Below are positions 1 to 64,000 of a stretch of DNA of 64,000 nt, in pieces (the first letter of the stretch is position 1; each line of letters opens with the position of its first letter). Made by a program: the position numbers and the translations under genes. Under the pieces are notes generated by a model. It was not told the DNA's origin. It ran no database searches and saw only the letters and a list, made by a program, of their open reading frames with translations. This stretch comes from Pseudomonadota bacterium (GTDB lineage Bacteria; Pseudomonadota; Gammaproteobacteria; Acidiferrobacterales; Acidiferrobacteraceae): NCBI GenBank assembly GCA_021795715.1, contig JAJYPD010000006.1:1-64000 (forward strand), given 5' to 3'.

Positions 1-66
1 CGGCGGCTTTGCGCCGCGTACGCCAGTGGAGCGAGCAGGCGAGTCTGCGAGTTGCGTTAAGAATCA

Positions 67-519
67 GTGGATGACCTCCGCGGAGCGATCTCCTCATTTG
101 ATGAGATTAACGGCAGAGAATTCACTAGCGCGATCGCGCGCGATTATGCGGATGCGCTCGTGATCGGCGCGCCCATGTCCAGCCGCCGACCACGGCCGCC
201 GCTGCGGCTGGCGGCGAACCGGTTGGCCGATTGGGCGGTGTCCCGGATTACGGGTTGCCGGGTCATCGACAGCCAGTCGGGCCTGCGGGTGTATCCGCGC
301 CGCCTCTTCGAGGTGCTCATGGATTCGAAAGCCGAGGGCGGTTTTGCCTTCGAGACGCGCGCGCTCATCACCGCCGCGGAGCTCGGATTGCCGCTGTTGC
401 TGATCCCTGTCGAGGCGCGCTATCCCGCGCATCGCCGGCCAAGTCACTACCGGCCGGTGCGCGACACCGTCCGTATCGCCCGCCTGCTCATTGGCGAATG
501 GTTGCGCCGGATGCGTTAG
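67..519 (+). pseudogene. C-terminal remnant of a GT2 polyprenyl-phosphate glycosyltransferase (DPM1-like)
   Basis: The 150-residue frame opens with GTG. From about residue 27 it matches the end of the GT2 dolichyl/polyprenyl-phosphate hexosyltransferase domain: an ALVIGAPM stretch, ANRLADW, the DSQSGLRVYP motif and a GFAFETRALI block. The usual N-terminal half with the nucleotide-binding DXD region is missing. The first 25 or so codons do not resemble the family and are more AT-rich, so the gene looks joined to unrelated DNA near position 140. An intact gene of this type has about 230-250 codons. It could still be expressed as a short protein, but a full transferase activity is unlikely. The break is seen directly; the cause (deletion or insertion) is not. 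Confidence 0.55.
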
Positions 520-528
520 GTGCCGCGC

Positions 529-777
529 TCAGCGGCCCTTGCCCTTGATGGCGTGCCAGAAGGCGAGTCCACCGGCCTTGGCGGCATGCCCTATGGCAAG
601 CCCCGCCCGCTTGGCGGCGTGGCCGACATGGCGGCCGGCCGTGCCGAGCGCGTGGCCGGCCTGGACGGCGTCGCTTTTCAGGCTCGCACGGGCCGCAGGC
701 GCTGCCGCCAGCAGGGAAATGCTGATAAGACCCGCCACCACGCGCAGGCCGACTGTTTTGTATGGGTGCCGTGTCAT
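529..777 (-). CDS. Small secreted Ala/Gly/His-rich protein, unknown function
   Basis: The 82-residue product starts with a basic n-region, then a hydrophobic core (about residues 9-28) ending in APAARA, a good signal peptidase I site. The mature part is about 50 residues of repeated GHA-A-K-AGLA-type units, rich in alanine, glycine, histidine and lysine, and could be amphipathic helices. It lies on the opposite strand to both neighbours and would be exported to the periplasm. I do not recognise a family. No clear Shine-Dalgarno precedes the ATG, so the call rests on the signal peptide and composition. Confidence 0.5.
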   Translation of the reverse strand: MTRHPYKTVGLRVVAGLISISLLAAAPAARASLKSDAVQAGHALGTAGRHVGHAAKRAGLAIGHAAKAGGLAFWHAIKGKGR

Positions 778-890
778 AAGGATCGTGTCATGGAAAGAAC
801 TCCGTTTGCGGCATTTTAGCAGTTCGGCCCGCTGCGCGGCGAGTCCTCAAGGTCGCACCTGCCCGCGGCGGGGGGGCGTTAAGATGCCGC

Positions 891-2168
891 ATGAGTACAG
901 ACAGGGCGCAGGGGCGGGGCCGGCTGCGGGTGCGCTGGTTTCTGCGCGAGCCGGGGCCTGGCTTTCTCACGGCTGCGGCCGATGACGATCCGAGCAACAT
1001 CGCCACCTACTCCCAGGTGGGTGCCCAGCTGCACTACCGCCTGGTGTGGACCCTGTGGTTTTTTTACCCGCTGGTTGCGGCCGTCCAGGATGCCTGCGCC
1101 CGGTTGGCGCAGGCCACCGGTCAAGGGCTCGCGGCGAATCTCCGCCGGCATTACGGGGCCGGCGTCGCCTGTGCGCTGGTCGTCTCGCTGCTTGCCGCCA
1201 ACGTCATCAACATCGCCGCGGATCTGCTCGCCATCGGTGGCGCGGCGCGCCTGCTTTTCGGCGGCCGGCGCATCGTGTATGCGGCCGCCTTCGCGGTACT
1301 GATCATCACGCTCGAAGTCTGGGTGCCGTATCGCCGTTACGCGCGTGTCCTCGCAGTGCTGTCATTGAGCCTGCTTGCCTATGTGGCGACGGCGTTTGCC
1401 GTGGATGTCGACTGGCACGCCGCGTGGCGGCACATGGTGCCGCAATGGCCGTCCGGCCACGCCGCGGTCATGGGGCTGGTGGCGATCGCCGGTACGACCA
1501 TCAGCCCCTACCTCTTTTTCTGGCAGGCGGGCCAGGAGGCGGAGCGCGTGCACGAAGGGGCGCCTTCCTCTTGCCCAGCGTCCGTCCGGTCAGAGCGCCG
1601 CCGCATCTCCGCCGACACCTATCTTGGCATGGCGCTCTCACAGATCATCGGGTTTTTCATCATGGTGACGGCGGCAGCCACGCTGGGCGCCCACGGCATG
1701 GATCATGTCGATACCGCCGAACAGGCCGCCCGCGCGCTGGCGCCGCTGGCCGGGCGCTTCACATTCGTGGTGTTCGCCATCGGCATGGTCGGTACGGGCC
1801 TTTTGTCGATTCCGGCGCTGGCCGGTGCCAGCGCCTACGCGCTGGCCGAGATGTTCGGCTGGCGCTCCGGGCTCGGTCTGCCGCCGGCGGGCGCGCCCCG
1901 TTTTTATCTTGCCATCGCCCTGTCGGTGCTGTGCGGATTGATGTTAAATGGCATTCCGGTCGACGCCATGCGCGCCTTGTATCTGAGCGCGGTGTTGAAC
2001 GGTCTGGTGGCCGTGCCCATACTCGCGCTGACGGCGCGGCTTGCCGAGCGGCCGGCGGTCGCCGGCGCGTTCGCATCGACCTCTTTGCAGCGTGCGCTCG
2101 TGTGGCTGGCGACGGCGCTGATGGCCTGTGCGGCGCTGCTGTTGCTTGGCGACAGTGTGGGCCTGTAG
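891..2168 (+). CDS. Nramp-family divalent metal transporter, variant clade
   Basis: The 425-residue integral membrane protein has about 11 hydrophobic segments. The first carries DDDPSNIATYSQVGA, equivalent to the Nramp TM1 metal motif (DPxN). TM6 reads GTTISPYLFFWQ, where classical Mn/Fe Nramps have the methionine-containing MPH motif. This pattern is typical of the Nramp-related subgroup whose members have been linked to other divalent ions such as magnesium. It probably imports a divalent cation across the inner membrane with protons; the ion cannot be decided from sequence. The ATG at 891 is preceded by a run of G that may serve as ribosome binding site. It is followed by ispH after about 120 bases and is probably a separate unit. 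Confidence 0.8.
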   Translation: MSTDRAQGRGRLRVRWFLREPGPGFLTAAADDDPSNIATYSQVGAQLHYRLVWTLWFFYPLVAAVQDACARLAQATGQGLAANLRRHYGAGVACALVVSLLAANVINIAADLLAIGGAARLLFGGRRIVYAAAFAVLIITLEVWVPYRRYARVLAVLSLSLLAYVATAFAVDVDWHAAWRHMVPQWPSGHAAVMGLVAIAGTTISPYLFFWQAGQEAERVHEGAPSSCPASVRSERRRISADTYLGMALSQIIGFFIMVTAAATLGAHGMDHVDTAEQAARALAPLAGRFTFVVFAIGMVGTGLLSIPALAGASAYALAEMFGWRSGLGLPPAGAPRFYLAIALSVLCGLMLNGIPVDAMRALYLSAVLNGLVAVPILALTARLAERPAVAGAFASTSLQRALVWLATALMACAALLLLGDSVGL

Positions 2169-2208
2169 GCCACTCAGACCTTTACCTGGCGCGCGCCATT
2201 CAGTAGCA

Positions 2209-2217
2209 TGCTAAGAT
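2209..2217 (+). promoter_or_regulatory. Possible extended -10 promoter for the hopanoid locus
   Basis: TG at 2209-2210, one base, then TAAGAT at 2212-2217 forms an extended -10 element 70 bases before the ispH ATG. No good -35 hexamer sits at 16-18 bases upstream (the region is GCGCGC). The position fits the start of the long plus-strand hopanoid run, but the match is modest. Confidence 0.3.
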
Positions 2218-2287
2218 TCGCCGCCGATCCGCAATCTTTCGGGTGGCTCTGCCTGGGCATCGTGTCGAGGGAAGGAACACAGCGCAT

Positions 2288-3247
2288 ATGAGCGAAAAGC
2301 CGACGTTGGACATCGTGCTGGCCCAGCCGCGGGGATTTTGTGCCGGTGTGGTGCGGGCCATCGAGATCGTGGAACGGGCCCTGGAGGTGTACGGGCCGCC
2401 CGTGTACGTTCTCCACGAAATCGTTCACAACCAGCATGTGGTTCAGGATCTGCGCGCGCGCGGCGCCATCTTCGTCGAGCGTCTGGAGGAGGTGCCGGCC
2501 AAGGCGCCGACCATCTTCAGTGCGCACGGCGTGGCGACGGCATTGGTCGACGAAGCGGCGGCACGCGAGCTCGATGTCATCGACGCCACCTGTCCGCTGG
2601 TGACGAAGGTGCACTATCAGGCGCAGCGCTACAGTCTGCAGAATTACACGGTGATCATCATCGGCCACCCCGGGCATCCGGAAGTGGAAGGTACGCGCGG
2701 GCGCATACCAGGCCCCGTCTACGTCGTGTCGGACACGAACGACGTGGCCAATCTGCAGGTGGCCGACGATGCCAATCTCGCCTATGTGACACAGACCACG
2801 CTCAGTGTCGACGACACCAAGGACGTCATCGCCGCCCTGCGGGCCCGCTTTCCGCGTATCCAGGGCCCGGATTTGAGCGGCATCTGTTATGCCACGCAGA
2901 ATCGCCAGAACGCGGTCCGGCAGCTGTCCGGGCAGGTCGATATCCTGCTCGTCGTCGGGGCGCGCAACAGTTCGAATTCAAACCGGTTGCGTGAAGTGGG
3001 CGAGCAACCGAATACCAAGGCCTATCTGGTGCAGGATGCCAGTGAGGTCGATCCGGCCTGGTTTCAGGGATCCGTGCGCATCGGGATCACGGCGGGCGCC
3101 TCGACACCGGAGGTGCTGGTGCGCGGGGTGCTCGAACGGTTGGCCTCGTTGGGCGTGGCCTCGGTCGCCGAGCTGCCGGCCGAACCGGAGACGACGACAT
3201 TCCGGCTGCCCGCCACCCTACTGAAAAAGACCCGTACCGCCGTCTAG
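2288..3247 (+). CDS. ispH: 4-hydroxy-3-methylbut-2-enyl diphosphate reductase
   Basis: IspH (LytB) performs the last step of the MEP pathway, reducing HMBPP to IPP and DMAPP with a [4Fe-4S] cluster. The three cluster cysteines are visible at C18 (RGFCAGV), C102 (DATCPLV) and C200 (GICYAT), as are the HEIVHN, SAHG and GHPGHPEVEGT motifs. The 319-residue length is normal. I chose the ATG at 2288 because a GGAAGGA lies just upstream and the protein then starts like its homologues; an in-frame ATG at 2243 would add 15 unconserved residues. It is the first gene of the hopanoid run, so precursor supply and hopanoid synthesis are probably co-transcribed. Confidence 0.95.
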   Translation: MSEKPTLDIVLAQPRGFCAGVVRAIEIVERALEVYGPPVYVLHEIVHNQHVVQDLRARGAIFVERLEEVPAKAPTIFSAHGVATALVDEAAARELDVIDATCPLVTKVHYQAQRYSLQNYTVIIIGHPGHPEVEGTRGRIPGPVYVVSDTNDVANLQVADDANLAYVTQTTLSVDDTKDVIAALRARFPRIQGPDLSGICYATQNRQNAVRQLSGQVDILLVVGARNSSNSNRLREVGEQPNTKAYLVQDASEVDPAWFQGSVRIGITAGASTPEVLVRGVLERLASLGVASVAELPAEPETTTFRLPATLLKKTRTAV

Positions 3248-3283
3248 ACGGCGCGAAGCCCAAAGCGCAGGAGAACAACCACA

Positions 3284-4402
3284 ATGCAAGTGCCGATCAG
3301 ACAACAGTGGCGTGTGGGCCGCTATATCTTGGGTCAGAAGTTGCGGGGCGTGAAGCATTATCCGCTGGTGCTGATGCTCGAGCCTCTGTTTCGATGCAAT
3401 CTCGAATGTGCCGGTTGCGGCAAGATCGAATACCCCGATGAGATCCTCGACAAGCGGCTGAGCGTGGACGAGTGTCTGCGCGCAGTCGATGAGTGTGGTG
3501 CGCCCATCGTGTCGATCCCCGGCGGCGAGCCGCTGATCCACAAGGACATGGCCGCGATCGTCAAGGGTATCGTCGCGCGCAAGAAGTTCGTGTACCTGTG
3601 TACGAATGCGTTGCTGCTGGCGCGCAAGATCGACGAGTACACACCGTCACCTTATCTTACGTTTTCCATTCATCTTGACGGCAACCGCGAACGGCATGAC
3701 AAGTCGGTGTGCCGGGAGGGCGTATTTGACAAGGCGGTGGAAGCGATCAAGATGGCGCGCGACCGCGGTTTTCGCGTGACCATCAACTGCACCTTGTTCC
3801 AGGATGAAAATCCGGAGGAGGTCGCGGACTTCTTTGATTACGTGAATGCACTCGGTGTCGAAGGAGTCACCGTGTCGCCGGGCTACAGCTACGAGCTCGC
3901 GCCCCGTCAGGACGTGTTTTTGCGCCGCAGCCAGAGCAAGAATCTGTTCCGCCGCATCTTTACCATTGGCAAGGAGCGCAATGCCAAGTGGAGCTTCAAT
4001 CAGTCGAGCCTCTTTCTCGACTTTCTTGCCGGCAATCAGGATTACGAGTGCACGCCGTGGAGCAACCCGACGCGCAACGTGTTCGGCTGGCAAAAGCCCT
4101 GCTACCTGCTGAGCGAAGAGGGTTATGCGGCGACGTTCCGCGAGCTGATCGAAACGACCCCCTGGGACCGGTATGGCACGGGGCGGCACCCCAAGTGCGA
4201 CAACTGCATGGTCCACTGCGGCTATGAGGGCACTGCGGTCAACGACACCTTCGCGCATCCCCTGAAGGCACTGCGGGTGTTTTTCCAGGGACCGCGCACC
4301 GAAGGTCCGATGGCGCCCGAACCGCCGACCACCTACCGCGAACCGGCCGGTATCCCGGTGGCGATGCCCCGCTCCCCGTCGAAAACGTCCGTTCGGACCT
4401 GA
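3284..4402 (+). CDS. hpnH: Adenosylhopane synthase, radical SAM protein HpnH
   Basis: HpnH joins the 5'-deoxyadenosyl group from SAM to diploptene, giving adenosylhopane, the first side-chain step toward bacteriohopanepolyols. The radical SAM cluster cysteines are C38, C42 and C45 (CNLECAGC), followed by the SIPGGEPL substrate/SAM motif. A C-terminal CDNCMVHCGYEG cysteine cluster is also present, as in HpnH homologues. The length of 372 residues is typical. A ribosome binding site (CAGGAGAA) lies just before the ATG. It begins 36 bases after ispH and ends 10 bases before hpnB, so it is part of the same operon. Confidence 0.95.
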   Translation: MQVPIRQQWRVGRYILGQKLRGVKHYPLVLMLEPLFRCNLECAGCGKIEYPDEILDKRLSVDECLRAVDECGAPIVSIPGGEPLIHKDMAAIVKGIVARKKFVYLCTNALLLARKIDEYTPSPYLTFSIHLDGNRERHDKSVCREGVFDKAVEAIKMARDRGFRVTINCTLFQDENPEEVADFFDYVNALGVEGVTVSPGYSYELAPRQDVFLRRSQSKNLFRRIFTIGKERNAKWSFNQSSLFLDFLAGNQDYECTPWSNPTRNVFGWQKPCYLLSEEGYAATFRELIETTPWDRYGTGRHPKCDNCMVHCGYEGTAVNDTFAHPLKALRVFFQGPRTEGPMAPEPPTTYREPAGIPVAMPRSPSKTSVRT

Positions 4403-4412
4403 CGGGTTTGTG

Positions 4413-5522
4413 ATGGTCATCGCGGCAGCCGTGGCCGCTTTGCTGTGGTTTGCGGTGCTGATCGTGCCCTGGCAACCGTGGCGCATGAGCGAGCGGTTGC
4501 CGCAAGGCGCCGCCACCGTCCCCGACGGCGCCGTGACCGTGCTGATACCGGCGCGCAACGAAGCGGGTGTGATCGGGCGCAGTCTGGCGGCCCTGAAGCA
4601 TCAAGGGGGGGCGCTGCGGGTGATCCTGGTCGACGATGCGTCGACAGACGGCACCGCCGCGGCCGCGCAAGCGGCCGGTCTGGCCGGCCTCGTCGTGATC
4701 GCCAGTGCGCCTTTGCCGGCGGGGTGGACGGGCAAGCTCTGGGCGCTCGAGCAGGGGCGCGCACAGATTCAGACCCCCTATACGCTTCTCCTCGACGCCG
4801 ATATCGAACTCAAGGCGGGTCTTGTCGGCGCGCTGCTCGCCTGGGCCCGCGCGGAGGATCTGACGCTCGTGTCGCTGATGGCGGCGCCTGCCATGCGCGG
4901 CTTCTGGGACCGGTGGTTCATGCCGGCCTTCGTCTATTTCTTCAAGCTTCTCTATCCGTTCCGGCTGGCCAACCGGCGTTCTTCCCGGGTGGCGGCGGCG
5001 GCCGGCGGCTGTGTACTGGTAAAGACCCAGGCGCTGGCGGATCTGGGTGGATTCGGGGTGCTGCGCGGGGCTGTCATCGACGACTGCACGCTCGCCCGGC
5101 ACATCAAGCGCGCCGGCGGCGGCACCTGGATCGGTGTGACCCGCGACGCGGTCATGTTGCGCGCCAACACCGTAAAGAGCCTGTGGATGATGGTGGCGCG
5201 CACGGCCTTCGCGCAGCTTGGTTACTCATACGGCCTGCTGGCGGTCTGTACCCTGGTGATGCTGGTGGTATTCGCGGTGCCGCTTGGCGGACTCGTCGCG
5301 GGCGGCAGCGGCGCGCGCGGGTGGAGCGCCGGGGCGGTCTTGCTCATGGCGCTTGGTTACATGCCGACTGTGCGTTTCTATGGGCAGAGGAGTTGGGTGG
5401 CCTTCACCTTGCCCATCATTGGTCTGGCCTTTCTGGCTATGACCTATACTTCGGCCCTGTGGTATGCTCGCGGCGTGCGCACGCAGTGGAAGGGTCGCGC
5501 CTACGCGCGCAGAAATGTCTAA
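4413..5522 (+). CDS. hpnB: Hopene-associated glycosyltransferase HpnB
   Basis: This is a GT2-fold membrane glycosyltransferase of 369 residues. It has an N-terminal hydrophobic segment (residues 1-20), the nucleotide-binding VLIPARNEAG and LVDDASTDGT stretches, LLLDADIEL as the metal-binding DXD region, FWDRWFMPAF and AAAAGGCVLVK, and three C-terminal membrane segments. The FWDRW...AAAAGGC pattern is characteristic of HpnB. The sugar and acceptor of HpnB are not established; the name reflects its constant association with hopanoid genes. A GTG at 4410 directly precedes the ATG at 4413 and is an alternative start. It sits tightly between hpnH and hpnM. Confidence 0.9.
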   Translation: MVIAAAVAALLWFAVLIVPWQPWRMSERLPQGAATVPDGAVTVLIPARNEAGVIGRSLAALKHQGGALRVILVDDASTDGTAAAAQAAGLAGLVVIASAPLPAGWTGKLWALEQGRAQIQTPYTLLLDADIELKAGLVGALLAWARAEDLTLVSLMAAPAMRGFWDRWFMPAFVYFFKLLYPFRLANRRSSRVAAAAGGCVLVKTQALADLGGFGVLRGAVIDDCTLARHIKRAGGGTWIGVTRDAVMLRANTVKSLWMMVARTAFAQLGYSYGLLAVCTLVMLVVFAVPLGGLVAGGSGARGWSAGAVLLMALGYMPTVRFYGQRSWVAFTLPIIGLAFLAMTYTSALWYARGVRTQWKGRAYARRNV

Positions 5523-5618
5523 TCACGGCTAAAAGGCCCGTCATCATAAAATATGCCGCGCCTGCGCGCAGGAACGTCGGGGCGTGCGGCGTCGCGCGGG
5601 CACAACAAGGAGATACGC

Positions 5619-6257
5619 ATGGAGTGGTCGCGAAAGGCGGGGTGGACGGTGGTCCTGGCAGGCATGCTGGCCATGGTATCGATCGGGATCGCGGTTGCAC
5701 AGACCCAGGCGGCGCCCGCGGTGACCGTCATCACGAAGTTCCAGGGCACGCTTTTGTCGGTCATGAAAAACGCCAAGACCCTGGGATTTCCGGGGCGTTA
5801 TCGGGAGCTCACGCCGGCGGTGCGCAAGAGTCACAATCTGGCCTTCATCGCGGAGGTGACGCTCGGTCCCTACTGGACCGGACTGACCGCCGCCCAGCGC
5901 GCGCAATTCCAGAAGACATTCACCCGCTTGACCATCGCCACCTACGCCGCGGAATTTGACGGCTACGCGGCCGGCCAGGCGTTTCATGTCACCGGGTCGC
6001 GCGTTTTGGGTAATGGCGATGTGATCGTGGCCACGGAGCTCGTGTCGGCCAAGGGGCGGCAGGCCCGCCTCGATTATCTGCTGGCGCCGTCGCATGGCAA
6101 CTGGCAGATCGTCAATATCGTCGCCAACGGGGTGAGCGATCTCGCCCTCAAGCGCGCGCAGTATACGGCCATCATGCGCGCTCAGGGCTTTCCCGTATTG
6201 CTGAAAAAACTGCGCGCCAAGGTGGCGCGGCTCATGGCTTTGCACAAGGCTGCCTAG
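5619..6257 (+). CDS. hpnM: HpnM, MlaC-like periplasmic lipid-binding protein
   Basis: HpnM belongs to the MlaC/Ttg2D superfamily of periplasmic lipid carriers. The 212-residue product has a signal peptide (residues 1-28, ending in AVAQ), then the family body with RYRELTP, NLAFIAEVTLGPYW, FTRLTIATYAAEFDGY and a DYLLAPSHGNWQIVNIVANGVSDLALKR-type core typical of the fold. An AAGGAGA at 5607-5613 sets the ATG at 5619. By family logic it would carry a hopanoid or phospholipid between membranes. The MlaA-like gene follows after 36 bases, and hpnN, encoding an RND transporter, lies in the same operon, so the three may form a transport route. Confidence 0.9.
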   Translation: MEWSRKAGWTVVLAGMLAMVSIGIAVAQTQAAPAVTVITKFQGTLLSVMKNAKTLGFPGRYRELTPAVRKSHNLAFIAEVTLGPYWTGLTAAQRAQFQKTFTRLTIATYAAEFDGYAAGQAFHVTGSRVLGNGDVIVATELVSAKGRQARLDYLLAPSHGNWQIVNIVANGVSDLALKRAQYTAIMRAQGFPVLLKKLRAKVARLMALHKAA

Positions 6258-6293
6258 GACGGATGCCGGACGCGCTGACAACGGGCCGATGCC

Positions 6294-7133
6294 GTGCCTA
6301 GAGGTGGGTTGTGGGTCATGGCCGGACTGATGATCCTGGTGTTGTCCGGATGTGCGACCATGACCGGCCGGCCGGCAGGCGGCGTGGATGATCCCTTGGA
6401 ACCGATGAACCGGGCTTTCTATCACTTCAACAGCGAGGCCGACCGGTGGGTGATGACACCGGTGTCCAACGCGTATGTGGCGGTCACGCCAAAGCCGGTG
6501 CGCGGCTCGCTCACCAACTTCTTCGACAACGTCAGTTACCCGAACGTCATCGTGAACGATTTCCTGCAGGGACGGGTCGTGCAAGGGGCAAGCGACATCG
6601 GCCGCTTCGTCGTCAACAGCACCCTTGGTATGCTTGGTTTTTTCGATGTCGCCGGACGTCTCGGACTGAAGGCGCATACGGAAGATGCCGGACTGACGCT
6701 TGCGCGCTGGGGCGTGCCGCGCGGACCCTATCTGGTACTGCCCTTCGTCGGACCCGATACGCTGCGCAATACACCGAGTATCGCATTCAGCATCTTTACG
6801 AACGTGCTCTATTACGTCGGCAATGCGGCCGTCACCGTGCCGCTTAGCATCATCAGCGTCATCAATACGCGAGCCAATGCGACCAACGAGATCGAGTACG
6901 TACGCCGCAACGCGGTCGATCCCTACATCTTTACACGCGATGCCTATCTCCAGCACCGCAACTACCTGATCCACGGCAAGCATCTGGGTCTTAATTCCGT
7001 GGAACAGCTGATGCTGCCGCCCGGCACGCCCGTGCCGACACCGGGAAAGCCGCGGGTCGACCCGCCTTTGAAGCTGCCGCGTCCATGGCCGAAGCGCGCG
7101 GCGATCCGGCGCCCGCCCGTACCGGCTGCCTGA
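6294..7133 (+). CDS. MlaA/VacJ-family outer-membrane lipoprotein
   Basis: MlaA proteins are outer-membrane lipoproteins that move phospholipids between the outer leaflet and the periplasmic carrier MlaC. The lipobox LSGC is at C20. The body holds DPLEPMNRAFYHFN, PVRGSLTNFFDNVSYPN, RFVVNSTLGMLGFFDVA and RGPYLVLPFVGP, all standard MlaA signatures. The C-terminal tail is proline- and arginine-rich. I use the GTG at 6294 because it gives a proper charged n-region; the ATG at 6318 would leave no positive charge before the hydrophobic core. No mlaBDEF genes are nearby; the partner is more likely HpnM, encoded next door. Its stop is 4 bases before hpnA. Confidence 0.9.
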   Translation: MPRGGLWVMAGLMILVLSGCATMTGRPAGGVDDPLEPMNRAFYHFNSEADRWVMTPVSNAYVAVTPKPVRGSLTNFFDNVSYPNVIVNDFLQGRVVQGASDIGRFVVNSTLGMLGFFDVAGRLGLKAHTEDAGLTLARWGVPRGPYLVLPFVGPDTLRNTPSIAFSIFTNVLYYVGNAAVTVPLSIISVINTRANATNEIEYVRRNAVDPYIFTRDAYLQHRNYLIHGKHLGLNSVEQLMLPPGTPVPTPGKPRVDPPLKLPRPWPKRAAIRRPPVPAA

Positions 7134-7137
7134 GCGC

Positions 7138-8124
7138 ATGGATATTCTTCTTACGGGTGGCAGCGGATTCGTCGGGTCGTCAGTGGCCCGGGCGCTGCTT
7201 GCGCGCGGACACCGGGTGCGCGCGCTGGTGCGCCCGCAGAGCGACCGCACCAATCTGGCCGATCTTCCCGTCGAATACGTGGTCGGTGACCTGACCGACG
7301 AGGCATCGCTCACCGAAGCGGCCGCCGGTTGCGCGGGTCTTTTCCATGTGGCCGCCGATTACCGGCTGTGGGCGCCGGATGCCGAAGCCATGTACCGCGC
7401 CAACGTCGAGGGCACGCGCACGCTCATGACCGCGGCGATGCGCGCGGGGGTGTCGCGGATCGTCTACACGAGCAGCGTCGCGGTGCTGGGGCTTGTGCGC
7501 GACGGTGTCGCCGATGAAGAGACACCGGTGACCCTGGCGGACATGATCGGGCCCTACAAACGCTCGAAATATTTGGCCGAGGAGGCCGTCAGGGCGCTGA
7601 TCGCAGAGGGGCTTCCGGCGGTCATCGTCAATCCGTCGACACCGGTCGGGCCGCGCGATATCAAGCCTACGCCCACCGGGCGGATCATCCGCGACGCGGC
7701 CTGCGGGCGCATTCCCGCCTATGTCGATACCGGCCTCAATGTCGTGCATGTCGATGACGTCGCCGAAGGCCATTGTCTGGCCTTTGAGCGCGGTACCATC
7801 GGCGAGCGCTACGTGCTGGGCGGCGAGAATCTGCCGCTGCGCGACATGCTGGCGGCGATCGCGGGGCTAACCGGCCGCCGGCCGCCCAAGCTGCGCCTGT
7901 CGCCGCATCTGCTCTGGCCGGTGGCGTGGATTGCCGAAGGCGTGGTGCGATCGCGGGGACGGGGCGTGCCGCTTCTGACGGTAGACGAGCTGCGCATGGC
8001 ACAAAAACGCATGTTCTTTTCGTCGGCCAAGGCGCAGCAGGCGCTCGGCTACCGGGCGCGCCCGGCGTTCGAGGCGCTTGACGACGCGGTCCGCTGGTTT
8101 CGTGATCACGGCTATTTGCGGTGA
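7138..8124 (+). CDS. hpnA: Hopanoid-associated sugar epimerase HpnA
   Basis: HpnA is an extended short-chain dehydrogenase/reductase related to dihydroflavonol reductases and sugar epimerases. The Rossmann motif TGGSGFVG is at residues 6-13, and the catalytic tyrosine and lysine are Y140 and K144 (PYKRSK) with an upstream YTSSVAV serine strand. The length of 328 residues is normal. Its exact substrate is unproven; the family occurs almost only with hopanoid genes and is thought to act on the side chain or head group. It overlaps the hpnI start by one base (TGATG), which implies translational coupling. Confidence 0.93.
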   Translation: MDILLTGGSGFVGSSVARALLARGHRVRALVRPQSDRTNLADLPVEYVVGDLTDEASLTEAAAGCAGLFHVAADYRLWAPDAEAMYRANVEGTRTLMTAAMRAGVSRIVYTSSVAVLGLVRDGVADEETPVTLADMIGPYKRSKYLAEEAVRALIAEGLPAVIVNPSTPVGPRDIKPTPTGRIIRDAACGRIPAYVDTGLNVVHVDDVAEGHCLAFERGTIGERYVLGGENLPLRDMLAAIAGLTGRRPPKLRLSPHLLWPVAWIAEGVVRSRGRGVPLLTVDELRMAQKRMFFSSAKAQQALGYRARPAFEALDDAVRWFRDHGYLR

Positions 8125-9254
8125 TGGCGGCGTGGGTGCTTGCGTGGATTGGCGGGCTCCTGCTCGGGGGCGCGCTGACGGTCCTCGCCGCAGATCTCGT
8201 CGCCGTACGGGTCTGGCGGGTGGCGCCATCTGTCTTGGAATCCGGGCCGCCGGTGTCGATCCTAAAGCCCCTCTACGGCCTGGAGCCGGATCTGTACGAG
8301 ATCCTGCGCACGTTTTGTGTGCAGGACTATCCCTGTTATGAGGTCGTGTTTGGCATCCAGGATGCCAAAGATCCGGCGGGCGCCGTCGTGCGGCGCCTGC
8401 AGGCCGAATTTCCGGACAGGGATCTCGTTTTGGTCGTCAATGACCGGCTGATCGGCAGCAACCGGAAGGTTTGCAACCTCGCGAACATTCTTGAGCGGGC
8501 CCGCTACGGCCGCCTGGTGCTGGCGGACGCGGACATCTCGGTCGGCCCCGACTATGTGCGCACGGTGGCCGCGCCGTTGGCCGACGCGGGTGTCGGCATC
8601 GTCACCTGTCTGTACCGCGGTAACGCGCACGGAGGTGTCTGGTCGCGCCTGGGGTCACTTTTTATCCAGGACTGGTTTGTCCCCTCGGTGCTGCTCGCGC
8701 GGCTCCTTGGCCAGAGCGGGTTCGCCTTCGGCGCGACCATCGCCTTGCGCCGGGAGACCCTGGCGGCCATTGGCGGTTTCGAGGCGTTTGCCTCGCATCT
8801 GGCGGACGACTATGAAATTGGGGCACGCACGCGTGCGCTCGGCCTGCGCACGGTGCTGTCGCCTTATGTGGTGACGACCGCCGTGGCGGAGCCGACGTTC
8901 GCCGATCTCTGGGCCCATCAGTTGCGGTGGTTGCGCACCATCCGCCTCGTCAACCCCGCAGGCTACGCCGCGTCGGTGTTTTCGTTTGCGCTGCCGGTGG
9001 CCGCGATCGGTGGCGCCCTGGTCGGCAGCGCCTGGGCCTGGGCCTGTGTGTTTCTGGCGTTGGTGTTGCGCCTCATGTTACATTGGCGAGCCTGCAGGCG
9101 TCTTGGAGCGCACGCGCAGTGGGGTCTTTGGCCGGTGGCCGATCTTTTGCTGCTCGCGCTCTGGGTGGCGGGATTTCTAGGGCGGCGCGTACGGTGGCGC
9201 GACCAGCGGCTCGCCGTTGGCGCGAGTGGGAGCATAAAAGCGAGTAGGGAGTAG
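8124..9254 (+). CDS. hpnI: Hopanoid glycosyltransferase HpnI (GT21-like)
   Basis: HpnI transfers N-acetylglucosamine to bacteriohopanetetrol, the first step to the cyclitol ether head group. The 376-residue protein resembles ceramide glucosyltransferases. It has an N-terminal membrane anchor, PVSILKPLYGLEP, the D1-D2-D3 acid motifs (NDRLIGSN, LADADISVG, LADDYEIG) and the QLRWLR version of the (Q/R)xxRW motif, then C-terminal membrane segments. The ATG at 8124 overlaps the hpnA stop; a GTG lies immediately before it at 8121. hpnJ follows after 5 bases. Confidence 0.93.
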   Translation: MAAWVLAWIGGLLLGGALTVLAADLVAVRVWRVAPSVLESGPPVSILKPLYGLEPDLYEILRTFCVQDYPCYEVVFGIQDAKDPAGAVVRRLQAEFPDRDLVLVVNDRLIGSNRKVCNLANILERARYGRLVLADADISVGPDYVRTVAAPLADAGVGIVTCLYRGNAHGGVWSRLGSLFIQDWFVPSVLLARLLGQSGFAFGATIALRRETLAAIGGFEAFASHLADDYEIGARTRALGLRTVLSPYVVTTAVAEPTFADLWAHQLRWLRTIRLVNPAGYAASVFSFALPVAAIGGALVGSAWAWACVFLALVLRLMLHWRACRRLGAHAQWGLWPVADLLLLALWVAGFLGRRVRWRDQRLAVGASGSIKASRE

Positions 9255-9259
9255 CGTTC

Positions 9260-10684
9260 ATGATGAAAACCCTGTTTCTGCATCCTCCTTCTTTCGAAGG
9301 ATTCGATGGCGGCGCCGGATCTCGATACCAGGCCAAGCGGGAGATCAAATCCTTCTGGTATCCGACCTGGCTCGCACAGCCGGCGGCCCTCGTACCCGGC
9401 AGCAAGTTGATCGACGCGCCTGCCGCGGGCTTGAGCCTTGAGGACGTGCTGCCCACGGTCAAGGGCTACGAACTGGCCGTGCTGCACACCAGCACGCCGT
9501 CGTTTGCCTACGACGTCAAGGTGGCGGAAGCCTTGAAGCAGGCATACCCGCAGCTTGTGATCGGTTTCGTCGGCGCGAAAGTCGCGGTCGCGCCCGAAGA
9601 GTCCCTGCTGGCTTCACCGGCGATCGATTTCGTCGCCCGGGAAGACTTCGACTTCACGATCAAGGAGATCGCCGAGGGCCGGCCGTTTGCCTCGATCGAC
9701 GGTTTGACCTATCGCGGCGAGAAGGGTGAGGCCGTGAATACGCCGCACCGGTCGCCGATCGCCAACATGGACGACCTGCCGTTCGTCACGGAGGTCTACA
9801 AGCGCGATTTGCGTATCGAGGATTACTTCATCGGGTATCTGCAGCACCCGTATGTGTCGTTCTACACGGGCCGGGGCTGCAAGTCGCGCTGCACGTTCTG
9901 CCTGTGGCCGCAGACGGTCGGCGGGCATCGCTATCTGGTACGCAGCGCCGAGCATGTGGTCGAGGAGGTCAAGCTCATTCAGCGCTACTTCCCGCAGGTC
10001 AAGGAAGTCTTCTTCGACGACGACACGTTCACAGACAACATCCCGAGGGCGGAAGAGATTGCGCGCCAGCTTGGCAAGCTCGGCGTGACCTGGTCTTGCA
10101 ACGCCAAGGCGAACGTCCCCTACGACACCCTGAAAATCATGCGCGACAACGGCCTGCGGCTGTTGCTGGTGGGTTATGAGTCAGGCAACCAGAAGATCCT
10201 GAACAACGTAAAGAAGGGTCTGCGCGTCGACGTTGCCAAGCGCTTCGCCAAGGATTGCCACAAGCTCGGGGTTACCGTCCACGGGACGTTCATCCTGGGT
10301 CTGCCGGGCGAGACCCGCGAAACGATCGAAGAGACGATCCGTTTTGCGAAGGAAATCAATCCGCATACCATTCAGGTGTCGCTGGCCGCCCCCTATCCCG
10401 GTACGTTCCTGTACAACCAGGCCCTCGAGAACGGCTGGTTGCTGGCCGACGACACCACGCATCTTGTCAACGACCGCGGCGTGCAGACCAGCGCTTTGTC
10501 GTATCCGCACCTGAATCGCACGGAGATCTACGATTCGGTGGAAACCTTCTACAAGCAGTTCTATTTCCGTTCCGGCAAGGTCGCGGAGATGGTGGGCGAA
10601 ATGCTGCGCAGTCCGCAGATGATGCGGCGGCGCCTGCGGGAGGGCGTGGAATTCATGCGCTTTTTCAGGCAGCGGCAGGCTTGA
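9260..10684 (+). CDS. hpnJ: Hopanoid radical SAM protein HpnJ
   Basis: HpnJ is a B12-binding-type radical SAM enzyme that contracts the sugar ring of the glucosaminyl hopanoid to the cyclitol ether. The N-terminal third (residues 1-150) is a cobalamin-binding-like domain with HPPSFEGFDGGAGSRYQ. The cluster cysteines are C207, C211 and C214 (CKSRCTFC), followed by FFDDDTFTDN and ILGLPGET. The 474-residue length is usual. GGGAG at 9247-9251 is the ribosome binding site. The stop codon overlaps the TTG start of hpnK. Confidence 0.95.
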   Translation: MMKTLFLHPPSFEGFDGGAGSRYQAKREIKSFWYPTWLAQPAALVPGSKLIDAPAAGLSLEDVLPTVKGYELAVLHTSTPSFAYDVKVAEALKQAYPQLVIGFVGAKVAVAPEESLLASPAIDFVAREDFDFTIKEIAEGRPFASIDGLTYRGEKGEAVNTPHRSPIANMDDLPFVTEVYKRDLRIEDYFIGYLQHPYVSFYTGRGCKSRCTFCLWPQTVGGHRYLVRSAEHVVEEVKLIQRYFPQVKEVFFDDDTFTDNIPRAEEIARQLGKLGVTWSCNAKANVPYDTLKIMRDNGLRLLLVGYESGNQKILNNVKKGLRVDVAKRFAKDCHKLGVTVHGTFILGLPGETRETIEETIRFAKEINPHTIQVSLAAPYPGTFLYNQALENGWLLADDTTHLVNDRGVQTSALSYPHLNRTEIYDSVETFYKQFYFRSGKVAEMVGEMLRSPQMMRRRLREGVEFMRFFRQRQA

Positions 10685-11508
10685 AAGCGGCCCGACGGGT
10701 CATTACGACCGCTGACGACTTCGGTCTCAGTGTCGCTGTCAATGAAGCCGTCGAACGGGCGGCGCGCGAGGGCGTGCTGACGGGCGCGAGCCTTATGGTT
10801 GGCGAGGCGGCGGCGGATGATGCCGTGCGGCGGGCGCGGCGGCTGCCGGACCTGCGTGTCGGATTGCATGTCGTGGTGGCGGAGGGTACGCCTGTGCTGG
10901 CGCCTGCACGGATTCCCGACCTGTGTGATGCACAGGGGCGGCTCGACGGCCGGCTCGTGCGGGCCGGATTCCGCTTTTTCTTCCGTCCGCGCGCGGCGGC
11001 GCAGCTGCGTGCGGAAATCGAGGCGCAGTTTGCCGCGTTCGCGGATACGGGCCTTAGGCTCGATCACGTCAATGCCCACAAGCACATGCATTTGCATCCC
11101 ACCGTCTTGAGTCTCATCATCGCCATCGGCAGACGCTACGGGATGCGGGCGGTGCGGTTGCCGTTCGAGCCGCGGGTGCTGGCCGGTCCGCTGCCTTTGC
11201 GCCAGAAACTGACGGGTGCGAGCGGGTCGGCGGTCATGGGGCCCTGGGTGGCGTTGATGCGCCGGCGGTTGCAGCGGGCGGGTTTGCGGCATAACGATTA
11301 TGTGTTCGGACTGCGCAAGTCCGGCGCGGTCGAAGAGGGGGAGGTCGTCGGCGCGATGACGCGATTGCCTGCCGGAATCAGCGAGGTCTATTTTCATCCC
11401 TCAACCGACCCGGCGGGCCGGGGCGAACTCGCCGCGCTGTTGAGCCCGCGGGTGCGTGCGGCCCTCGAGCAGGGCGGCGTGGAACGGGTGAGTTTTGGCG
11501 AACTCTAG
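10681..11508 (+). CDS. hpnK: Hopanoid deacetylase HpnK (YdjC/ChbG family)
   Basis: HpnK removes the acetyl group from the N-acetylglucosaminyl hopanoid made by HpnI. The 275-residue protein starts with the family signature TTADDFGLS (metal-binding aspartates), then GLHVVVAEGTPV, and the metal-binding histidines in HVNAHKHMHLHP. An EVYFHPSTD motif follows near the C-terminus. The start is a TTG at 10681 that overlaps the hpnJ stop in the arrangement TTGA; the homologous N-terminus begins right there and no ATG is available. Expression therefore seems coupled to hpnJ. Confidence 0.92.
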   Translation: MKAARRVITTADDFGLSVAVNEAVERAAREGVLTGASLMVGEAAADDAVRRARRLPDLRVGLHVVVAEGTPVLAPARIPDLCDAQGRLDGRLVRAGFRFFFRPRAAAQLRAEIEAQFAAFADTGLRLDHVNAHKHMHLHPTVLSLIIAIGRRYGMRAVRLPFEPRVLAGPLPLRQKLTGASGSAVMGPWVALMRRRLQRAGLRHNDYVFGLRKSGAVEEGEVVGAMTRLPAGISEVYFHPSTDPAGRGELAALLSPRVRAALEQGGVERVSFGEL

Positions 11509-11520
11509 GTAAGCGGGCCA

Positions 11521-14184
11521 GTGGTGTTCTCAAAGGATAAGCGGGGCGGTGGCGGGGTCGGGCGGGTCGACCGTTTTTATTTCGGTTTCTTGATCGGTCT
11601 TGCCGAGTACTCGAGGCGGCGCGCGTGGTGGGTGCTTCTCGCGGCGCTGGCAGTGAGCGGTCTTTCGCTCGCCTATACCATCACCCATTTCGCGATCAGT
11701 ACCAACACCGGCAAGATGCTGTCGGCTGATCTGCCATTCGAGCGTGCGCAAGGACGGTTCAACGCAGCCTTCCCGGGGCTCGACAAGACCTTGCTCGTGG
11801 TGGTGCGCAGTCCGTCACCGTCGCTTGCGCGGCAGAGCGCAGCCCGCCTTGCGGCATGGCTCAAGCGGCATGGCAAAGGCATCACCGGCCTCTATGAACC
11901 GGGTGCGGGCCCGTTCTTTGCCCGTGAGGGGCTGCTGTATCTGTCACCGAAGGCGTTGTGGACGCTGTCGGACCGCCTGTCGCGGGCCCAGCCGTTCATG
12001 GCGACGCTGGCGGCCCATCCCACTCTGCCGCAATTCAACGATCTTCTCATCAAGGCGCTGGCGGCCGACCGCACGCAGCGGCTGCCCGGCCTCGACCAGA
12101 TCCTCGCGGCCCTAAGCACCACCATCCAGGCGACCGGGCAAGGGCGGTTTGCGCTCATGCCTTGGGGTACCATCATGACGGGCAGTGTGCCGGTGGCAAC
12201 GGGCCATGCGGCGTTCCTCGAGGTCAAGCCGCGCTACGACTACAGCGGCGGGGCGCCGGTGCGGACGGCGCTTGCGAGCGTGCGGGAGGGCATCAAGGCG
12301 CTCGGGCTCACCGCGGCGCATGGCGTGCGCGTGCGCATCACGGGGGAAGCGGCCCTCGACAACGAGCAGGTGCAGACGGTTTCGCAGAGCGCGGGTCTGG
12401 CGACCACGCTGTCGTTTGGTTTGGTGCTCGTGTTTTTGCTGCTCGGACTGCGCAGTCCCGGTTTCGTCTTCGCCATCCTCCTGACGCTGTTTTGCGGACT
12501 CACCTGGACGGCGGCGTTTGCGTTGTTTGCGACAGGACCGCTTAATCTCATATCGGTCGCTTTTGCGGTCCTGTTCGTGGGGCTCGCCGTCGATTTCGGG
12601 ATCCAGTTTTCGTTCCGCTACCAGGAGGAACGGTTGAGTGCCGATCATGCCACCGCGCTCGGATCGACGGCGCGGCGCGTGGGCAATGCATTGAGTCTCG
12701 CCGCCGCGGCGGCGGCCATCAGCTTCTATTCGTTCGTACCGACGGACTACGCGGGCATCGTCGATCTGGGGATCATCTCGGGAACGAGCATGTTTTTTGC
12801 CCTGTTCGCCAATCTGAGTGTTTTGCCGGCGCTCCTTACCGTGCTCAATCCGCGATCGGCGGCGCAAGGGCCGAGCCCCTTGCGCGTGCTGCTTGCGCGC
12901 CTGCCGCTGCACCGCTATCCACGGGCGGTGATGGCCGCCGTCTGTGTGGTGATGGTGGCCTTGATTCCGGTGGTCTTGAGCGTGCACTTCGATTTCGATC
13001 CGATGCACCTGCAAAACAAGCGGAGCGAGGCGGTGCGCACGTTCGAGCAGCTGCTCAAGGAAGGCCGCATCTCGCCCTACCCGATCGACGTCCTGACTCC
13101 CAATCTGGCGGCGGCGCAGGCGCGCGCGGCACGGCTGCGCAAGCAGCCGACCGTGGGACGGGTGCTGACGCTGGCAAGCTATATTCCGAGCCACCAGAAC
13201 CAGAAGCTTGCGGTGCTTGCGCAGACGGCGCTGGTGGTGCCCCCCTTCGTGTTCGCCCCCGCGAACGCCCCGGAACCGACGACACGGGCCTTGCGTGTGT
13301 CGCTTGTGCGGCTGCAAGGGGCGCTTGCCACCTTCGCGCGCGGGGAGCCGGACCGGCGCCTCGCCGGTACGGCGCAGACGCTCACGCAAGCGATCGGCGA
13401 TTATGTTGCCCGCTTCGGCAAATCGCGCAAGGCGCTGATGACCCTGCAGCGGCGTATCATCGGCACGCTGCCCTGGCAATTGCGCGGACTGCAGACCGCC
13501 CTCAATGCGCGCCCCGTGACCGTCGCGACGCTGCCGGCCGATCTGCGCGATCGTTATGTAGCCGCCAACGGGGTGGCGCGTATCGAGGTGTTTTCATCGC
13601 TCAATCTGAATTCCAATGACAACATCCGCCGGTTCGTGCACAGCGTACAGAAGGTCGAGCCGGACGCGGTCGGGCCGCCTGTGCTGCTGGTCGAAGGCGG
13701 CGACGCGGTGGTGCAGGCGTTTCGCGAGGCGACCCTCATTTCGTTTGTGCTCATTACCGCGCTGCTGTTGCTGACCTTGCGCAGCTTGGCCGACGCGCTG
13801 ACCATTCTCATACCGTTGGGCATGGCGGCCATGGGGGCGGTGGCGGCCATGCGCATCGCCGGCATCTCGTTTAACCTGGCCAACATCATCGTCTTGCCGC
13901 TCTTGATCGGGTTGAGTGTCGCATTCAGCATCTATCTGGTCGTCCGCTGGCGCGCAGGCGTGCGGCCGTGGTTTCTGCTCGACACCAGCACGTCCGATGC
14001 GGTGGTGTTCAGCGCTTTGACAACGATGAGTTCCTTTGGCAGTCTTGCGGTCTCATCGAATCCCGGCATGGCCGTTTTAGGCGAGACGCTTTCTATTGCC
14101 ATGGCCAGCGCCCTGATCTCGATTCTGCTGGTGCTGCCGGCGCTCCTTGCGCTGCGCAAGCAGCCGGTCATCGACGGGACTTGA
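11521..14184 (+). CDS. hpnN: Hopanoid RND transporter HpnN
   Basis: HpnN is a monomeric-type RND (MmpL-like) permease required in other bacteria for moving hopanoids to the outer membrane. The 887-residue protein has TM1 near residues 38-58, a large periplasmic loop, a five-helix bundle around residues 297-450 containing AVLFVGLAVDFGIQFSFRYQEE (the proton-relay aspartate region), a second loop and a second five-helix bundle at the C-terminus. Two GTG codons are adjacent at 11521 and 11524, so the precise start is uncertain. The gene follows hpnK by 12 bases, in the same operon as hpnM and the mlaA-like gene. Confidence 0.93.
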   Translation: MVFSKDKRGGGGVGRVDRFYFGFLIGLAEYSRRRAWWVLLAALAVSGLSLAYTITHFAISTNTGKMLSADLPFERAQGRFNAAFPGLDKTLLVVVRSPSPSLARQSAARLAAWLKRHGKGITGLYEPGAGPFFAREGLLYLSPKALWTLSDRLSRAQPFMATLAAHPTLPQFNDLLIKALAADRTQRLPGLDQILAALSTTIQATGQGRFALMPWGTIMTGSVPVATGHAAFLEVKPRYDYSGGAPVRTALASVREGIKALGLTAAHGVRVRITGEAALDNEQVQTVSQSAGLATTLSFGLVLVFLLLGLRSPGFVFAILLTLFCGLTWTAAFALFATGPLNLISVAFAVLFVGLAVDFGIQFSFRYQEERLSADHATALGSTARRVGNALSLAAAAAAISFYSFVPTDYAGIVDLGIISGTSMFFALFANLSVLPALLTVLNPRSAAQGPSPLRVLLARLPLHRYPRAVMAAVCVVMVALIPVVLSVHFDFDPMHLQNKRSEAVRTFEQLLKEGRISPYPIDVLTPNLAAAQARAARLRKQPTVGRVLTLASYIPSHQNQKLAVLAQTALVVPPFVFAPANAPEPTTRALRVSLVRLQGALATFARGEPDRRLAGTAQTLTQAIGDYVARFGKSRKALMTLQRRIIGTLPWQLRGLQTALNARPVTVATLPADLRDRYVAANGVARIEVFSSLNLNSNDNIRRFVHSVQKVEPDAVGPPVLLVEGGDAVVQAFREATLISFVLITALLLLTLRSLADALTILIPLGMAAMGAVAAMRIAGISFNLANIIVLPLLIGLSVAFSIYLVVRWRAGVRPWFLLDTSTSDAVVFSALTTMSSFGSLAVSSNPGMAVLGETLSIAMASALISILLVLPALLALRKQPVIDGT

Positions 14185-14289
14185 CGGATGAACGGGCGCG
14201 TCACCGTCGGTGGGACCTGATACATGCAAGCAATCAAGACGCCAGACCACGAGGATGAACAAGACGCCCTCCCGCAGGGAGGCCGGCGC

Positions 14290-15297
14290 ATGCGTCCTGT
14301 GCTGACGGTTTTCGGCATCGGCGGACTTTTACTGACGGTTCATCTCATGTACGGGGCGTGGCCCGGTCTGACGGCGCTCGTGCACAGGGCCGGCATCGCG
14401 CTCGGTTGGGTCGTGCCGCTGCGCTTTGCCGCCCTCGGACTCGATGCGCGCGGCTGGTGGAGTCTGTTCCCGGAGCGGAGGGACGCGCCATCATGGTGGC
14501 GCTTGACGCTTCTTGCATTCGTTCGCGACGGCATCAACAATCTGTTGCCCGTCGTGCGTGTCGGCGGCGAGATGGTGGCGGTGCGCCTGCTCGGGCAAAG
14601 AGGGGTGCCGACGCCGCTTGCGGCGGCATCGATCGTCGTCGAGATCTCGGTCACGCTCGTTGTGCTGATCGTTCTCACATTCGCCGGTCTTGGCGCGCTG
14701 CTCGTGCGCATCGGGGCGGAACCGTTCGTCACGTCGATGCTGCTTGCCGCCATCCTCTCCGCGGTCATGGTGGGGGCGTTTCTGATGCTGCAGGTCCGTG
14801 TCGGGCTGGCCGGCGGCGTCGAACGGCTGCTTGCGCGCGTTTTGCGCCGCGAGGCGCGGACGCGGCCGGATGCGTTTGCGCATTTCGATCGCGATGTCCT
14901 TGCGATTTATGCGCGTTTCGGCGGTCTTTTGCGCTGCGCGGGTTGGCAGGTGATGGGGTTGGCCGGCGGCATGGCCGAAATGTGGTGGGTGCTGCGGCTT
15001 ATCCGGGTCCCGATCAGCATCGACGCGCTTTTCGTCCTCGAAAGCCTGATCCTGGCGCTGCAGAGCCTTTCCTTTGCGGTACCGGCGGCCCTTGGGGTGC
15101 AGGAGGGCGGATTCGTTCTCCTCGGATCGGCACTGGGACTTGGGCCGGATGTCTCACTGCTGCTCGCATTGGTGCGCCGTATGCGGCAGGTTGTGACCGG
15201 GTTGCCGGCTTTGGCCTTGTGGCGGTGGCAGGAGGCGCAGCCTGCGCGTCCGCAGGCCCTGGCGATGGCCGAGCCTGTGCCGCAACGGCGCGCCTAG
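14290..15297 (+). CDS. hpnL: HpnL membrane protein, first copy
   Basis: HpnL is a polytopic protein related to the flippase domain of lysyl-phosphatidylglycerol synthases and is found with hopanoid genes. The 335-residue product has about seven or eight membrane segments, the conserved FVRDGINNLLPVVRVGGE motif and the late PAALGVQEGGF motif. I use the ATG at 14290 because GGGAGG lies 7 bases upstream; an ATG at 14224 would add 22 charged, unconserved residues. A related copy lies at 19288-20322. A role in hopanoid translocation is inferred, not proven. Confidence 0.85.
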   Translation: MRPVLTVFGIGGLLLTVHLMYGAWPGLTALVHRAGIALGWVVPLRFAALGLDARGWWSLFPERRDAPSWWRLTLLAFVRDGINNLLPVVRVGGEMVAVRLLGQRGVPTPLAAASIVVEISVTLVVLIVLTFAGLGALLVRIGAEPFVTSMLLAAILSAVMVGAFLMLQVRVGLAGGVERLLARVLRREARTRPDAFAHFDRDVLAIYARFGGLLRCAGWQVMGLAGGMAEMWWVLRLIRVPISIDALFVLESLILALQSLSFAVPAALGVQEGGFVLLGSALGLGPDVSLLLALVRRMRQVVTGLPALALWRWQEAQPARPQALAMAEPVPQRRA

Positions 15298-15446
15298 GCC
15301 ATTGTGGCACGGCCGCAGGCGCGGTCCGATGTTCAAGGTCCGCAGGGTTTATGCTATGGTTGATAGCTGTCGCGGGAGTGCGCCGCACCCGAACGCAGGC
15401 GTAGGCAAGGTCCTCGTCGGCCACGGCGAAATATAATAAGGAGATT

Positions 15447-16544
15447 GTGCCCGACCGTATGGCGACCCGTAATGCCATTATTCCGGCAGCCCACTCTGTG
15501 CATAGGGATGGTGGGCGGACGGAGAGCGACGAACAGTTCCAGGCGCGCATGCTGCGGTTTGTGTCGCGTACGTTCGCGCTGACGATACCGCAGCTGCCCG
15601 ATGCCCTGCGCGAGGCCGTGGGCAACGGTTACCTGTTGTGCCGGATCGTCGACACCATCGAGGATGACGCGGTGATGCCGGCGGCGCAGAAGCGGGTCTT
15701 CTGCGAGAAGTTTACGGCGGTGGTCGAGGGCCGTGCCGATGCGGCGCAGTTTGCCGCCGAGCTCGGCGCAGCGCTTGGGCCGGCGACGCCGCCGGCGGAA
15801 CGGGATCTCGTCTTGGATACGCCGCGCGTGATCGCCATCATGAACGGGTTCAGGCCGGCACAGCAGGAAGCGCTGCGCATCTGCGTGGCGGTGATGGCCG
15901 AAGGCATGGCCGCCTTCCAGGAACGCAAGGATCCCGCCGGGGTGCCGACCCTGGCGGACATGGATCGTTACTGCTATTACGTGGCCGGCGTGGTGGGTGA
16001 GATGCTGACCCGCCTTTTCTGTGACTATTCCACCGAGATCGCCCGCCGGCGCGAGGAATTGATGCCGCTTGCCGTGTCCTTCGGCCAGGCGTTGCAGATG
16101 ACCAACATTCTAAAGGACATCTGGGAGGATCGGGAGCGGGGTGCCTGCTGGTTGCCGCGGGACGTGTTTGCGTCCCACGGTTTCGATCTGCGCGACCTGT
16201 CGGCTGATCGCCAGCATCCCGGTTTCGAGCAGGGACTTGCCGATCTGATCGGTGTGGCGCACGGCCACGTGCGCAACGCCCTGCGCTATACGTTGTTGCT
16301 GCCACCCCACGAGACAGGCTTGCGCAACTTCTGTCTGTGGGCGCTTGGTATGGCGATTTTGACGCTGCGCAAGATCAACAAGAACCGCAGTTTTGTCAGC
16401 GGCCGGCAGGTCAAGATCACGCGCCGGAGCGTGAAGGCCACTATCGCCATCAGCCAATGGACGGTTCGGAACGATCGTCTTTTGTGGCTGCTGTTTCGCA
16501 TGATCGGCGCCGGTGTACCCAGCACCGCCGTGCAGATCGGTTGA
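15447..16544 (+). CDS. Squalene synthase (farnesyl-diphosphate farnesyltransferase type)
   Basis: This 365-residue trans-isoprenyl diphosphate synthase condenses two farnesyl diphosphates to squalene, the substrate of Shc. The two Asp-rich motifs are D69-T-I-E-D73 and D224-I-W-E-D228. SRTFALTIPQLPDALREAV, YCYYVAGVVGEMLTRLF and the following GQALQMTNILKD resemble the one-enzyme (ERG9-like) squalene synthases rather than the HpnC/HpnD pair, and no hpnC, hpnD or hpnE is visible in the window. The GTG at 15447 is placed by AAGGAGA a few bases upstream; an ATG at 15459 is the alternative. The phylogenetic type is inferred from motifs. Confidence 0.88.
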   Translation: MPDRMATRNAIIPAAHSVHRDGGRTESDEQFQARMLRFVSRTFALTIPQLPDALREAVGNGYLLCRIVDTIEDDAVMPAAQKRVFCEKFTAVVEGRADAAQFAAELGAALGPATPPAERDLVLDTPRVIAIMNGFRPAQQEALRICVAVMAEGMAAFQERKDPAGVPTLADMDRYCYYVAGVVGEMLTRLFCDYSTEIARRREELMPLAVSFGQALQMTNILKDIWEDRERGACWLPRDVFASHGFDLRDLSADRQHPGFEQGLADLIGVAHGHVRNALRYTLLLPPHETGLRNFCLWALGMAILTLRKINKNRSFVSGRQVKITRRSVKATIAISQWTVRNDRLLWLLFRMIGAGVPSTAVQIG

Positions 16545-16581
16545 TTCATCAGGCGGAGTTTTTTGCGAGGGACGGGGGGAT

Positions 16582-18531
16582 ATGAAAAGCCAGACGGTTC
16601 CTGTGAGGCGCTGGAACAGCCAGGGACAGCCGTCTTTGGACCGGCTCAAGGCCGGGCGCCTTGATGTCGCCATAGAGCGGGCGGAAAAGGCCCTGCTCGG
16701 GGAACAGGCTGCGGAAGGCTACTGGTGCTACGAGCTCGAAGCCGATTGCACGATACCTGCGGAATATATCCTGATGATGCATTTCCTCGATGACATCGAC
16801 GAGGAACTGCAGGCCAAGCTCGCGCGGCATCTGCGCGCCCACCAGGTGGCCGAAGGGGGCTGGGCCCTCTACTACGGTGGCGCTTTGGATATCAGCGGAT
16901 CGGTCAAGGCCTACTATGCCCTGAAACTGGCCGGCGACGACATCCACGCCCCGCACATGGTGATGGCGCGCGAAGCCATTCTCGCGCACGGCGGGGCGGC
17001 GCGCGCCAACGTGTTCACGCGCATCGCGCTTGCGCAATTTGGCCAGGTGCCGTGGCGGGCGATCCCGTTTCTGCCGGTGGAACTCGTGCTCGCGCCGAAC
17101 TGGTTTCCGATGAGCCTTGTGCGTGTATCGTACTGGTCACGCACGGTCATGGTGCCTTTGCTGGTCCTGTGCAGCCTGAAGATCCGCGCACGCAATCCGC
17201 GGCAGATCGGCATACGTGAGTTGTTCGTAAACGATCCGGAGAAGGAACGGCACTATTTCCCCATGCGTTCGGCCATGAACCGCATGCTGTTTTGGCTCGA
17301 GCGCATCGGTCAGCGCCTGGAGCCGCTGATTCCGCGGCGGCTGCGCGAGCGCGCGCTGGCAAAGGCCGAGCAGTGGATCATTGAGCGCCTAAACGGCCTG
17401 GGGGGGCTTGGCGCCATCTTTCCGGCGATGGTCAATGCCTACGAAGTCCTGCATGTGCGCGGCTACGGTCCGGAACATCCCTATCGCAAGACGGCGCAGG
17501 AAGCCCTGCAGAAGTTGCTGGTCATCAATGGCGAGTCGGCGTATTGCCAGCCTTGCGTATCGCCGATCTGGGATACGGGGCTTGCGTGTCTTGCCTTGCA
17601 GGCGGCCGATGCGCAGCGCCACAAGCAGGCCATCGACCGCGCCCTCATGTGGATGAAGGGCGAGCAACTGCTCGACCAGCCCGGTGACTGGCAGATCAAA
17701 AGGCCCAACCTGCGTGGCGGCGGGTGGCCGTTTCAGTTTCAAAATGGTCATTATCCCGACCTGGATGATACGAGCGTGGTCGCCTGGGCGATGTTCGAGG
17801 CCCAAGACCCGGCCTATGGGGAGGCCATCGACCGGGCTGGCGAATGGATCGCGGGCATGCAATCGCGCAACGGCGGATTCGCGGCATTCGACGTCGACAA
17901 TACCGATTACTACCTGAATGAAATCCCGTTTGCCGATCATGGCGCCTTGCTCGACCCGCCCACGAGCGACGTGACGGGCCGTTGCGTCTGCCTGCTGGCG
18001 CGTCTGGTGAAGAGCCATCCGGAGTATCAGGACGCACTCGACCGGGCACTTGCCTATCTGCGCAGGGAACAGGAGACGAACGGTTCCTGGTTCGGCCGCT
18101 GGGGCACCAACTACATCTACGGGACGTGGTCGGTGCTCGTCGGCTTGAAGGCCGCCGGTATCCCGGCGTCGGATGCGATGATCCGGCGCGCCGTGCACTG
18201 GCTGTACGCGGTGCAGCACGATGATGGGGGCTGGGGCGAGACCAATGACAGTTACCATGACGCGAGCCTGGCGGGCCAGGGTATCCCCAGCACACCGTTC
18301 CAGACCGCGTGGGCGCTGCTTGCGCTCATGGCGGCCGGCGAGACCGACAATGCGCAGATACAGCGCGGCGTGGAATATCTGCTGAACGCGCAACAGCATG
18401 ACGGCCTGTGGCGGGATGTGCACTATACGGCGCCGGGTTTCCCGCGCGTGTTCTATCTCAAATATCACGGCTATACCCGCTATTTCCCGCTGTGGGCGCT
18501 GGCGTGCTACCGGAACCAGCAGCCGGATTGA
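16582..18531 (+). CDS. shc: Squalene-hopene cyclase
   Basis: Shc (HpnF) cyclises squalene to hopene and diplopterol in the membrane. The 649-residue product shows the catalytic acid motif DLDDT (D393-D396), repeated QW-type motifs such as GGWPFQFQNG, NGGFAAFD, NGSWFGRWG and DGGWGETNDSY, and the conserved FLDDIDEE and YYGG-type N-terminal parts. The ATG at 16582 follows a GGGGGGA run and gives a standard length; an ATG at 16513 would add 23 residues from inside the preceding gene's end. The squalene synthase gene lies 37 bases upstream, so substrate and cyclase are made together. Confidence 0.97.
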   Translation: MKSQTVPVRRWNSQGQPSLDRLKAGRLDVAIERAEKALLGEQAAEGYWCYELEADCTIPAEYILMMHFLDDIDEELQAKLARHLRAHQVAEGGWALYYGGALDISGSVKAYYALKLAGDDIHAPHMVMAREAILAHGGAARANVFTRIALAQFGQVPWRAIPFLPVELVLAPNWFPMSLVRVSYWSRTVMVPLLVLCSLKIRARNPRQIGIRELFVNDPEKERHYFPMRSAMNRMLFWLERIGQRLEPLIPRRLRERALAKAEQWIIERLNGLGGLGAIFPAMVNAYEVLHVRGYGPEHPYRKTAQEALQKLLVINGESAYCQPCVSPIWDTGLACLALQAADAQRHKQAIDRALMWMKGEQLLDQPGDWQIKRPNLRGGGWPFQFQNGHYPDLDDTSVVAWAMFEAQDPAYGEAIDRAGEWIAGMQSRNGGFAAFDVDNTDYYLNEIPFADHGALLDPPTSDVTGRCVCLLARLVKSHPEYQDALDRALAYLRREQETNGSWFGRWGTNYIYGTWSVLVGLKAAGIPASDAMIRRAVHWLYAVQHDDGGWGETNDSYHDASLAGQGIPSTPFQTAWALLALMAAGETDNAQIQRGVEYLLNAQQHDGLWRDVHYTAPGFPRVFYLKYHGYTRYFPLWALACYRNQQPD

Positions 18532-19220
18532 ACGGCTGGGGTTTCCTGTGCGCGCTGCCGCGGGAATGCGCGACGCTGACGGGTGTGACGCGCCCGGTCG
18601 GCGCCTCATGGGTTTTTGCGGCCGACATGCGCGTGGCGGTCACGGGTATGGGCGCCGCGGCGGCGGCCGCGGGCGCGCAGCGCCTCGTCGACGAGGGCGC
18701 TCGCGGTCTGGTGAGCTGGGGCACCTGTGGAGGGCTGGACCCGCAGCGGCAACCGGGGGACGTGATCATCGCCACGTCCGTGACCGATGCCACCGGCCGC
18801 CACTATCCCGTCGATGAACCTTCAAGCCGGCGTGTGCAGGAGCGTGCGGCCGTGTGCGTGGCGCGCGGCGCGCTGGTGACGGCGGGGGCCGTGGTGGCCG
18901 GCGTGGATGCCAAGCGGATGCTGCGCGCGCGCTCGGGGGCCTGCGCGGTGGATATGGAAAGCGCGGCGATTGCCGCGGTGGCGGCGCGCTCTGGACGTCC
19001 GTTCATGGCGATCCGTGCGGTGGTGGATGCCGCGCAGGCGGCGTTGCCGCGCGCGGTCACGGCGGCGGTGCAGGCCGACGGGGATCTCGCATGGGCGGTG
19101 TTTTTCCGTCAGCTCGGCTGGTCATGGCGCGCATGGCGCGAGGTGGCGGTGCTGATGCGGTCTGCACACAAGGCCGAGCGCGCCCTGAGGGTGCTTGCGC
19201 GTGACCTGGCCTTGCTTTGA
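18528..19220 (+). CDS. hpnG: Adenosylhopane nucleoside phosphorylase HpnG
   Basis: HpnG removes adenine from adenosylhopane to give (phospho)ribosylhopane, the step after HpnH. The 230-residue protein is of the purine nucleoside phosphorylase/nucleosidase fold, with VAVTGMGAAAAAAGAQRL, SWGTCGGLDP, GDVIIATSVTD and the nucleoside-binding AVDMESAAIAAVAA motif. The start is a TTG at 18528 overlapping the shc stop (TTGA); homologous sequence (FLCALPRECATL) begins 6 codons later and no ATG is available. This is the same start arrangement as in hpnK. The next gene, the second hpnL copy, may have its own promoter. Confidence 0.92.
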   Translation: MNGWGFLCALPRECATLTGVTRPVGASWVFAADMRVAVTGMGAAAAAAGAQRLVDEGARGLVSWGTCGGLDPQRQPGDVIIATSVTDATGRHYPVDEPSSRRVQERAAVCVARGALVTAGAVVAGVDAKRMLRARSGACAVDMESAAIAAVAARSGRPFMAIRAVVDAAQAALPRAVTAAVQADGDLAWAVFFRQLGWSWRAWREVAVLMRSAHKAERALRVLARDLALL

Positions 19221-19251
19221 TGCGCATGGCAAGACGCAAAAGCGCGCGGGA

Positions 19252-19280
19252 TTGTCTCTTGCCGGGTGAGAGGCAATACT
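19252..19280 (+). promoter_or_regulatory. Possible sigma-70 promoter for the second hpnL
   Basis: TTGTCT at 19252-19257 and AATACT at 19275-19280 are separated by 17 bases, each matching four of six consensus positions. They lie just before the ATG at 19288, which would leave a very short leader. It could give the last two genes of the run expression independent of the upstream operon. Confidence 0.35.
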
Positions 19281-19287
19281 GGCCCGT

Positions 19288-20322
19288 ATGGCAAAGTCCA
19301 TCCCTATGACGCGACAGCGGTTGCTCTATATGCTGACCATGGCTGCCGGTCTCGGGGGACTGGGCGGGGCCGTCGCGCTCATCGCGCAAAGCGGTTTTCA
19401 CCGGGTGTTTTCGCTGCTGGCCGCCGTGCGGTGGGGATTTTTGTGGCTGATCCCGGTGCGTCTTGCGGTCGTCAGCCTGAACGCGCAGGCCTGGCGCGCT
19501 CTGCTGCGCGCGTGGCGGCGCCTGCCGCTTGCATTCCTTGTGTGGGTGGCGCTCGTGCGCGACGCCATCAACAATCTGCTGCCGGTGTTCCGGGTGGGCG
19601 GTGACGCCGCCGGGTTGCGGCTGCTTGTGCGCCGGGGTCTGGCCGGGGCGCCGGCCATGGCGACCATCGTGGTCGAAACCACGACGACGATTTTCGTGCA
19701 GATTCTGTTTTCCTTGCTGGGCGTGGGGTTATTGCTGTCGTACGTTCACCATGGACACGTGGTGTCGGACGTGGCCTATGGCATCGGCGTGGCTGCCATC
19801 GTCGCCGTCGTGTTTCTGGTCGTGCAGACGCGCGGCCGCCTGTTTGCGCGCGCCGAAAAGGTCTTCATGTGGCTGAGCGGGCGCGGCTTTGCGGGGGGCA
19901 CGGAAGGCGGGACCATCGATCAGTCCATCCGGGAGCTCTACCAGCGGCCGCGGTTGATCGCGCGCTGCGGCCTGTGGCAGCTGGCGAGCCTCCTTGGGGG
20001 CGCGTGCGAGGTGTGGGTGATCTTCCGCATTCTGGGGGTGACGGTCAGCCCGCGCCTTGCGGTGCTCTTCGAGAGCATGATCCAGGGCCTGCAGAGCGCG
20101 GCCTTCATTGTGCCCGGCGCGCTCGGTGTCCAGGAGGGGGGCCTGGTGGCCGTGGGCATCCTGGCGGGCGTGCCCATGGATATGGCGCTGGCGGTGTCGC
20201 TTACCCGGCGTCTGCGCCAGATCGCCTTCGGCGTCCCCGTGCTCGGCTGGTGGATGCGCAGCGAGCGCCGGTCGCGGCGGGCGCGAAACCTCCAAGCGCA
20301 TGCGGAAGCGGAATCCGCCTGA
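19288..20322 (+). CDS. HpnL-like membrane protein, second copy
   Basis: This 344-residue polytopic protein shares with the product at 14290-15297 the LVRDAINNLLPVFRVGGD motif, the IVVETTTTIF segment and the FIVPGALGVQEGG motif, so the two are paralogues of the HpnL/flippase-like family. Sequence between these motifs has diverged widely, suggesting an old duplication or separate acquisition. It has about eight membrane segments and a basic tail. Two copies in one hopanoid locus may handle different hopanoid forms or different membranes. It is followed by a sulfotransferase gene after 39 bases. Confidence 0.85.
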   Translation: MAKSIPMTRQRLLYMLTMAAGLGGLGGAVALIAQSGFHRVFSLLAAVRWGFLWLIPVRLAVVSLNAQAWRALLRAWRRLPLAFLVWVALVRDAINNLLPVFRVGGDAAGLRLLVRRGLAGAPAMATIVVETTTTIFVQILFSLLGVGLLLSYVHHGHVVSDVAYGIGVAAIVAVVFLVVQTRGRLFARAEKVFMWLSGRGFAGGTEGGTIDQSIRELYQRPRLIARCGLWQLASLLGGACEVWVIFRILGVTVSPRLAVLFESMIQGLQSAAFIVPGALGVQEGGLVAVGILAGVPMDMALAVSLTRRLRQIAFGVPVLGWWMRSERRSRRARNLQAHAEAESA

Positions 20323-20361
20323 TAAATCCAATCAATAAGAAATCGTCAATCGGGGAGGGGT

Positions 20362-21288
20362 ATGGTGACAGGCTGGGCTTGGCCGAATCTCTATATCGTG
20401 GGGGCCGTCAAAAGCGGCACGACATCCTTGTATGCCTATCTCGGCCAGCATCCGGAGATCTTTTTCCCGGACATGAAGGAGCCGCACTTCTTTTCGCGGC
20501 CGCGGCCCTCGGCAGAACAGGCGCATCTCATCACCTATGTGAAGGACGAGGCCGAGTATCAGTGGCTCTACGCCAAAGGCGAGGGTTACGCCTGGCGTGG
20601 CGATGCCAGCCCGTCCTATCTGTGGGCGCCTGAGGCGCCGGCGCGAATCCACGATGTCTCACCGGCGGCCCGTATTCTCATCATCCTGCGCGATCCGGTG
20701 GAACGGGCCTACGCGCAGTATCTGATGGATTATTCGGAGGGGGCCATCAAGGAGCCGTTTTTCGAAGCGCTGCAGCGCGATTGGCTGCGTCCCGACAAAG
20801 GTTGGGGTGTGTCGCAGTTGTACGTGGAGCTTGGCCAGTATACGGAACAGATCCGCCGTTACCGGCGGACATTCGGGATGGATCAGGTTCTCGTTTTGCT
20901 CCTTGAGGATCTGAAGAAGGATCCACGCGGCACGTTGCGCACCATCGGGCGCTTTCTGGGGGTGGCCTCAGGACCGATGAATGCCATCGACACCGACACC
21001 GCGCACAACCACTACCGCCAGCCCAAGGGAGAATGGGCGCGCCGTCTGGCCGGCAGCCCCATCAGCCGCTTTCTCGGCGAACACGTCGTGCCGCGCCGCC
21101 TGGGCGAATATGTGTGGGAGCGGTGGATGCAGAAGGAGGCCCCCAAGCCGGCAATGGATCCGCGCGGGCGTGATTATCTGGCGGCACTTTATACCCCCGA
21201 GCTGGCCGCGCTCGAGGCCGAACTGGGCCGCGCGCTGCCGGAACTGCGCAGGGTCTGGTCGCCCGTGTCCATGGTGGCCACCGGCTGA
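20362..21288 (+). CDS. PAPS-dependent sulfotransferase, hopanoid-locus associated
   Basis: The 308-residue protein carries both PAPS-binding elements of the sulfotransferase fold: the 5'-phosphosulfate loop VGAVKSGTTSLYAYL (about residues 12-26) and the 3'-phosphate motif ILRDPVERAYAQY (about residues 110-122), plus QLYVELGQYTEQI and HNHYRQ. It lacks a signal peptide or membrane segment and would act in the cytoplasm. A GGGGAGGGG precedes the ATG. The closest relatives by motif act on sugars or lipids. Because the gene ends the hopanoid run on the same strand, a sulfated hopanoid or other sulfated envelope lipid is a reasonable but unproven product. Confidence 0.85.
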   Translation: MVTGWAWPNLYIVGAVKSGTTSLYAYLGQHPEIFFPDMKEPHFFSRPRPSAEQAHLITYVKDEAEYQWLYAKGEGYAWRGDASPSYLWAPEAPARIHDVSPAARILIILRDPVERAYAQYLMDYSEGAIKEPFFEALQRDWLRPDKGWGVSQLYVELGQYTEQIRRYRRTFGMDQVLVLLLEDLKKDPRGTLRTIGRFLGVASGPMNAIDTDTAHNHYRQPKGEWARRLAGSPISRFLGEHVVPRRLGEYVWERWMQKEAPKPAMDPRGRDYLAALYTPELAALEAELGRALPELRRVWSPVSMVATG

Positions 21289-21430
21289 ACGGGCTTTGGC
21301 GGTCACCGGGACCGGGCGTCTGGCGGTGCTGCCGGCTTCTTTGGTGATAAGAAGTGGTCTTGCTCTAATTTATGGAATGGATGGATAAAGGCCGCTGTTT
21401 AGACGGGTTCTTATTGCAATGTGGCGACAC

Positions 21431-21458
21431 TTAAACCAAAATGCTGCCCTCATATAAC
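21431..21458 (+). promoter_or_regulatory. Possible promoter of the heme synthesis genes
   Basis: TTAAAC at 21431-21436, a 16-base spacer and TATAAC at 21453-21458 (five of six in the -10) lie about 110 bases before the ctaA-like ATG. The stretch is clearly more AT-rich than its surroundings. Downstream, CCGGCTC (21496-21502) can pair with GAGCCGG (21523-21529), so the leader RNA may fold before the start codon. Confidence 0.4.
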
Positions 21459-21569
21459 CTGGTATCCGTACCGCAATCCGGCCAAAGTCTGTGATCCGGC
21501 TCCACCGCCGGTGCGCAGGTGAGAGCCGGGACACGGCATGCGGGTGCCTGGTGGGGTTGAAGGAGCAGC

Positions 21570-22475
21570 ATGGCAAAAGCGCAAGCGGGTGTCGTCGAAG
21601 GTGAAGTGACCCCCATCGTCCGCCGGTTCAATGTCGGTATCCTCGTGCTCATGGCGGTGGCTGTGCTGGTCGGGCTGTGGCGCGGCTGGACCAGCCCGCT
21701 CGGTGGAGAGGCGGCGTGGGCACACGGGCTCATGGCGACCGAAGTGCTCTTTGCGGCGGCGCTCATTTTGCTTGGCAGCCTCGTCGAGGGCTTTGGTTTC
21801 GGGTTGTCGCTGGGCACGCAATGGCCTTACACGCGCAACATTTTCGTCCTGATGGTGCGCGGGGACCCCGAAGCCGCGCATCGGCTGGTGGCAACGGCGG
21901 TGGGCCTGATGGCCGTGCTGCTCGTGGTTCTCGCACCGGGCACGACGACCGCGGTGGGCCTTGGTCTGATCGTCGTCACGGCACTTTTTGGCATGGGCAC
22001 GCTGTATGTGTTGGCCGGACGGGCGCCGGCCTTCGTGCACGGCACGCACGGTCTGCTGGCCTACGGGGTGTTTCTGACCTATCTCGTCGCGCTGGCAGCC
22101 CCGGGGCTGCCGATCTGGCTCTATCTCAAGGACACCATCGCGCTGCACGCCATCCTCTTTGCGGTCTTCATGGGCGGCATGGTGACCGGTCAGCGCGGCT
22201 TTGGCCGCCCCATCGGCGCGTTCTATGGTCCGCAGAAGGCGCCACAGTGGGTTTTTGTGGTGCACGCGTTCGCCGCGCTGCTCGTGATCGGGACGCTCGG
22301 CTGGCTGATGCCGGCCTACCCGGTGGCCTTCTGGCTGGTGCTGGGGCAGGCCGCTGTGGGGTTTTTCCTCTTTCAGGCGGTCAATCTGAAACCCAAGACG
22401 CCTGGTGGGGTCGTGGCGTTTCATCAAACGGTGTCGCTGCTCATGACGACGGCGGTCGTGTTTCAGTGGAGATGA
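21570..22475 (+). CDS. Probable heme A synthase (CtaA/COX15-like)
   Basis: The 301-residue protein has eight predicted membrane segments. Histidines occur at positions expected for the two heme-binding four-helix bundles of CtaA: WAHGLMATEVLF, AAHRLVATAVG, VHGTHGLLAYG, ALHAILFAV and FHQTVSLLMT. CtaA oxidises the C8 methyl of heme O to make heme A for terminal oxidases. No cysteine pair is present in the external loops. The identification is supported by ctaB, encoding the preceding enzyme of the pathway, located 64 bases downstream. AAGGAG before the ATG supports the start. A diverged relative with another heme-linked job remains possible. Confidence 0.65.
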   Translation: MAKAQAGVVEGEVTPIVRRFNVGILVLMAVAVLVGLWRGWTSPLGGEAAWAHGLMATEVLFAAALILLGSLVEGFGFGLSLGTQWPYTRNIFVLMVRGDPEAAHRLVATAVGLMAVLLVVLAPGTTTAVGLGLIVVTALFGMGTLYVLAGRAPAFVHGTHGLLAYGVFLTYLVALAAPGLPIWLYLKDTIALHAILFAVFMGGMVTGQRGFGRPIGAFYGPQKAPQWVFVVHAFAALLVIGTLGWLMPAYPVAFWLVLGQAAVGFFLFQAVNLKPKTPGGVVAFHQTVSLLMTTAVVFQWR

Positions 22476-22539
22476 AGCCGGCGTAAAGGCCGCGATGGGA
22501 TCGTCTGCACCCGGTCGAGTACAGATGCGGAGAGAAGCC

Positions 22540-23499
22540 ATGATGGAAGCGAATATGCACGCAGGCGAGGGGGTTCGGAATCTCGCCGTGCCGCCGCGCT
22601 CGCCGTTTGCAACGCGGGCGCGGGACCTGCTGGTATTGTCCAAGGCACGGGTCGTGTCGATGCTCGTTTTTACGGCGGCCGTCGGCGAAGTCCTGGCGCC
22701 CGGCTTCCGTCAGCACTGGCTCGCGGCACTGGCGGGACTTGCGGGCATCGCCTTTGCCGGCGGGGCCGGCGGTGTCATCAATCAGCTGGTGGAACCGGAC
22801 CTCGATCAGCACATGCGCCGCACGCACCGGCGTCCTCTCGTCGACGGACGGATCAGCCGCGCCCAGGGCATGGCGTTTGCCGCCTTCCTGATGGTGTTGT
22901 CGATCGCCGTGCTCGCCTGGGGCACCAACATGCGGACGCTGGTTTTGACGCTCGGCGGCACGGTCGGGTATGGTGTCGTGTATACGCTGTATCTGAAACC
23001 CGCGACACCCTGGAATATCGTCTGGGGTGGTCTGGCCGGGGCCTTGCCGCCTCTCATCGGCTGGGTGGCGGTGAGCGACCGGATCGAAGCGATGCCGCTT
23101 TGGCTGGTGGCCCTCGTGTTTACGTGGACGCCGGCGCATTTCTGGCCGCTTGCCATCTCCTGCCGCGAGGATTACGCGAAGGCCTGCATACCCATGCTGC
23201 CGGTCACGCACGGCGTGGAGCGGACGCGCCGCGAGGTGGTCCGGTATGCGCTGGCGACACTCTTGGTGAGTCTCGTGCCCGCCTACCTGGCGCACGACTG
23301 GATCTACGGAGCCGCCGCCACCGTCACCGGGGTGTGGTATTTGGCGATGACCATGCGCCTGCGCCGGATGAGTGAGGGGGCGGCCATGGACCGGTATGCG
23401 CGGCGGGTGTTTGGCATGTCGATCAGTTATCTGTTCATCCTGTTCGCGGCCCTGGTCCTTGGGCATTTCGTGCAGATGGCGGGGCTGTCGAAAATCTGA
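22540..23499 (+). CDS. ctaB: Heme O synthase (protoheme IX farnesyltransferase)
   Basis: CtaB (CyoE) farnesylates protoheme to heme O in the inner membrane. This UbiA-family protein has 319 residues and about nine membrane segments, with the prenyl-diphosphate binding motif NQLVEPDLDQHMRRTHRRPL and the later FTWTPAHFWPLAI and REDYAKACIPMLPV motifs that mark heme O synthases. The ATG at 22540 is set by GGAGA 6 bases upstream; an in-frame ATG at 22495 lacks such a site. It needs farnesyl diphosphate, as does the squalene synthase upstream. The oxidase structural genes are not in the window. Confidence 0.95.
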   Translation: MMEANMHAGEGVRNLAVPPRSPFATRARDLLVLSKARVVSMLVFTAAVGEVLAPGFRQHWLAALAGLAGIAFAGGAGGVINQLVEPDLDQHMRRTHRRPLVDGRISRAQGMAFAAFLMVLSIAVLAWGTNMRTLVLTLGGTVGYGVVYTLYLKPATPWNIVWGGLAGALPPLIGWVAVSDRIEAMPLWLVALVFTWTPAHFWPLAISCREDYAKACIPMLPVTHGVERTRREVVRYALATLLVSLVPAYLAHDWIYGAAATVTGVWYLAMTMRLRRMSEGAAMDRYARRVFGMSISYLFILFAALVLGHFVQMAGLSKI

Positions 23500-23522
23500 C
23501 GAACCCAAAAAGGAGCCGCATC

Positions 23523-24737
23523 GTGGCAGGAAGGGAGAAACCGGCCGGGAGTATGTCGCCCGGTGAACGGCAGGCCGTGATGGGCTTGAGCGCCATTTAC
23601 ATCGCGCGGATGCTCGGGCTTTTCATGCTGATGCCGGTTTTGTCTCTTGACGGCAGCCGTCTGCGGGGCGCAACGCCCTTCCTGCTCGGCCTGGCGGTGG
23701 GCATTTACGGTCTGGCGCAGGCCCTTCTGCAGTTTCCGTTCGGTTACGCCTCTGACCGCTGGGGCCGCAAGCCCGTGGTCGCCATCGGTTTGGCGCTTTT
23801 CATCGGCGGGTCCTTGCTCGGTGCATTCACGGATTCGATGATGGGCGTGGTCATCGCCCGCGTGCTGCAGGGGGCAGGCGCGGTATCCGCGGTGCTCCTT
23901 GCCATCGCCGGCGATCTGACCGCAGAGGCCAACCGCACCAAGGCGATGGCCGCCATCGGGGGGAGCATCAGTCTCGCCTATGTGCTGGGCGTGGCGTTTG
24001 GTCCGCTCATCTATGGACTGGCGGGATTGCGGGGAACCTTTCTGAGCGCCGCGGCCTTGGGTGTGGTGGCGCTGTGGGCGTTGTACCGCTGGGTGCCACC
24101 GGTTGAAACGGAGGTGCAATCCGCCACCGGCGACTGGCAGGCGGTCGCACGCGTACTGGCACGTATGCCCGTGATGACCGTCAGTGTCGGAATCTTTCTG
24201 CTGCAGATGACGCTTGGCGCGAGTTTCGTGGTGCTGTCGCCGGAATTCGTCCAGGTCCTGCACGTGTCGACGGGCCATTTGTGGCTCGTGTATGTGCCGG
24301 TTATGGTGGTCGCAGGCGCGCTCATGGTCTACCCGGTCATGAGGGCCGAGCGGAGCAAGGCGCATCTGGCTCTGCTCGCTGCAAGCGGCCTGCTGATCCT
24401 GATCGGTGCCGGTGCGGTGGCGGCGTGGCCTGGCCGGTTCTGGCCGGTGGTGGTGGCGGCGACGGTATTTTTTACCGGCTACAATCTCGCCTCGGCGCTG
24501 CTGCCGTCGATGATGAGCCGCACCACGGGTCCGGAACTGCGTGGTGCCGTCAGCGGTGTGTATTCGGTGTTCCAGTTCATGGGCATCTTCACAGGCGCCG
24601 CCTTAGGGGGTTGGGCGCTGAGCCTCATCGGCGCCGGGGGTGTGTTCTGGATGATCGCCCTGGTCGGCCTGCTTTTGATGCTGCAAAGCGCAAGCGGCCT
24701 GTTCGTCCACGCCCGCCGCCCCGCGCCGGATTCCTGA
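23523..24737 (+). CDS. MFS transporter, YajR-like
   Basis: The 404-residue protein has 12 membrane segments. The first half carries the MFS motif A region YASDRWGRKPVVAIGL between TM2 and TM3 and RVLQGAGAVSAVLLAIAGD in TM4, as in drug/proton antiporters of the YajR type; the C-terminal cytoplasmic domain found in YajR is absent. It is likely a proton-driven exporter, substrate unknown. It starts with GTG at 23523 behind AAAAAGGAG and lies 23 bases after ctaB, so it may share that transcript. Confidence 0.85.
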   Translation: MAGREKPAGSMSPGERQAVMGLSAIYIARMLGLFMLMPVLSLDGSRLRGATPFLLGLAVGIYGLAQALLQFPFGYASDRWGRKPVVAIGLALFIGGSLLGAFTDSMMGVVIARVLQGAGAVSAVLLAIAGDLTAEANRTKAMAAIGGSISLAYVLGVAFGPLIYGLAGLRGTFLSAAALGVVALWALYRWVPPVETEVQSATGDWQAVARVLARMPVMTVSVGIFLLQMTLGASFVVLSPEFVQVLHVSTGHLWLVYVPVMVVAGALMVYPVMRAERSKAHLALLAASGLLILIGAGAVAAWPGRFWPVVVAATVFFTGYNLASALLPSMMSRTTGPELRGAVSGVYSVFQFMGIFTGAALGGWALSLIGAGGVFWMIALVGLLLMLQSASGLFVHARRPAPDS

Positions 24738-24759
24738 CCGGCCGCGTCCGGCCGCGGTC
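24736..24759 (+). terminator. Possible terminator hairpin after the MFS gene
   Basis: GACC (24736-24739) plus GGCCG (24740-24744) pair with CGGCC (24749-24753) and GGTC (24756-24759), loop CGTC, two bases bulged. The stem begins at the stop codon of the MFS gene. Only a loose run of T and C follows, so efficiency is doubtful. Confidence 0.35.
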
Positions 24760-24800
24760 TTACCTTCTTCGGCAGGTCCCGTCAGGGCGGCCTTTCTGCC

Positions 24801-24828
24801 TTGCTGGCTAAGAGACCTCACGCCATAA
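24801..24828 (+). promoter_or_regulatory. Possible sigma-70 promoter of the DUF4282 gene
   Basis: TTGCTG at 24801-24806 and CATAAT at 24823-24828 are 16 bases apart. The -10 matches five of six, the -35 three of six. The leader to the ATG at 24900 would be about 65 bases. Confidence 0.4.
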
Positions 24829-24899
24829 TGCCTTCAGAAGACGGACCGGTACGGCGGCCATCGTGACTGGCTCGGCAAAAAACAACCAAGGGGGATCCT

Positions 24900-25187
24900 A
24901 TGCCGGCATTCATCACTGCGCTCTTTGATTTTTCCTTCGAAAACTTCATTACGCCCAAGCTTGTCGGCGTCATCTACGCACTCGAGCTGCTGGCAAGTGT
25001 CGTGGCCTGGATCATGTTCGGAGTCGACGGCTTTACGGGGGGTATCCTGCGCGGTATCTTCCAGATGTTTATTCTCGCGCCCATCGGTTTTGGGATCACC
25101 GTCATCTTCGTGCGCGTGACGCTCGAACTCTTTATCGCCATCTTCAAGATCGCCGAACACACCCGCGCGCTGATCGAGAAACCCTAA
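24900..25187 (+). CDS. DUF4282-family small membrane protein
   Basis: The 95-residue product has the two membrane helices and central FDFSFENFITPKLVG opening that define DUF4282 proteins (helix 1 about residues 22-43, helix 2 about 52-75). Function is unknown. An AAGGGGGA precedes the ATG. It is bounded by a possible terminator upstream and a long gap downstream, so it looks monocistronic. Confidence 0.8.
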   Translation: MPAFITALFDFSFENFITPKLVGVIYALELLASVVAWIMFGVDGFTGGILRGIFQMFILAPIGFGITVIFVRVTLELFIAIFKIAEHTRALIEKP

Positions 25188-25316
25188 ACCGCCGGTCAGA
25201 GCCGCCGCGCAACCCAAAGCCGTATCCATGGCCGCCCCCGGATCTGGCCGCATGGCTCTGGTGGCGCCGTTTTGCCAAAGGGCAGGCCGACCGGGGACCT
25301 GTCGTCGTGCCGCAAA

Positions 25317-25344
25317 CCACGGTAACGACAATTTGTTACCGTGG
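25317..25344. promoter_or_regulatory. Perfect palindrome, candidate operator of the efflux operon
   Basis: CCACGGTAAC (25317-25326) and GTTACCGTGG (25335-25344) form a perfect 10-base inverted repeat around an 8-base AT-rich centre. It covers the place where a -35 element would sit for a TATGAT -10 at 25362-25367, about 90 bases before the efflux operon start. No T-run follows, which argues against a terminator. Binding by a TetR- or MarR-type repressor is inferred; no such gene lies in the window. Confidence 0.55.
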
Positions 25345-25454
25345 CAGCGGGGCTGGGCTGTTATGATTCCCGGGCAATGTCCAGGGTTTCCCGGCATCCT
25401 CGCGCGGGGCGGGCTGCGCATGCAAACGACACGGTAAGGCGCGTTGGCGACCGG

Positions 25455-26939
25455 ATGGATTGGGAAGGTGGTGTGGCGCAGTGGACTGTGAAAAGCCGGT
25501 GGCGGGCCCTCCTGGCGATGCTGGTGGTCGGGGCGGGGTGCGTCGTCGCGCCGCCCAGCGCAGCGGGCATTTTCCAGGGGTTGTGGTCAGATCCGCTCTC
25601 CACCCAGGATCTGGCGGTTCCCGGCCCGGGGCAGGTCTGGGCCCGCCGCCCGCAGGGTCTGCCAAAGACTCAGTCGCCGCCGCCCGTCACCTTTGCCGGA
25701 CCCATGAGTCTTGCGGCGCTGACGGCGTTTGCGCTCGCCCACAATCCGGCGACCCGTGTGGCGTTCGCCAACCTGCAGGCGGCAGCTTACGGTCTTGGGG
25801 TCGCGGATTCCGCCTACTTCCCGACGCTCACCTTTGCGGACAGCGCCACCCGGACCCAGGCCAATACGACCGCGGGATTTGCGATTCCGATCCAGAATGT
25901 GAATTCCGGTGCACTGTCACTCAGTTATGTCCTGCTCGATTTCGGGGCGCGCGCGGCGCAGCGCGAACAGGCGCTGGCGCAGATCTATGTGTCCGGTTTT
26001 GACAACAACAGCGCGCTGCAGGCGGTGGCGCTTGCGGTCACGCAGAATTATTACCAGCTGATCGGCCAACAGGCGCTGGTCCGCGCCTACCGCCAGACGG
26101 TACGTGAAGACCAGGCGAGCCTCGATGCGGCACGAATCAAGCAGCAATCGGGACTTGCCACGATCAGCGATGTGCTGCAGGCGCGCGCGGCGCTCGCGCA
26201 AGCCCAATCGGATTGGATCGCCGCGCAGGCGCAAATGCGCGCGGATATGGGAGGGCTCGCAGAGTCGTGCGGACTGCCAGCCGACGAAACGGTGCCGGTC
26301 ATGCCGCTTGATGTGTCCGAGATGCCACCGCTGGTTGCACCCTCCCTGCGCTCACTCATCCGCCGCGCGCAGCAAAACAATCCCGGGATACTCGCCTCGA
26401 GCGCGCAGATCCTGGCGAGCCGGGCGACCGTGCAAGCGGATGAGGCCGCAGGACTGCCCAGCATTGTCGTCACCGGCACGGCCGGCAAGCGGTTCCAGGC
26501 GAGTCTTGGGCCTTCGCAGAACTGGTCGGTCAGTGTGAATGTGCGCGTGCCGATATTTGGCGGCTTCAAGGATACCTACCAGATCCAGCAGGCCCGTGCC
26601 GGGGAGCGCAGCGCGCAGGCTTCACTTGCCGAGGAGACACAGAAGATCGACATGATGGTGTATCAGGATTACGAAACGGTTCTGGGGGCGCGGGCGGCGG
26701 CGGGAGCGGCGCGGCTTGCGGTTCAGAGCGCGCGCGCCTCGCTCACCGCCATCAAGGCGCAGTACAAGGTGGGGCTGGCGACCATGCTGGCCGTTCTGAC
26801 GGCGCAGGCGGCGCTGACGACGGCCGAGCAGACGGCCATACAGGACGTGACCACCGCCTACGTGCAGCTTGCCAATCTTGCCGACGCGCTCGGTTACATT
26901 GGGCTGCCGGCGCAGGCGGCGCTGAAGGGGGCATCGTGA
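25455..26939 (+). CDS. TolC-family outer-membrane efflux protein
   Basis: The product (494 residues from the ATG at 25455) has an N-terminal hydrophobic export signal (about residues 16-37) and two copies of the outer-membrane efflux fold: ALTAFALAHNPATRVAFANLQAA with SLSYVLLDFGARAAQREQAL, and SLIRRAQQNNPGILASSAQI with VNVRVPIFGGFKDTYQIQQA. It forms the trimeric outer-membrane channel of a tripartite pump. GTG codons at 25473 or 25488 are possible starts with a better-spaced GGGAAGG. The stop overlaps the next start as GTGA. Confidence 0.88.
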   Translation: MDWEGGVAQWTVKSRWRALLAMLVVGAGCVVAPPSAAGIFQGLWSDPLSTQDLAVPGPGQVWARRPQGLPKTQSPPPVTFAGPMSLAALTAFALAHNPATRVAFANLQAAAYGLGVADSAYFPTLTFADSATRTQANTTAGFAIPIQNVNSGALSLSYVLLDFGARAAQREQALAQIYVSGFDNNSALQAVALAVTQNYYQLIGQQALVRAYRQTVREDQASLDAARIKQQSGLATISDVLQARAALAQAQSDWIAAQAQMRADMGGLAESCGLPADETVPVMPLDVSEMPPLVAPSLRSLIRRAQQNNPGILASSAQILASRATVQADEAAGLPSIVVTGTAGKRFQASLGPSQNWSVSVNVRVPIFGGFKDTYQIQQARAGERSAQASLAEETQKIDMMVYQDYETVLGARAAAGAARLAVQSARASLTAIKAQYKVGLATMLAVLTAQAALTTAEQTAIQDVTTAYVQLANLADALGYIGLPAQAALKGAS

Positions 26940-28033
26940 AAAACGGCATGATCGGGCGGGCCTTGTGGGCCGTGGCGGCGGCATCGTTGCTGGGCGGATG
27001 TCATGGTCACCAGGGCGCCAAGGCGCAGGCGGTCTCCGTACAGACCATGGCGGTACGCCAGGGTGAGCTGGATCTGACCGTACGCACCCTGGGGCAGGCG
27101 ATCGCGTCCCAGAGCGTGACGATCGTGCCCCAGGTCACCGGCATTCTGGAGAAGGTCGCCATACATTCGGGAGACAAGGTGAAAGCCGGGCAGCTCCTCT
27201 ACCAGATCGACCCGCGGCCGGCGCAGGCGCAGGTCGCCCAGGCACAGGCCAATCTGCGGGGTGCGATCGCACAGATGAAATACGATGCGGCCCAGGTCAA
27301 GGCGTACATGCCGCTCGTCCGCAAGGATTACGTGACGCAACAGACCTTCCAGCAGGCGCAGGAGCAGGCGCAAAGCGCGCGTGCTGCAGTGGCCGCCGAC
27401 CGGGCCGCATTGCGCAATGCCGAACTGCTTTTGGCGGACACGACGATCCGGGCGCCGATCGCGGGGCGGGTGGGCCTTTTGACGATCAAGGCCGGCAGCC
27501 TGGTCGCGGCCGATAGCACGGTGTTGACGACAATCAACGCCACCCACCCCATGGACGTGCAGTTCAGCCTGCCGGAGCACTATCTGGGGGCATTGCGCGC
27601 GGGGCTTGTCAGCCAGCGGCCGCTGGTGACCGTGTGGAGCGACACGGATGGCACGCAACTCGGCCGCGGACCGATCGCCGCCATCGACAATACCGTCGAC
27701 AATGCGTCGGCGACGGTCACCGCGCGGGCGGTGCTGGCCAACCGGGGCGACCGGCTGTGGCCGGACGAATACCTGCAGGTCGTGATGACCTACCGCGTCC
27801 TGAGTGATGCCCTGCTCATTGCGCGGGGGGCCCTGCAGCAGGGCGAAGCGGGTCCTTTTGTGTACGTCGTGCAGGCGGGACACGCCGTCATGCACGCGGT
27901 GACCTTCAGGGGTGAAAGCCGGAAATGGGTCGGCGTCAGCGGCATCACCGCCGGCACCCCCGTCATCGTGGATCCTCCAACACGCCTGCATCCGGGTTCT
28001 GCGGTAATCGTGCGCGGCGGTCACGCGGCATGA
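26936..28033 (+). CDS. RND efflux periplasmic adaptor (membrane fusion protein)
   Basis: The 365-residue adaptor has a lipoprotein signal with lipobox LGGC near residue 22. A biotinyl-lipoyl-like half motif follows (GILEKVAIHSGDKVKAGQLLYQID), then a coiled-coil hairpin of about residues 92-165 rich in Q and A, and the second half APIAGRVGLLTIKAGSLV, then a beta-barrel domain. It most resembles MdtA/MexA-type adaptors. The GTG start overlaps the TolC-like gene stop and its own stop overlaps the pump gene start (ATGA), so the three are translationally coupled. Confidence 0.92.
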   Translation: MKNGMIGRALWAVAAASLLGGCHGHQGAKAQAVSVQTMAVRQGELDLTVRTLGQAIASQSVTIVPQVTGILEKVAIHSGDKVKAGQLLYQIDPRPAQAQVAQAQANLRGAIAQMKYDAAQVKAYMPLVRKDYVTQQTFQQAQEQAQSARAAVAADRAALRNAELLLADTTIRAPIAGRVGLLTIKAGSLVAADSTVLTTINATHPMDVQFSLPEHYLGALRAGLVSQRPLVTVWSDTDGTQLGRGPIAAIDNTVDNASATVTARAVLANRGDRLWPDEYLQVVMTYRVLSDALLIARGALQQGEAGPFVYVVQAGHAVMHAVTFRGESRKWVGVSGITAGTPVIVDPPTRLHPGSAVIVRGGHAA

Positions 28034-31000
28034 ATCTGTCGGCGCCATTCATCAGGCGGCCGGTTGCCACCACGGTGCTGGCGGTGGCGCTGGCGCTGCT
28101 TGGGCTGCTCGCCTACTGGCGCTTGCCGATGGCGCTTTTGCCCAATGTGAGTTTTCCGACGGTTCTGGTGACCGCCAGTCTGCCGGGCGCAAGCCCCGAG
28201 ACGATGTCGAGCGCTGTGGCCACGCCGCTTGAACGGCAGTTTTCAAGCATACCGGACCTGCAGTCCATGAGTGCCGTCAGTCAGAACGGTTCGACCCGGG
28301 TGATCCTCCAGTTCGCGCTCAGTACGTCACCGATGGCCGCGGTGCAGCAGGTCTCGAACGCCGTGGCGCAGGCACAGCACTTTCTGCCGTCAGGCATGCC
28401 CACTCCACCCCTTGTCAAGAATCTGAACCCTGCGGCGCAGCCGATCCTGTATTTGAGCCTATCGGCACCCAACATGCCGCTTTACCAGCTGGACCGTTAT
28501 GCCCAGACACAGGTGGCGACCTCCCTGGCGACGGTTCCGGGGGTGGCGAACGTCGAGGTGTTTGGTGCCAAGACCTATGCCGTGCGCATCTACGTCAATC
28601 CATTCGCGCTGGCGGCGCGCGGCATGAGCCTTGAGGCGGTGCAGACGGCGCTGGCCGCCGCCAACGTCAATCTGCCGCAGGGCACGATCGAGGGCGCCGA
28701 CCGCAATCTGGCAGCCGACGTGCACGGTCAGCTGCACACGGCGAGGGCTTTCAATCATCTCGTGCTGGCCTACGAGAACGGCCATCCCGTGCCGTTGAGC
28801 GCGGTCGGCCATGCCGAAGACAGCACCCAGTACAATCTGCAAAAGACCTGGGTGAACGGCCGACCCGGCATCGTTCTGGCCGTCGTGCGGCAAGCCGGCA
28901 GCAACACCGTAGCCATTGCCCACGGTATCCAGGCGCTGATTCCCATCCTGAAGCGGGCGGCCCCGGGTGGTGCAGCGCTGCATGTGATCTTCAATGATGC
29001 CAACTACATCGATGCGGCGGCCCACGAGGTATTTTTCACGCTGGCGCTTGCCAGCCTGCTGGTGGCCGGGGTCATGTGGATGTTTCTGCGGCGTGGCTCA
29101 TCTACCCTCATAGGGGCCCTGGCGATTCCGTTGTCGCTTGCCGGCACATTCATTGTCATGATGGTGCTCGGTTACAGTCTGAATACGCTGACGCTGCTGG
29201 CATTGACACTGGCTGTGGGTTTTGTTGTCGATGACGCGGTGGTGATGCTCGAAAACATCAACCGGCATCTCGAGCGCGGAGAGACCGCGCATGTGGCGGC
29301 CCTGCGCGGCAGTCAGGAGATCGGCTTTACCGTACTGTCGATGACTGTTTCCCTTGCGATCATCTTTTTACCCCTGATCCTGCTGGGCGGGTTCGTCGGT
29401 CATCTGTTTGCCGCCTTCGGTGTGACCATATCCGTGGTCATCCTGGTCTCGGGGCTGGTGGCGCTGACCGTGACACCGATGCTGTCGAGCCGTTTTCTGC
29501 GCGCGGGCACGAAGGAGGATGGCGCCTTTCAGCGCCTGTTCAATCGCAGCCAGGAACTTTATGTGCGCTCGCTTGAGACGGCGCTGCGCCGCAAGGGGCT
29601 TACCGTCAGTCTCGCCGGCCTGACCCTGATCGGCAGCCTGGGCCTTGGCATCATCGTCCACAAGGCGTTCTTGCCAAACGAGGATTCCGGCACGCTTAAT
29701 GTCAACATCGAATATCCGCCGGGTGTGAGCTTTGCGCGTGCCGCCGCCGAGCAGCAGCGGATCGTTGCGGTTTTCCGGGCCAACCCCCACGTATTGTCGG
29801 TGGTGTCGTCGGTGGGTCAGGGGCCGGGCGCCTTCGCGTCGGCCAACGCCGGACACTGTTTCATCCGCATCCGGCCCGATTACGCGCGCCACGCGGCGGC
29901 GCTGACAGAGGCGCTGCGCCGGGCCACCAGATCTTTTTACGATGCCCAGATCGTTTTTCAGGGGGCACCGGGCGCCAACGCCGGTACGGCGGACATCAAT
30001 GGGGATTATGCCTACGAGCTGGTCGGGGAAAGCTGGCGGCAACTCGATGCGGCGACTGCGCAGCTGACACGCGCGCTGCGCGCCATACCCCGGCTGGTGT
30101 CGGTCAATAACAGCCTGGAAAGCCGCAACCCGCAAGTCTCCGTGGAGATCGACCGGGGCCGCGCCGCAGCCCTCGGGGTGACGCCCGAGGCGATTGAAAA
30201 GACCCTGGGACTGGCCTTCGGCGGCACACAGGTGGGCATGATCTACGGCGCATCCGATCAGTATGAAGTGCTGATGGAGCTGTCGCGCCGTTACCAGGAC
30301 AATCTTGCGGCGCTTGCGACATTGACTGTGCCGTCCTTGACCGGAACGCTGGTGCCATTGACGGCCGTGACCCGCCAACGCTATTCGGCCGCGCCGCTGG
30401 AGCTCGATCAGCACGGCGGGTTGCCGTCGACCACCATATCGTTCGACCTCGCGCCGGGTGTCACCCTAGGGCAGGCGGTCGGCCTCGTCCAGGCAACCGC
30501 CGCCAAGGTGTTGCCGGCGGGAGTCACGGGGCGCTTTGGCGGCAACGCGGCGCTGTTTCGTGCGTCGTTCCAGGCCTTGCCGTTTTTGCTTTTGACCACG
30601 GTGCTGCTCATCTACGTGGTGCTCGCCATCCTCTATGAGCATTTCATCCACCCGTTGACGATTCTTACGGCCTTGCCGCTCGCCGCTTTCGGGGCGCTCG
30701 CCTCGCTCTATCTGACCGGCCTGCCTCTTGATCTCTACAGTTTCATCGGCATCATCATGCTGCTTGGTCTGGTGAAGAAAAACGGCATCATTCTCGTGGA
30801 CTTCGCGCTGTCGCGGCGGCGCGAGGGGGCGTCCCCGCGCGAAGCCATCGTGGAGGCCTGCGCGATCCGCTACCGGCCGATCATGATGACGACGTTCGCC
30901 GCGATCCTGGGCGTTTTGCCGATCGCGATCGGTTTTGGGGCAGGCTCCCAGACGCGTGTGCCGCTTGGGGTGGCGGTGCTCGGCGGGTTGGTTTTCTCGC

Positions 31001-31074
31001 AGTTTTTGACCCTCTATGTGACACCCGCGTTCTATCTCCTGGTGGAAGGATTTTCGCTGCGCCGCCGGCATTGA
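28030..31074 (+). CDS. RND multidrug efflux pump, inner-membrane subunit
   Basis: The 1014-residue protein has the 12-helix RND layout with two large periplasmic loops. N-terminus NLSAPFIRRPVATTVLAVAL, the proton-relay aspartates in TM4 (LAVGFVVDDAVVMLENINRH) and the C-terminal LLGLVKKNGIILVDFAL motif are those of the HAE1/MdtB-type family. It would expel hydrophobic or amphiphilic compounds using the proton gradient with the two products encoded upstream. The ATG at 28030 overlaps the adaptor stop. Substrates cannot be read from sequence. Confidence 0.95.
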   Translation: MNLSAPFIRRPVATTVLAVALALLGLLAYWRLPMALLPNVSFPTVLVTASLPGASPETMSSAVATPLERQFSSIPDLQSMSAVSQNGSTRVILQFALSTSPMAAVQQVSNAVAQAQHFLPSGMPTPPLVKNLNPAAQPILYLSLSAPNMPLYQLDRYAQTQVATSLATVPGVANVEVFGAKTYAVRIYVNPFALAARGMSLEAVQTALAAANVNLPQGTIEGADRNLAADVHGQLHTARAFNHLVLAYENGHPVPLSAVGHAEDSTQYNLQKTWVNGRPGIVLAVVRQAGSNTVAIAHGIQALIPILKRAAPGGAALHVIFNDANYIDAAAHEVFFTLALASLLVAGVMWMFLRRGSSTLIGALAIPLSLAGTFIVMMVLGYSLNTLTLLALTLAVGFVVDDAVVMLENINRHLERGETAHVAALRGSQEIGFTVLSMTVSLAIIFLPLILLGGFVGHLFAAFGVTISVVILVSGLVALTVTPMLSSRFLRAGTKEDGAFQRLFNRSQELYVRSLETALRRKGLTVSLAGLTLIGSLGLGIIVHKAFLPNEDSGTLNVNIEYPPGVSFARAAAEQQRIVAVFRANPHVLSVVSSVGQGPGAFASANAGHCFIRIRPDYARHAAALTEALRRATRSFYDAQIVFQGAPGANAGTADINGDYAYELVGESWRQLDAATAQLTRALRAIPRLVSVNNSLESRNPQVSVEIDRGRAAALGVTPEAIEKTLGLAFGGTQVGMIYGASDQYEVLMELSRRYQDNLAALATLTVPSLTGTLVPLTAVTRQRYSAAPLELDQHGGLPSTTISFDLAPGVTLGQAVGLVQATAAKVLPAGVTGRFGGNAALFRASFQALPFLLLTTVLLIYVVLAILYEHFIHPLTILTALPLAAFGALASLYLTGLPLDLYSFIGIIMLLGLVKKNGIILVDFALSRRREGASPREAIVEACAIRYRPIMMTTFAAILGVLPIAIGFGAGSQTRVPLGVAVLGGLVFSQFLTLYVTPAFYLLVEGFSLRRRH

Positions 31075-31111
31075 TGGCGCGTGCGTTCTGTCGGGCCTGC
31101 CTGTTCTTATC

Positions 31112-31117
31112 TATACT
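31112..31117 (+). promoter_or_regulatory. Possible -10 element of the GAF-GGDEF-EAL gene
   Basis: TATACT at 31112-31117 is a good -10, but the -35 region is weak. It is flanked by a 6-base inverted repeat, CCTGCC at 31096-31101 and GGCAGG at 31124-31129, that could bind a regulator. The leader to the ATG at 31251 would be about 125 bases. Confidence 0.3.
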
Positions 31118-31250
31118 GGAACCGGCAGGTATCGCCTGGAGGGATCGTGGGCAAAAGACGGCGTGTCGATGGTGGGCAAAGGCGGGGAACCGCGCGGCGC
31201 CCGTCGGAAGGGGGGCGGGTGCGCGGCGCGGGTCTGGCGGGGCTGAGCGG

Positions 31251-33062
31251 ATGAAGCCGCCGCCAGGTCCGATCGCCTACGAGGCGCCCCGCGAAGTGGC
31301 ATTGCTGCATGATCTGGCCCGTGAACTGGATGTCGAACGGTTTTTCGGCCGCGCCGCAGCCGGTATCGCCGGGCTGCTCCATGCCGATGGCGCAGCCCTC
31401 ATCGTGCGGGAACCGCCCGACCAGTTGTGTCACCGGTTCGTATACGGCCTGCCGGCGCACCACCAGGATCTGGTCGCGCAGACCTTCAGCGAGCGGGTGG
31501 GATTGCCGGGGGCGGTGCTGCGCGCAGGCGCGCCCGTCTTCGTGCCGAATTATCCCGAGAGTCCAGAGGCCCTGCCCGAACACATCGCCCTCGGCCTGGC
31601 GGCGAGCTTCTGTGCGCCCGTTCGCGCAGAAGGCGAGATCATCGCCGTGCTGGCGATATTCTGGTTTACGGCGCCGGCCCACCCGCCGGATGCGGCCAGC
31701 ACCTATCTGATCGAGGTGGTGACCGACTTCATCGGCGCCGCCTTGCATCGCGCACGCATGCAGCAGCGTTTGCTCGCCTTAGCCACGCGTGACCCGCTGA
31801 CGGGCGTGGCCAACCGTCATCTGTTTTTCGATCGTCTCGAGCATGCCATGGCCTCCGCCGAACGCGCAAACCGCCTGGTGGCCGTCGTCGTGATCGATGT
31901 GGACAATTTCAAGATCATCAACGACCACTTCGGGTCGGCGGCCGGCGATGAGGTGCTGATCGAAATCAAGGACCGCATCAGTGGTGTCCTGCGAAAAAGC
32001 GACACCATCGCCCGCATCGGCGGTGACGAATTCGGGCTTGTCATCGAGAACGCCGCGCGCGTGGGTGATCTTGAGGCGGTGGCATTGCGTGTCTGTGACG
32101 CGCTGCAGTTCCACTGGGGCGTGCCCGGTGACTGCATCGCGATCAGTGTCAGCATCGGCATGACCATCTACCCCCTGGATAGCGGCAGTGCGCAGGCACT
32201 GCTTGGCAACGCGGACACGGCCATGCGCGAGGCGCGCCAGCGCGGCGGCCATATGCTCTTGTCTTATGCCCATGACCTTGCCCATCAAAGCCTGAGCCGC
32301 GATGCCATCATCTGGGAATTCAGTCATGGTCTGGATGACGGGCAGATGCGGCTCGTTTTCCAGCCGATCGTGGATATGACAAGCGGCACGCTAATGTCGG
32401 TGGAAGCCTTGTTGCGCTGGGAGCATCCCACGCGCGGGTTGCTTGCCCCCGGCGCATTCATGGCCGCGCTGGAACACGGTTACAACAGCAGCAAACTCGA
32501 TGCCTGGGTGCTCGAGCGGGCGGTCGAGGTGCTCGCCGGCTGGCGCCGGAAGGGGCTTGACTGGATCTTGCATGTGAACCTGACGATGTCATCGGTGGCA
32601 AATCCGCAATTCCATACGTTGCTCGAACGGGCCTTGTCAGGGCCGGTCGAGGTCGATGCCGCCAAGCTCGGCATAGAGCTGGTCGAATGGGGGGCGATCC
32701 GCGGTGCCGACGCGGCCTGCCAGCTGATCCGGGATTGCAAAAAAATGGGCATGTCGGTGGTGCTCGATGATTTTGGCACGGGTTACGCGTCGCTGCAGCA
32801 TCTGCGTCTGTTGCCGATCGATCATATCAAGATCGACAGGAGCTTTGTCCGCGAACTCATGACCAACGACGCAGACCGCGTTCTCGTCGACAGCATCATA
32901 AGCGCCGCCCGCGCCTTTGGCATCGGTGTCATCGCCGAAGGCGTGGAGCGGGAAGAGCAGCGTGACCTGCTGCTGGCCGTGGGCTGTCACATGGGCCAGG
33001 GTTATCTGTTTGCGAGACCGATGCCCGAAGACGAGCTGTTGGCGCGCTACGCGCCCGTGTAG
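31251..33062 (+). CDS. GAF-GGDEF-EAL cyclic-di-GMP protein, both domains apparently intact
   Basis: The 603-residue protein has an N-terminal GAF sensor (about residues 10-165), a GGDEF domain with the signature near residue 256, and an EAL domain from about residue 350. The GGDEF motif is intact and preceded by an RKSD product-inhibition site five residues before it. The EAL domain keeps EALLRW, the VNL asparagine, LDDFGTGYASL, IKIDRSF, AEGVE and QGY, so it may both make and degrade c-di-GMP. No membrane segment is seen. I chose the ATG at 31251 since upstream codons are arginine/glycine-rich and not family-like; an earlier ATG at 31074 exists. Confidence 0.9.
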   Translation: MKPPPGPIAYEAPREVALLHDLARELDVERFFGRAAAGIAGLLHADGAALIVREPPDQLCHRFVYGLPAHHQDLVAQTFSERVGLPGAVLRAGAPVFVPNYPESPEALPEHIALGLAASFCAPVRAEGEIIAVLAIFWFTAPAHPPDAASTYLIEVVTDFIGAALHRARMQQRLLALATRDPLTGVANRHLFFDRLEHAMASAERANRLVAVVVIDVDNFKIINDHFGSAAGDEVLIEIKDRISGVLRKSDTIARIGGDEFGLVIENAARVGDLEAVALRVCDALQFHWGVPGDCIAISVSIGMTIYPLDSGSAQALLGNADTAMREARQRGGHMLLSYAHDLAHQSLSRDAIIWEFSHGLDDGQMRLVFQPIVDMTSGTLMSVEALLRWEHPTRGLLAPGAFMAALEHGYNSSKLDAWVLERAVEVLAGWRRKGLDWILHVNLTMSSVANPQFHTLLERALSGPVEVDAAKLGIELVEWGAIRGADAACQLIRDCKKMGMSVVLDDFGTGYASLQHLRLLPIDHIKIDRSFVRELMTNDADRVLVDSIISAARAFGIGVIAEGVEREEQRDLLLAVGCHMGQGYLFARPMPEDELLARYAPV

Positions 33063-33099
33063 GCGGGCCGGGCGGCCGCTTTCGGGCGCACCAGCGCGG

Positions 33100-34221
33100 T
33101 CAAGCGATGGATCTAATCCGGCGGATGTCGGCGAGAGCGGACAATACCGCCTCGGGGGACAGGGCGGCGAGGCAGTCGGACATGCCGCCATCACCACACC
33201 CATCGGCATAACAAGGGCGGCAGGGCCACGGCATGGCGATGATCCGGGCCGCCGTTTGCCACGGCCCAAAGAGGATGTCATCACCCGGACCAAAGCAGGC
33301 GATGACGGGTGTGCCCATCGCGGCCGCCACGTGCATGGTACCCGAGTCCGTACCGATGAAGCATTCGGCACGGCGCGCCAATGCCGCGAGTTCGGGAAGG
33401 GACAGGGCGCCGGCTAGGTTGTAAACGCCTGGCAGGCCGCGCGCCAGCTCGCGCACGTAGTCTTCTTCTGCGGGGTTGGGGGCGGCTGTCACCACCAGGC
33501 GTTCGCCCTTGTCCGCAAGCCGGTCCGCCAGGGCGCGCGCCATCGCCCGGTCCAGGGATTTGCTGGCGCCGCCTGCCGTCGGCGCGAACAACACAAAGCC
33601 CTTGGTTTGCAGGGCGAGTTCCCGCAGGAGGCGATCGGCCCGCGCTTCTGCCGCGGCATTGGGCATGATGCATGCGCCGCGCTCATCGGGTTGCGGGTGG
33701 ATGCCTATGCGCCGCAGCAGATCGAGATGCAGTTCCGCCGTGTGGCGGGGCCCCTGCCGCGGGTGCGGCCGCGGCAGCATGTGCGTGAACGTGTGCTTCC
33801 AGAAAAAGCGTTTTACCGGCGAACCGTGTGCCGAGGCGTGCGCGCCGACGGCGCGCGGAATGCCGAGCAAGGTGATGAGCGCCGGGCCCCACGAACCGTC
33901 GGTGGTGTGCGGCGACTGGATGAGGAGGTCGTAGGGGCGTTGGCGCAACGCGCGCAGCAGCCGGAGCCGGGGGCTCAGGGTGCGCCACAGGCCCTTGCGG
34001 CGCCAGGTGGCATCCAGGATGAACAAACGATCGATGTAGGGGTGGCTGTCGAGGATGCCGGCGCTGCGCGGGTGCGCGAGGACATCGATGGCGCATCGGG
34101 GCGCGCGGGCCTTCAGTGCGGTGATGAGGGCGGTCGCGAGCACCAGGTCGCCGAGAAGTTGCGGCATGATGATGAGGACCCGCTGCATATCGGCGGGCCA
34201 GGTGTGAGAGTAGGTCGTCAT
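33100..34221 (-). CDS. GT9 glycosyltransferase, heptosyltransferase-like (WaaQ/RfaF type)
   Basis: The 373-residue protein has the GT-B fold of ADP-heptose:LPS heptosyltransferases: an N-terminal VLIIMPQLLGDLVLATALI, the C-terminal nucleotide-binding part with FAPTAGGASKSLDRAMARALAD and the FIGTDSGTMHVAAAMGTPVIACFGP signature. A cysteine-rich end (CRPCYADGCGDGGMSDC) resembles WaaQ-like members. It likely adds a heptose or related sugar to the lipopolysaccharide core at the inner membrane. GGAG sits 5 bases before the ATG. It lies 92 bases downstream of a sulfotransferase gene on the same strand. Confidence 0.88.
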   Translation of the reverse strand: MTTYSHTWPADMQRVLIIMPQLLGDLVLATALITALKARAPRCAIDVLAHPRSAGILDSHPYIDRLFILDATWRRKGLWRTLSPRLRLLRALRQRPYDLLIQSPHTTDGSWGPALITLLGIPRAVGAHASAHGSPVKRFFWKHTFTHMLPRPHPRQGPRHTAELHLDLLRRIGIHPQPDERGACIMPNAAAEARADRLLRELALQTKGFVLFAPTAGGASKSLDRAMARALADRLADKGERLVVTAAPNPAEEDYVRELARGLPGVYNLAGALSLPELAALARRAECFIGTDSGTMHVAAAMGTPVIACFGPGDDILFGPWQTAARIIAMPWPCRPCYADGCGDGGMSDCLAALSPEAVLSALADIRRIRSIA

Positions 34222-34313
34222 GCCGCTCCGGCGCTGGCGCAGGGGACGGGCGCTACGAAGGCAGGACCGCCGCAGCCAGCCTCGATGTGATCAGCAAATC
34301 TGCCTGTATCCTA

Positions 34314-35618
34314 TCAGCCGGTGCCGGAGGCCGCAATTGGATGCGGCCACGGCGGCAAGATTGGCGCCATATAGCGTTCAAGTGTGTGTTCGGCTTCCGT
34401 CCGCGCCTGCGACCATGCCGCCAGAAACGCCTTGTCCTCGGTGCGCGGCTCCCAAACCGGAATCCGGCAATCGCTCCAGTCAAGATGGATGTCGTAACGG
34501 CTGCTCAACGTGTCATGCAGGGCACGGCGGCGCATCGCACATGCGAGATCCTCGATGGGCATGACCACGTCCGCATGGCAAAGCGCCATCGTCAGCGCCA
34601 GACCCTGGGCGGCCACGAATGCCCGCATGATGGCATCCGGGTCCGTTTTGAGCAGGCCCGCCGCGTGGCGTTGCGCGCGCGCAAGATCGACATCGCGACC
34701 GATGTGATCAAGACCCATGACGCGCAGATAGTGCGCAAGCCATGGCTCGTGTTCGGCCAACACGAGGCTCACAAGCGGCATGGTGAGGAAATACACATCG
34801 CCATAGCGCCTGTGCCGCTCCTGCGCCGAGCGCCACAGGCTCAGTGGATCGCGCGTGAGAACGATGTGGACACCAGGCGGTGCGTAGCGTCTGAACCAGG
34901 CGGTGCGGCCCCATGACCGGCAGAATCCGAAAACGGGACGGCGTCCTTGCCTTTCGGCATGCCCGACCAGGGCATCAAGGTAGGCGCGCTGTTCAGGCAG
35001 CGGATCGCCATTGGTGAAGAAATTCCGGTAGGGCAGGGCCGGCACGAAATGGCGGACGCCGATGTGATGGATCAACTCCCTGTATTCCTGAAAATACGGG
35101 GCGCCGACGTCGGGGTGGTGGGAGTTCCACGTATCGTGCCGCGCGCCGCCGATGTTTTCCGCCGTGAGATGCTCGAGGTTTTCGTGGAAGGGCTCGTAGT
35201 AGGCAAGGTAGCGTGTATCGGCGCGGAATTTGTGCCAAACGTAGGTGGAGCCCGTACGCCATGAGCCATGCAGCCAGATGGGTCCGTGACGGCGGACCGT
35301 TGCGGTGATTTCCGTAGGTGGCGGCGCCGCGGCGTGGATCGCCGCGGGCTGCCCGAACCGTTCCCGCTCCCGGCGCATGGCCAGATAGCGCCGCTCCAGC
35401 ATCTGCAGCTTCAGCTTCATGTGCCGCGATCGCATGTGCAAAAGGCCGAGACCGGCGGCTGTCCTCAGGTAACCGATGGCGCCCTGCATCCCGATGAGGG
35501 CAAGCAGGCGGCGGTACAACTGTCGGCGGAAGCTTGCCGCGGGCGGTTGTGAGACGCTGCACGGTGACGGACTGGCTTCGTATCCTGTGTCCGGTGTCAG
35601 GTGCTTTCGGGCAGTCAT
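34314..35618 (-). CDS. Sulfotransferase-family protein
   Basis: The protein (434 residues from the ATG at 35618) contains WLHGSWRTGSTYVWHKF near residues 130-146, a PAPS 5'-phosphosulfate loop with the GSWRTGST pattern, and VHIVLTRDPLSLWRSAQER as the 3'-phosphate motif. The basic first 100 residues are not recognised and may include a coiled coil (LQMLERRYLAMRRERERF). An ATG at 35648 would add 10 residues and neither start has a clear Shine-Dalgarno. Paired with the GT9 gene downstream, it may sulfate a cell-surface glycan; this is inference. Confidence 0.7.
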   Translation of the reverse strand: MTARKHLTPDTGYEASPSPCSVSQPPAASFRRQLYRRLLALIGMQGAIGYLRTAAGLGLLHMRSRHMKLKLQMLERRYLAMRRERERFGQPAAIHAAAPPPTEITATVRRHGPIWLHGSWRTGSTYVWHKFRADTRYLAYYEPFHENLEHLTAENIGGARHDTWNSHHPDVGAPYFQEYRELIHHIGVRHFVPALPYRNFFTNGDPLPEQRAYLDALVGHAERQGRRPVFGFCRSWGRTAWFRRYAPPGVHIVLTRDPLSLWRSAQERHRRYGDVYFLTMPLVSLVLAEHEPWLAHYLRVMGLDHIGRDVDLARAQRHAAGLLKTDPDAIMRAFVAAQGLALTMALCHADVVMPIEDLACAMRRRALHDTLSSRYDIHLDWSDCRIPVWEPRTEDKAFLAAWSQARTEAEHTLERYMAPILPPWPHPIAASGTG

Positions 35619-35802
35619 GGGCTTTGAGTGTACAACAAATTTCCGCATGTGACTGTCGTGCGGCACTGTTCGGTTCCGTTGTGGTCTTAAAGGACGGGAT
35701 GTTGCGTGTCGACGGAAGCGCCCGGGCAGAAATCGCCAGTTCCGCAGGCTGCGACAGGCGACCCTCAATGCATAACAAGGACAACTGATCAAGGAGATCG
35801 AT

Positions 35803-36300
35803 ATGAATAAATACATGGCCATTGCTGGTCTTGCCGCCGCCCTTGTGTGGCCTGTGGCAAGCGGGGCGGACGTCTGGGCGGGCGCCGATCTGGGCCTGGC
35901 GGGCGGCGCACTGTCCAATACCGTGCCGCTGGGCCTCTACGTGGGCGCGTCGACCCGCCGGTTCCCGCTCGGGGGTGAACTCAGTTATCAGTTCCTGAGC
36001 CTCAATCCGGCGCGTGAAGGTCTGTTTACGGCCACGGCCATCTACCGGCACCCCATACCGGACACGCAGAACATGGATTTTCTGGCACGGGGCGGCATCG
36101 CCTACATCCACGGGTCGCGCAACGGCTACGTCAGTTCATCGACGCGTCCCATCATCGGGGCGGGCGTCAGCTACCGGATCCGGCCGCAGGTGAGTCTGCG
36201 CGCAGAGTATGACGTTATCTTTGGTCCGGCCACGCACAACGGTCCGCTCGTCAACGGCAGCGAACTGCTGGGTGGCGTGACTTATCATTTCGCGAGCTAG
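35803..36300 (+). CDS. Small outer-membrane beta-barrel protein
   Basis: The 165-residue product has a signal peptide (residues 1-22, ending in ASGA) and a mature part made of alternating beta strands ending in an aromatic (GGVTYHF followed by AS), as in eight-stranded OmpA/OmpW-like barrels. No loop or peptidoglycan-binding domain is seen. AAGGAG sits well before the ATG and a strong terminator follows the gene, so it is a stand-alone unit. Function is unknown; a structural or adhesion role in the outer membrane is typical of such proteins. Confidence 0.8.
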   Translation: MNKYMAIAGLAAALVWPVASGADVWAGADLGLAGGALSNTVPLGLYVGASTRRFPLGGELSYQFLSLNPAREGLFTATAIYRHPIPDTQNMDFLARGGIAYIHGSRNGYVSSSTRPIIGAGVSYRIRPQVSLRAEYDVIFGPATHNGPLVNGSELLGGVTYHFAS

Positions 36301-36313
36301 GCCATTGCCAGCC

Positions 36314-36345
36314 GGGGCGGCATGGGCCGCCCCACCGTTCTTTTT
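36314..36345 (+). terminator. Rho-independent terminator after the outer-membrane protein gene
   Basis: GGGGCGGC (36314-36321) pairs perfectly with GCCGCCCC (36326-36333) around the loop ATGG, and a TTTTT tract follows at 36341-36345. It lies between converging genes and ends the plus-strand transcript. Confidence 0.78.
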
Positions 36346-36352
36346 CGTCAAC

Positions 36353-37111
36353 CTAGAAAATCACGTATTTCAGTCCCACGATGGTCAGCAACACCAGCGT
36401 GCCGCGCATGAAGGCGCGTTGGCTGATGCGCATATGCAGGTGATTGCCCAGATAGAGGCCGAGCGCTGCGGCAGCGCCCAGGGCCACGAAGGCGATCGTC
36501 AGCGGCAGGTTGAGCAGGCCCAGGGCGACGTAGAGGCCCGCCCGCAGGACGTTGTCGGACAGGGCAATAGCCTGGAAGGTGGCACGGAACGCCCGCTTGT
36601 CGAGGTGGCGCATCTGCAGGTAGGCGACCAGGGGCGGGCCGCCACCGCCATACAGGCTGCCGATGAGGCCACCCAGGGTGCCGAGCGGCAGCGCCCAGGC
36701 GCGGGAAATCCGTGGCATGCGCTCCGGCTTGGCCGCCACCGCGTAGATGACGTAGGCGAGGATGAAGACACCGAGAAAGCGCATCAGACTTTGCGCATCG
36801 GTGTGTGCCAGGGCGATTGCGCCAAGGCCCAATCCGATCACGCTGCCGGGGATGAGCCAGGACAGCTCGCGCCACTGCATCTCATGAAAATCATACGCGC
36901 CGAGCAGCACAGAGCCGAGTAAGTCGAGCAGCAGGACGACCGGCACGACCTCCTTGACCGGAAACATCAGCGAGAGCAGGGCCACCGAGATGAGGCCCGA
37001 ACCAAAGCCGATCGTGGCGCGCACGTAGAAGGCGGCCAAGACCGTCAGTTCCGCGGCGACAAGCAGGCCGGGATGCTGCAGCAGGTGGGTTACGGTCAGT
37101 TGCATGTGCAT
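36353..37111 (-). CDS. TSUP (TauE/SafE) family sulfite/sulfonate exporter-like protein
   Basis: The 252-residue protein has about eight membrane segments arranged as two repeats, with the family signatures ATIGFGSGLISVALLSLMFP near the N-terminus and GTLGGLIGSLYGGGGPPLVAYL in the second half. TSUP proteins export sulfite, sulfoacetate or similar anions, or move other small anions. I chose the ATG at 37111, behind GGGGG, because the longer frame adds charged residues from non-conserved DNA. A role in handling sulfur anions would fit a sulfur-oxidising host, but the substrate is not shown. Confidence 0.85.
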   Translation of the reverse strand: MHMQLTVTHLLQHPGLLVAAELTVLAAFYVRATIGFGSGLISVALLSLMFPVKEVVPVVLLLDLLGSVLLGAYDFHEMQWRELSWLIPGSVIGLGLGAIALAHTDAQSLMRFLGVFILAYVIYAVAAKPERMPRISRAWALPLGTLGGLIGSLYGGGGPPLVAYLQMRHLDKRAFRATFQAIALSDNVLRAGLYVALGLLNLPLTIAFVALGAAAALGLYLGNHLHMRISQRAFMRGTLVLLTIVGLKYVIF

Positions 37112-37320
37112 ACAATCCCCCGGAGCGGGCATCGGTCGGACTTTGACATTTCGATCCCTGGAGCCGTGATTCGTGCGCTGTCGCGTGACAGCGCCTATCC
37201 TTATTATCTGCGGAAAGCGACGGTGGCGCGCCGCCATGATATCGGCCTGAGCGCCACCCCGGAAGGCCCGGCGGGAATTTCGGTGCGGTTTAAGGGGCGC
37301 CGGGCGGATCCCGTGCGGCG
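37112..37320. other. Non-coding stretch between the TSUP and PAS-GGDEF-EAL genes
   Basis: With the leader below, this makes about 400 bases without a gene. TTGACA occurs at 37143-37148 but no acceptable -10 follows. CTGTCGCGTGACAG at 37180-37193 is a small imperfect inverted repeat. I see no RNA gene or coding frame. Confidence 0.5.
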
Positions 37321-37349
37321 ATAACAGCTCGCTTCCGGTCCGCTATAAT
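37321..37349 (+). promoter_or_regulatory. Sigma-70 promoter of the PAS-GGDEF-EAL gene
   Basis: ATAACA at 37321-37326 (four of six) and a perfect TATAAT at 37344-37349 are 17 bases apart. Transcription would start near 37356, leaving a leader of about 160 bases before the ATG at 37518. Confidence 0.6.
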
Positions 37350-37517
37350 GGGGAAAAGAGCTGTCCAGGCCAAGCGGCCTGCCAGGACGGCAGGGAGCGA
37401 GGGGCGCTGTTGCGCGCCTCTTGACAACAAAAAGGGTTTCTCGGCGAGCGAGGGTGCGTCGCGGGGAGCTTGGGTGGCGACGCCGGACCGGTGCGGGCGG
37501 CATCGCGCGGAGGGCTC

Positions 37518-40142
37518 ATGGGGCCAGGCCGTTTGACTGGGGCCAGTTCGCAGATCCGGATCGCATTCGCCGTTACGGCAAGCCTTGTCATCGTGGTGCT
37601 GGCGGTGTACGCGCTTTATACGCTCAATCTCGAGCAATGGAACCGGCAGCAGCGCCTGCGCCGCCTCGCCGGTTTCGTTGCGGAGACATCCCGTCTCTAT
37701 TTCAACCACTATCGCACCGGTCTGCATTTCCTGGCCGCGGATCTCGACCGCGTACAGCCGCCCCGGCGCCATCACGTCGCCGCACGTCTGTTCAGGCACT
37801 TCAAGGAGGCTTATCCGGCACTAAAGGCCATTGGGGTCCTGAACGCGCGCGGGTCCGCCTGGCTGCCATTCCCGTCCGGTTTGCCAGGGCCATCGGCCGG
37901 TTGGCGCAACCTCATGCGCAGATCCTGCTCGCGGTTTCGTGTCGGTTCTCCACGGCGCATCCGTCTGGACGGCCACCGCTACATCCCCTTGTGCTATGGC
38001 ACCGGCGGGCCGCGCCCGCTCAGGATCATGGCGCTTTTGCCACTGCAGAACCAGCGGCAGCTGTGGGCGCCGCTCGCGTTGCCGGCGGGTGTCACGATCG
38101 GCCTGTTGCGCCACGGCCGCCACATGGAGGATCTCTGGCCGGAACCGGCGCGGCCCGATGGCTGGCCCGTCGTTGCCACGCGGCGGCCGGCCCTTGGCTT
38201 TCGTGCGGCGGACGGCCACCACGCCGCCGGGCCGTTCGCTTTTGATCGGCCCTATCGTCTGGGCGCCTTTCACCCCGTGCGCGGCTATCCGTTTGTGGCG
38301 TTTGCATCGATGCCCGAAACCACCGTGTTTCTCGACTGGTGGCAGCTGACGCGCGCGTCTTTGCTGGTTCTCTTTGCGGCGCTGGGTGCGACCTACGGGA
38401 TGTACCGCTGGGCCCTGTCACGGCAAAAGGCCTGGGAGGAGGAGCGTCGCCGGGGCGAGGGGCAACTCTCGGCCGCCAAGGAGCGGGTGGAGGTGACTTT
38501 GCGTTCGCTTCTCGACGCGGTTGTCGCCACGGATACCAGCGGCCGGATTCAGTATCTGAATCCCACCGCCGAACGCATGACCGGCTGGATGTTCGCGGAA
38601 GTGGCGGGCCGGCCGTTGAACGAAGTCTTTCCCTGCCTAAACGAGAAAAATGGCGATCTGCTCGATCCGGTTCCCGCGTGCCTGCGCCAGGAGCCGGTCG
38701 GTCCCGAGGATGCCCTGCTGCTGCACCGCGACGGCCGGGCTTTGGCGGTGGAGCGCACGGCGGCCCCTATGCGCGCAGGTGACGGCACGGTCACCGGCGT
38801 TGTCATGGTCCTTCATGACGTCAGTGAAAAGCGTCTTCTGGCGGCCCGCCTTGCGCATCAGGCGACACACGATCCGCTCACCGGCCTACCCAATCGCGGG
38901 CTCTTCAACGCCCGCCTGCAGGCCGTGATCAGTGACACGAGCGCGCAAAAGGGGCCGTTCGCCCTGCTCCTTATCGATCTCGATGGTTTCAAGCGCATCA
39001 ACGACACCCTGGGTCACAGCGTCGGGGATGCCGCGCTGGTCCACATCGGCCAGAAGCTCGCCGATGCGCTGCGTTCGACGGATCTTCTCGCCCGGCTGGG
39101 CGGTGACGAGTTCGCCGTGATCCTGCCGCATCTGAAAGAGCGCCACGATGTGCTGCCCATCGTGCGCAAGCTGTCTGCGGTGTTTGCCGAACCGGCCCTG
39201 ACGGAGCCCGAGGAGATCTATCTGGGCGGCAGCATCGGCATCGCCATGTATCCCGCCGATGCCCATGACGCCGACGGGCTGGTGCGCGCCGCCGACATGG
39301 CCATGTATGAGGCCAAGGCCGGCGGCAAGAACACGCACCGGTTTTTCCGGCCCGGGATGCGCGATCGCAATGCCTATCTCCTTGGCCTGGAAACCCATCT
39401 GCGGCGCGCACTGGAGCGCGAGGAACTGTTTTTGCTCTACGAACCCCAGGTGTCTCTGCAGGCCGGCACCCTGGCGGGATTCGAAGTGCTCGTGCAGTGG
39501 CATCATCCGGTGGAAGGCGTGTTGCCCGGTAACCAGTTCATTCCGGTCGCGGAGGAAAGCGGCCTCATCATGCCGCTTGGCGCCTGGGTGTTGCGCACCG
39601 CATGCGGCGTCAAGCGGGCCTGGCGGGATCTTGGCGGCGCGTGCGTGCCGATGGCGATCAATCTGACGGCGCGGCAATGTCTGCACGAGGAGACGCCCGA
39701 TCTGGTACGGGAGGTCTTGTTCAACAGTGAGCTTGCGCCGGCGGATCTGGTCGTCGAGGTGGCCGAGACCGTGTTGATCCAGCGCCCGGCGGAGACCCTG
39801 TCGACGCTGCGGGCGATGAAGGAGATCGGCGTCGGGCTTGCCGTGGATGATTTCGGTGCGGGCCTGTCTTCGCTTGGGTACCTGAAACAGGTGCCCGTGG
39901 ACGCCCTGAAGATCGACCGGTCCTTCATTCACGGCGTCCCCGGTGACCAGGACAACGAGGCGATCGTACGGGCCATCATCGCCCTCGGTCACACCTTGAA
40001 TCTCGTCGTCATTGGCGCCGGTGTCGACACCGGCGCCCAATACGAGTTTCTCCGCGCGGCCGGTTGTGACATCGCCCAGGGTCATTATGTATCGGGACCG
40101 CTGGCGGCGCCCGAGGCCGAGGCGTTTCTCCGCCGGGCTTGA
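37518..40142 (+). CDS. Membrane-bound PAS-GGDEF-EAL protein with an altered EAL domain
   Basis: The 874-residue protein has TM1 (about residues 13-36), a periplasmic sensor of about 240 residues of unknown type, TM2 (about 276-298), a PAS domain (about 320-440), GGDEF (signature near residue 528, with an RSTD I-site) and an EAL domain (about 630-870). The GGDEF motif is intact. In the EAL domain the signature is EVLVQW, and the usual AEGVET motif reads GAGVDT, so a glutamate normally needed for phosphodiesterase chemistry is lost. It is probably a diguanylate cyclase that senses the periplasm. GGAGGG places the ATG at 37518. Confidence 0.9.
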   Translation: MGPGRLTGASSQIRIAFAVTASLVIVVLAVYALYTLNLEQWNRQQRLRRLAGFVAETSRLYFNHYRTGLHFLAADLDRVQPPRRHHVAARLFRHFKEAYPALKAIGVLNARGSAWLPFPSGLPGPSAGWRNLMRRSCSRFRVGSPRRIRLDGHRYIPLCYGTGGPRPLRIMALLPLQNQRQLWAPLALPAGVTIGLLRHGRHMEDLWPEPARPDGWPVVATRRPALGFRAADGHHAAGPFAFDRPYRLGAFHPVRGYPFVAFASMPETTVFLDWWQLTRASLLVLFAALGATYGMYRWALSRQKAWEEERRRGEGQLSAAKERVEVTLRSLLDAVVATDTSGRIQYLNPTAERMTGWMFAEVAGRPLNEVFPCLNEKNGDLLDPVPACLRQEPVGPEDALLLHRDGRALAVERTAAPMRAGDGTVTGVVMVLHDVSEKRLLAARLAHQATHDPLTGLPNRGLFNARLQAVISDTSAQKGPFALLLIDLDGFKRINDTLGHSVGDAALVHIGQKLADALRSTDLLARLGGDEFAVILPHLKERHDVLPIVRKLSAVFAEPALTEPEEIYLGGSIGIAMYPADAHDADGLVRAADMAMYEAKAGGKNTHRFFRPGMRDRNAYLLGLETHLRRALEREELFLLYEPQVSLQAGTLAGFEVLVQWHHPVEGVLPGNQFIPVAEESGLIMPLGAWVLRTACGVKRAWRDLGGACVPMAINLTARQCLHEETPDLVREVLFNSELAPADLVVEVAETVLIQRPAETLSTLRAMKEIGVGLAVDDFGAGLSSLGYLKQVPVDALKIDRSFIHGVPGDQDNEAIVRAIIALGHTLNLVVIGAGVDTGAQYEFLRAAGCDIAQGHYVSGPLAAPEAEAFLRRA

Positions 40143-40167
40143 AAAGCGCCTGGGCGGTCCCCATCTA
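40138..40167 (+). promoter_or_regulatory. Heat-shock (sigma-32) promoter of htpG
   Basis: CTTGAAA at 40138-40144 and CCCCATCTA at 40159-40167, 14 bases apart, match the sigma-32 consensus (CTTGAAA, CCCCATnT) almost perfectly. The -35 element overlaps the stop codon of the preceding gene. It lies about 55 bases before the htpG start. HtpG is a known heat-shock protein, so the site fits its gene. Confidence 0.85.
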
Positions 40168-40221
40168 GCGTCCGGCTTATGTCTGCCTTGAGTTTAGCAC
40201 TGATGAGGATCCTGTCACGCT

Positions 40222-42099
40222 ATGACCGCTGCCGAGAAACAAACAATGGGCTTTCAGACGGAGGTGCGCCAGCTCCTCAATCTGATGATTCACTCCCTCT
40301 ACAGCGAGAAGGAGATTTTCCTGCGCGAGCTTATCTCCAACGCCTCCGACGCGGCGGACAAGCTGCGCTTTGAAGCGCTCAAGAACGATTCGCTCTATGA
40401 AGGCGATTCCGCCATAAGTCTTCGTGTTGACGTGGACCGGGAGGCGCGGACCCTGACTGTGTCGGACAACGGTATCGGCATGAGCCGCGACGAGGTGATC
40501 CACAACATCGGCACCATCGCGCACTCCGGTACGAAACGGTTTTTTGAGCGCCTGACCGGCGACGAGGCCCGGGATGCGCGGTTGATCGGGCAGTTTGGCG
40601 TCGGTTTCTACTCGGCGTTCATGGTGGCCGACCGCGTGACGCTCCAGACCCGCCGCGCAGGCGCCCCGGCCGATGAAGGCGTCATGTGGGAGTCGACCGG
40701 GGAGGGGGAATATACGGTCGAAAACGTTCATCGGCCCGAGCGGGGCACGATTGTGACCTTGCACCTGCGGGAGGGTGAAGACGAGTTTCTCGATGCCTGG
40801 CGCGTGCGGTCCATCATCCACAAGTATTCCGACCACATCGCCTGGCCGATCCTGATGCGCAAGGAGGACGGCGGCGACGAGACCGTCAACAAGGCGTCGG
40901 CGCTCTGGGCGCGGCCTCGCAACGAGATCACCGAACTCGAGTACGATGAGTTCTACAAGCAGACGACACACGACTACGAAGCGCCGCTTGCGCACATCCA
41001 CAGCCGGGTGGAGGGCAAGCAGGAGTACATCGCCCTGCTGTATGTGCCACGGCATGCGCCCTTCGATCTCTATGACCGCGAGCGCCGTTACGGCATCAAG
41101 CTCTATGTGCGCCGCGTCTTCATCATGGACGACGCCGAGCAGCTGATGCCTGCGTATCTGCGGTTCGTGCGGGGTGTCATCGACGCCGCGGATCTGCCGC
41201 TCAATGTGTCGCGCGAAATCCTGCAAAGCAGCCGTGACATCGACGCCATCCGCGCCGGTGCGACGCGCCGGGTGCTGGACCTGCTGGCCGAGCTTGCCGA
41301 CAGTGAAACGGAGAAGGACAAGTACCAGGAGTTCTGGGGTGAGTTTGGCACGGTGCTGAAAGAGGGCGTGATCGAGGATCAAGCCAACCGCGAGCGGCTG
41401 GCGAAACTCATGCGCTGGTCTTCGACCCGCAGCGACGAGCCGAAGATCAGTCTGGCCGAGTACGTCGCGCGCATGGCGCCCGGGCAGAATCAGATTTATT
41501 ACCTCACGGCCGAATCCCTGGGTGCGGCGCGCAACAGCCCGCATCTCGAGGTGTTTCGCAGCCGCGGCATCGAGGTGCTGCTGCTGACCGACCGCATCGA
41601 CGAGTGGGTGATGACGCATCTGACCGAGTTCGACGGCAAGCCCCTGCGGTCCGTGGCCAAGGGTGATCTCGATCTGAAGGGGGTGGGCAATGAGGCCGGG
41701 GAAGCCGTCACCCCGCCCGAGGCGCCCGAGATGAAGGAATTGACGGCGCGCATGGCGCGGGCGCTGGGCGAGCGGGTCAAGGAGGTGCGCGTCAGCACAC
41801 GGCTTACGGATTCACCGGCGTGTCTGGTCGCAGGTGAGCACGATCTGGGCATGCATCTCGAGCGTTTGTTGAAGGCGGCCGGACAGAAGGCGCCCGGCAC
41901 CAAGCCGATACTGGAGGTCAATCCCCATCACCCGCTCATCCGGCGCCTCGCCGCGGAGGCGGAAGGACGGCGTTTCGAGGACTGGTCGCAGCTTCTGTTT
42001 GATCAGGCGCTGCTCGCCGAAGGTGGGACACTGGAAGATGGCGCAGGCTATGTGCGGCGCTTAAACGAGCTACTGCTTGCGTTGTCGCCCGCTTCCTGA
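40222..42099 (+). CDS. htpG: Chaperone HtpG (bacterial Hsp90)
   Basis: HtpG is the ATP-dependent Hsp90 chaperone of the cytoplasm. The 625-residue protein has the N-terminal GHKL ATPase with [16 protein letters not shown], the DNGIGM lid motif, GTIAHSGTK and [13 protein letters not shown], followed by the middle domain ([21 protein letters not shown]) and a C-terminal dimerisation domain. The start at 40222 is favoured because homologues begin just before [11 protein letters not shown] codons lie close upstream. It is preceded by a sigma-32-type promoter and is probably transcribed alone. Confidence 0.97.
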
Positions 42100-42170
42100 A
42101 GCGGGATCCGGCGTGGTGTACTAGCGGACAGAGACGGAAGGCGCCCCAGGCGCCGTTGAGGGGCCAGTTC

Positions 42171-43046
42171 ATGGGTGCGTTGTTCGAATCACATGTGCGT
42201 CTGCCGCTCGTGCACCGCGGCAAGGTGCGGGATCTGTACGCGGTGGACGGTGATCGGCTGCTGATGGTGGCGACGGATCGTCTGTCTGCATTCGATGTCG
42301 TGCTGCCCGATCCGATTCCCGGCAAGGGGCGGGTGCTGACCGCCTTGTCACGCTTCTGGTTTGCCAGGACGCGGTCGATCGTCGGCAATCACCTGGCCGA
42401 CGGGGCGCCCGAGGATGTCGTCGCGCCCGGCGAGCGGGATCAGGTACGCGGCCGCAGCCTGCTCGTGCGGCGTGTGCGGCCGTTGCCGGTCGAGGCGATC
42501 GTGCGCGGCTACCTCGCCGGTTCGGCCTGGAAGGAATACCAGACGACGGGAACGGTCAGCGGGACGCCGTTGCCGCCGGGACTGGCCGAGGCCGCGCGCT
42601 TGCCGGCGCCGGTGTTTACGCCCTCGACGAAGGCGCCTGTCGGAGAGCATGACCGGCCATTGCAAAGCGGCGAGGTCGAAGATTTGCTGGGCGCGGAGCG
42701 GGCGGCCGAGGTGCGGCGCGTGAGCCTGCGCCTGTACGAGGAAGCGGCCGCCCACGCGCTCGGGCGCGGTATCCTGATCGCCGATACGAAATTCGAATTC
42801 GGTGTCGACGCCGACGGAACCCTGGTGCTGATCGATGAGGTGCTGACGCCCGACTCATCGCGTTTCTGGCCCCAGGCGACCTACCGCCCCGGGACCAATC
42901 CGGAAAGTTACGACAAACAGTACGTTCGCGATTACCTCGAGTCGATCGGCTGGAACAAAAAGGCGCCGGGTCCGCGGCTTCCGGATGAGGTCGTGGCGCG
43001 CACGGCGGCAAAGTACGCAGAGGCGCTTGCCGTGCTGACCCGCTAG
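42171..43046 (+). CDS. purC: Phosphoribosylaminoimidazole-succinocarboxamide synthase
   Basis: PurC condenses CAIR with aspartate in purine synthesis. The 291-residue protein is of the longer (eukaryote-like) bacterial type with HRGKVRDLYAV, VATDRLSAFDVVLPDPIPGKG, VRGYLAGSAWKEY, FTPSTKAPVGEHD, IADTKFEFGVD and DEVLTPDSSRFWP motifs, all expected for SAICAR synthase. A GAGGGG precedes the ATG at 42171; an ATG at 42156 would add five residues. It is followed closely by tRNA-Leu. Confidence 0.95.
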   Translation: MGALFESHVRLPLVHRGKVRDLYAVDGDRLLMVATDRLSAFDVVLPDPIPGKGRVLTALSRFWFARTRSIVGNHLADGAPEDVVAPGERDQVRGRSLLVRRVRPLPVEAIVRGYLAGSAWKEYQTTGTVSGTPLPPGLAEAARLPAPVFTPSTKAPVGEHDRPLQSGEVEDLLGAERAAEVRRVSLRLYEEAAAHALGRGILIADTKFEFGVDADGTLVLIDEVLTPDSSRFWPQATYRPGTNPESYDKQYVRDYLESIGWNKKAPGPRLPDEVVARTAAKYAEALAVLTR

Positions 43047-43108
43047 TCCAAAACGCCCCGGGCTGGTCCGCCAACCCCCCCTTGTGATACCGTCTTTAAC
43101 ACGGGGGC

Positions 43109-43193
<85 letters not shown>

Positions 43194-43237
43194 GTTTGCC
43201 GAAAGCGGCCGAGCCCAGGATCCACGGCCGAGGCTTC

Positions 43238-43266
43238 TTGGCCCCGTCCAGCCGAAGCGGTATGAT
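43238..43266 (+). promoter_or_regulatory. Sigma-70 promoter of tig
   Basis: TTGGCC at 43238-43243 (four of six) and TATGAT at 43261-43266 (five of six) are separated by 17 bases. The start of transcription would be about 40 bases before the tig ATG. Confidence 0.55.
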
Positions 43267-43310
43267 CAGATCCATTCGTCACGATTTCCAACCTTACCAG
43301 AGAACGCAGC

Positions 43311-44600
43311 ATGCAAGTATCCATTGAGGCCACCGGGGGGCTTTTACGCCGCATGACCGTGGCGGTTCCAGCGGCTCAGTTCGAGCAGGAATTCAGCGAG
43401 CGGCTAAAGCGTGCATCGCGTACAGCCAAGTTGCCCGGATTCCGGCCCGGGCGGGCACCCATCAAGATCGTTGAGGCCCAATACGGGGCCCAGATCCTCG
43501 ATGAGGTGGCGCAGGATCTGATGCGGGGCAGTTTTTATGAGGCGCTCACGCAGCAGGGACTGAAGATGGCCGGGGGGCCCGCGATCGAGCCCAGACCCGT
43601 CGTGCGCGGCCACGATATGGAGTACGTGGCAACCTTCGAGATCTATCCGGAAGTGGCGCGCCTCGATCTGAAGGAGGTCGAGGTGGAACGGCCGGTCTGC
43701 GCCATCACCGATGAGGACGTCAACCGCACCATCGACGTCATGCGCAAGCAGCGTGCGACCTGGAGCGCGGTGACGCGTCCGGCCGCCGACGGGGATCGCG
43801 TGACGATCGATTTTGCCGGGCGGATCGACGGCGAGGAGTTTCCGGGAGGCACCGCGCGGGGCCATCAGGTCGTCGTCGGTGCCGGGCGGTTGCTGGCGGA
43901 CTTCGAAGCGGCGCTGCGCGGCGCTGCGGCGGGTGAGACGCGCGAGGCGCGGGTGCATTTTCCCGCCGACTACGGTGTGGCGCATCTTGCCGGGCGCGAA
44001 GCGACTTTCACCATCACCGTCACCACGGTCGAGGAACCGGTGATGCCGGCTTTGGATGAGGCGTTTGCCCAATCCCTCGGCGTGACCGAGGGTGTCGATG
44101 CGCTGATCGCGGAAGTGCGGCAGAACCTGGAGCGCGAGGCGGCGCGGCGCATGCGTGAACATCTGAAGGGTGAGATATTCCGCAAACTGCGCGAAATCAA
44201 CCCGCTCGATCTGCCCAAGAGTCTCGTCGAGAGCGAGGCGGGACGGTTGCGTCAGAGTGCCGTCGAGACATTGCGCGCGCAAGGTGTTGCCACCGAGGCG
44301 CTGCCGGCCGACACGGGTGCGTTCCGCGATCGCGCCTCTGAACGGGTGGCGCTCGGGATCATTCTGGCGGAGGTGGCGCGCGACCGGCAACTGAAGGCCG
44401 AGCCGGCCAAGGTTCGTGTGCGTATCGAGGAGATGGCCGCCGATTATGATGAGCCGGGCCGGTTCGTGGAATGGTACTACAGCCAGCCCGAACGGGTGGC
44501 GGAGGCCGAATCGCTGGTGCTTGAGGACGAAGTGGTGACGCTGCTTGCGGCCGAGGCGCGCTTGCAGGACAAAGTCATGCGTTTTGAGGAGCTGGCTTAA
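43311..44600 (+). CDS. tig: Trigger factor
   Basis: Trigger factor is the ribosome-bound chaperone and prolyl isomerase for nascent chains. The 429-residue protein has the ribosome-docking signature GFRPGRAP at residues 43-50, an FKBP-like domain around residues 150-240 (GDRVTIDFAGRIDGEEFPGG) and a helical C-terminal chaperone domain. It begins the classical tig-clpP-clpX-lon order, separated from clpP by 27 bases, so folding and proteolysis genes are linked. Confidence 0.96.
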   Translation: MQVSIEATGGLLRRMTVAVPAAQFEQEFSERLKRASRTAKLPGFRPGRAPIKIVEAQYGAQILDEVAQDLMRGSFYEALTQQGLKMAGGPAIEPRPVVRGHDMEYVATFEIYPEVARLDLKEVEVERPVCAITDEDVNRTIDVMRKQRATWSAVTRPAADGDRVTIDFAGRIDGEEFPGGTARGHQVVVGAGRLLADFEAALRGAAAGETREARVHFPADYGVAHLAGREATFTITVTTVEEPVMPALDEAFAQSLGVTEGVDALIAEVRQNLEREAARRMREHLKGEIFRKLREINPLDLPKSLVESEAGRLRQSAVETLRAQGVATEALPADTGAFRDRASERVALGIILAEVARDRQLKAEPAKVRVRIEEMAADYDEPGRFVEWYYSQPERVAEAESLVLEDEVVTLLAAEARLQDKVMRFEELA

Positions 44601-44627
44601 ACATTGAGGAGTACCGGGATCATATCT

Positions 44628-45254
44628 ATGACGATGAAAGGCAGCACGGCGGATCTGGCACCGCAGGCTTTGGGGCTCGTGCCCATGGTCATCGAGACCA
44701 CGGGCCGTGGCGAGCGCGCCTACGACATCTACTCGCGGATGCTGAAGGAGCGCGTGATTTTCCTGGTGGGTCCGGTGGAGGACCACATGGCGAACCTGAT
44801 CGTCGCCCAGCTCCTCTTTCTTGAGTCGGAGAACCCGGACAAGGATATTCATGTCTACATCAATTCGCCCGGTGGCGCGGTGACGGCAGGGCTTGCCATA
44901 TACGATACAATGCAGTTCATCAAGCCCGATGTCAGTACCGTCTGCATCGGCCAGGCCGCAAGCATGGGGGCGGTCATCCTGGCGGGGGGCGCCAAAGGCA
45001 AGCGTTACGCCCTGCCGCATGCGCGCATGATGGTGCACCAACCATCAGGCGGCTTCCAGGGGCAGGCGACGGATATCGACATCCAGGCCCGGGAGATCCT
45101 GCGCGTTCGCGAACGTTTGAATCAGATCTTAGTCAAACATACGGGGCAGGACATAAAGAGGATCGAGCAGGATACGGAGCGTGATAACTTTATGGAAGGC
45201 CATGAGGCGCAATCTTACGGTCTGATTGACGCTGTGATCGACAAGCGTAAATAG
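44628..45254 (+). CDS. clpP: ATP-dependent Clp protease proteolytic subunit
   Basis: ClpP forms the tetradecameric serine protease chamber used with ClpX and ClpA. The catalytic triad is S112 (GQAASMGAV), H137 (MMVHQP) and D186 (ERDNFM), with the spacing of the E. coli enzyme. The 208 residues include a short propeptide before [25 protein letters not shown]-type sequence. The ATG at 44628 is the likely start although GAGGAG lies 16 bases upstream; a TTG at 44604 is less likely. Confidence 0.96.
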
Positions 45255-45324
45255 GGGGATATGCTAGGCTGGTATCATGAAGTGCGCTGCCGGGTAAGAG
45301 GTGGTCTATCAGTGAGGTTCGACG

Positions 45325-46617
45325 ATGGCAGATGATAAGCATGATGGTAAGGGTGAGAAGCTCTTGTATTGCTCCTTTTGCGGAAAGAGCCAGCACGAGG
45401 TGCGCAAGCTGATTGCTGGTCCGTCGGTGTTCGTCTGCGACGAGTGCGTGGAGCTGTGCAACGACATCATCCGCGAGGAAGTGCAGGAAGAAGTCGAGGT
45501 GGGACTGGCGCGCAACAAGTTTCCGAAGCCGCGCGAGATCAAGCAGATTCTCGACGAGTATGTGATCGGCCAGTCGAACGCCAAGAAGATCCTGTCCGTA
45601 GCGGTGTACAACCACTACAAGCGCATCGAGCACCAGGAAAAGATCGGTGATGTCGAGCTGTCGAAGAGCAATATCCTCCTGATCGGCCCGACCGGATCGG
45701 GCAAGACGTTGCTGGCCGAGACTTTGGCGCGCCTTCTGAATGTGCCGTTTACGATCGCAGATGCCACGACCCTGACCGAGGCGGGCTATGTCGGCGAGGA
45801 CGTCGAGAACATCATTCAAAAGCTGCTGCAAAAGTGCGACTACGACGTCGAGAAGGCACAGACAGGTATCGTCTACATCGACGAGATCGACAAGATTTCC
45901 CGCAAGTCGGACAATCCGTCGATCACCCGGGATGTATCCGGCGAAGGCGTGCAACAGGCGCTTTTGAAGCTGATCGAAGGAACGGTGGCCTCGGTGCCGC
46001 CGCAGGGCGGTCGCAAGCATCCGCAACAGGAATTCCTGCAGGTGGATACGCGCAACATCCTGTTCATCTGCGGCGGGGCCTTCTCCGGGCTTGAGAAAAT
46101 CATCCAGGATCGTTCGGAAAAGAGCGGCATTGGCTTCAATGCGGAAATCAAGAGCCGCACGGCCAGCAAGCGCGCAAGCGACGTGTTCCGCGGGGTGGAA
46201 CCGGAGGATTTGATCAAGTTCGGCCTGATCCCCGAGTTCGTCGGCCGCCTGCCGGTGGTCGCGGTGCTAGACGAACTCGACGAAGCGGCCCTGATCCAGA
46301 TCCTGACGGAGCCGAAGAACGCGCTGATCAAGCAGTACCAGAAGCTGTTCAAACTCGAGGGTGTGGATCTCGAGGTGCGCGAGGATGCGCTCATACGCGT
46401 GGCACGCCGCGCCATGGAGCGCAAGACGGGCGCCCGCGGGCTGCGTTCGATCCTGGAAAGCGTACTGCTCGACATCATGTTCGATCTGCCGTCGCTTGAG
46501 CGCGTAAAGAAGGTCGTGATCGATGAGGGCGTCATTGCCGATACGAGCAAGCCCTTGCTGATCTACGCGGATCATGACGAACAGGGCAGCCCCAAGCGGG
46601 CGTCGACCCGTCCCTAG
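45325..46617 (+). CDS. clpX: ATP-dependent Clp protease ATP-binding subunit
   Basis: ClpX is the AAA+ unfoldase that feeds ClpP. The 430-residue protein has the N-terminal zinc finger (CSFCGKS and CDECVELC), Walker A GPTGSGKT near residue 122, Walker [11 protein letters not shown], the pore loop GYVGEDVE and the ARDGS-region-like RKSGIGF/IGF loop that docks on ClpP. It is 70 bases downstream of clpP and ahead of lon. Confidence 0.96.
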
Positions 46618-46645
46618 TCGACCCCCAGACAGACAGCAGAACCCG

Positions 46646-46667
46646 CCCGCAGGCGCATGCCCGCGGG
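46646..46667 (+). terminator. Hairpin between clpX and lon
   Basis: CCCGC-a-GGC (46646-46654) pairs with GCC-c-GCGGG (46659-46667) around GCAT with one mismatch. No T-run follows, so it may attenuate or protect the clpX transcript rather than end it. Confidence 0.35.
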
Positions 46668-46680
46668 TGGCGTACCGGCC

Positions 46681-46708
46681 TTGATTTCCGGTCCCGCGGG
46701 CCCATAAT
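46681..46708 (+). promoter_or_regulatory. Promoter of lon, with sigma-70 and partial sigma-32 character
   Basis: TTGATT at 46681-46686 and CATAAT at 46703-46708, 16 bases apart, fit sigma-70. The same DNA reads CTTGATT and GCCCATAAT, close to the sigma-32 consensus. Lon is heat-induced in E. coli, so overlapping control is plausible. Confidence 0.5.
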
Positions 46709-46771
46709 CGGTATGCTGCGGGCTTTTTGCCCGGGGCTTCACCTTGGCGGACTCCGCCACACGAGGTTTTC

Positions 46772-49186
<2,415 letters not shown>

Positions 49187-49197
49187 CGCACCTTGCC

Positions 49198-49226
49198 TTG
49201 ACAGTGGCAGGGGCCGCTTGTATAAC
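49198..49226 (+). promoter_or_regulatory. Strong sigma-70 promoter of hup
   Basis: A perfect TTGACA at 49198-49203, a 17-base spacer and TATAAC at 49221-49226 lie about 60 bases before the GTG of the HU gene. This is the best sigma-70 match in the window and fits an abundant protein; the tRNA genes downstream may be read from it too. Confidence 0.8.
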
Positions 49227-49288
49227 GGCTCTCTGCCACGTAATCGGTCAGAGATGGGTCGGGCCGGGATATCCGAAGGGGGAGAGAA

Positions 49289-49561
49289 GTGAATAAATCA
49301 GAACTGATCGAAAAGGTCATGGAGACCGCCGAACTCACGAAAACCCAGGCGGCGCGCGCAGTGGATGCCGTGTTTGACACGATCACGGAGGCTTTGCGCG
49401 ACGGGCAGACCATCAATCTGGTGGGCTTTGGGACATTCTCCGTGGGCGAACGGGCGGCACGCAGCGGCCGCAATCCGCGTACGGGCGAGGTCATCGACAT
49501 CGCCGCATCCCGCAATCCTCGATTCAAGGCTGGTAAAGGTCTGAAGGATGCCGTAAATTAG
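49289..49561 (+). CDS. hup: DNA-binding protein HU
   Basis: HU is the small dimeric nucleoid protein that bends DNA. The 90-residue product has the helical N-terminus [17 protein letters not shown] and the beta-arm RNPRTGE with the DNA-intercalating proline ([17 protein letters not shown]). It resembles HU-beta. The start is GTG at 49289 after GGGGGAGAGA. It follows lon as in E. coli and many proteobacteria. Confidence 0.95.
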
Positions 49562-49593
49562 CGGCCCTCGGGTGGGGAGACCCGCCGTTGTCC

Positions 49594-49669
49594 GGGTGCT
49601 TAGCTCAGCTGGTAGAGCGTCGCCCTTACAAGGCGAATGTCGGGGGTTCGAACCCCTCAGCACCCACCA
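49594..49669 (+). tRNA. tRNA-Val (anticodon TAC)
   Basis: The 76-base cloverleaf has acceptor GGGTGCT/AGCACCC, D arm with CAGCTGGTAGAG, anticodon stem TCGCC/GGCGA with loop CTTACAA (anticodon TAC), T loop TTCGAAC and encoded CCA. It is 12 bases before tRNA-Asp, so both are probably one transcript. Confidence 0.97.
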
Positions 49670-49681
49670 TAAGTTGTGCCT

Positions 49682-49758
49682 GGAGTGGTAGTTCAGTTGG
49701 TTAGAATACCGGCCTGTCACGCCGGGGGTCGCGGGTTCGAGTCCCGTCCACTCCGCCA
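49682..49758 (+). tRNA. tRNA-Asp (anticodon GTC)
   Basis: The 77-base cloverleaf has acceptor GGAGTGG/CCACTCC, D arm with CAGTTGGTTAGA, anticodon loop CTGTCAC (anticodon GTC), T loop TTCGAGT and encoded GCCA end. Confidence 0.97.
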
Positions 49759-49797
49759 TTTCTCAAGGACGGGCGTCAGAAGGAGGCCTGTCGTTTC

Positions 49798-51708
49798 ATG
49801 TTAAACACCTTACGTGACAAGACCCAGGGCCTGATCGGTGCGGTCCTGCTCGTGGTCTTGGTCGTGCCGTTCGTCCTCTGGGGTGTCAGTTCCTATTTCA
49901 GCGGATCGGCGACGACGTATGTGGCGCGCGGCCATGGCTTGCGCATCACCCGCGTCCAGTTCGAGCAGACCCTCGCCGAACAGCGCGCGGCGATGGAGGC
50001 GACGTTCGGCAAGGAACTCAATCCCGCCGTGTTGAGCAGCCAGCGCTTCAAGAAGGAAGTGCTGACGGGCCTTGTCAATAAGACTTTGCTTTTACACGAC
50101 GCCGCGCATGCCGGATACAAGGTCAGCCCGGTCGCCCTCGCGGAAGAAATCCGCCACGTGCCCGCCTTTCGCGTCAACGGGGCCTTCAGTGAGGCGCGCT
50201 ACCAGCAGCTGCTGCAAGCCGAGGGCATGACGCCCGCGCGCTTTGAACAGCGTGTGCGTGACCTGACCATCCTGAATGAAGTCAAGGTCGGTCTGCTTGC
50301 CAGCGCGTTCGTGCCCCGGCCGACGGCGCAGCGGGCCATCGCTTTGCTGGCGCAGCGCCGTGCGGTCGCCTATACGGTGGTTTCGCCCGACGCCTACGCC
50401 TCGCATATTACAGTCAGTCCCGCGCAGATCGCCCGGTTCTACGCGAAGCACACTGGGGACTTTCGTTTGCCGCAGCAGGTGCGTGTCGATTATGTCCTGT
50501 TGTCGCCGCAGACGATTGCGCACCACATGAACGGCAAGGCCATCGCCACGAGCACGCTGAAGCGGGCCTACGAACGGCACCTGTCGCTGTTCGTTCAGCC
50601 GCAGGCGCGGCTGGCGGCACATATTCTGATCGCGCTGCCTGCGCATCCAACCGCGGCCCAGGTGGCGGCCGCCAAGGCGAAACTCGCGGCGGTGCGCGCG
50701 CGGATCCTGCATGGCGCTTCGTTTGCCGCCATGGCCCGCCAGTATTCGCAGGATACGAGCACCGCGGCCCAGGGGGGGCGGTTGGGTTATGTAACGCGCG
50801 CCGATCTGTCCAAACCCGTGGCCAAGGCGCTGTTTGCGCTGCCCCTGGACGGAATCAGTCAGCCGGTGCAGGGGCAATCCGGTGTTCATCTCCTGAAAGT
50901 GCTCGCGATCCGTCCGGCGGTGCAGACGCGCTTTGCGCAGGCGCGGGCGGCACTCGTGCGGATGGTGTTGCGTGAGCGGGCCAATCGCCGCCTCTACCGA
51001 TTGTCCGAACGGCTGCGCAACAAGGCGTTCGAGCACCCCCACAGTCTGATGCCGGCGGCCAAGGCGGTGGGTCTCGATGTGCATCAGAGCGGGTGGTTTA
51101 CCCGCGCTTGCGGCACCGGGATTGCGGCGTTACCGAAAGTGGTGGCGGCCGTGTTTGCGCCCAAGGTACTGGCGGGCCATCGCAATACGCATGCCATTCC
51201 GGTGGGGGAAAACGCCATTTTGGTGGCGCATGTGGTGGCGCGTAAGGCGGCCCGTAGCAAGCCGCTTGCCGCCGTCCGCGGCCAGATCGTACGGATGCTC
51301 CGTAGCGCCCAGGCGCGTGAGCACGCCAAAGCCGTGGCGGCGGCGCTCGTTCAGGCGGTGGGCAAAGGGCGGCCCTTTGCAGAGGCGGCGCGGCAACTTG
51401 GGCTCGTGGTGCGCCAACCTGCACCGTTTGGCGTAAAAACCCATCATGTGGCGCCTGCCCTGCGTGAGGCCATTTTCGCGGCGCCCCAGCCGGCAAAAGC
51501 CGCCGCCCAGGCGGTACCGCTCGCCCATGGGCAGGTGGCGGTCTTTGTGCTAGAGCGCGTCATGCTGGGCAATCCGACGACGCATCCGCGGCTTGTCGCC
51601 AAGACCACGAATCTGCTGAACAACGCCTCGGGTATCGACGCCTATCTGGCGTACGTGAAGACCCTGCGGGCACGCGCCCATGTCCATCTGAATGTTGGCC
51701 AGCTATAG
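49798..51708 (+). CDS. ppiD: PpiD/SurA-type periplasmic peptidyl-prolyl isomerase
   Basis: PpiD is an inner-membrane-anchored chaperone for proteins leaving the translocon. The 636-residue protein has one N-terminal membrane helix (about residues 12-33), a SurA-N-like helical domain, and a parvulin domain around residues 268-375 (ARLAAHILIALP, FAAMARQYSQDTSTAAQGGRLGYVTR). The C-terminal third is long and alanine-rich, resembling the family only weakly. Position after lon and hup is classical for ppiD. The gene is converging on fabI and is followed by a strong hairpin. Confidence 0.9.
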   Translation: MLNTLRDKTQGLIGAVLLVVLVVPFVLWGVSSYFSGSATTYVARGHGLRITRVQFEQTLAEQRAAMEATFGKELNPAVLSSQRFKKEVLTGLVNKTLLLHDAAHAGYKVSPVALAEEIRHVPAFRVNGAFSEARYQQLLQAEGMTPARFEQRVRDLTILNEVKVGLLASAFVPRPTAQRAIALLAQRRAVAYTVVSPDAYASHITVSPAQIARFYAKHTGDFRLPQQVRVDYVLLSPQTIAHHMNGKAIATSTLKRAYERHLSLFVQPQARLAAHILIALPAHPTAAQVAAAKAKLAAVRARILHGASFAAMARQYSQDTSTAAQGGRLGYVTRADLSKPVAKALFALPLDGISQPVQGQSGVHLLKVLAIRPAVQTRFAQARAALVRMVLRERANRRLYRLSERLRNKAFEHPHSLMPAAKAVGLDVHQSGWFTRACGTGIAALPKVVAAVFAPKVLAGHRNTHAIPVGENAILVAHVVARKAARSKPLAAVRGQIVRMLRSAQAREHAKAVAAALVQAVGKGRPFAEAARQLGLVVRQPAPFGVKTHHVAPALREAIFAAPQPAKAAAQAVPLAHGQVAVFVLERVMLGNPTTHPRLVAKTTNLLNNASGIDAYLAYVKTLRARAHVHLNVGQL

Positions 51709-51721
51709 GCCATAGGATGGC

Positions 51722-51745
51722 GGCGTGCGGGCGGCCCCGCACGCC
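51722..51745. terminator. Strong GC hairpin between ppiD and fabI
   Basis: GGCGTGCGGG (51722-51731) pairs perfectly with CCCGCACGCC (51736-51745) around CGGC. It lies between converging genes and may stop both transcripts. No real T-run follows on either strand, so it is not a textbook Rho-independent terminator. Confidence 0.5.
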
Positions 51746-51778
51746 TTCCCCAACATCTATGTCATGCGAAAGCCGCGG

Positions 51779-52570
51779 CTAGACGGCTGCACCCGGCATG
51801 CCGACGATGTGGTAACCGCAGTCGACGTAGAGGATTTCGCCCGTGATGCCCGAGGCGAGGTCAGAGGAAAGAAACGCGGCCGCATTACCCACTTCCTCGA
51901 TGGTCACGCCGCGGTGCAGCGGTGCACTGTTTTCATAGTAGTCGAGCATTTTGCGCAGATCGCTGATACCGGCGGCCGCCAGGGTCTTGATGGGGCCTGC
52001 GGAAATGCCGTTTACGCGCACGTTGTGGGCGCCGAGGCTCTGTGCCAGGTAGCGGACATTGGCCTCGAGACTTGCCTTTGCCAGCCCCATCACATTGTAA
52101 TGCGGGATGACGCGGACCGCGCCCAGATAGGAGAGCGTGAGCACGGATCCCTGTCGCGCGATGAGCATGGGCCGCGCGGCCTTGGTGACCGCCGCCAGGC
52201 TGTATGAACTGATGTTGTGCGCCTCCAGGAAACCTTCCCGGGTTACCGAATCCAGATAATCCCCCTCCAGCTGCTCCTTGGGAGCAAAGGCCACCGAGTG
52301 GACGAGGATGTCCAGACCATCCGGCCAGTGTTTCTGCAGCTTGGCGAAGGCCTGTTCGATTTCCTCGTCATGCGCCACATCACAGGGTAAAAGCAGGTCG
52401 CTGTTGGTTTGGGCCGCCAGATTCTGGATGCGGCTCAAGATCTTTTCGTTTTGGTATGTATAGGCAATTTCGGCGCCCTCCCGATGCATGGCCTGTGCCA
52501 CGCCCCAGGCGATCGAGCGCTCATTGAGGGCGCCCAGAATCAACGCCTTCTTACCCGTCAAAAATCCCAT
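51779..52570 (-). CDS. fabI: Enoyl-[acyl-carrier-protein] reductase (NADH)
   Basis: FabI reduces enoyl-ACP in the last step of fatty acid elongation. The 263-residue short-chain reductase shows the cofactor loop [25 protein letters not shown], and the catalytic residues Y148, Y158 and K165 (YNVMGLAKA). AAGGGGA precedes the ATG. It is the last gene of a minus-strand run after the mltD-like gene (71-base gap). Confidence 0.96.
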
Positions 52571-52640
52571 GACATGTCCCCTTTACAAGCACTAACGGCT
52601 TTTGCAGTCCCAAATGGTAACGCGAGGCGAGGGTTACGTG

Positions 52641-54503
52641 CTATTCGGAGACTCGATTTGCAGCTTCCGCTGTTGCAACCATGGATGGCGGTTCCCAAAT
52701 AAGGATGCGTTGACCCAGGTGCAGTATACCACGGACGTGGCTGTTCCAATGCTCGAGCTGGCTTACGTAGACGCGGTAGCGTTGTGCGATGCTCCAGAGG
52801 GTGTCACCCGGGCGGACCCGATGGATGATGCGTACGCGCCCTTGGCCGTTCCGGGCCAGCGCCAGCCGTACGCCACCGGCGCCGCGGCCCGGGATACGCA
52901 GGGGTTGACCGACTTGCAGAAAAGGACTGTAGAGGTGGTTGACCGACATGATCGAGGCGACGCTTACCCCATACTGCTGGGCGATGCCATAGAGGGTGTC
53001 GCCGGGCTGGACGTGGAAGACCGCCCCCTGGCCGTGACGGACGAGGGCGACACGCACACCGCTTTCCGCACCCGGGATCCGCAGCACCTCGCCGACGCGC
53101 AGCAAAGGATTGTAGAGATGATTCGTTGACATGATCGAGGCCACGCTCACCCCATACTGCTGGGCGATGCCATAGAGGGTGTCGCCGGGCTGGACGCGGA
53201 ATAATCCGGGCCCTGCATTGTTGCGGGCCACAGCCACCTGCGGCTGACCTTCACGGCGGATGACCAGGCGCCGTCCGGCGACCGGTATCAGCAGGCCCTG
53301 GCCGACGCGCAGAAACGTGTTGTAGAGATGATTCGTCGACATGATCGCCTGCACGCTGACGCCGTATTCCGCGGCGATGTCGTCGAGCGTATTGCCTGGC
53401 CGGACGATGTAGCGGGCCCATTGCATGCGGTCTTGCGGCGGCAGCTGGCTCAAGCCTTCGAGCAACGCCGCCTTGGTCGCCACCGGCACGAGGATCGTCT
53501 GCGGTCCATGGGGCGCGGTCGCCCAGCGCCGGTAACCCGGATTGATCGCGTACAGCTGCTTGAGCGACATGTTGGCGAGACGGGCCACGACGCTGAGATC
53601 GATCTGTGAGCCCGCATTGACGCGCACGAAATAGGGGCTGTTGGGAATGTCGCGCAGCTGAAGACCGAATTTCTGCGGATCGCGCACGATGTTCACGAAC
53701 GCCATCAGTTTGGGCACATAGTGTTCGGTCTGCAGGGGCAGCCGCAACTGGGCGTAGTGGGTGCCAAGGCCCAGGGCCTGATTGTGCGCGATGGCCTGCT
53801 GGACCGTGCCTTCTCCGGCGTTGTAGGCGGCAAGCGCCAGATCCCAGCTGTGAAATTCCTTATGTAACGCCTGCAGGTAGTCGAGCGCGGCATTGGTCGA
53901 GGCGATGATGTCGCGTTCGCCGTTGTACCACCAGTTCGATTTCAGTCCCCACAGGCGGCCGGTCGCGGGCTCGAACTGCCACAGACCGATCGCTGCCGAC
54001 CGGGAATAGGCTTCTGGCGAATAACCGCTTTCAATAGCCGGCAGCAGCGCGATTTCCATCGGCATGTTGCGCTTCTGCACGTCCTCCACGATCTGGTAGA
54101 GGTAGAGATTCGCCCGCTGCAGCATGCGTTCAACATATTGAGGATTGTCGACGAACCATTGCTCGTAGCGTGCAACCAGCGGCCCACCCATCACCGGCAT
54201 GCGGAACCCGGCGCGGATGCGCTGCCACAGGTTCATGTAATGGGGGTCGCTCGTATCTTCCAACACCGCCGTTCCCGTCGGCGGGGGCACCGGTTCGACG
54301 GGACATTGAGTCTTCGTGGCGGATGGTCCCGTGCTGGTTACCGTGATCCGGGGCCGCGGGTTGTTGTCCGGTGACGGCCCCGCGGCGGTGGCTTCGGCAG
54401 CGCCGAACGAATGGAGTGGAGTGGTGGCGCAACCGACCAACCCCATAAGGGTCGTAGCGACACTGGTCAGACGCAAAACGCCCTTAAAAGATACGGTTGC
54501 CAT
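52641..54503 (-). CDS. mltD: Membrane-bound lytic murein transglycosylase D-like lipoprotein with four LysM repeats
   Basis: MltD cleaves peptidoglycan glycan strands with formation of anhydro-muramic ends. The 620-residue product has a lipoprotein signal with lipobox LVGC, an SLT domain around residues 130-300 with catalytic glutamate in ALLPAIESGYSPEAYS and AAIGLWQFEP, AAYNAGEGTV, and four LysM cell-wall modules of about 45 residues (from VRPGNTLDDIA onward, then two nearly identical FxVQPGDTLYGIAQQYG units, then HRVRPGDTLWSIAQRY). A TTG ten codons in (at 54476) preceded by AAGGG would also leave a good lipoprotein signal. Confidence 0.9.
   Translation of the reverse strand: MATVSFKGVLRLTSVATTLMGLVGCATTPLHSFGAAEATAAGPSPDNNPRPRITVTSTGPSATKTQCPVEPVPPPTGTAVLEDTSDPHYMNLWQRIRAGFRMPVMGGPLVARYEQWFVDNPQYVERMLQRANLYLYQIVEDVQKRNMPMEIALLPAIESGYSPEAYSRSAAIGLWQFEPATGRLWGLKSNWWYNGERDIIASTNAALDYLQALHKEFHSWDLALAAYNAGEGTVQQAIAHNQALGLGTHYAQLRLPLQTEHYVPKLMAFVNIVRDPQKFGLQLRDIPNSPYFVRVNAGSQIDLSVVARLANMSLKQLYAINPGYRRWATAPHGPQTILVPVATKAALLEGLSQLPPQDRMQWARYIVRPGNTLDDIAAEYGVSVQAIMSTNHLYNTFLRVGQGLLIPVAGRRLVIRREGQPQVAVARNNAGPGLFRVQPGDTLYGIAQQYGVSVASIMSTNHLYNPLLRVGEVLRIPGAESGVRVALVRHGQGAVFHVQPGDTLYGIAQQYGVSVASIMSVNHLYSPFLQVGQPLRIPGRGAGGVRLALARNGQGRVRIIHRVRPGDTLWSIAQRYRVYVSQLEHWNSHVRGILHLGQRILIWEPPSMVATAEAANRVSE
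52945..53196 (-). repeat. Near-identical LysM direct repeat in the mltD-like gene
   Basis: Two copies offset by exactly 183 bases (61 codons) encode LysM modules two and three. A 47-base block at 52967-53013 is identical to 53150-53196. Flanking bases also match with a few changes. The likeness at DNA level points to recent duplication or gene conversion. Confidence 0.8.
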
Positions 54504-54511
54504 GGTTTGAG

Positions 54512-54540
54512 ACTATAGGAAATGGCGAGCTCGGCGTCAA
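54512..54540 (-). promoter_or_regulatory. Sigma-70 promoter of the mltD-like gene
   Basis: On the minus strand TTGACG (54540-54535), a 17-base spacer and TATAGT (54517-54512) each match five of six. The transcription start would fall near 54505, only a few bases before the ATG at 54503, which makes the transcript nearly leaderless unless a downstream TTG is used. Confidence 0.7.
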
Positions 54541-54546
54541 CGATTT

Positions 54547-55317
54547 CTATCCTTGAAAATCATCCTTCCAGCGCCGTAGTGTAGCGAAGAAGGCTGCGTC
54601 CGTATCGGACTTTGGTCCGCCAAGACGCGCGACGTGTGCACGCAGGCTCGCATGGTGCGTGCGCAGAAAGGGATTGATCCGCCGTTCGTCGGCTATGGTG
54701 CTCGGGAGGGTCGGCTGACCGGCGTCGCGCAACCGGCGGGCGCGTTGGGCGTAATGCAGGATGTCGTCGTTATCCGGTTCGACGTGCCGGGCAAAGCGCA
54801 GATTCGAGATCGTATACTCGTGCGCGCAGTACACGCGGGTCTGCGGCGGGAGCGCCGCAAGCCGCATGAGGGAGGCGTGCATCTGAAAGGCGGTACCCTC
54901 GAAAAGCCGTCCGCACCCCGCGGAAAACAGCGTGTCTCCGCAAAACAGCCGCTCATCGGATAGGTAGGCCACATGGCCGCGTGTGTGTCCCGGCACCTCG
55001 AGGACGCGAAAGGTGGCGACGGACGTATCGAAAACCTGGCCGTCGCGGACACCCACGGTGGTTCCGGGGATCGCTTCGGCGGCCGGCGCGTACACGGGGA
55101 TGCGGTAGCGCGCCGCGAGCGCCTCTATGCCGCCTGTGTGATCCCCATGATGGTGTGTGCACAAAATGAGCGCCGGGTGCAATCCGCGCCGTTCTACGGC
55201 GTCGATGACGGGCTCGGCGAGACCCGGATCGACGATCGCCACGTCGCGAGGTTCCGGTCCCGGGACAAGCCAGATATAGTTATCCCGAAAGGCGGGAACC
55301 GCGAGGGCGTCGTCCAT
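54547..55317 (-). CDS. gloB: Hydroxyacylglutathione hydrolase (glyoxalase II)
   Basis: GloB hydrolyses S-lactoylglutathione to lactate and glutathione in methylglyoxal detoxification. The 256-residue metallo-beta-lactamase-fold enzyme has the metal motif THHHGDH at residues 54-60, VPGHTRGHVAYL, FCGDTLFSAGCGRLFEG and the C-terminal glutathione-binding AHEYT and RINPF. I chose the ATG at 55317 since the upstream ATG at 55341 overlaps the divergent gene's start. Divergence from a methyltransferase gene is the same arrangement as gloB/yafS in E. coli. Confidence 0.94.
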   Translation of the reverse strand: MDDALAVPAFRDNYIWLVPGPEPRDVAIVDPGLAEPVIDAVERRGLHPALILCTHHHGDHTGGIEALAARYRIPVYAPAAEAIPGTTVGVRDGQVFDTSVATFRVLEVPGHTRGHVAYLSDERLFCGDTLFSAGCGRLFEGTAFQMHASLMRLAALPPQTRVYCAHEYTISNLRFARHVEPDNDDILHYAQRARRLRDAGQPTLPSTIADERRINPFLRTHHASLRAHVARLGGPKSDTDAAFFATLRRWKDDFQG

Positions 55318-55339
55318 GCGGCGAGTGTGAGGGTAGACC

Positions 55340-56092
55340 ATGTGTGAGTCAATGGACGGGCGGGATCCGGGTGGGCGCGAACGACTTGCTCACTGGTTTA
55401 CGGGACCGCTCGGGAGGTCGCTGCAGGCGTTGGAGAGCCATCGGCTGCGGGACATCCTGCCTGCTTTCGCCGGCACGTTTGCAGTCCAGGTCGGTCACAT
55501 CGGTGACTGCGATCTGCTCGAATCGAGTCCGACCGCGGTGCATGTACTGGTCGATCCGGACGCGGGATCCGGGGGCGCCGTCGTGCGGGCTCTGCCGGAG
55601 GAGCTGCCGTTGGATACCCGCAGTGTCCAGGTCGTCCTGCTCGCGCACACGCTGGATGTCTCCGAGCAGCCTCACCAGGCGCTGCGCGAGGCCGAGCGGG
55701 TGCTGGCGCCGGAGGGACATGTCGTCATCCTCGGTTTCAACCGCGTGAGCCTCTGGAGGCTTGCTTGTCTCTTCCGCCATCGCCGGGAACGCCGCCCCTG
55801 GTGCGGGGCGGCGGCCATCGGCCTGTCCCGGCTGAAGGACTGGCTGTCGTTGCTCGATTTCGAGCTTGTGCGCGGCGGCATGCTCTATTACCGGCCGCCG
55901 GTCGCACAGGCTTATCTGCGCGACCGCCTGTTTTTCCTGGAGCGCATCGGCGATCGCTGGTGGCCGCTCGGTGCGGCGGTCTATCTCGTCGTGGCCCGCA
56001 AGCGGACACCCGGTATGATGCCGATTCCCAGGCGCGCGCGGCGGCGCCGGTTGCGGCCGGCATCGCGGCCCGTGGGGCTCGGTCATGGCTGA
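55340..56092 (+). CDS. SAM-dependent methyltransferase (YafS-like)
   Basis: The 250-residue protein has a class I methyltransferase core: [14 protein letters not shown] in place of the usual glycine-rich loop, [46 protein letters not shown] as motifs around the acidic loop and post-I strand, and a C-terminal half of unknown role ending in a strongly basic tail. The target is unknown. Either ATG (55340 or 55352) may start it. Its position between gloB and rnhA is conserved among gammaproteobacteria. Confidence 0.8.
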
Positions 56093-56555
56093 GCAACCGC
56101 CGGTGCAGATCTTTACCGACGGGGCCTGCCGCGGCAATCCGGGGCCGGGGGGGTGGGGCGCGATCCTGCGCAGTGGCACGCGTGAGCGCATCCTGAGCGG
56201 GGCCGAGCCGATGACGACCAATAACCGTATGGAGCTGACCGCCGCGGTCGTGGCCTTGCAGGCGCTGAAAAGGCCCTGCAAGGTGGAGCTTGTGACCGAT
56301 TCGCAGTATGTGCGGCAGGGCATCACCGCGTGGATTGCGCAGTGGAAGCGGCGCGGCTGGCTGACGGCCGCCCGCAAGCCCGTTTTGAACCAGGATCTGT
56401 GGCAGCAGCTGGACGCCGCCGCCGCGCCCCACGACATCGAGTGGCGGTGGGTGCGTGGACACACGGGGCACATCGAAAACGAACGCGCCGACCGCCTCGC
56501 CAACGAAGCCATCGACAAATTGCTGAAGGCCTCGGGGCTGGCGCGCGGACGATGA
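56085..56555 (+). CDS. rnhA: Ribonuclease HI
   Basis: RNase HI degrades RNA in RNA-DNA hybrids. The 156-residue protein has all four metal-binding acids: D12 ([17 protein letters not shown]), E50 (NNRMELTA), D72 (LVTDSQYV) and D136 (NERADRLAN), with the HTGH histidine loop. It overlaps the methyltransferase gene by 8 bases and lies just before dnaQ, as in E. coli, though here both are on one strand. Confidence 0.96.
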
Positions 56556-56568
56556 AAGAGGGAGTGTA

Positions 56569-57297
56569 ATGCGGCAAATCGTTCTCGATACCGAAACCAC
56601 CGGACTGGATCCGGCGGAAGGACATGCGATCATCGAAATCGGCGCCATCGAGCTCGTCAACCGGCGCATCACCAATGCGGACCTGTTCCACGAATATATC
56701 AATCCGCGGCGCGCCATCGACGCGGCGGCTGTGGAAGTCCATGGCATTACCAGCGAGATGCTGGCCGACAAGCCGGTGTTCGCCGATATCGTGGAGCGGT
56801 TTTTGGAGGCGGTCCAGGGCGCGGAGCTGCTGATTCATAACGCCCCCTTTGATGTCGGGTTTCTGAACGCCGAAATTCGCCGCGTCTGGGAGAGCGGGCG
56901 CACGCTGCCGGTGCGCCAGATCGAAGAGTGCTGCCAGATCGTCGACACCCTGCAGCTTGCGCGCCAGTTGCACCCGGGACAGAAGAATAGTCTGGATGCG
57001 CTGTGCAAGCGTTACGGCATCGACAACAGCCATCGAATCCAGCACGGGGCGCGTCTCGACGCCATCATTCTGGCGGATGTCTATCTGGCGATGACAGGTG
57101 GCCAGACCACGCTTTTTGCCGACACCGTCGAATCTTTCGAGCCGCTTACCCTGGATGTCCGCGGGTGGCAGGCGGGTGAGCCGTTGGTGATCCGGGCCTC
57201 AGCCGAGGAGCTCGCCGCGCACGAGGCCTGTCTGCAGGACATCGACAAGAAAAGCGCAGGCCGCTGTCTCTGGAAGGTCTTGCAGGGGGATGCCTAG
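56569..57297 (+). CDS. dnaQ: DNA polymerase III epsilon subunit, proofreading exonuclease
   Basis: DnaQ is the 3'-5' exonuclease of the replicative polymerase. The 242-residue protein has the DEDDh motifs: D7 and E9 (VLDTETTGL), HNAPFDVGFL with the third aspartate, and HGARLDA with the catalytic histidine and fourth aspartate. The C-terminus is short and includes the region that binds the alpha subunit. AGGGAG precedes the ATG, 13 bases after rnhA. Confidence 0.95.
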   Translation: MRQIVLDTETTGLDPAEGHAIIEIGAIELVNRRITNADLFHEYINPRRAIDAAAVEVHGITSEMLADKPVFADIVERFLEAVQGAELLIHNAPFDVGFLNAEIRRVWESGRTLPVRQIEECCQIVDTLQLARQLHPGQKNSLDALCKRYGIDNSHRIQHGARLDAIILADVYLAMTGGQTTLFADTVESFEPLTLDVRGWQAGEPLVIRASAEELAAHEACLQDIDKKSAGRCLWKVLQGDA

Positions 57298-57626
57298 GAG
57301 CCTGTCCGGGTCATATCACGGGAGATGGTCTTCTGGGCCATCACCATGGCCGCCTTGGGCGTCTGGGTGGGGCACGACCTGGTACTGCCGGGGATCAATT
57401 CCGCGGCGCCACAGCAAGGACGCTTCCTGGTCATGGCCCCTTAAAAGACAGGATCGGTCCGGGTGTGGCATAGGCCTTGCCAGACGCGATGATCGGCATG
57501 GGTCGTCATGCTCTTCCGGCAGGGGGCGGGCGGCAGCGCCATTATTGGCCCAGGCGCTGGCCTGTTTCCCGTGTGGACCCCGAAACCGTTACCGGGACAG
57601 GTTCCCAGCGGCGCGCGCCGACCGGC
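57298..57626. other. Mostly non-coding stretch after dnaQ
   Basis: About 330 bases lie between the dnaQ and MFS genes, which converge. Apart from the small frame at 57325-57444, I see no recognisable gene. GGCC-c-AG and CT-GGCC near 57548-57563 could form a short hairpin without a T-run. Confidence 0.45.
57325..57444 (+). CDS. Possible small membrane protein, 39 residues
   Basis: An ATG behind GGGAG opens a 39-residue frame with one hydrophobic segment (FWAITMAALGVWVGHDLVL) and a polar tail ending in RFLVMAP. It has an adequate ribosome binding site but no recognised family, and such short frames arise by chance in GC-rich DNA. Confidence 0.3.
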   Translation: MVFWAITMAALGVWVGHDLVLPGINSAAPQQGRFLVMAP

Positions 57627-58808
57627 TCACCGAATCGGCGCCTTGCGTGTGCCCGACACGAAGAGAACCAGCACGGCCGCGAGCAGGACGCCGAGCAGGG
57701 GAAAGGCGAGGTGGTAGCCGCCGATCGCCACGGCCACCCCAGTGAGCGCAGGACCGATGGCCTGACCCACATCCATGATGGTCCGCAAAAAGCCCATGCC
57801 CGCGCCAAAGCCGCCGGCACGGCTGCGGTCGCCGACGAGCGCGCCGGTGGCGGCGGTGGTGGCGGCAAAGCCGACGCCAAACAAGGTGTTGATGCCCACA
57901 AGGGGGGCGAAGGCGTGGGTGAAAGGCAGCGCGCACAGCGAAACTGCGCCGGCAATGAGGCCTGCGTGGATGAAGCGGGCGCGGCCGTGGCGGTCGGAGA
58001 GCCGGCCGAAGTAAGGCTTCAGGAAGATCACACTCAAAAGCTGCAGGCCAAGCAGGATGCCGGTTTCCCACGCTGGCCAGCCGGCGCGGGTCGTGTACAG
58101 GGCGAGAAACGCCTCGACTGCGCCGTACACCAGAAACTGGGCGGCCTCCACGAGACTCGTCGTGCGAATCACGGGGTCGTGCCAGACTGCCGCCACCGAG
58201 ATCTTCGTGCGCGTCTTGCGGGCCTGTGATCGGGGATGCACCGTCGGCAGGCGAATGCCGAGCGCGAGCGCCGCCAGCGCTGCCGCACCGCACCCGAGGA
58301 ATACGCCGGTAAAGCCTGTCACCGAAATCAGGAACCCGCCCAGAAAAGGCGCGCACGAGCGGCCGACGGTGCTCATCGCACTGTAGGTCGCAAGGACCTG
58401 GCCGCGCCGGGCCCGAAAGCGTTCGGCAATCTCGGCGGTGATGGTGGTGCCGAAGATGGCGGTGGCAAAGCCATGATAGAAACGGATCAGTGCCAGCTGG
58501 CCGATGTCTGTCACCAGAAGATATAAAAAGGGCGCCGTGGCGAACACAAAGAGGGCCAGGAGCAGCAAAGGGCGGGCGCCGAGCCGGTCGCGCAAGAGAC
58601 CCACCGGCAGACTGATGAGGATACCCGGGATCGTCGATGCCATTGCCGTTGCGCCGATGGCAACGGGACCGGCGCCCAGGTGATGGGCAAAAAGCGGCAA
58701 AGTCGGGGTTTTCGACATAGTCGAGCTAAGGAGCGCAAACGCGCCCGTCAGGCCCGCCAGGATGAGAAAGGGCGGGCGCAGGCGCGTCTTGCGGTGTGGT
58801 AAATCCAT
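57627..58808 (-). CDS. MFS transporter
   Basis: The 393-residue protein has 12 membrane segments. The motif A regions are LPVGLLRDRLGARPLLLLAL after TM2 and LKPYFGRLSDRHGRARFIHA after TM8, and a GHGFATAIFGTT-like TM4 follows. The architecture is that of proton-coupled drug or metabolite exporters; the substrate is unknown. It diverges from the alpha/beta hydrolase gene with about 85 bases between starts. Confidence 0.85.
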   Translation of the reverse strand: MDLPHRKTRLRPPFLILAGLTGAFALLSSTMSKTPTLPLFAHHLGAGPVAIGATAMASTIPGILISLPVGLLRDRLGARPLLLLALFVFATAPFLYLLVTDIGQLALIRFYHGFATAIFGTTITAEIAERFRARRGQVLATYSAMSTVGRSCAPFLGGFLISVTGFTGVFLGCGAAALAALALGIRLPTVHPRSQARKTRTKISVAAVWHDPVIRTTSLVEAAQFLVYGAVEAFLALYTTRAGWPAWETGILLGLQLLSVIFLKPYFGRLSDRHGRARFIHAGLIAGAVSLCALPFTHAFAPLVGINTLFGVGFAATTAATGALVGDRSRAGGFGAGMGFLRTIMDVGQAIGPALTGVAVAIGGYHLAFPLLGVLLAAVLVLFVSGTRKAPIR

Positions 58809-58892
58809 GGGCGGCGCGACGGCGTATCGATGGGATTGTGGCGTAGGATAGCAGACTCGGTGCGGGTGAGCGCAGGCTCAGGGGTGACCGGG

Positions 58893-59795
58893 ATGAATTC
58901 ACGGGCGGCGGGCCAGGCCGGGGGCAACTCGGGCCGCGAACACACCTTTGTGCTGGCCGACGGCCGCCGGGTCGGTTGCACCGAGTATGGCACGCAGGGC
59001 CCCGTCATTCTCTATTGCCACGGCTTTCCGGGTTCCCGGCAAGAGGCGCAGCTCCTTGCGCCGGCGCTGAAGGCGCAGGCCGTGCGTCTCCTGGCGGTCG
59101 ACCGCCCCGGGTATGGCCGTTCGGATCCGTCCCCCGGACGCACCATCCCATCCTGGGTCGGTGATGCGCGCCAACTGCTGGCGGGTCTGGGCGTGGCGCG
59201 CTGCGCGGTGCTCGGTGTATCCGGCGGCGCACCCTATGCGCTCGCTCTGCTCCATGGCGCGCCTGAGGTGACCCACGGGGCCGTCGTATCCGGTCTGGGC
59301 CCCCCGCAGGCCCTGTTTGCTGAGCGGCGCCATCTGTTTTTCGCCGCACGAGCCGCCCTGGGTCTCGCTCGCCGCTATCCGGCGCTGACGCCGTTTTTGG
59401 CGCGGCTTTCCGTGGATTGGCTGCGCCTGCGCCTGCGCACGGTGCCGCTGCGTTACGCAGGCGGCCGTGATGTCACGGTGCTGCGCGATGCGCGTGTCGA
59501 GAGCGTGCTTTGCGCGGCACAAAGGGAGGGTCTGCGCCAGGGTGCGGCGTCGGCTGCAGAGGAGCTTCTTTTGTATTTGGCCCCGTGGGGTTTTGCGCTG
59601 GAGGAAATCAGCAAACCCGTCGGTCTGTGGCACGGCGGCGCCGACCGCATCGTGCCAATCGGCGTAGCGCGCCGCGTGGCTTGCTCCCTACCGCAGGTCG
59701 CGGCTCATTACTGTCCCGCTGATGGCCATTATTCCCTGCCCATCCTGCGCGGCGCAGCGATCATCGGTGGATTGCGAGATGGGACTGTGTCTTGA
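58893..59795 (+). CDS. Alpha/beta-hydrolase-fold protein
   Basis: The 300-residue enzyme has the oxyanion region CHGFPGSRQE, the nucleophile elbow GVSGGAPYA with its serine, HGGADRIVP containing the acid and DGHYSLP carrying the catalytic histidine, so the triad is complete. The substrate could be an ester, epoxide or lactone. The ATG at 58893 is preceded by GGGG; an ATG at 58830 adds unconserved residues. Its 3' end overlaps the converging gene at 59761 by 35 bases. Confidence 0.85.
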   Translation: MNSRAAGQAGGNSGREHTFVLADGRRVGCTEYGTQGPVILYCHGFPGSRQEAQLLAPALKAQAVRLLAVDRPGYGRSDPSPGRTIPSWVGDARQLLAGLGVARCAVLGVSGGAPYALALLHGAPEVTHGAVVSGLGPPQALFAERRHLFFAARAALGLARRYPALTPFLARLSVDWLRLRLRTVPLRYAGGRDVTVLRDARVESVLCAAQREGLRQGAASAAEELLLYLAPWGFALEEISKPVGLWHGGADRIVPIGVARRVACSLPQVAAHYCPADGHYSLPILRGAAIIGGLRDGTVS

Positions 59796-61560
59796 GCCAG
59801 TCACCAATGCGCTGTTCATCGATCGGCGGGGCGATCCAGCTGCCCTGGATGAAGGACAGACCCAGTGCCGGATCGGCGGCCAGTGTGCGCGTGGAGAGGT
59901 CGTCGACCCGCTCGGCGAAACAGGTCAGATGCAGTGCATGCGCGAGCGCACCCAGGCTCGTGGCCAGACGCACGGTGGCCGGGTCGGTCGTGAGTGCGAC
60001 CTTGACGCCATGAAACGGCCACTCCATCAGGGGTCCGAGACGGATGTCGCCGCCGGCATGAAGGTCATCCAGAAGGAGGCGGATGCCGTCTGCGTGGACG
60101 GCCCGCGCAAAATCGCGCGCCTGCGCCGTGTGCGTCTCGAGGGTGGACCGCGGGATTTCGAGGACGAGGCGCGCGGGAGGAAGACGCGCTATCTGCAGCC
60201 ATGCGCGCAGCCGCTCGAGAAAGCGGGGCTCGTCGAGATCGGCGGCCTGGATGTTCAGGTGCAGCGCGACATGCGGAAAATCGCGAATCGGCAAAAAGGC
60301 CGAGGTCAGGTCGAGCAGGCGTTGCGTGGCGCGGGCGAGAAGCGGGTGGTCGCGGCCGCCGAGCACCTGCTCGGGACGGACCGGCCCCCGGTGCGGATGC
60401 TGCCAGAACAGTTGGGCCTCGACGGCAGCGGTATCGCCGTTGGGCCGGCATATGGGGTTATAGGCGACCGTCCAGGTCCCCCGATCGAGGCCGAATAAAA
60501 ACTCAATCCGGCCCGCCGCCGATGTCGGCCGTACGGTGCACAGGCGGTGTTCATAAGAACGGTAGTCGTGACCGCCGGCGCGCTTGGCCTCGTACATGGC
60601 CTGATCGGCGTGATGCAAGAGCGTCTCGGCAGGGTTGTCATCAAAGGGATAGATTGTAAAGCCGACGTTCGCGCTTACGGGGACATCCTGGCCATGGCAG
60701 CACATCGGCCGGTGCAGTGTCTGAACTACCCGGCCGAGGACCGACTCGGCCTCATCGAGCCGGGTGAGATCCTCGAGGAGGATGGCGAATTTGTCGCCAC
60801 CGAGGCGGGCGACGGTGTCGCACGACCGTACGGCGCCCAAGAGCCGGTCGCTTACGGCGGCGAGAAGGGCGTCACCACCGCGATGACCGAGCTCATCATC
60901 GGTTCTTTGGGGGTGGTCTATGCCGAGAAGGATCACGGCGAGCAGATGATCGTGTCGCAAGGCGCGCGCCTGGGCGATGCTCAGGCGGTCTATCAGCAAG
61001 GCCCGGTTGGGCAGGCCCGTGAGGAGGTCGTAGTGATCGTTCCGCCTCAAGGTGGCTTCGAGTTTCGCGCGGTAATAGGCCGCACCCACGAACCCGGCCA
61101 GGGTTTCGACCAGGCGGGCCTGCGCGGGTGATGGCTTGCGTGTCCGGTCCGTGTTCCAGGTGATGCCAAGTGCCCCTTCGACGCGGCCATTGATGCGTAT
61201 GGGAACGACGTAGCAGGCCTTGACGCCGAGCGCCGCGAATGGCTCCAGCGCACCACCGTGGTTCGCGTGCGGACTCATGTACACCGGACGGCCGGTGGTC
61301 AAGGCGCGGCCGACCGCGCCTTCCGTCAGGCGCCCGTGAAACGTCTTGATCTGCGCAATGAAGGCCTGCGGGGCGCCATCGAAGAGCCGGTAGGCCCATT
61401 GGTCGCCATCTTGCAGGGCAAGCCCCGCGCCGTCGGCGCCAAGCAGCATCGTGGCGCCTTTTGCGGCCGTGTGAAAACAATGTTCGAAATCAGCCGTGGC
61501 GGAAAGGTTGCGCAAGAGCTCCGCGTATGTTTCGCGATGACTCGGTCGCGCCATAGGCAT
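59761..61560 (-). CDS. GAF-GGDEF-EAL protein with degenerate catalytic motifs
   Basis: The 599-residue protein has a GAF sensor (about residues 10-170), then a GGDEF-like domain whose signature reads GGDKF near residue 255, and an EAL-like domain where EAL is EAQ, the DDFGTGYS motif is DDLHAGG, and KID is VKVALT. It therefore should neither make nor degrade c-di-GMP efficiently and may act as a receptor or scaffold. An RSCD I-site remains before GGDKF, consistent with ligand binding. No membrane helix. I chose the ATG at 61560; a longer start is possible at 61662. Confidence 0.85.
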   Translation of the reverse strand: MPMARPSHRETYAELLRNLSATADFEHCFHTAAKGATMLLGADGAGLALQDGDQWAYRLFDGAPQAFIAQIKTFHGRLTEGAVGRALTTGRPVYMSPHANHGGALEPFAALGVKACYVVPIRINGRVEGALGITWNTDRTRKPSPAQARLVETLAGFVGAAYYRAKLEATLRRNDHYDLLTGLPNRALLIDRLSIAQARALRHDHLLAVILLGIDHPQRTDDELGHRGGDALLAAVSDRLLGAVRSCDTVARLGGDKFAILLEDLTRLDEAESVLGRVVQTLHRPMCCHGQDVPVSANVGFTIYPFDDNPAETLLHHADQAMYEAKRAGGHDYRSYEHRLCTVRPTSAAGRIEFLFGLDRGTWTVAYNPICRPNGDTAAVEAQLFWQHPHRGPVRPEQVLGGRDHPLLARATQRLLDLTSAFLPIRDFPHVALHLNIQAADLDEPRFLERLRAWLQIARLPPARLVLEIPRSTLETHTAQARDFARAVHADGIRLLLDDLHAGGDIRLGPLMEWPFHGVKVALTTDPATVRLATSLGALAHALHLTCFAERVDDLSTRTLAADPALGLSFIQGSWIAPPIDEQRIGDWLKTQSHLAIHR

Positions 61561-61807
61561 GGGGTCGGTAGTGATGGACGGGTTTGCCCTACTATAGGCC
61601 AAACCCTGCCGGTAAGGATAGTGTTGGGGCGGCTGCCATTGGTGTGGGATTTCATCCCGCAAGATGCCGGCGTACGGCCGCCGTGTCCCGGCCAGAGGGG
61701 GGACCGCAAACGGGGCTGCCGCCGGCCGCGTGTGCGCCGCCAGGGCGGCTCTTGATGTGGCGGGACCAAAGACCCATATTGGCAGGCGTAGGCAAAGGAG
61801 AACGCAT

Positions 61808-61987
61808 TTGACGAAGCGGCAATGGAAGTGGCGGGTGGCGACGGTGGCGGTGGCGTGCCTGATGCTGTGGGCTTTGTTGCTTTTCCTGCACTTGCTTTTC
61901 GATCTTATGTGGGTATTTTTCTGGGTCGGCCTGCTTGGCGTGGCGGTCAGTGCGGTCTTGCATCTGATCGAGGGGCGGCCGTCATGA
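61808..61987 (+). CDS. Small two-helix membrane protein
   Basis: The 59-residue product starts with TTG behind AAAGGAGA, an excellent ribosome binding site. It has a basic N-terminus (TKRQWKWR) and two adjacent hydrophobic helices (about residues 11-29 and 33-52), typical of small inner-membrane proteins. No family recognised. It lies between the GGDEF/EAL-like gene and the BI-1 gene. Confidence 0.6.
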   Translation: MTKRQWKWRVATVAVACLMLWALLLFLHLLFDLMWVFFWVGLLGVAVSAVLHLIEGRPS

Positions 61988-62082
61988 CGGGCCGGTGGGG
62001 GCGACGTTGATCTGGGTGCGGCTCAGGTGTCTAATGCACGGACTTTCATAGAGGGCCGGGACGACGGCCCGGAGGAGATGTA

Positions 62083-62772
62083 ATGCCGAATTCCAATTTT
62101 TTGCCGGACGCGGGACCTGGTGCTTACGGTGTTTATCCGGGGACGAGTCTTTTGCATCGCACCTACGCGCTGCTTGCGGCAACTTTGTTCTTCAGTACGA
62201 TCACGGCCGTGGTGGGCATGCGCAGTTTGTTTGCCTATCAGCACCCGATCATGATCATGATCGCGGCGTTCATCAGCCTGTTCGCTATCCAGTGGGCGGG
62301 CATGCGCAACAGCCCCATGGCGGTGCCTTTGGTGTTTTTGTTCACCGGTCTCATGGGTCTTTCGCTCGGGCCGGCCATCGCCGTCTACCTGCGCCTGCCC
62401 AACGGCCCCACCATCGTCGCCGAGGCGCTGCTCGGTACGGCTGTGATTTTCAGTTCACTGTCGGTGTACGCCCTGGTGTCGCGGCGCAATTTCAGTTACA
62501 TGGGCGGGTTCTTGATGACCGGCCTCATCATCGTCGTGCTGGCCTCGATTGCCAACATCTTCCTGCATATGGCGATGTTACAGCTGGTGGTGGCGGGCAT
62601 GGCGCTGCTTGTGTTTTCGGGTCTTGTGCTCTTTGACACGAGCCGCCTGATCCATGGTGGCCAGACGAATCCGGTGTTGCTGGCCGTCAGTCTCTACCTC
62701 GATGTACTGAACATCTTCATCGCCTTGCTGGAAATCCTCGGTGCCCTGCAAGGGGGCGGACGCCGGCGCTAA
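62083..62772 (+). CDS. Bax inhibitor-1/YccA-family inner-membrane protein
   Basis: The 229-residue protein has seven membrane segments and the family signatures TYALLAATLFFSTITAVVG, FTGLMGLSLGP and LFDTSRLI, ending in the helix LYLDVLNIFIALLEILG. The best-known member, YccA, modulates the FtsH protease; others conduct calcium or protons. A GGAGG ribosome binding site precedes the ATG. Confidence 0.9.
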   Translation: MPNSNFLPDAGPGAYGVYPGTSLLHRTYALLAATLFFSTITAVVGMRSLFAYQHPIMIMIAAFISLFAIQWAGMRNSPMAVPLVFLFTGLMGLSLGPAIAVYLRLPNGPTIVAEALLGTAVIFSSLSVYALVSRRNFSYMGGFLMTGLIIVVLASIANIFLHMAMLQLVVAGMALLVFSGLVLFDTSRLIHGGQTNPVLLAVSLYLDVLNIFIALLEILGALQGGGRRR

Positions 62773-63198
62773 GGCCCTGTCATCCTGTCCGGGGCCGGCC
62801 CGGCCGTCTGGTGCCGCCGGTCCTGGATCCTTAAGGATCTGCCGATCCCGCGCAAAACGTTTTCTGTCCGCATCGTGAAGGGGGTGGGCCGTTTGCGCCC
62901 AATGGGGCATTTGGCTTGCGTTTTGGGGCGCCGCTTTACGCCGTGGCGGGCAAAACGCGGGCGCAGGCAGGTATGCACGAGCGCTTTCGCCCGAAAGGCC
63001 CTGCGCGGCCGGCCACAGGCGGCAACGGGCGCACATGGACTTGGTGGTATCGCGCGCATTTGCGCACGAGTGTCGATGGCCGAAACGGCGCGCAGCACGG
63101 GTTGTCCACCGGTCTCGTTTGCCGATTGGACGTGATCTAAACTATCCTGTGTCGTGGTAGCCTGCCATCGGTCCGACGACAAACGAGACACCAGACAC
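62773..63198. other. Stretch without a recognisable gene
   Basis: About 425 bases. GATCCTTAAGGATC at 62826-62839 is a perfect 14-base palindrome. Frames on both strands are basic or arginine-rich without family likeness. A possible promoter for the next gene is TTGCCG at 63119-63124 with TATCCT at 63143-63148 (18 bases apart). Confidence 0.45.
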
Positions 63199-63603
63199 AT
63201 GCCGATTTTGTACGCGATCGAGCCGGATTTATCGGCCGTTGAATTTCAGGCTGTGCTGATTGCCTCAACGCTGGCGGAACGACGCCCGGCCGGGGATCTT
63301 GCCCGGCTGGAGAAAATGCTTCGGGCGGCCGATATCGTTGTCACCGCACGCGATCAAGGACGCCTGGTCGGAATCTCGCGGGCGATCACGGATTTTTCGT
63401 ATTGTTGCTACCTGTCCGACTTAGCCGTCGATGTAGCGTACCAGCGCCAAGGGATTGGCAGGCAATTGGTTGCGAAAACCCACGAAATGGCCGGTCAGGC
63501 CACCACGCTGATACTAATCGCCGCTCCTGCGGCCGAATCCTACTATCCGCAGATCGGCATGCAGAAACTAAAAAGTGCCTGGGCAATCCCCCGTAGCCGA
63601 TAG
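63199..63603 (+). CDS. GNAT-family N-acetyltransferase
   Basis: The 134-residue protein has the acetyl-CoA loop LAVDVAYQRQGIGRQLV (Q/RxxGxG/A) and a beta-strand core DQGRLVGISRAI. The acceptor is unknown. Base composition looks lower in GC, with several TTA, CTA and ATA codons, than in its neighbours, which may indicate recent transfer. The ATG at 63199 is used; an earlier GTG at 63154 lacks the family start. Confidence 0.8.
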   Translation: MPILYAIEPDLSAVEFQAVLIASTLAERRPAGDLARLEKMLRAADIVVTARDQGRLVGISRAITDFSYCCYLSDLAVDVAYQRQGIGRQLVAKTHEMAGQATTLILIAAPAAESYYPQIGMQKLKSAWAIPRSR

Positions 63604-64000
63604 CCTGCCAAAGCGGATGCGGTGTCCGCCGGGTGGCGGGATGGGTGGTTTAGCCGTTACGCAGCCGGTCTTGGTGCGGGATATGGATCGCCGGTGGCCG
63701 CTGAGCCAAGCGGACACCCGAATACGGGCTCCCGGCCGCAGATGCAAGTCGCACGTCCTGGGACGCGCCGGAACGGAGGGCGCGTGTCTGGCAGCGGGAC
63801 ACAAGGGCAACGGCACCGGAGACCCCGCGCGGGGGGATCGTGATCAAAAGAAAAAAAGCGCCCGCGGCCGGCTGAGCGGTGCCCGAAGCGTCCCCAGGCT
63901 GTGCCACGGACAGGGCCCATACCCGCCGGCCTGGCCCCCCGCCGCATGCGCGGCGTGCCGATGGCCTTCGCAGAGGGTGCTTTGCGTGCGGCCGGCACCC
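63604..64000. other. Stretch without a recognisable gene at the right edge
   Basis: About 400 bases of GC-rich sequence with no convincing frame or RNA. An A-rich patch at 63844-63858 is followed by a GC-rich run; on the minus strand this could be a GC-rich segment plus T-run, but no clean stem forms. A gene may begin beyond the edge. Confidence 0.4.

Follow-up and report, generated by a model that had tools for sequence, protein, structure and literature searches.

A predicted sulfotransferase gene at the end of the Acidiferrobacteraceae hopanoid locus, and the possibility of sulfated hopanoids in extreme acidophiles

Hopanoids are the main bacterial counterparts of sterols and key geological biomarkers. 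In a 2025 survey of Alphaproteobacteria, 63 compounds fell into five BHP types (nucleoside, BHT-type, cyclitol ether, carbamoyl and amino), none of which is sulfated (PMC12583986). HpnI adds GlcNAc to BHT, HpnK deacetylates it, and HpnJ forms the cyclitol ether; no function is established for HpnL (PMC12583986). No report of a sulfated hopanoid was found in the literature that we searched, in which few subscription papers were within reach.

Here we describe a predicted PAPS-dependent sulfotransferase gene (SULT hereafter; 20362..21288, + strand) that closes a hopanoid gene cluster in a 64,000-nucleotide stretch of DNA from Acidiferrobacteraceae (the window), and weigh what its product may act on. 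Of the explanations considered, sulfation of a hopanoid accounts best for the evidence, and we give it an even chance.

The hopanoid locus and its last gene

The cluster lies entirely on the + strand of the window and reads hpnH-B-M-mlaA-hpnA-I-J-K-N-L1-sqs-shc-hpnG-hpnL2-SULT, with SULT last. It begins with hpnH, for adenosyl-hopene transferase (3284..4402; TIGR03470, 557 bits), followed by hpnB (4410..5522; TIGR03469, 339 bits, just under the cut-off of 379), the MlaC-like hpnM (5553..6257; TIGR03481, 209 bits), an mlaA/vacJ-like lipoprotein gene (6294..7133; PF04333) and hpnA (7138..8124; TIGR03466, 499.6 bits). Then come hpnI, for the glycosyltransferase that puts GlcNAc onto BHT (8121..9254; TIGR03472, 450.5 bits), hpnJ, for the radical SAM protein of cyclitol ether formation (9260..10684; TIGR03471, 819 bits; function from PMC12583986), hpnK, for the deacetylase acting on BHT N-acetylglucosamine (10702..11508; TIGR03473, 352 bits; function from PMC12583986), and the hopanoid transporter gene hpnN (11521..14184; TIGR03480, 903 bits). 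The remainder comprises hpnL1 (14224..15297; TIGR03476, 226.2 bits, cut-off 195.65), a squalene-synthase-like gene (sqs, 15447..16544; PF00494; TIGR01559 at 137 bits, under cut-off), the squalene-hopene cyclase gene (shc/hpnF, 16513..18531; TIGR01507, 836 bits), hpnG (18408..19220; TIGR03468, 166 bits, under the 187.1 cut-off), whose ORF start overlaps shc and whose real start is probably near 18530, and hpnL2, for a second HpnL-family membrane protein (19288..20322; TIGR03476, 275.7 bits, cut-off 195.65). A reading of this DNA made from the sequence alone had called the locus complete. This is accurate for hpnA, B, G, H, I, J, K, L, M and N and for shc, all of which are present, but squalene would be supplied by the one-step squalene-synthase-like gene in place of hpnCDE.

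Between genus-mates, the two HpnL genes have diverged at very unequal rates: hpnL1 shows 63% identity and a dN/dS of 0.292, and hpnL2 82-83% identity and a dN/dS of 0.124. The SULT-linked hpnL2 is the slower-evolving and more constrained of the two. Genes for an Nramp metal transporter and IspH (LytB) immediately precede hpnH (window 891-3247) and are collinear in a second genus too, so that the conserved block starts upstream of the hopanoid genes. Past SULT, a 301-aa protein without a Pfam match (window 21570-22475), which by eye resembles membrane proteins of the multi-pass CtaA type, precedes a UbiA-type (heme O synthase-like) gene.

SULT itself starts with ATG, is preceded by the stretch GGGGAGGGG, and encodes 308 aa. 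The sequence-only reading had placed a PAPS-type sulfotransferase 39 bases past the second hpnL on the same strand, and both the ORF coordinates and the Pfam and HpnL matches agree with this; the gap (20323..20361, + strand) has no terminator-like site inside it. Two Pfam models match the product above their gathering scores, Sulfotransfer_3 (PF13469; 4.5e-18, 66.8 bits, cut-off 27) and Sulfotransfer_1 (PF00685; 1.2e-13, 51.5 bits, cut-off 22), and no NCBIfam model matches, which leaves the protein without a finer family name. Compared with a genus-mate (G001), the dN/dS of SULT is 0.054, below those of shc (0.075) and sqs (0.068), which marks it as a functional, constrained coding gene. The sequence has no apparent membrane segment, which suggests that SULT is a soluble protein that probably contacts its acceptor from the cytoplasm. 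PAPS supply in the cell is supported by an APS kinase encoded elsewhere in the same genome (G000, contig C20; TIGR00455, 172.9 bits, cut-off 138.7).

The expected active-site elements could be located by alignment, all on the + strand: a 5'-phosphosulfate binding loop at about residues 11-23 (GAVKSGTTSL; 20392..20430), a catalytic-type motif, MKEPHFF, containing E40 and H42 and aligned with EPHFF of human 3-OST (20473..20493), and a 3'-phosphate binding motif, RDPVERAYAQY (20689..20721). K17, G19, T20, E40 and R110 are invariant in an alignment of 42 homologues, and the Glu equivalent to E40 is the catalytic base in 3-OST. The earlier description of both binding motifs needs one correction, in that the 5' motif is canonical (K17), whereas the 3' motif keeps R110 but has Ala118 in place of the usual Ser. 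Ala118 is found in all Acidiferrobacteraceae orthologues and most of those from Acidithiobacillaceae, with Ser kept at this position in three of the 16 aligned Acidithiobacillaceae orthologues, in Acidithiobacillaceae paralogues and in all aligned distant homologues. The Ser of these three orthologues and of the paralogues marks Ala118 as a derived state, and we judge the change to be tolerable rather than inactivating. The paralogue in question is a second, divergent sulfotransferase (~45-51%) with the 3' Ser retained, present in several Acidithiobacillaceae genomes (e.g., G438 and G441).

A structural model of SULT (AlphaFold2 with the family alignment; pLDDT 90.9, pTM 0.89) best matched, among PDB entries, the bacterial sulfotransferase 3rnl (Z 30.2), the NDST1 sulfotransferase domain (Z 24.6) and 3-OST-3 (Z 24.1); PKS, steroid, tyrosyl and mycobacterial sulfotransferases followed at a distance, with Z no higher than 16. 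A fold held in common is no proof of substrate.

Distribution, gene order and origin

Orthologues of SULT occur in 17 of the 18 Acidiferrobacteraceae genomes, namely the window's own and 16 others (67-90% identity). Co-occurrence with hopanoid genes in relatives, on which the proposed link had been staked beforehand, is borne out within the family, SULT standing immediately after an hpnL in 17/17 carriers. The order hpnJ-K-N-L1-sqs-shc-hpnG-hpnL2-SULT is held wherever the Acidiferrobacteraceae contig is long enough, with an hpnL2-SULT gap of ~10-115 bases across the loci measured, depending on the choice of start. A complete genome from the second genus (G007) is collinear with the window from the Nramp gene and ispH via hpnH to SULT, and its 17 kb beyond SULT contain no match to any window gene. 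The representative of a third genus (G004) has shc and a single hpnL, and no SULT orthologue. By gene order and history, SULT is part of the family's hopanoid locus.

Among 369 genomes spread over the class, Acidiferrobacteraceae and Acidithiobacillaceae alone yielded matches with more than 45% identity and E <=1e-30. In the latter, the SULT orthologue (51-62% identity) and SHC are each found in 28 of 29 genomes, and since both are near-universal, their co-occurrence there cannot separate the hypotheses. In the Acidithiobacillaceae genomes checked, SULT has a fixed dapD-dapE-rlpA-SULT setting far from the hpn genes, so that SULT-hpn linkage is not common to all carrier lineages. The dapD-dapE-rlpA run that ends in this SULT (L111-L124) constitutes a peptidoglycan-linked setting. 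Acidithiobacillaceae are reported to have acquired hopanoid synthesis (PMC8886135). Neither SULT nor SHC was detected in two good genomes from the other family of their order, which is presumably Thermithiobacillaceae, a neutrophilic family (PMC8886135).

The next best homologue reaches 42% identity, in a genome with SHC (G176), and weaker homologues are mostly from genomes without SHC. Overall, SULT orthologues were found only in two SHC-bearing families, the exceptions being two incomplete assemblies (G002, 80% complete; G477, 69% complete). A genome from another family of the window's order (G022) has sqs-shc-hpnG-hpnA, with no HpnL match and no SULT orthologue. As both G004 and G022 are hopanoid makers without the orthologue, SULT is no general hopanoid step.

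Phylogenies add a history to this distribution. In the HpnL tree, L1 and L2 are sister groups limited to the two SULT-bearing genera (100/99), and the single HpnL of G004 and that of Acidithiobacillaceae fall outside them. L1 sits after hpnN, as in Acidithiobacillaceae, and hpnL2 and SULT make up a newly added module at the opposite end of the cluster. The SULT tree nests the Acidiferrobacteraceae clade inside Acidithiobacillaceae (joint group 99/96, nested position 94/93), whereas in the shc tree the Acidiferrobacteraceae sequences join that of G004, apart from Acidithiobacillaceae. These differing placements suggest an incoming gene that settled in an existing hopanoid operon: SULT was probably acquired by lateral transfer, and hpnL duplicated in the new host, with moderate tree support for the direction of transfer.

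Two other origins were considered and rejected. Arrival of the whole hpn cluster from Acidithiobacillaceae together with SULT is rejected for shc because of its grouping with G004, and the HpnL tree shows HpnL2 to be a duplicate from within the host family rather than a co-transferred Acidithiobacillus HpnL.

Candidate acceptors of the sulfuryl group

The gene, its predicted fold and motifs, the purifying selection on it, its fixed order and co-occurrence with hopanoid genes, and the APS kinase are directly supported; from these we infer an acceptor, a site of sulfation, a role for HpnL2 and a benefit at low pH. SULT would be a soluble PAPS-dependent enzyme catalysing a late tailoring step of hopanoid synthesis, in which PAPS would donate its sulfuryl group to the hopanoid's polar end, on the cytoplasmic side of the inner membrane. 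The likeliest acceptor would be one of the hydroxyls (or the amine) on the headgroup, glucosaminyl or amino-cyclitol, that HpnI, HpnK and HpnJ put on bacteriohopanetetrol, because the predicted fold belongs with those of NST and 3-OST, which act on glucosamine, and the E-P-H-F-F motif is of the 3-OST type. The sulfated product, a hopanoid whose headgroup would still be negatively charged at pH 1-2, may be handled by HpnL2, a flippase-like membrane protein that arose by duplication.

Nearly all SULT carriers are probably extreme acidophiles, and the ionisation of a sulfate ester at pH 1-2 is consistent with the confinement of SULT to such organisms. The proposal can be extended to both families, Acidiferrobacteraceae and Acidithiobacillaceae, whose extreme acidophiles would then make sulfated hopanoids; SULT would have crossed between the two and joined, within the hpn operon, a duplicated HpnL that handles the product. 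This broader version is more tentative, and we place it somewhat short of even. If true, a sulfated hopanoid would add a class of headgroup that extraction and derivatisation methods, designed for neutral and amino forms, have probably overlooked, and HpnL would be tied to a specific product. Because a sulfate ester is still charged at pH 1-2, whereas carboxylates and, in part, phosphates are protonated there, it offers a testable idea for how acidophiles maintain an anionic membrane surface.

The probable acidophily of nearly all carriers also means that lifestyle and hopanoid production are confounded, and confinement to acidophiles equally allows an envelope acceptor other than a hopanoid. 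SULT could sulfate some other envelope molecule that these acidophiles share, such as LPS core or O-antigen, a precursor of capsule or exopolysaccharide, or a phospho- or ornithine lipid; its site among the hpn genes would then reflect co-expression with acid-envelope functions. We regard this as a serious competitor, although distinctly less probable than hopanoid sulfation: it accommodates the near-universal Acidithiobacillaceae orthologues in their dapD-dapE-rlpA context and the tracking of acidophile lineages by a gene absent from two hopanoid makers in the order, and the best-matching solved enzymes of known substrate, which act on glycans, speak for it and against a hopanoid substrate. 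It sits less well with the locking of SULT to hpnL2 in Acidiferrobacteraceae and the break in gene order just past SULT, or with the loci read, in which no glycan-assembly genes adjoin SULT.

The association of SULT with hopanoid genes represents one or two independent events only, and a single insertion is all that would be required if SULT had landed by chance beside hpnL2 in the ancestor of the two genera and had no functional link with it. The upstream synteny, which includes an Nramp gene without known hopanoid role, would be compatible with such passive retention, yet the order has been held in 17 species down to ~67% protein identity while downstream genes were replaced, the hpnL2-SULT gap is short, and hpnL was duplicated in the same ancestor, all of which makes a chance neighbour improbable. 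Least credible is a product that has lost PAPS sulfotransferase activity with the 3' Ser and taken another role, since, for all that Ala118 is universal in Acidiferrobacteraceae and Ser in the aligned distant homologues, the clade keeps K17, G19, T20, E40, H42 and R110 without exception, three of 16 aligned Acidithiobacillaceae orthologues retain Ser, and an APS kinase is present.

Comparison with known sulfotransferases and hopanoid tailoring enzymes

Among solved structures, the closest counterpart of SULT is 3rnl, a sulfotransferase from Alicyclobacillus acidocaldarius, which is itself a thermoacidophile and a hopanoid maker. The two proteins are of similar length and share a whole-chain fold (Z 30.2, rmsd 1.9 A, 37% identity), but 3rnl has a KEAHFF motif and keeps the 3' Ser, and we found no substrate for it. 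Heparan 3-OST and the N-sulfotransferase domain of NDST1 resemble SULT in fold (Z 22-25) and in the Lys of the PAPS loop, 3-OST also in its E-P-H-F-F motif, and their substrate, glucosamine, is also part of BHT-glucosamine. These are, however, animal Golgi glycan enzymes with 22-27% identity to SULT, a soluble bacterial protein encoded beside lipid genes. The mycobacterial Stf1 and Stf9 are, like SULT, PAPS enzymes from bacteria and belong to its superfamily, but their structural match is much weaker (Z ~13); other mycobacterial Stf enzymes tailor lipids.

Set against the hopanoid pathway itself, SULT would join the tailoring genes hpnG, H, I, J, K, O, P and R, which likewise modify the side chain or ring and are mostly encoded in the cluster (PMC12583986), and would differ from every one of them in transferring sulfate.
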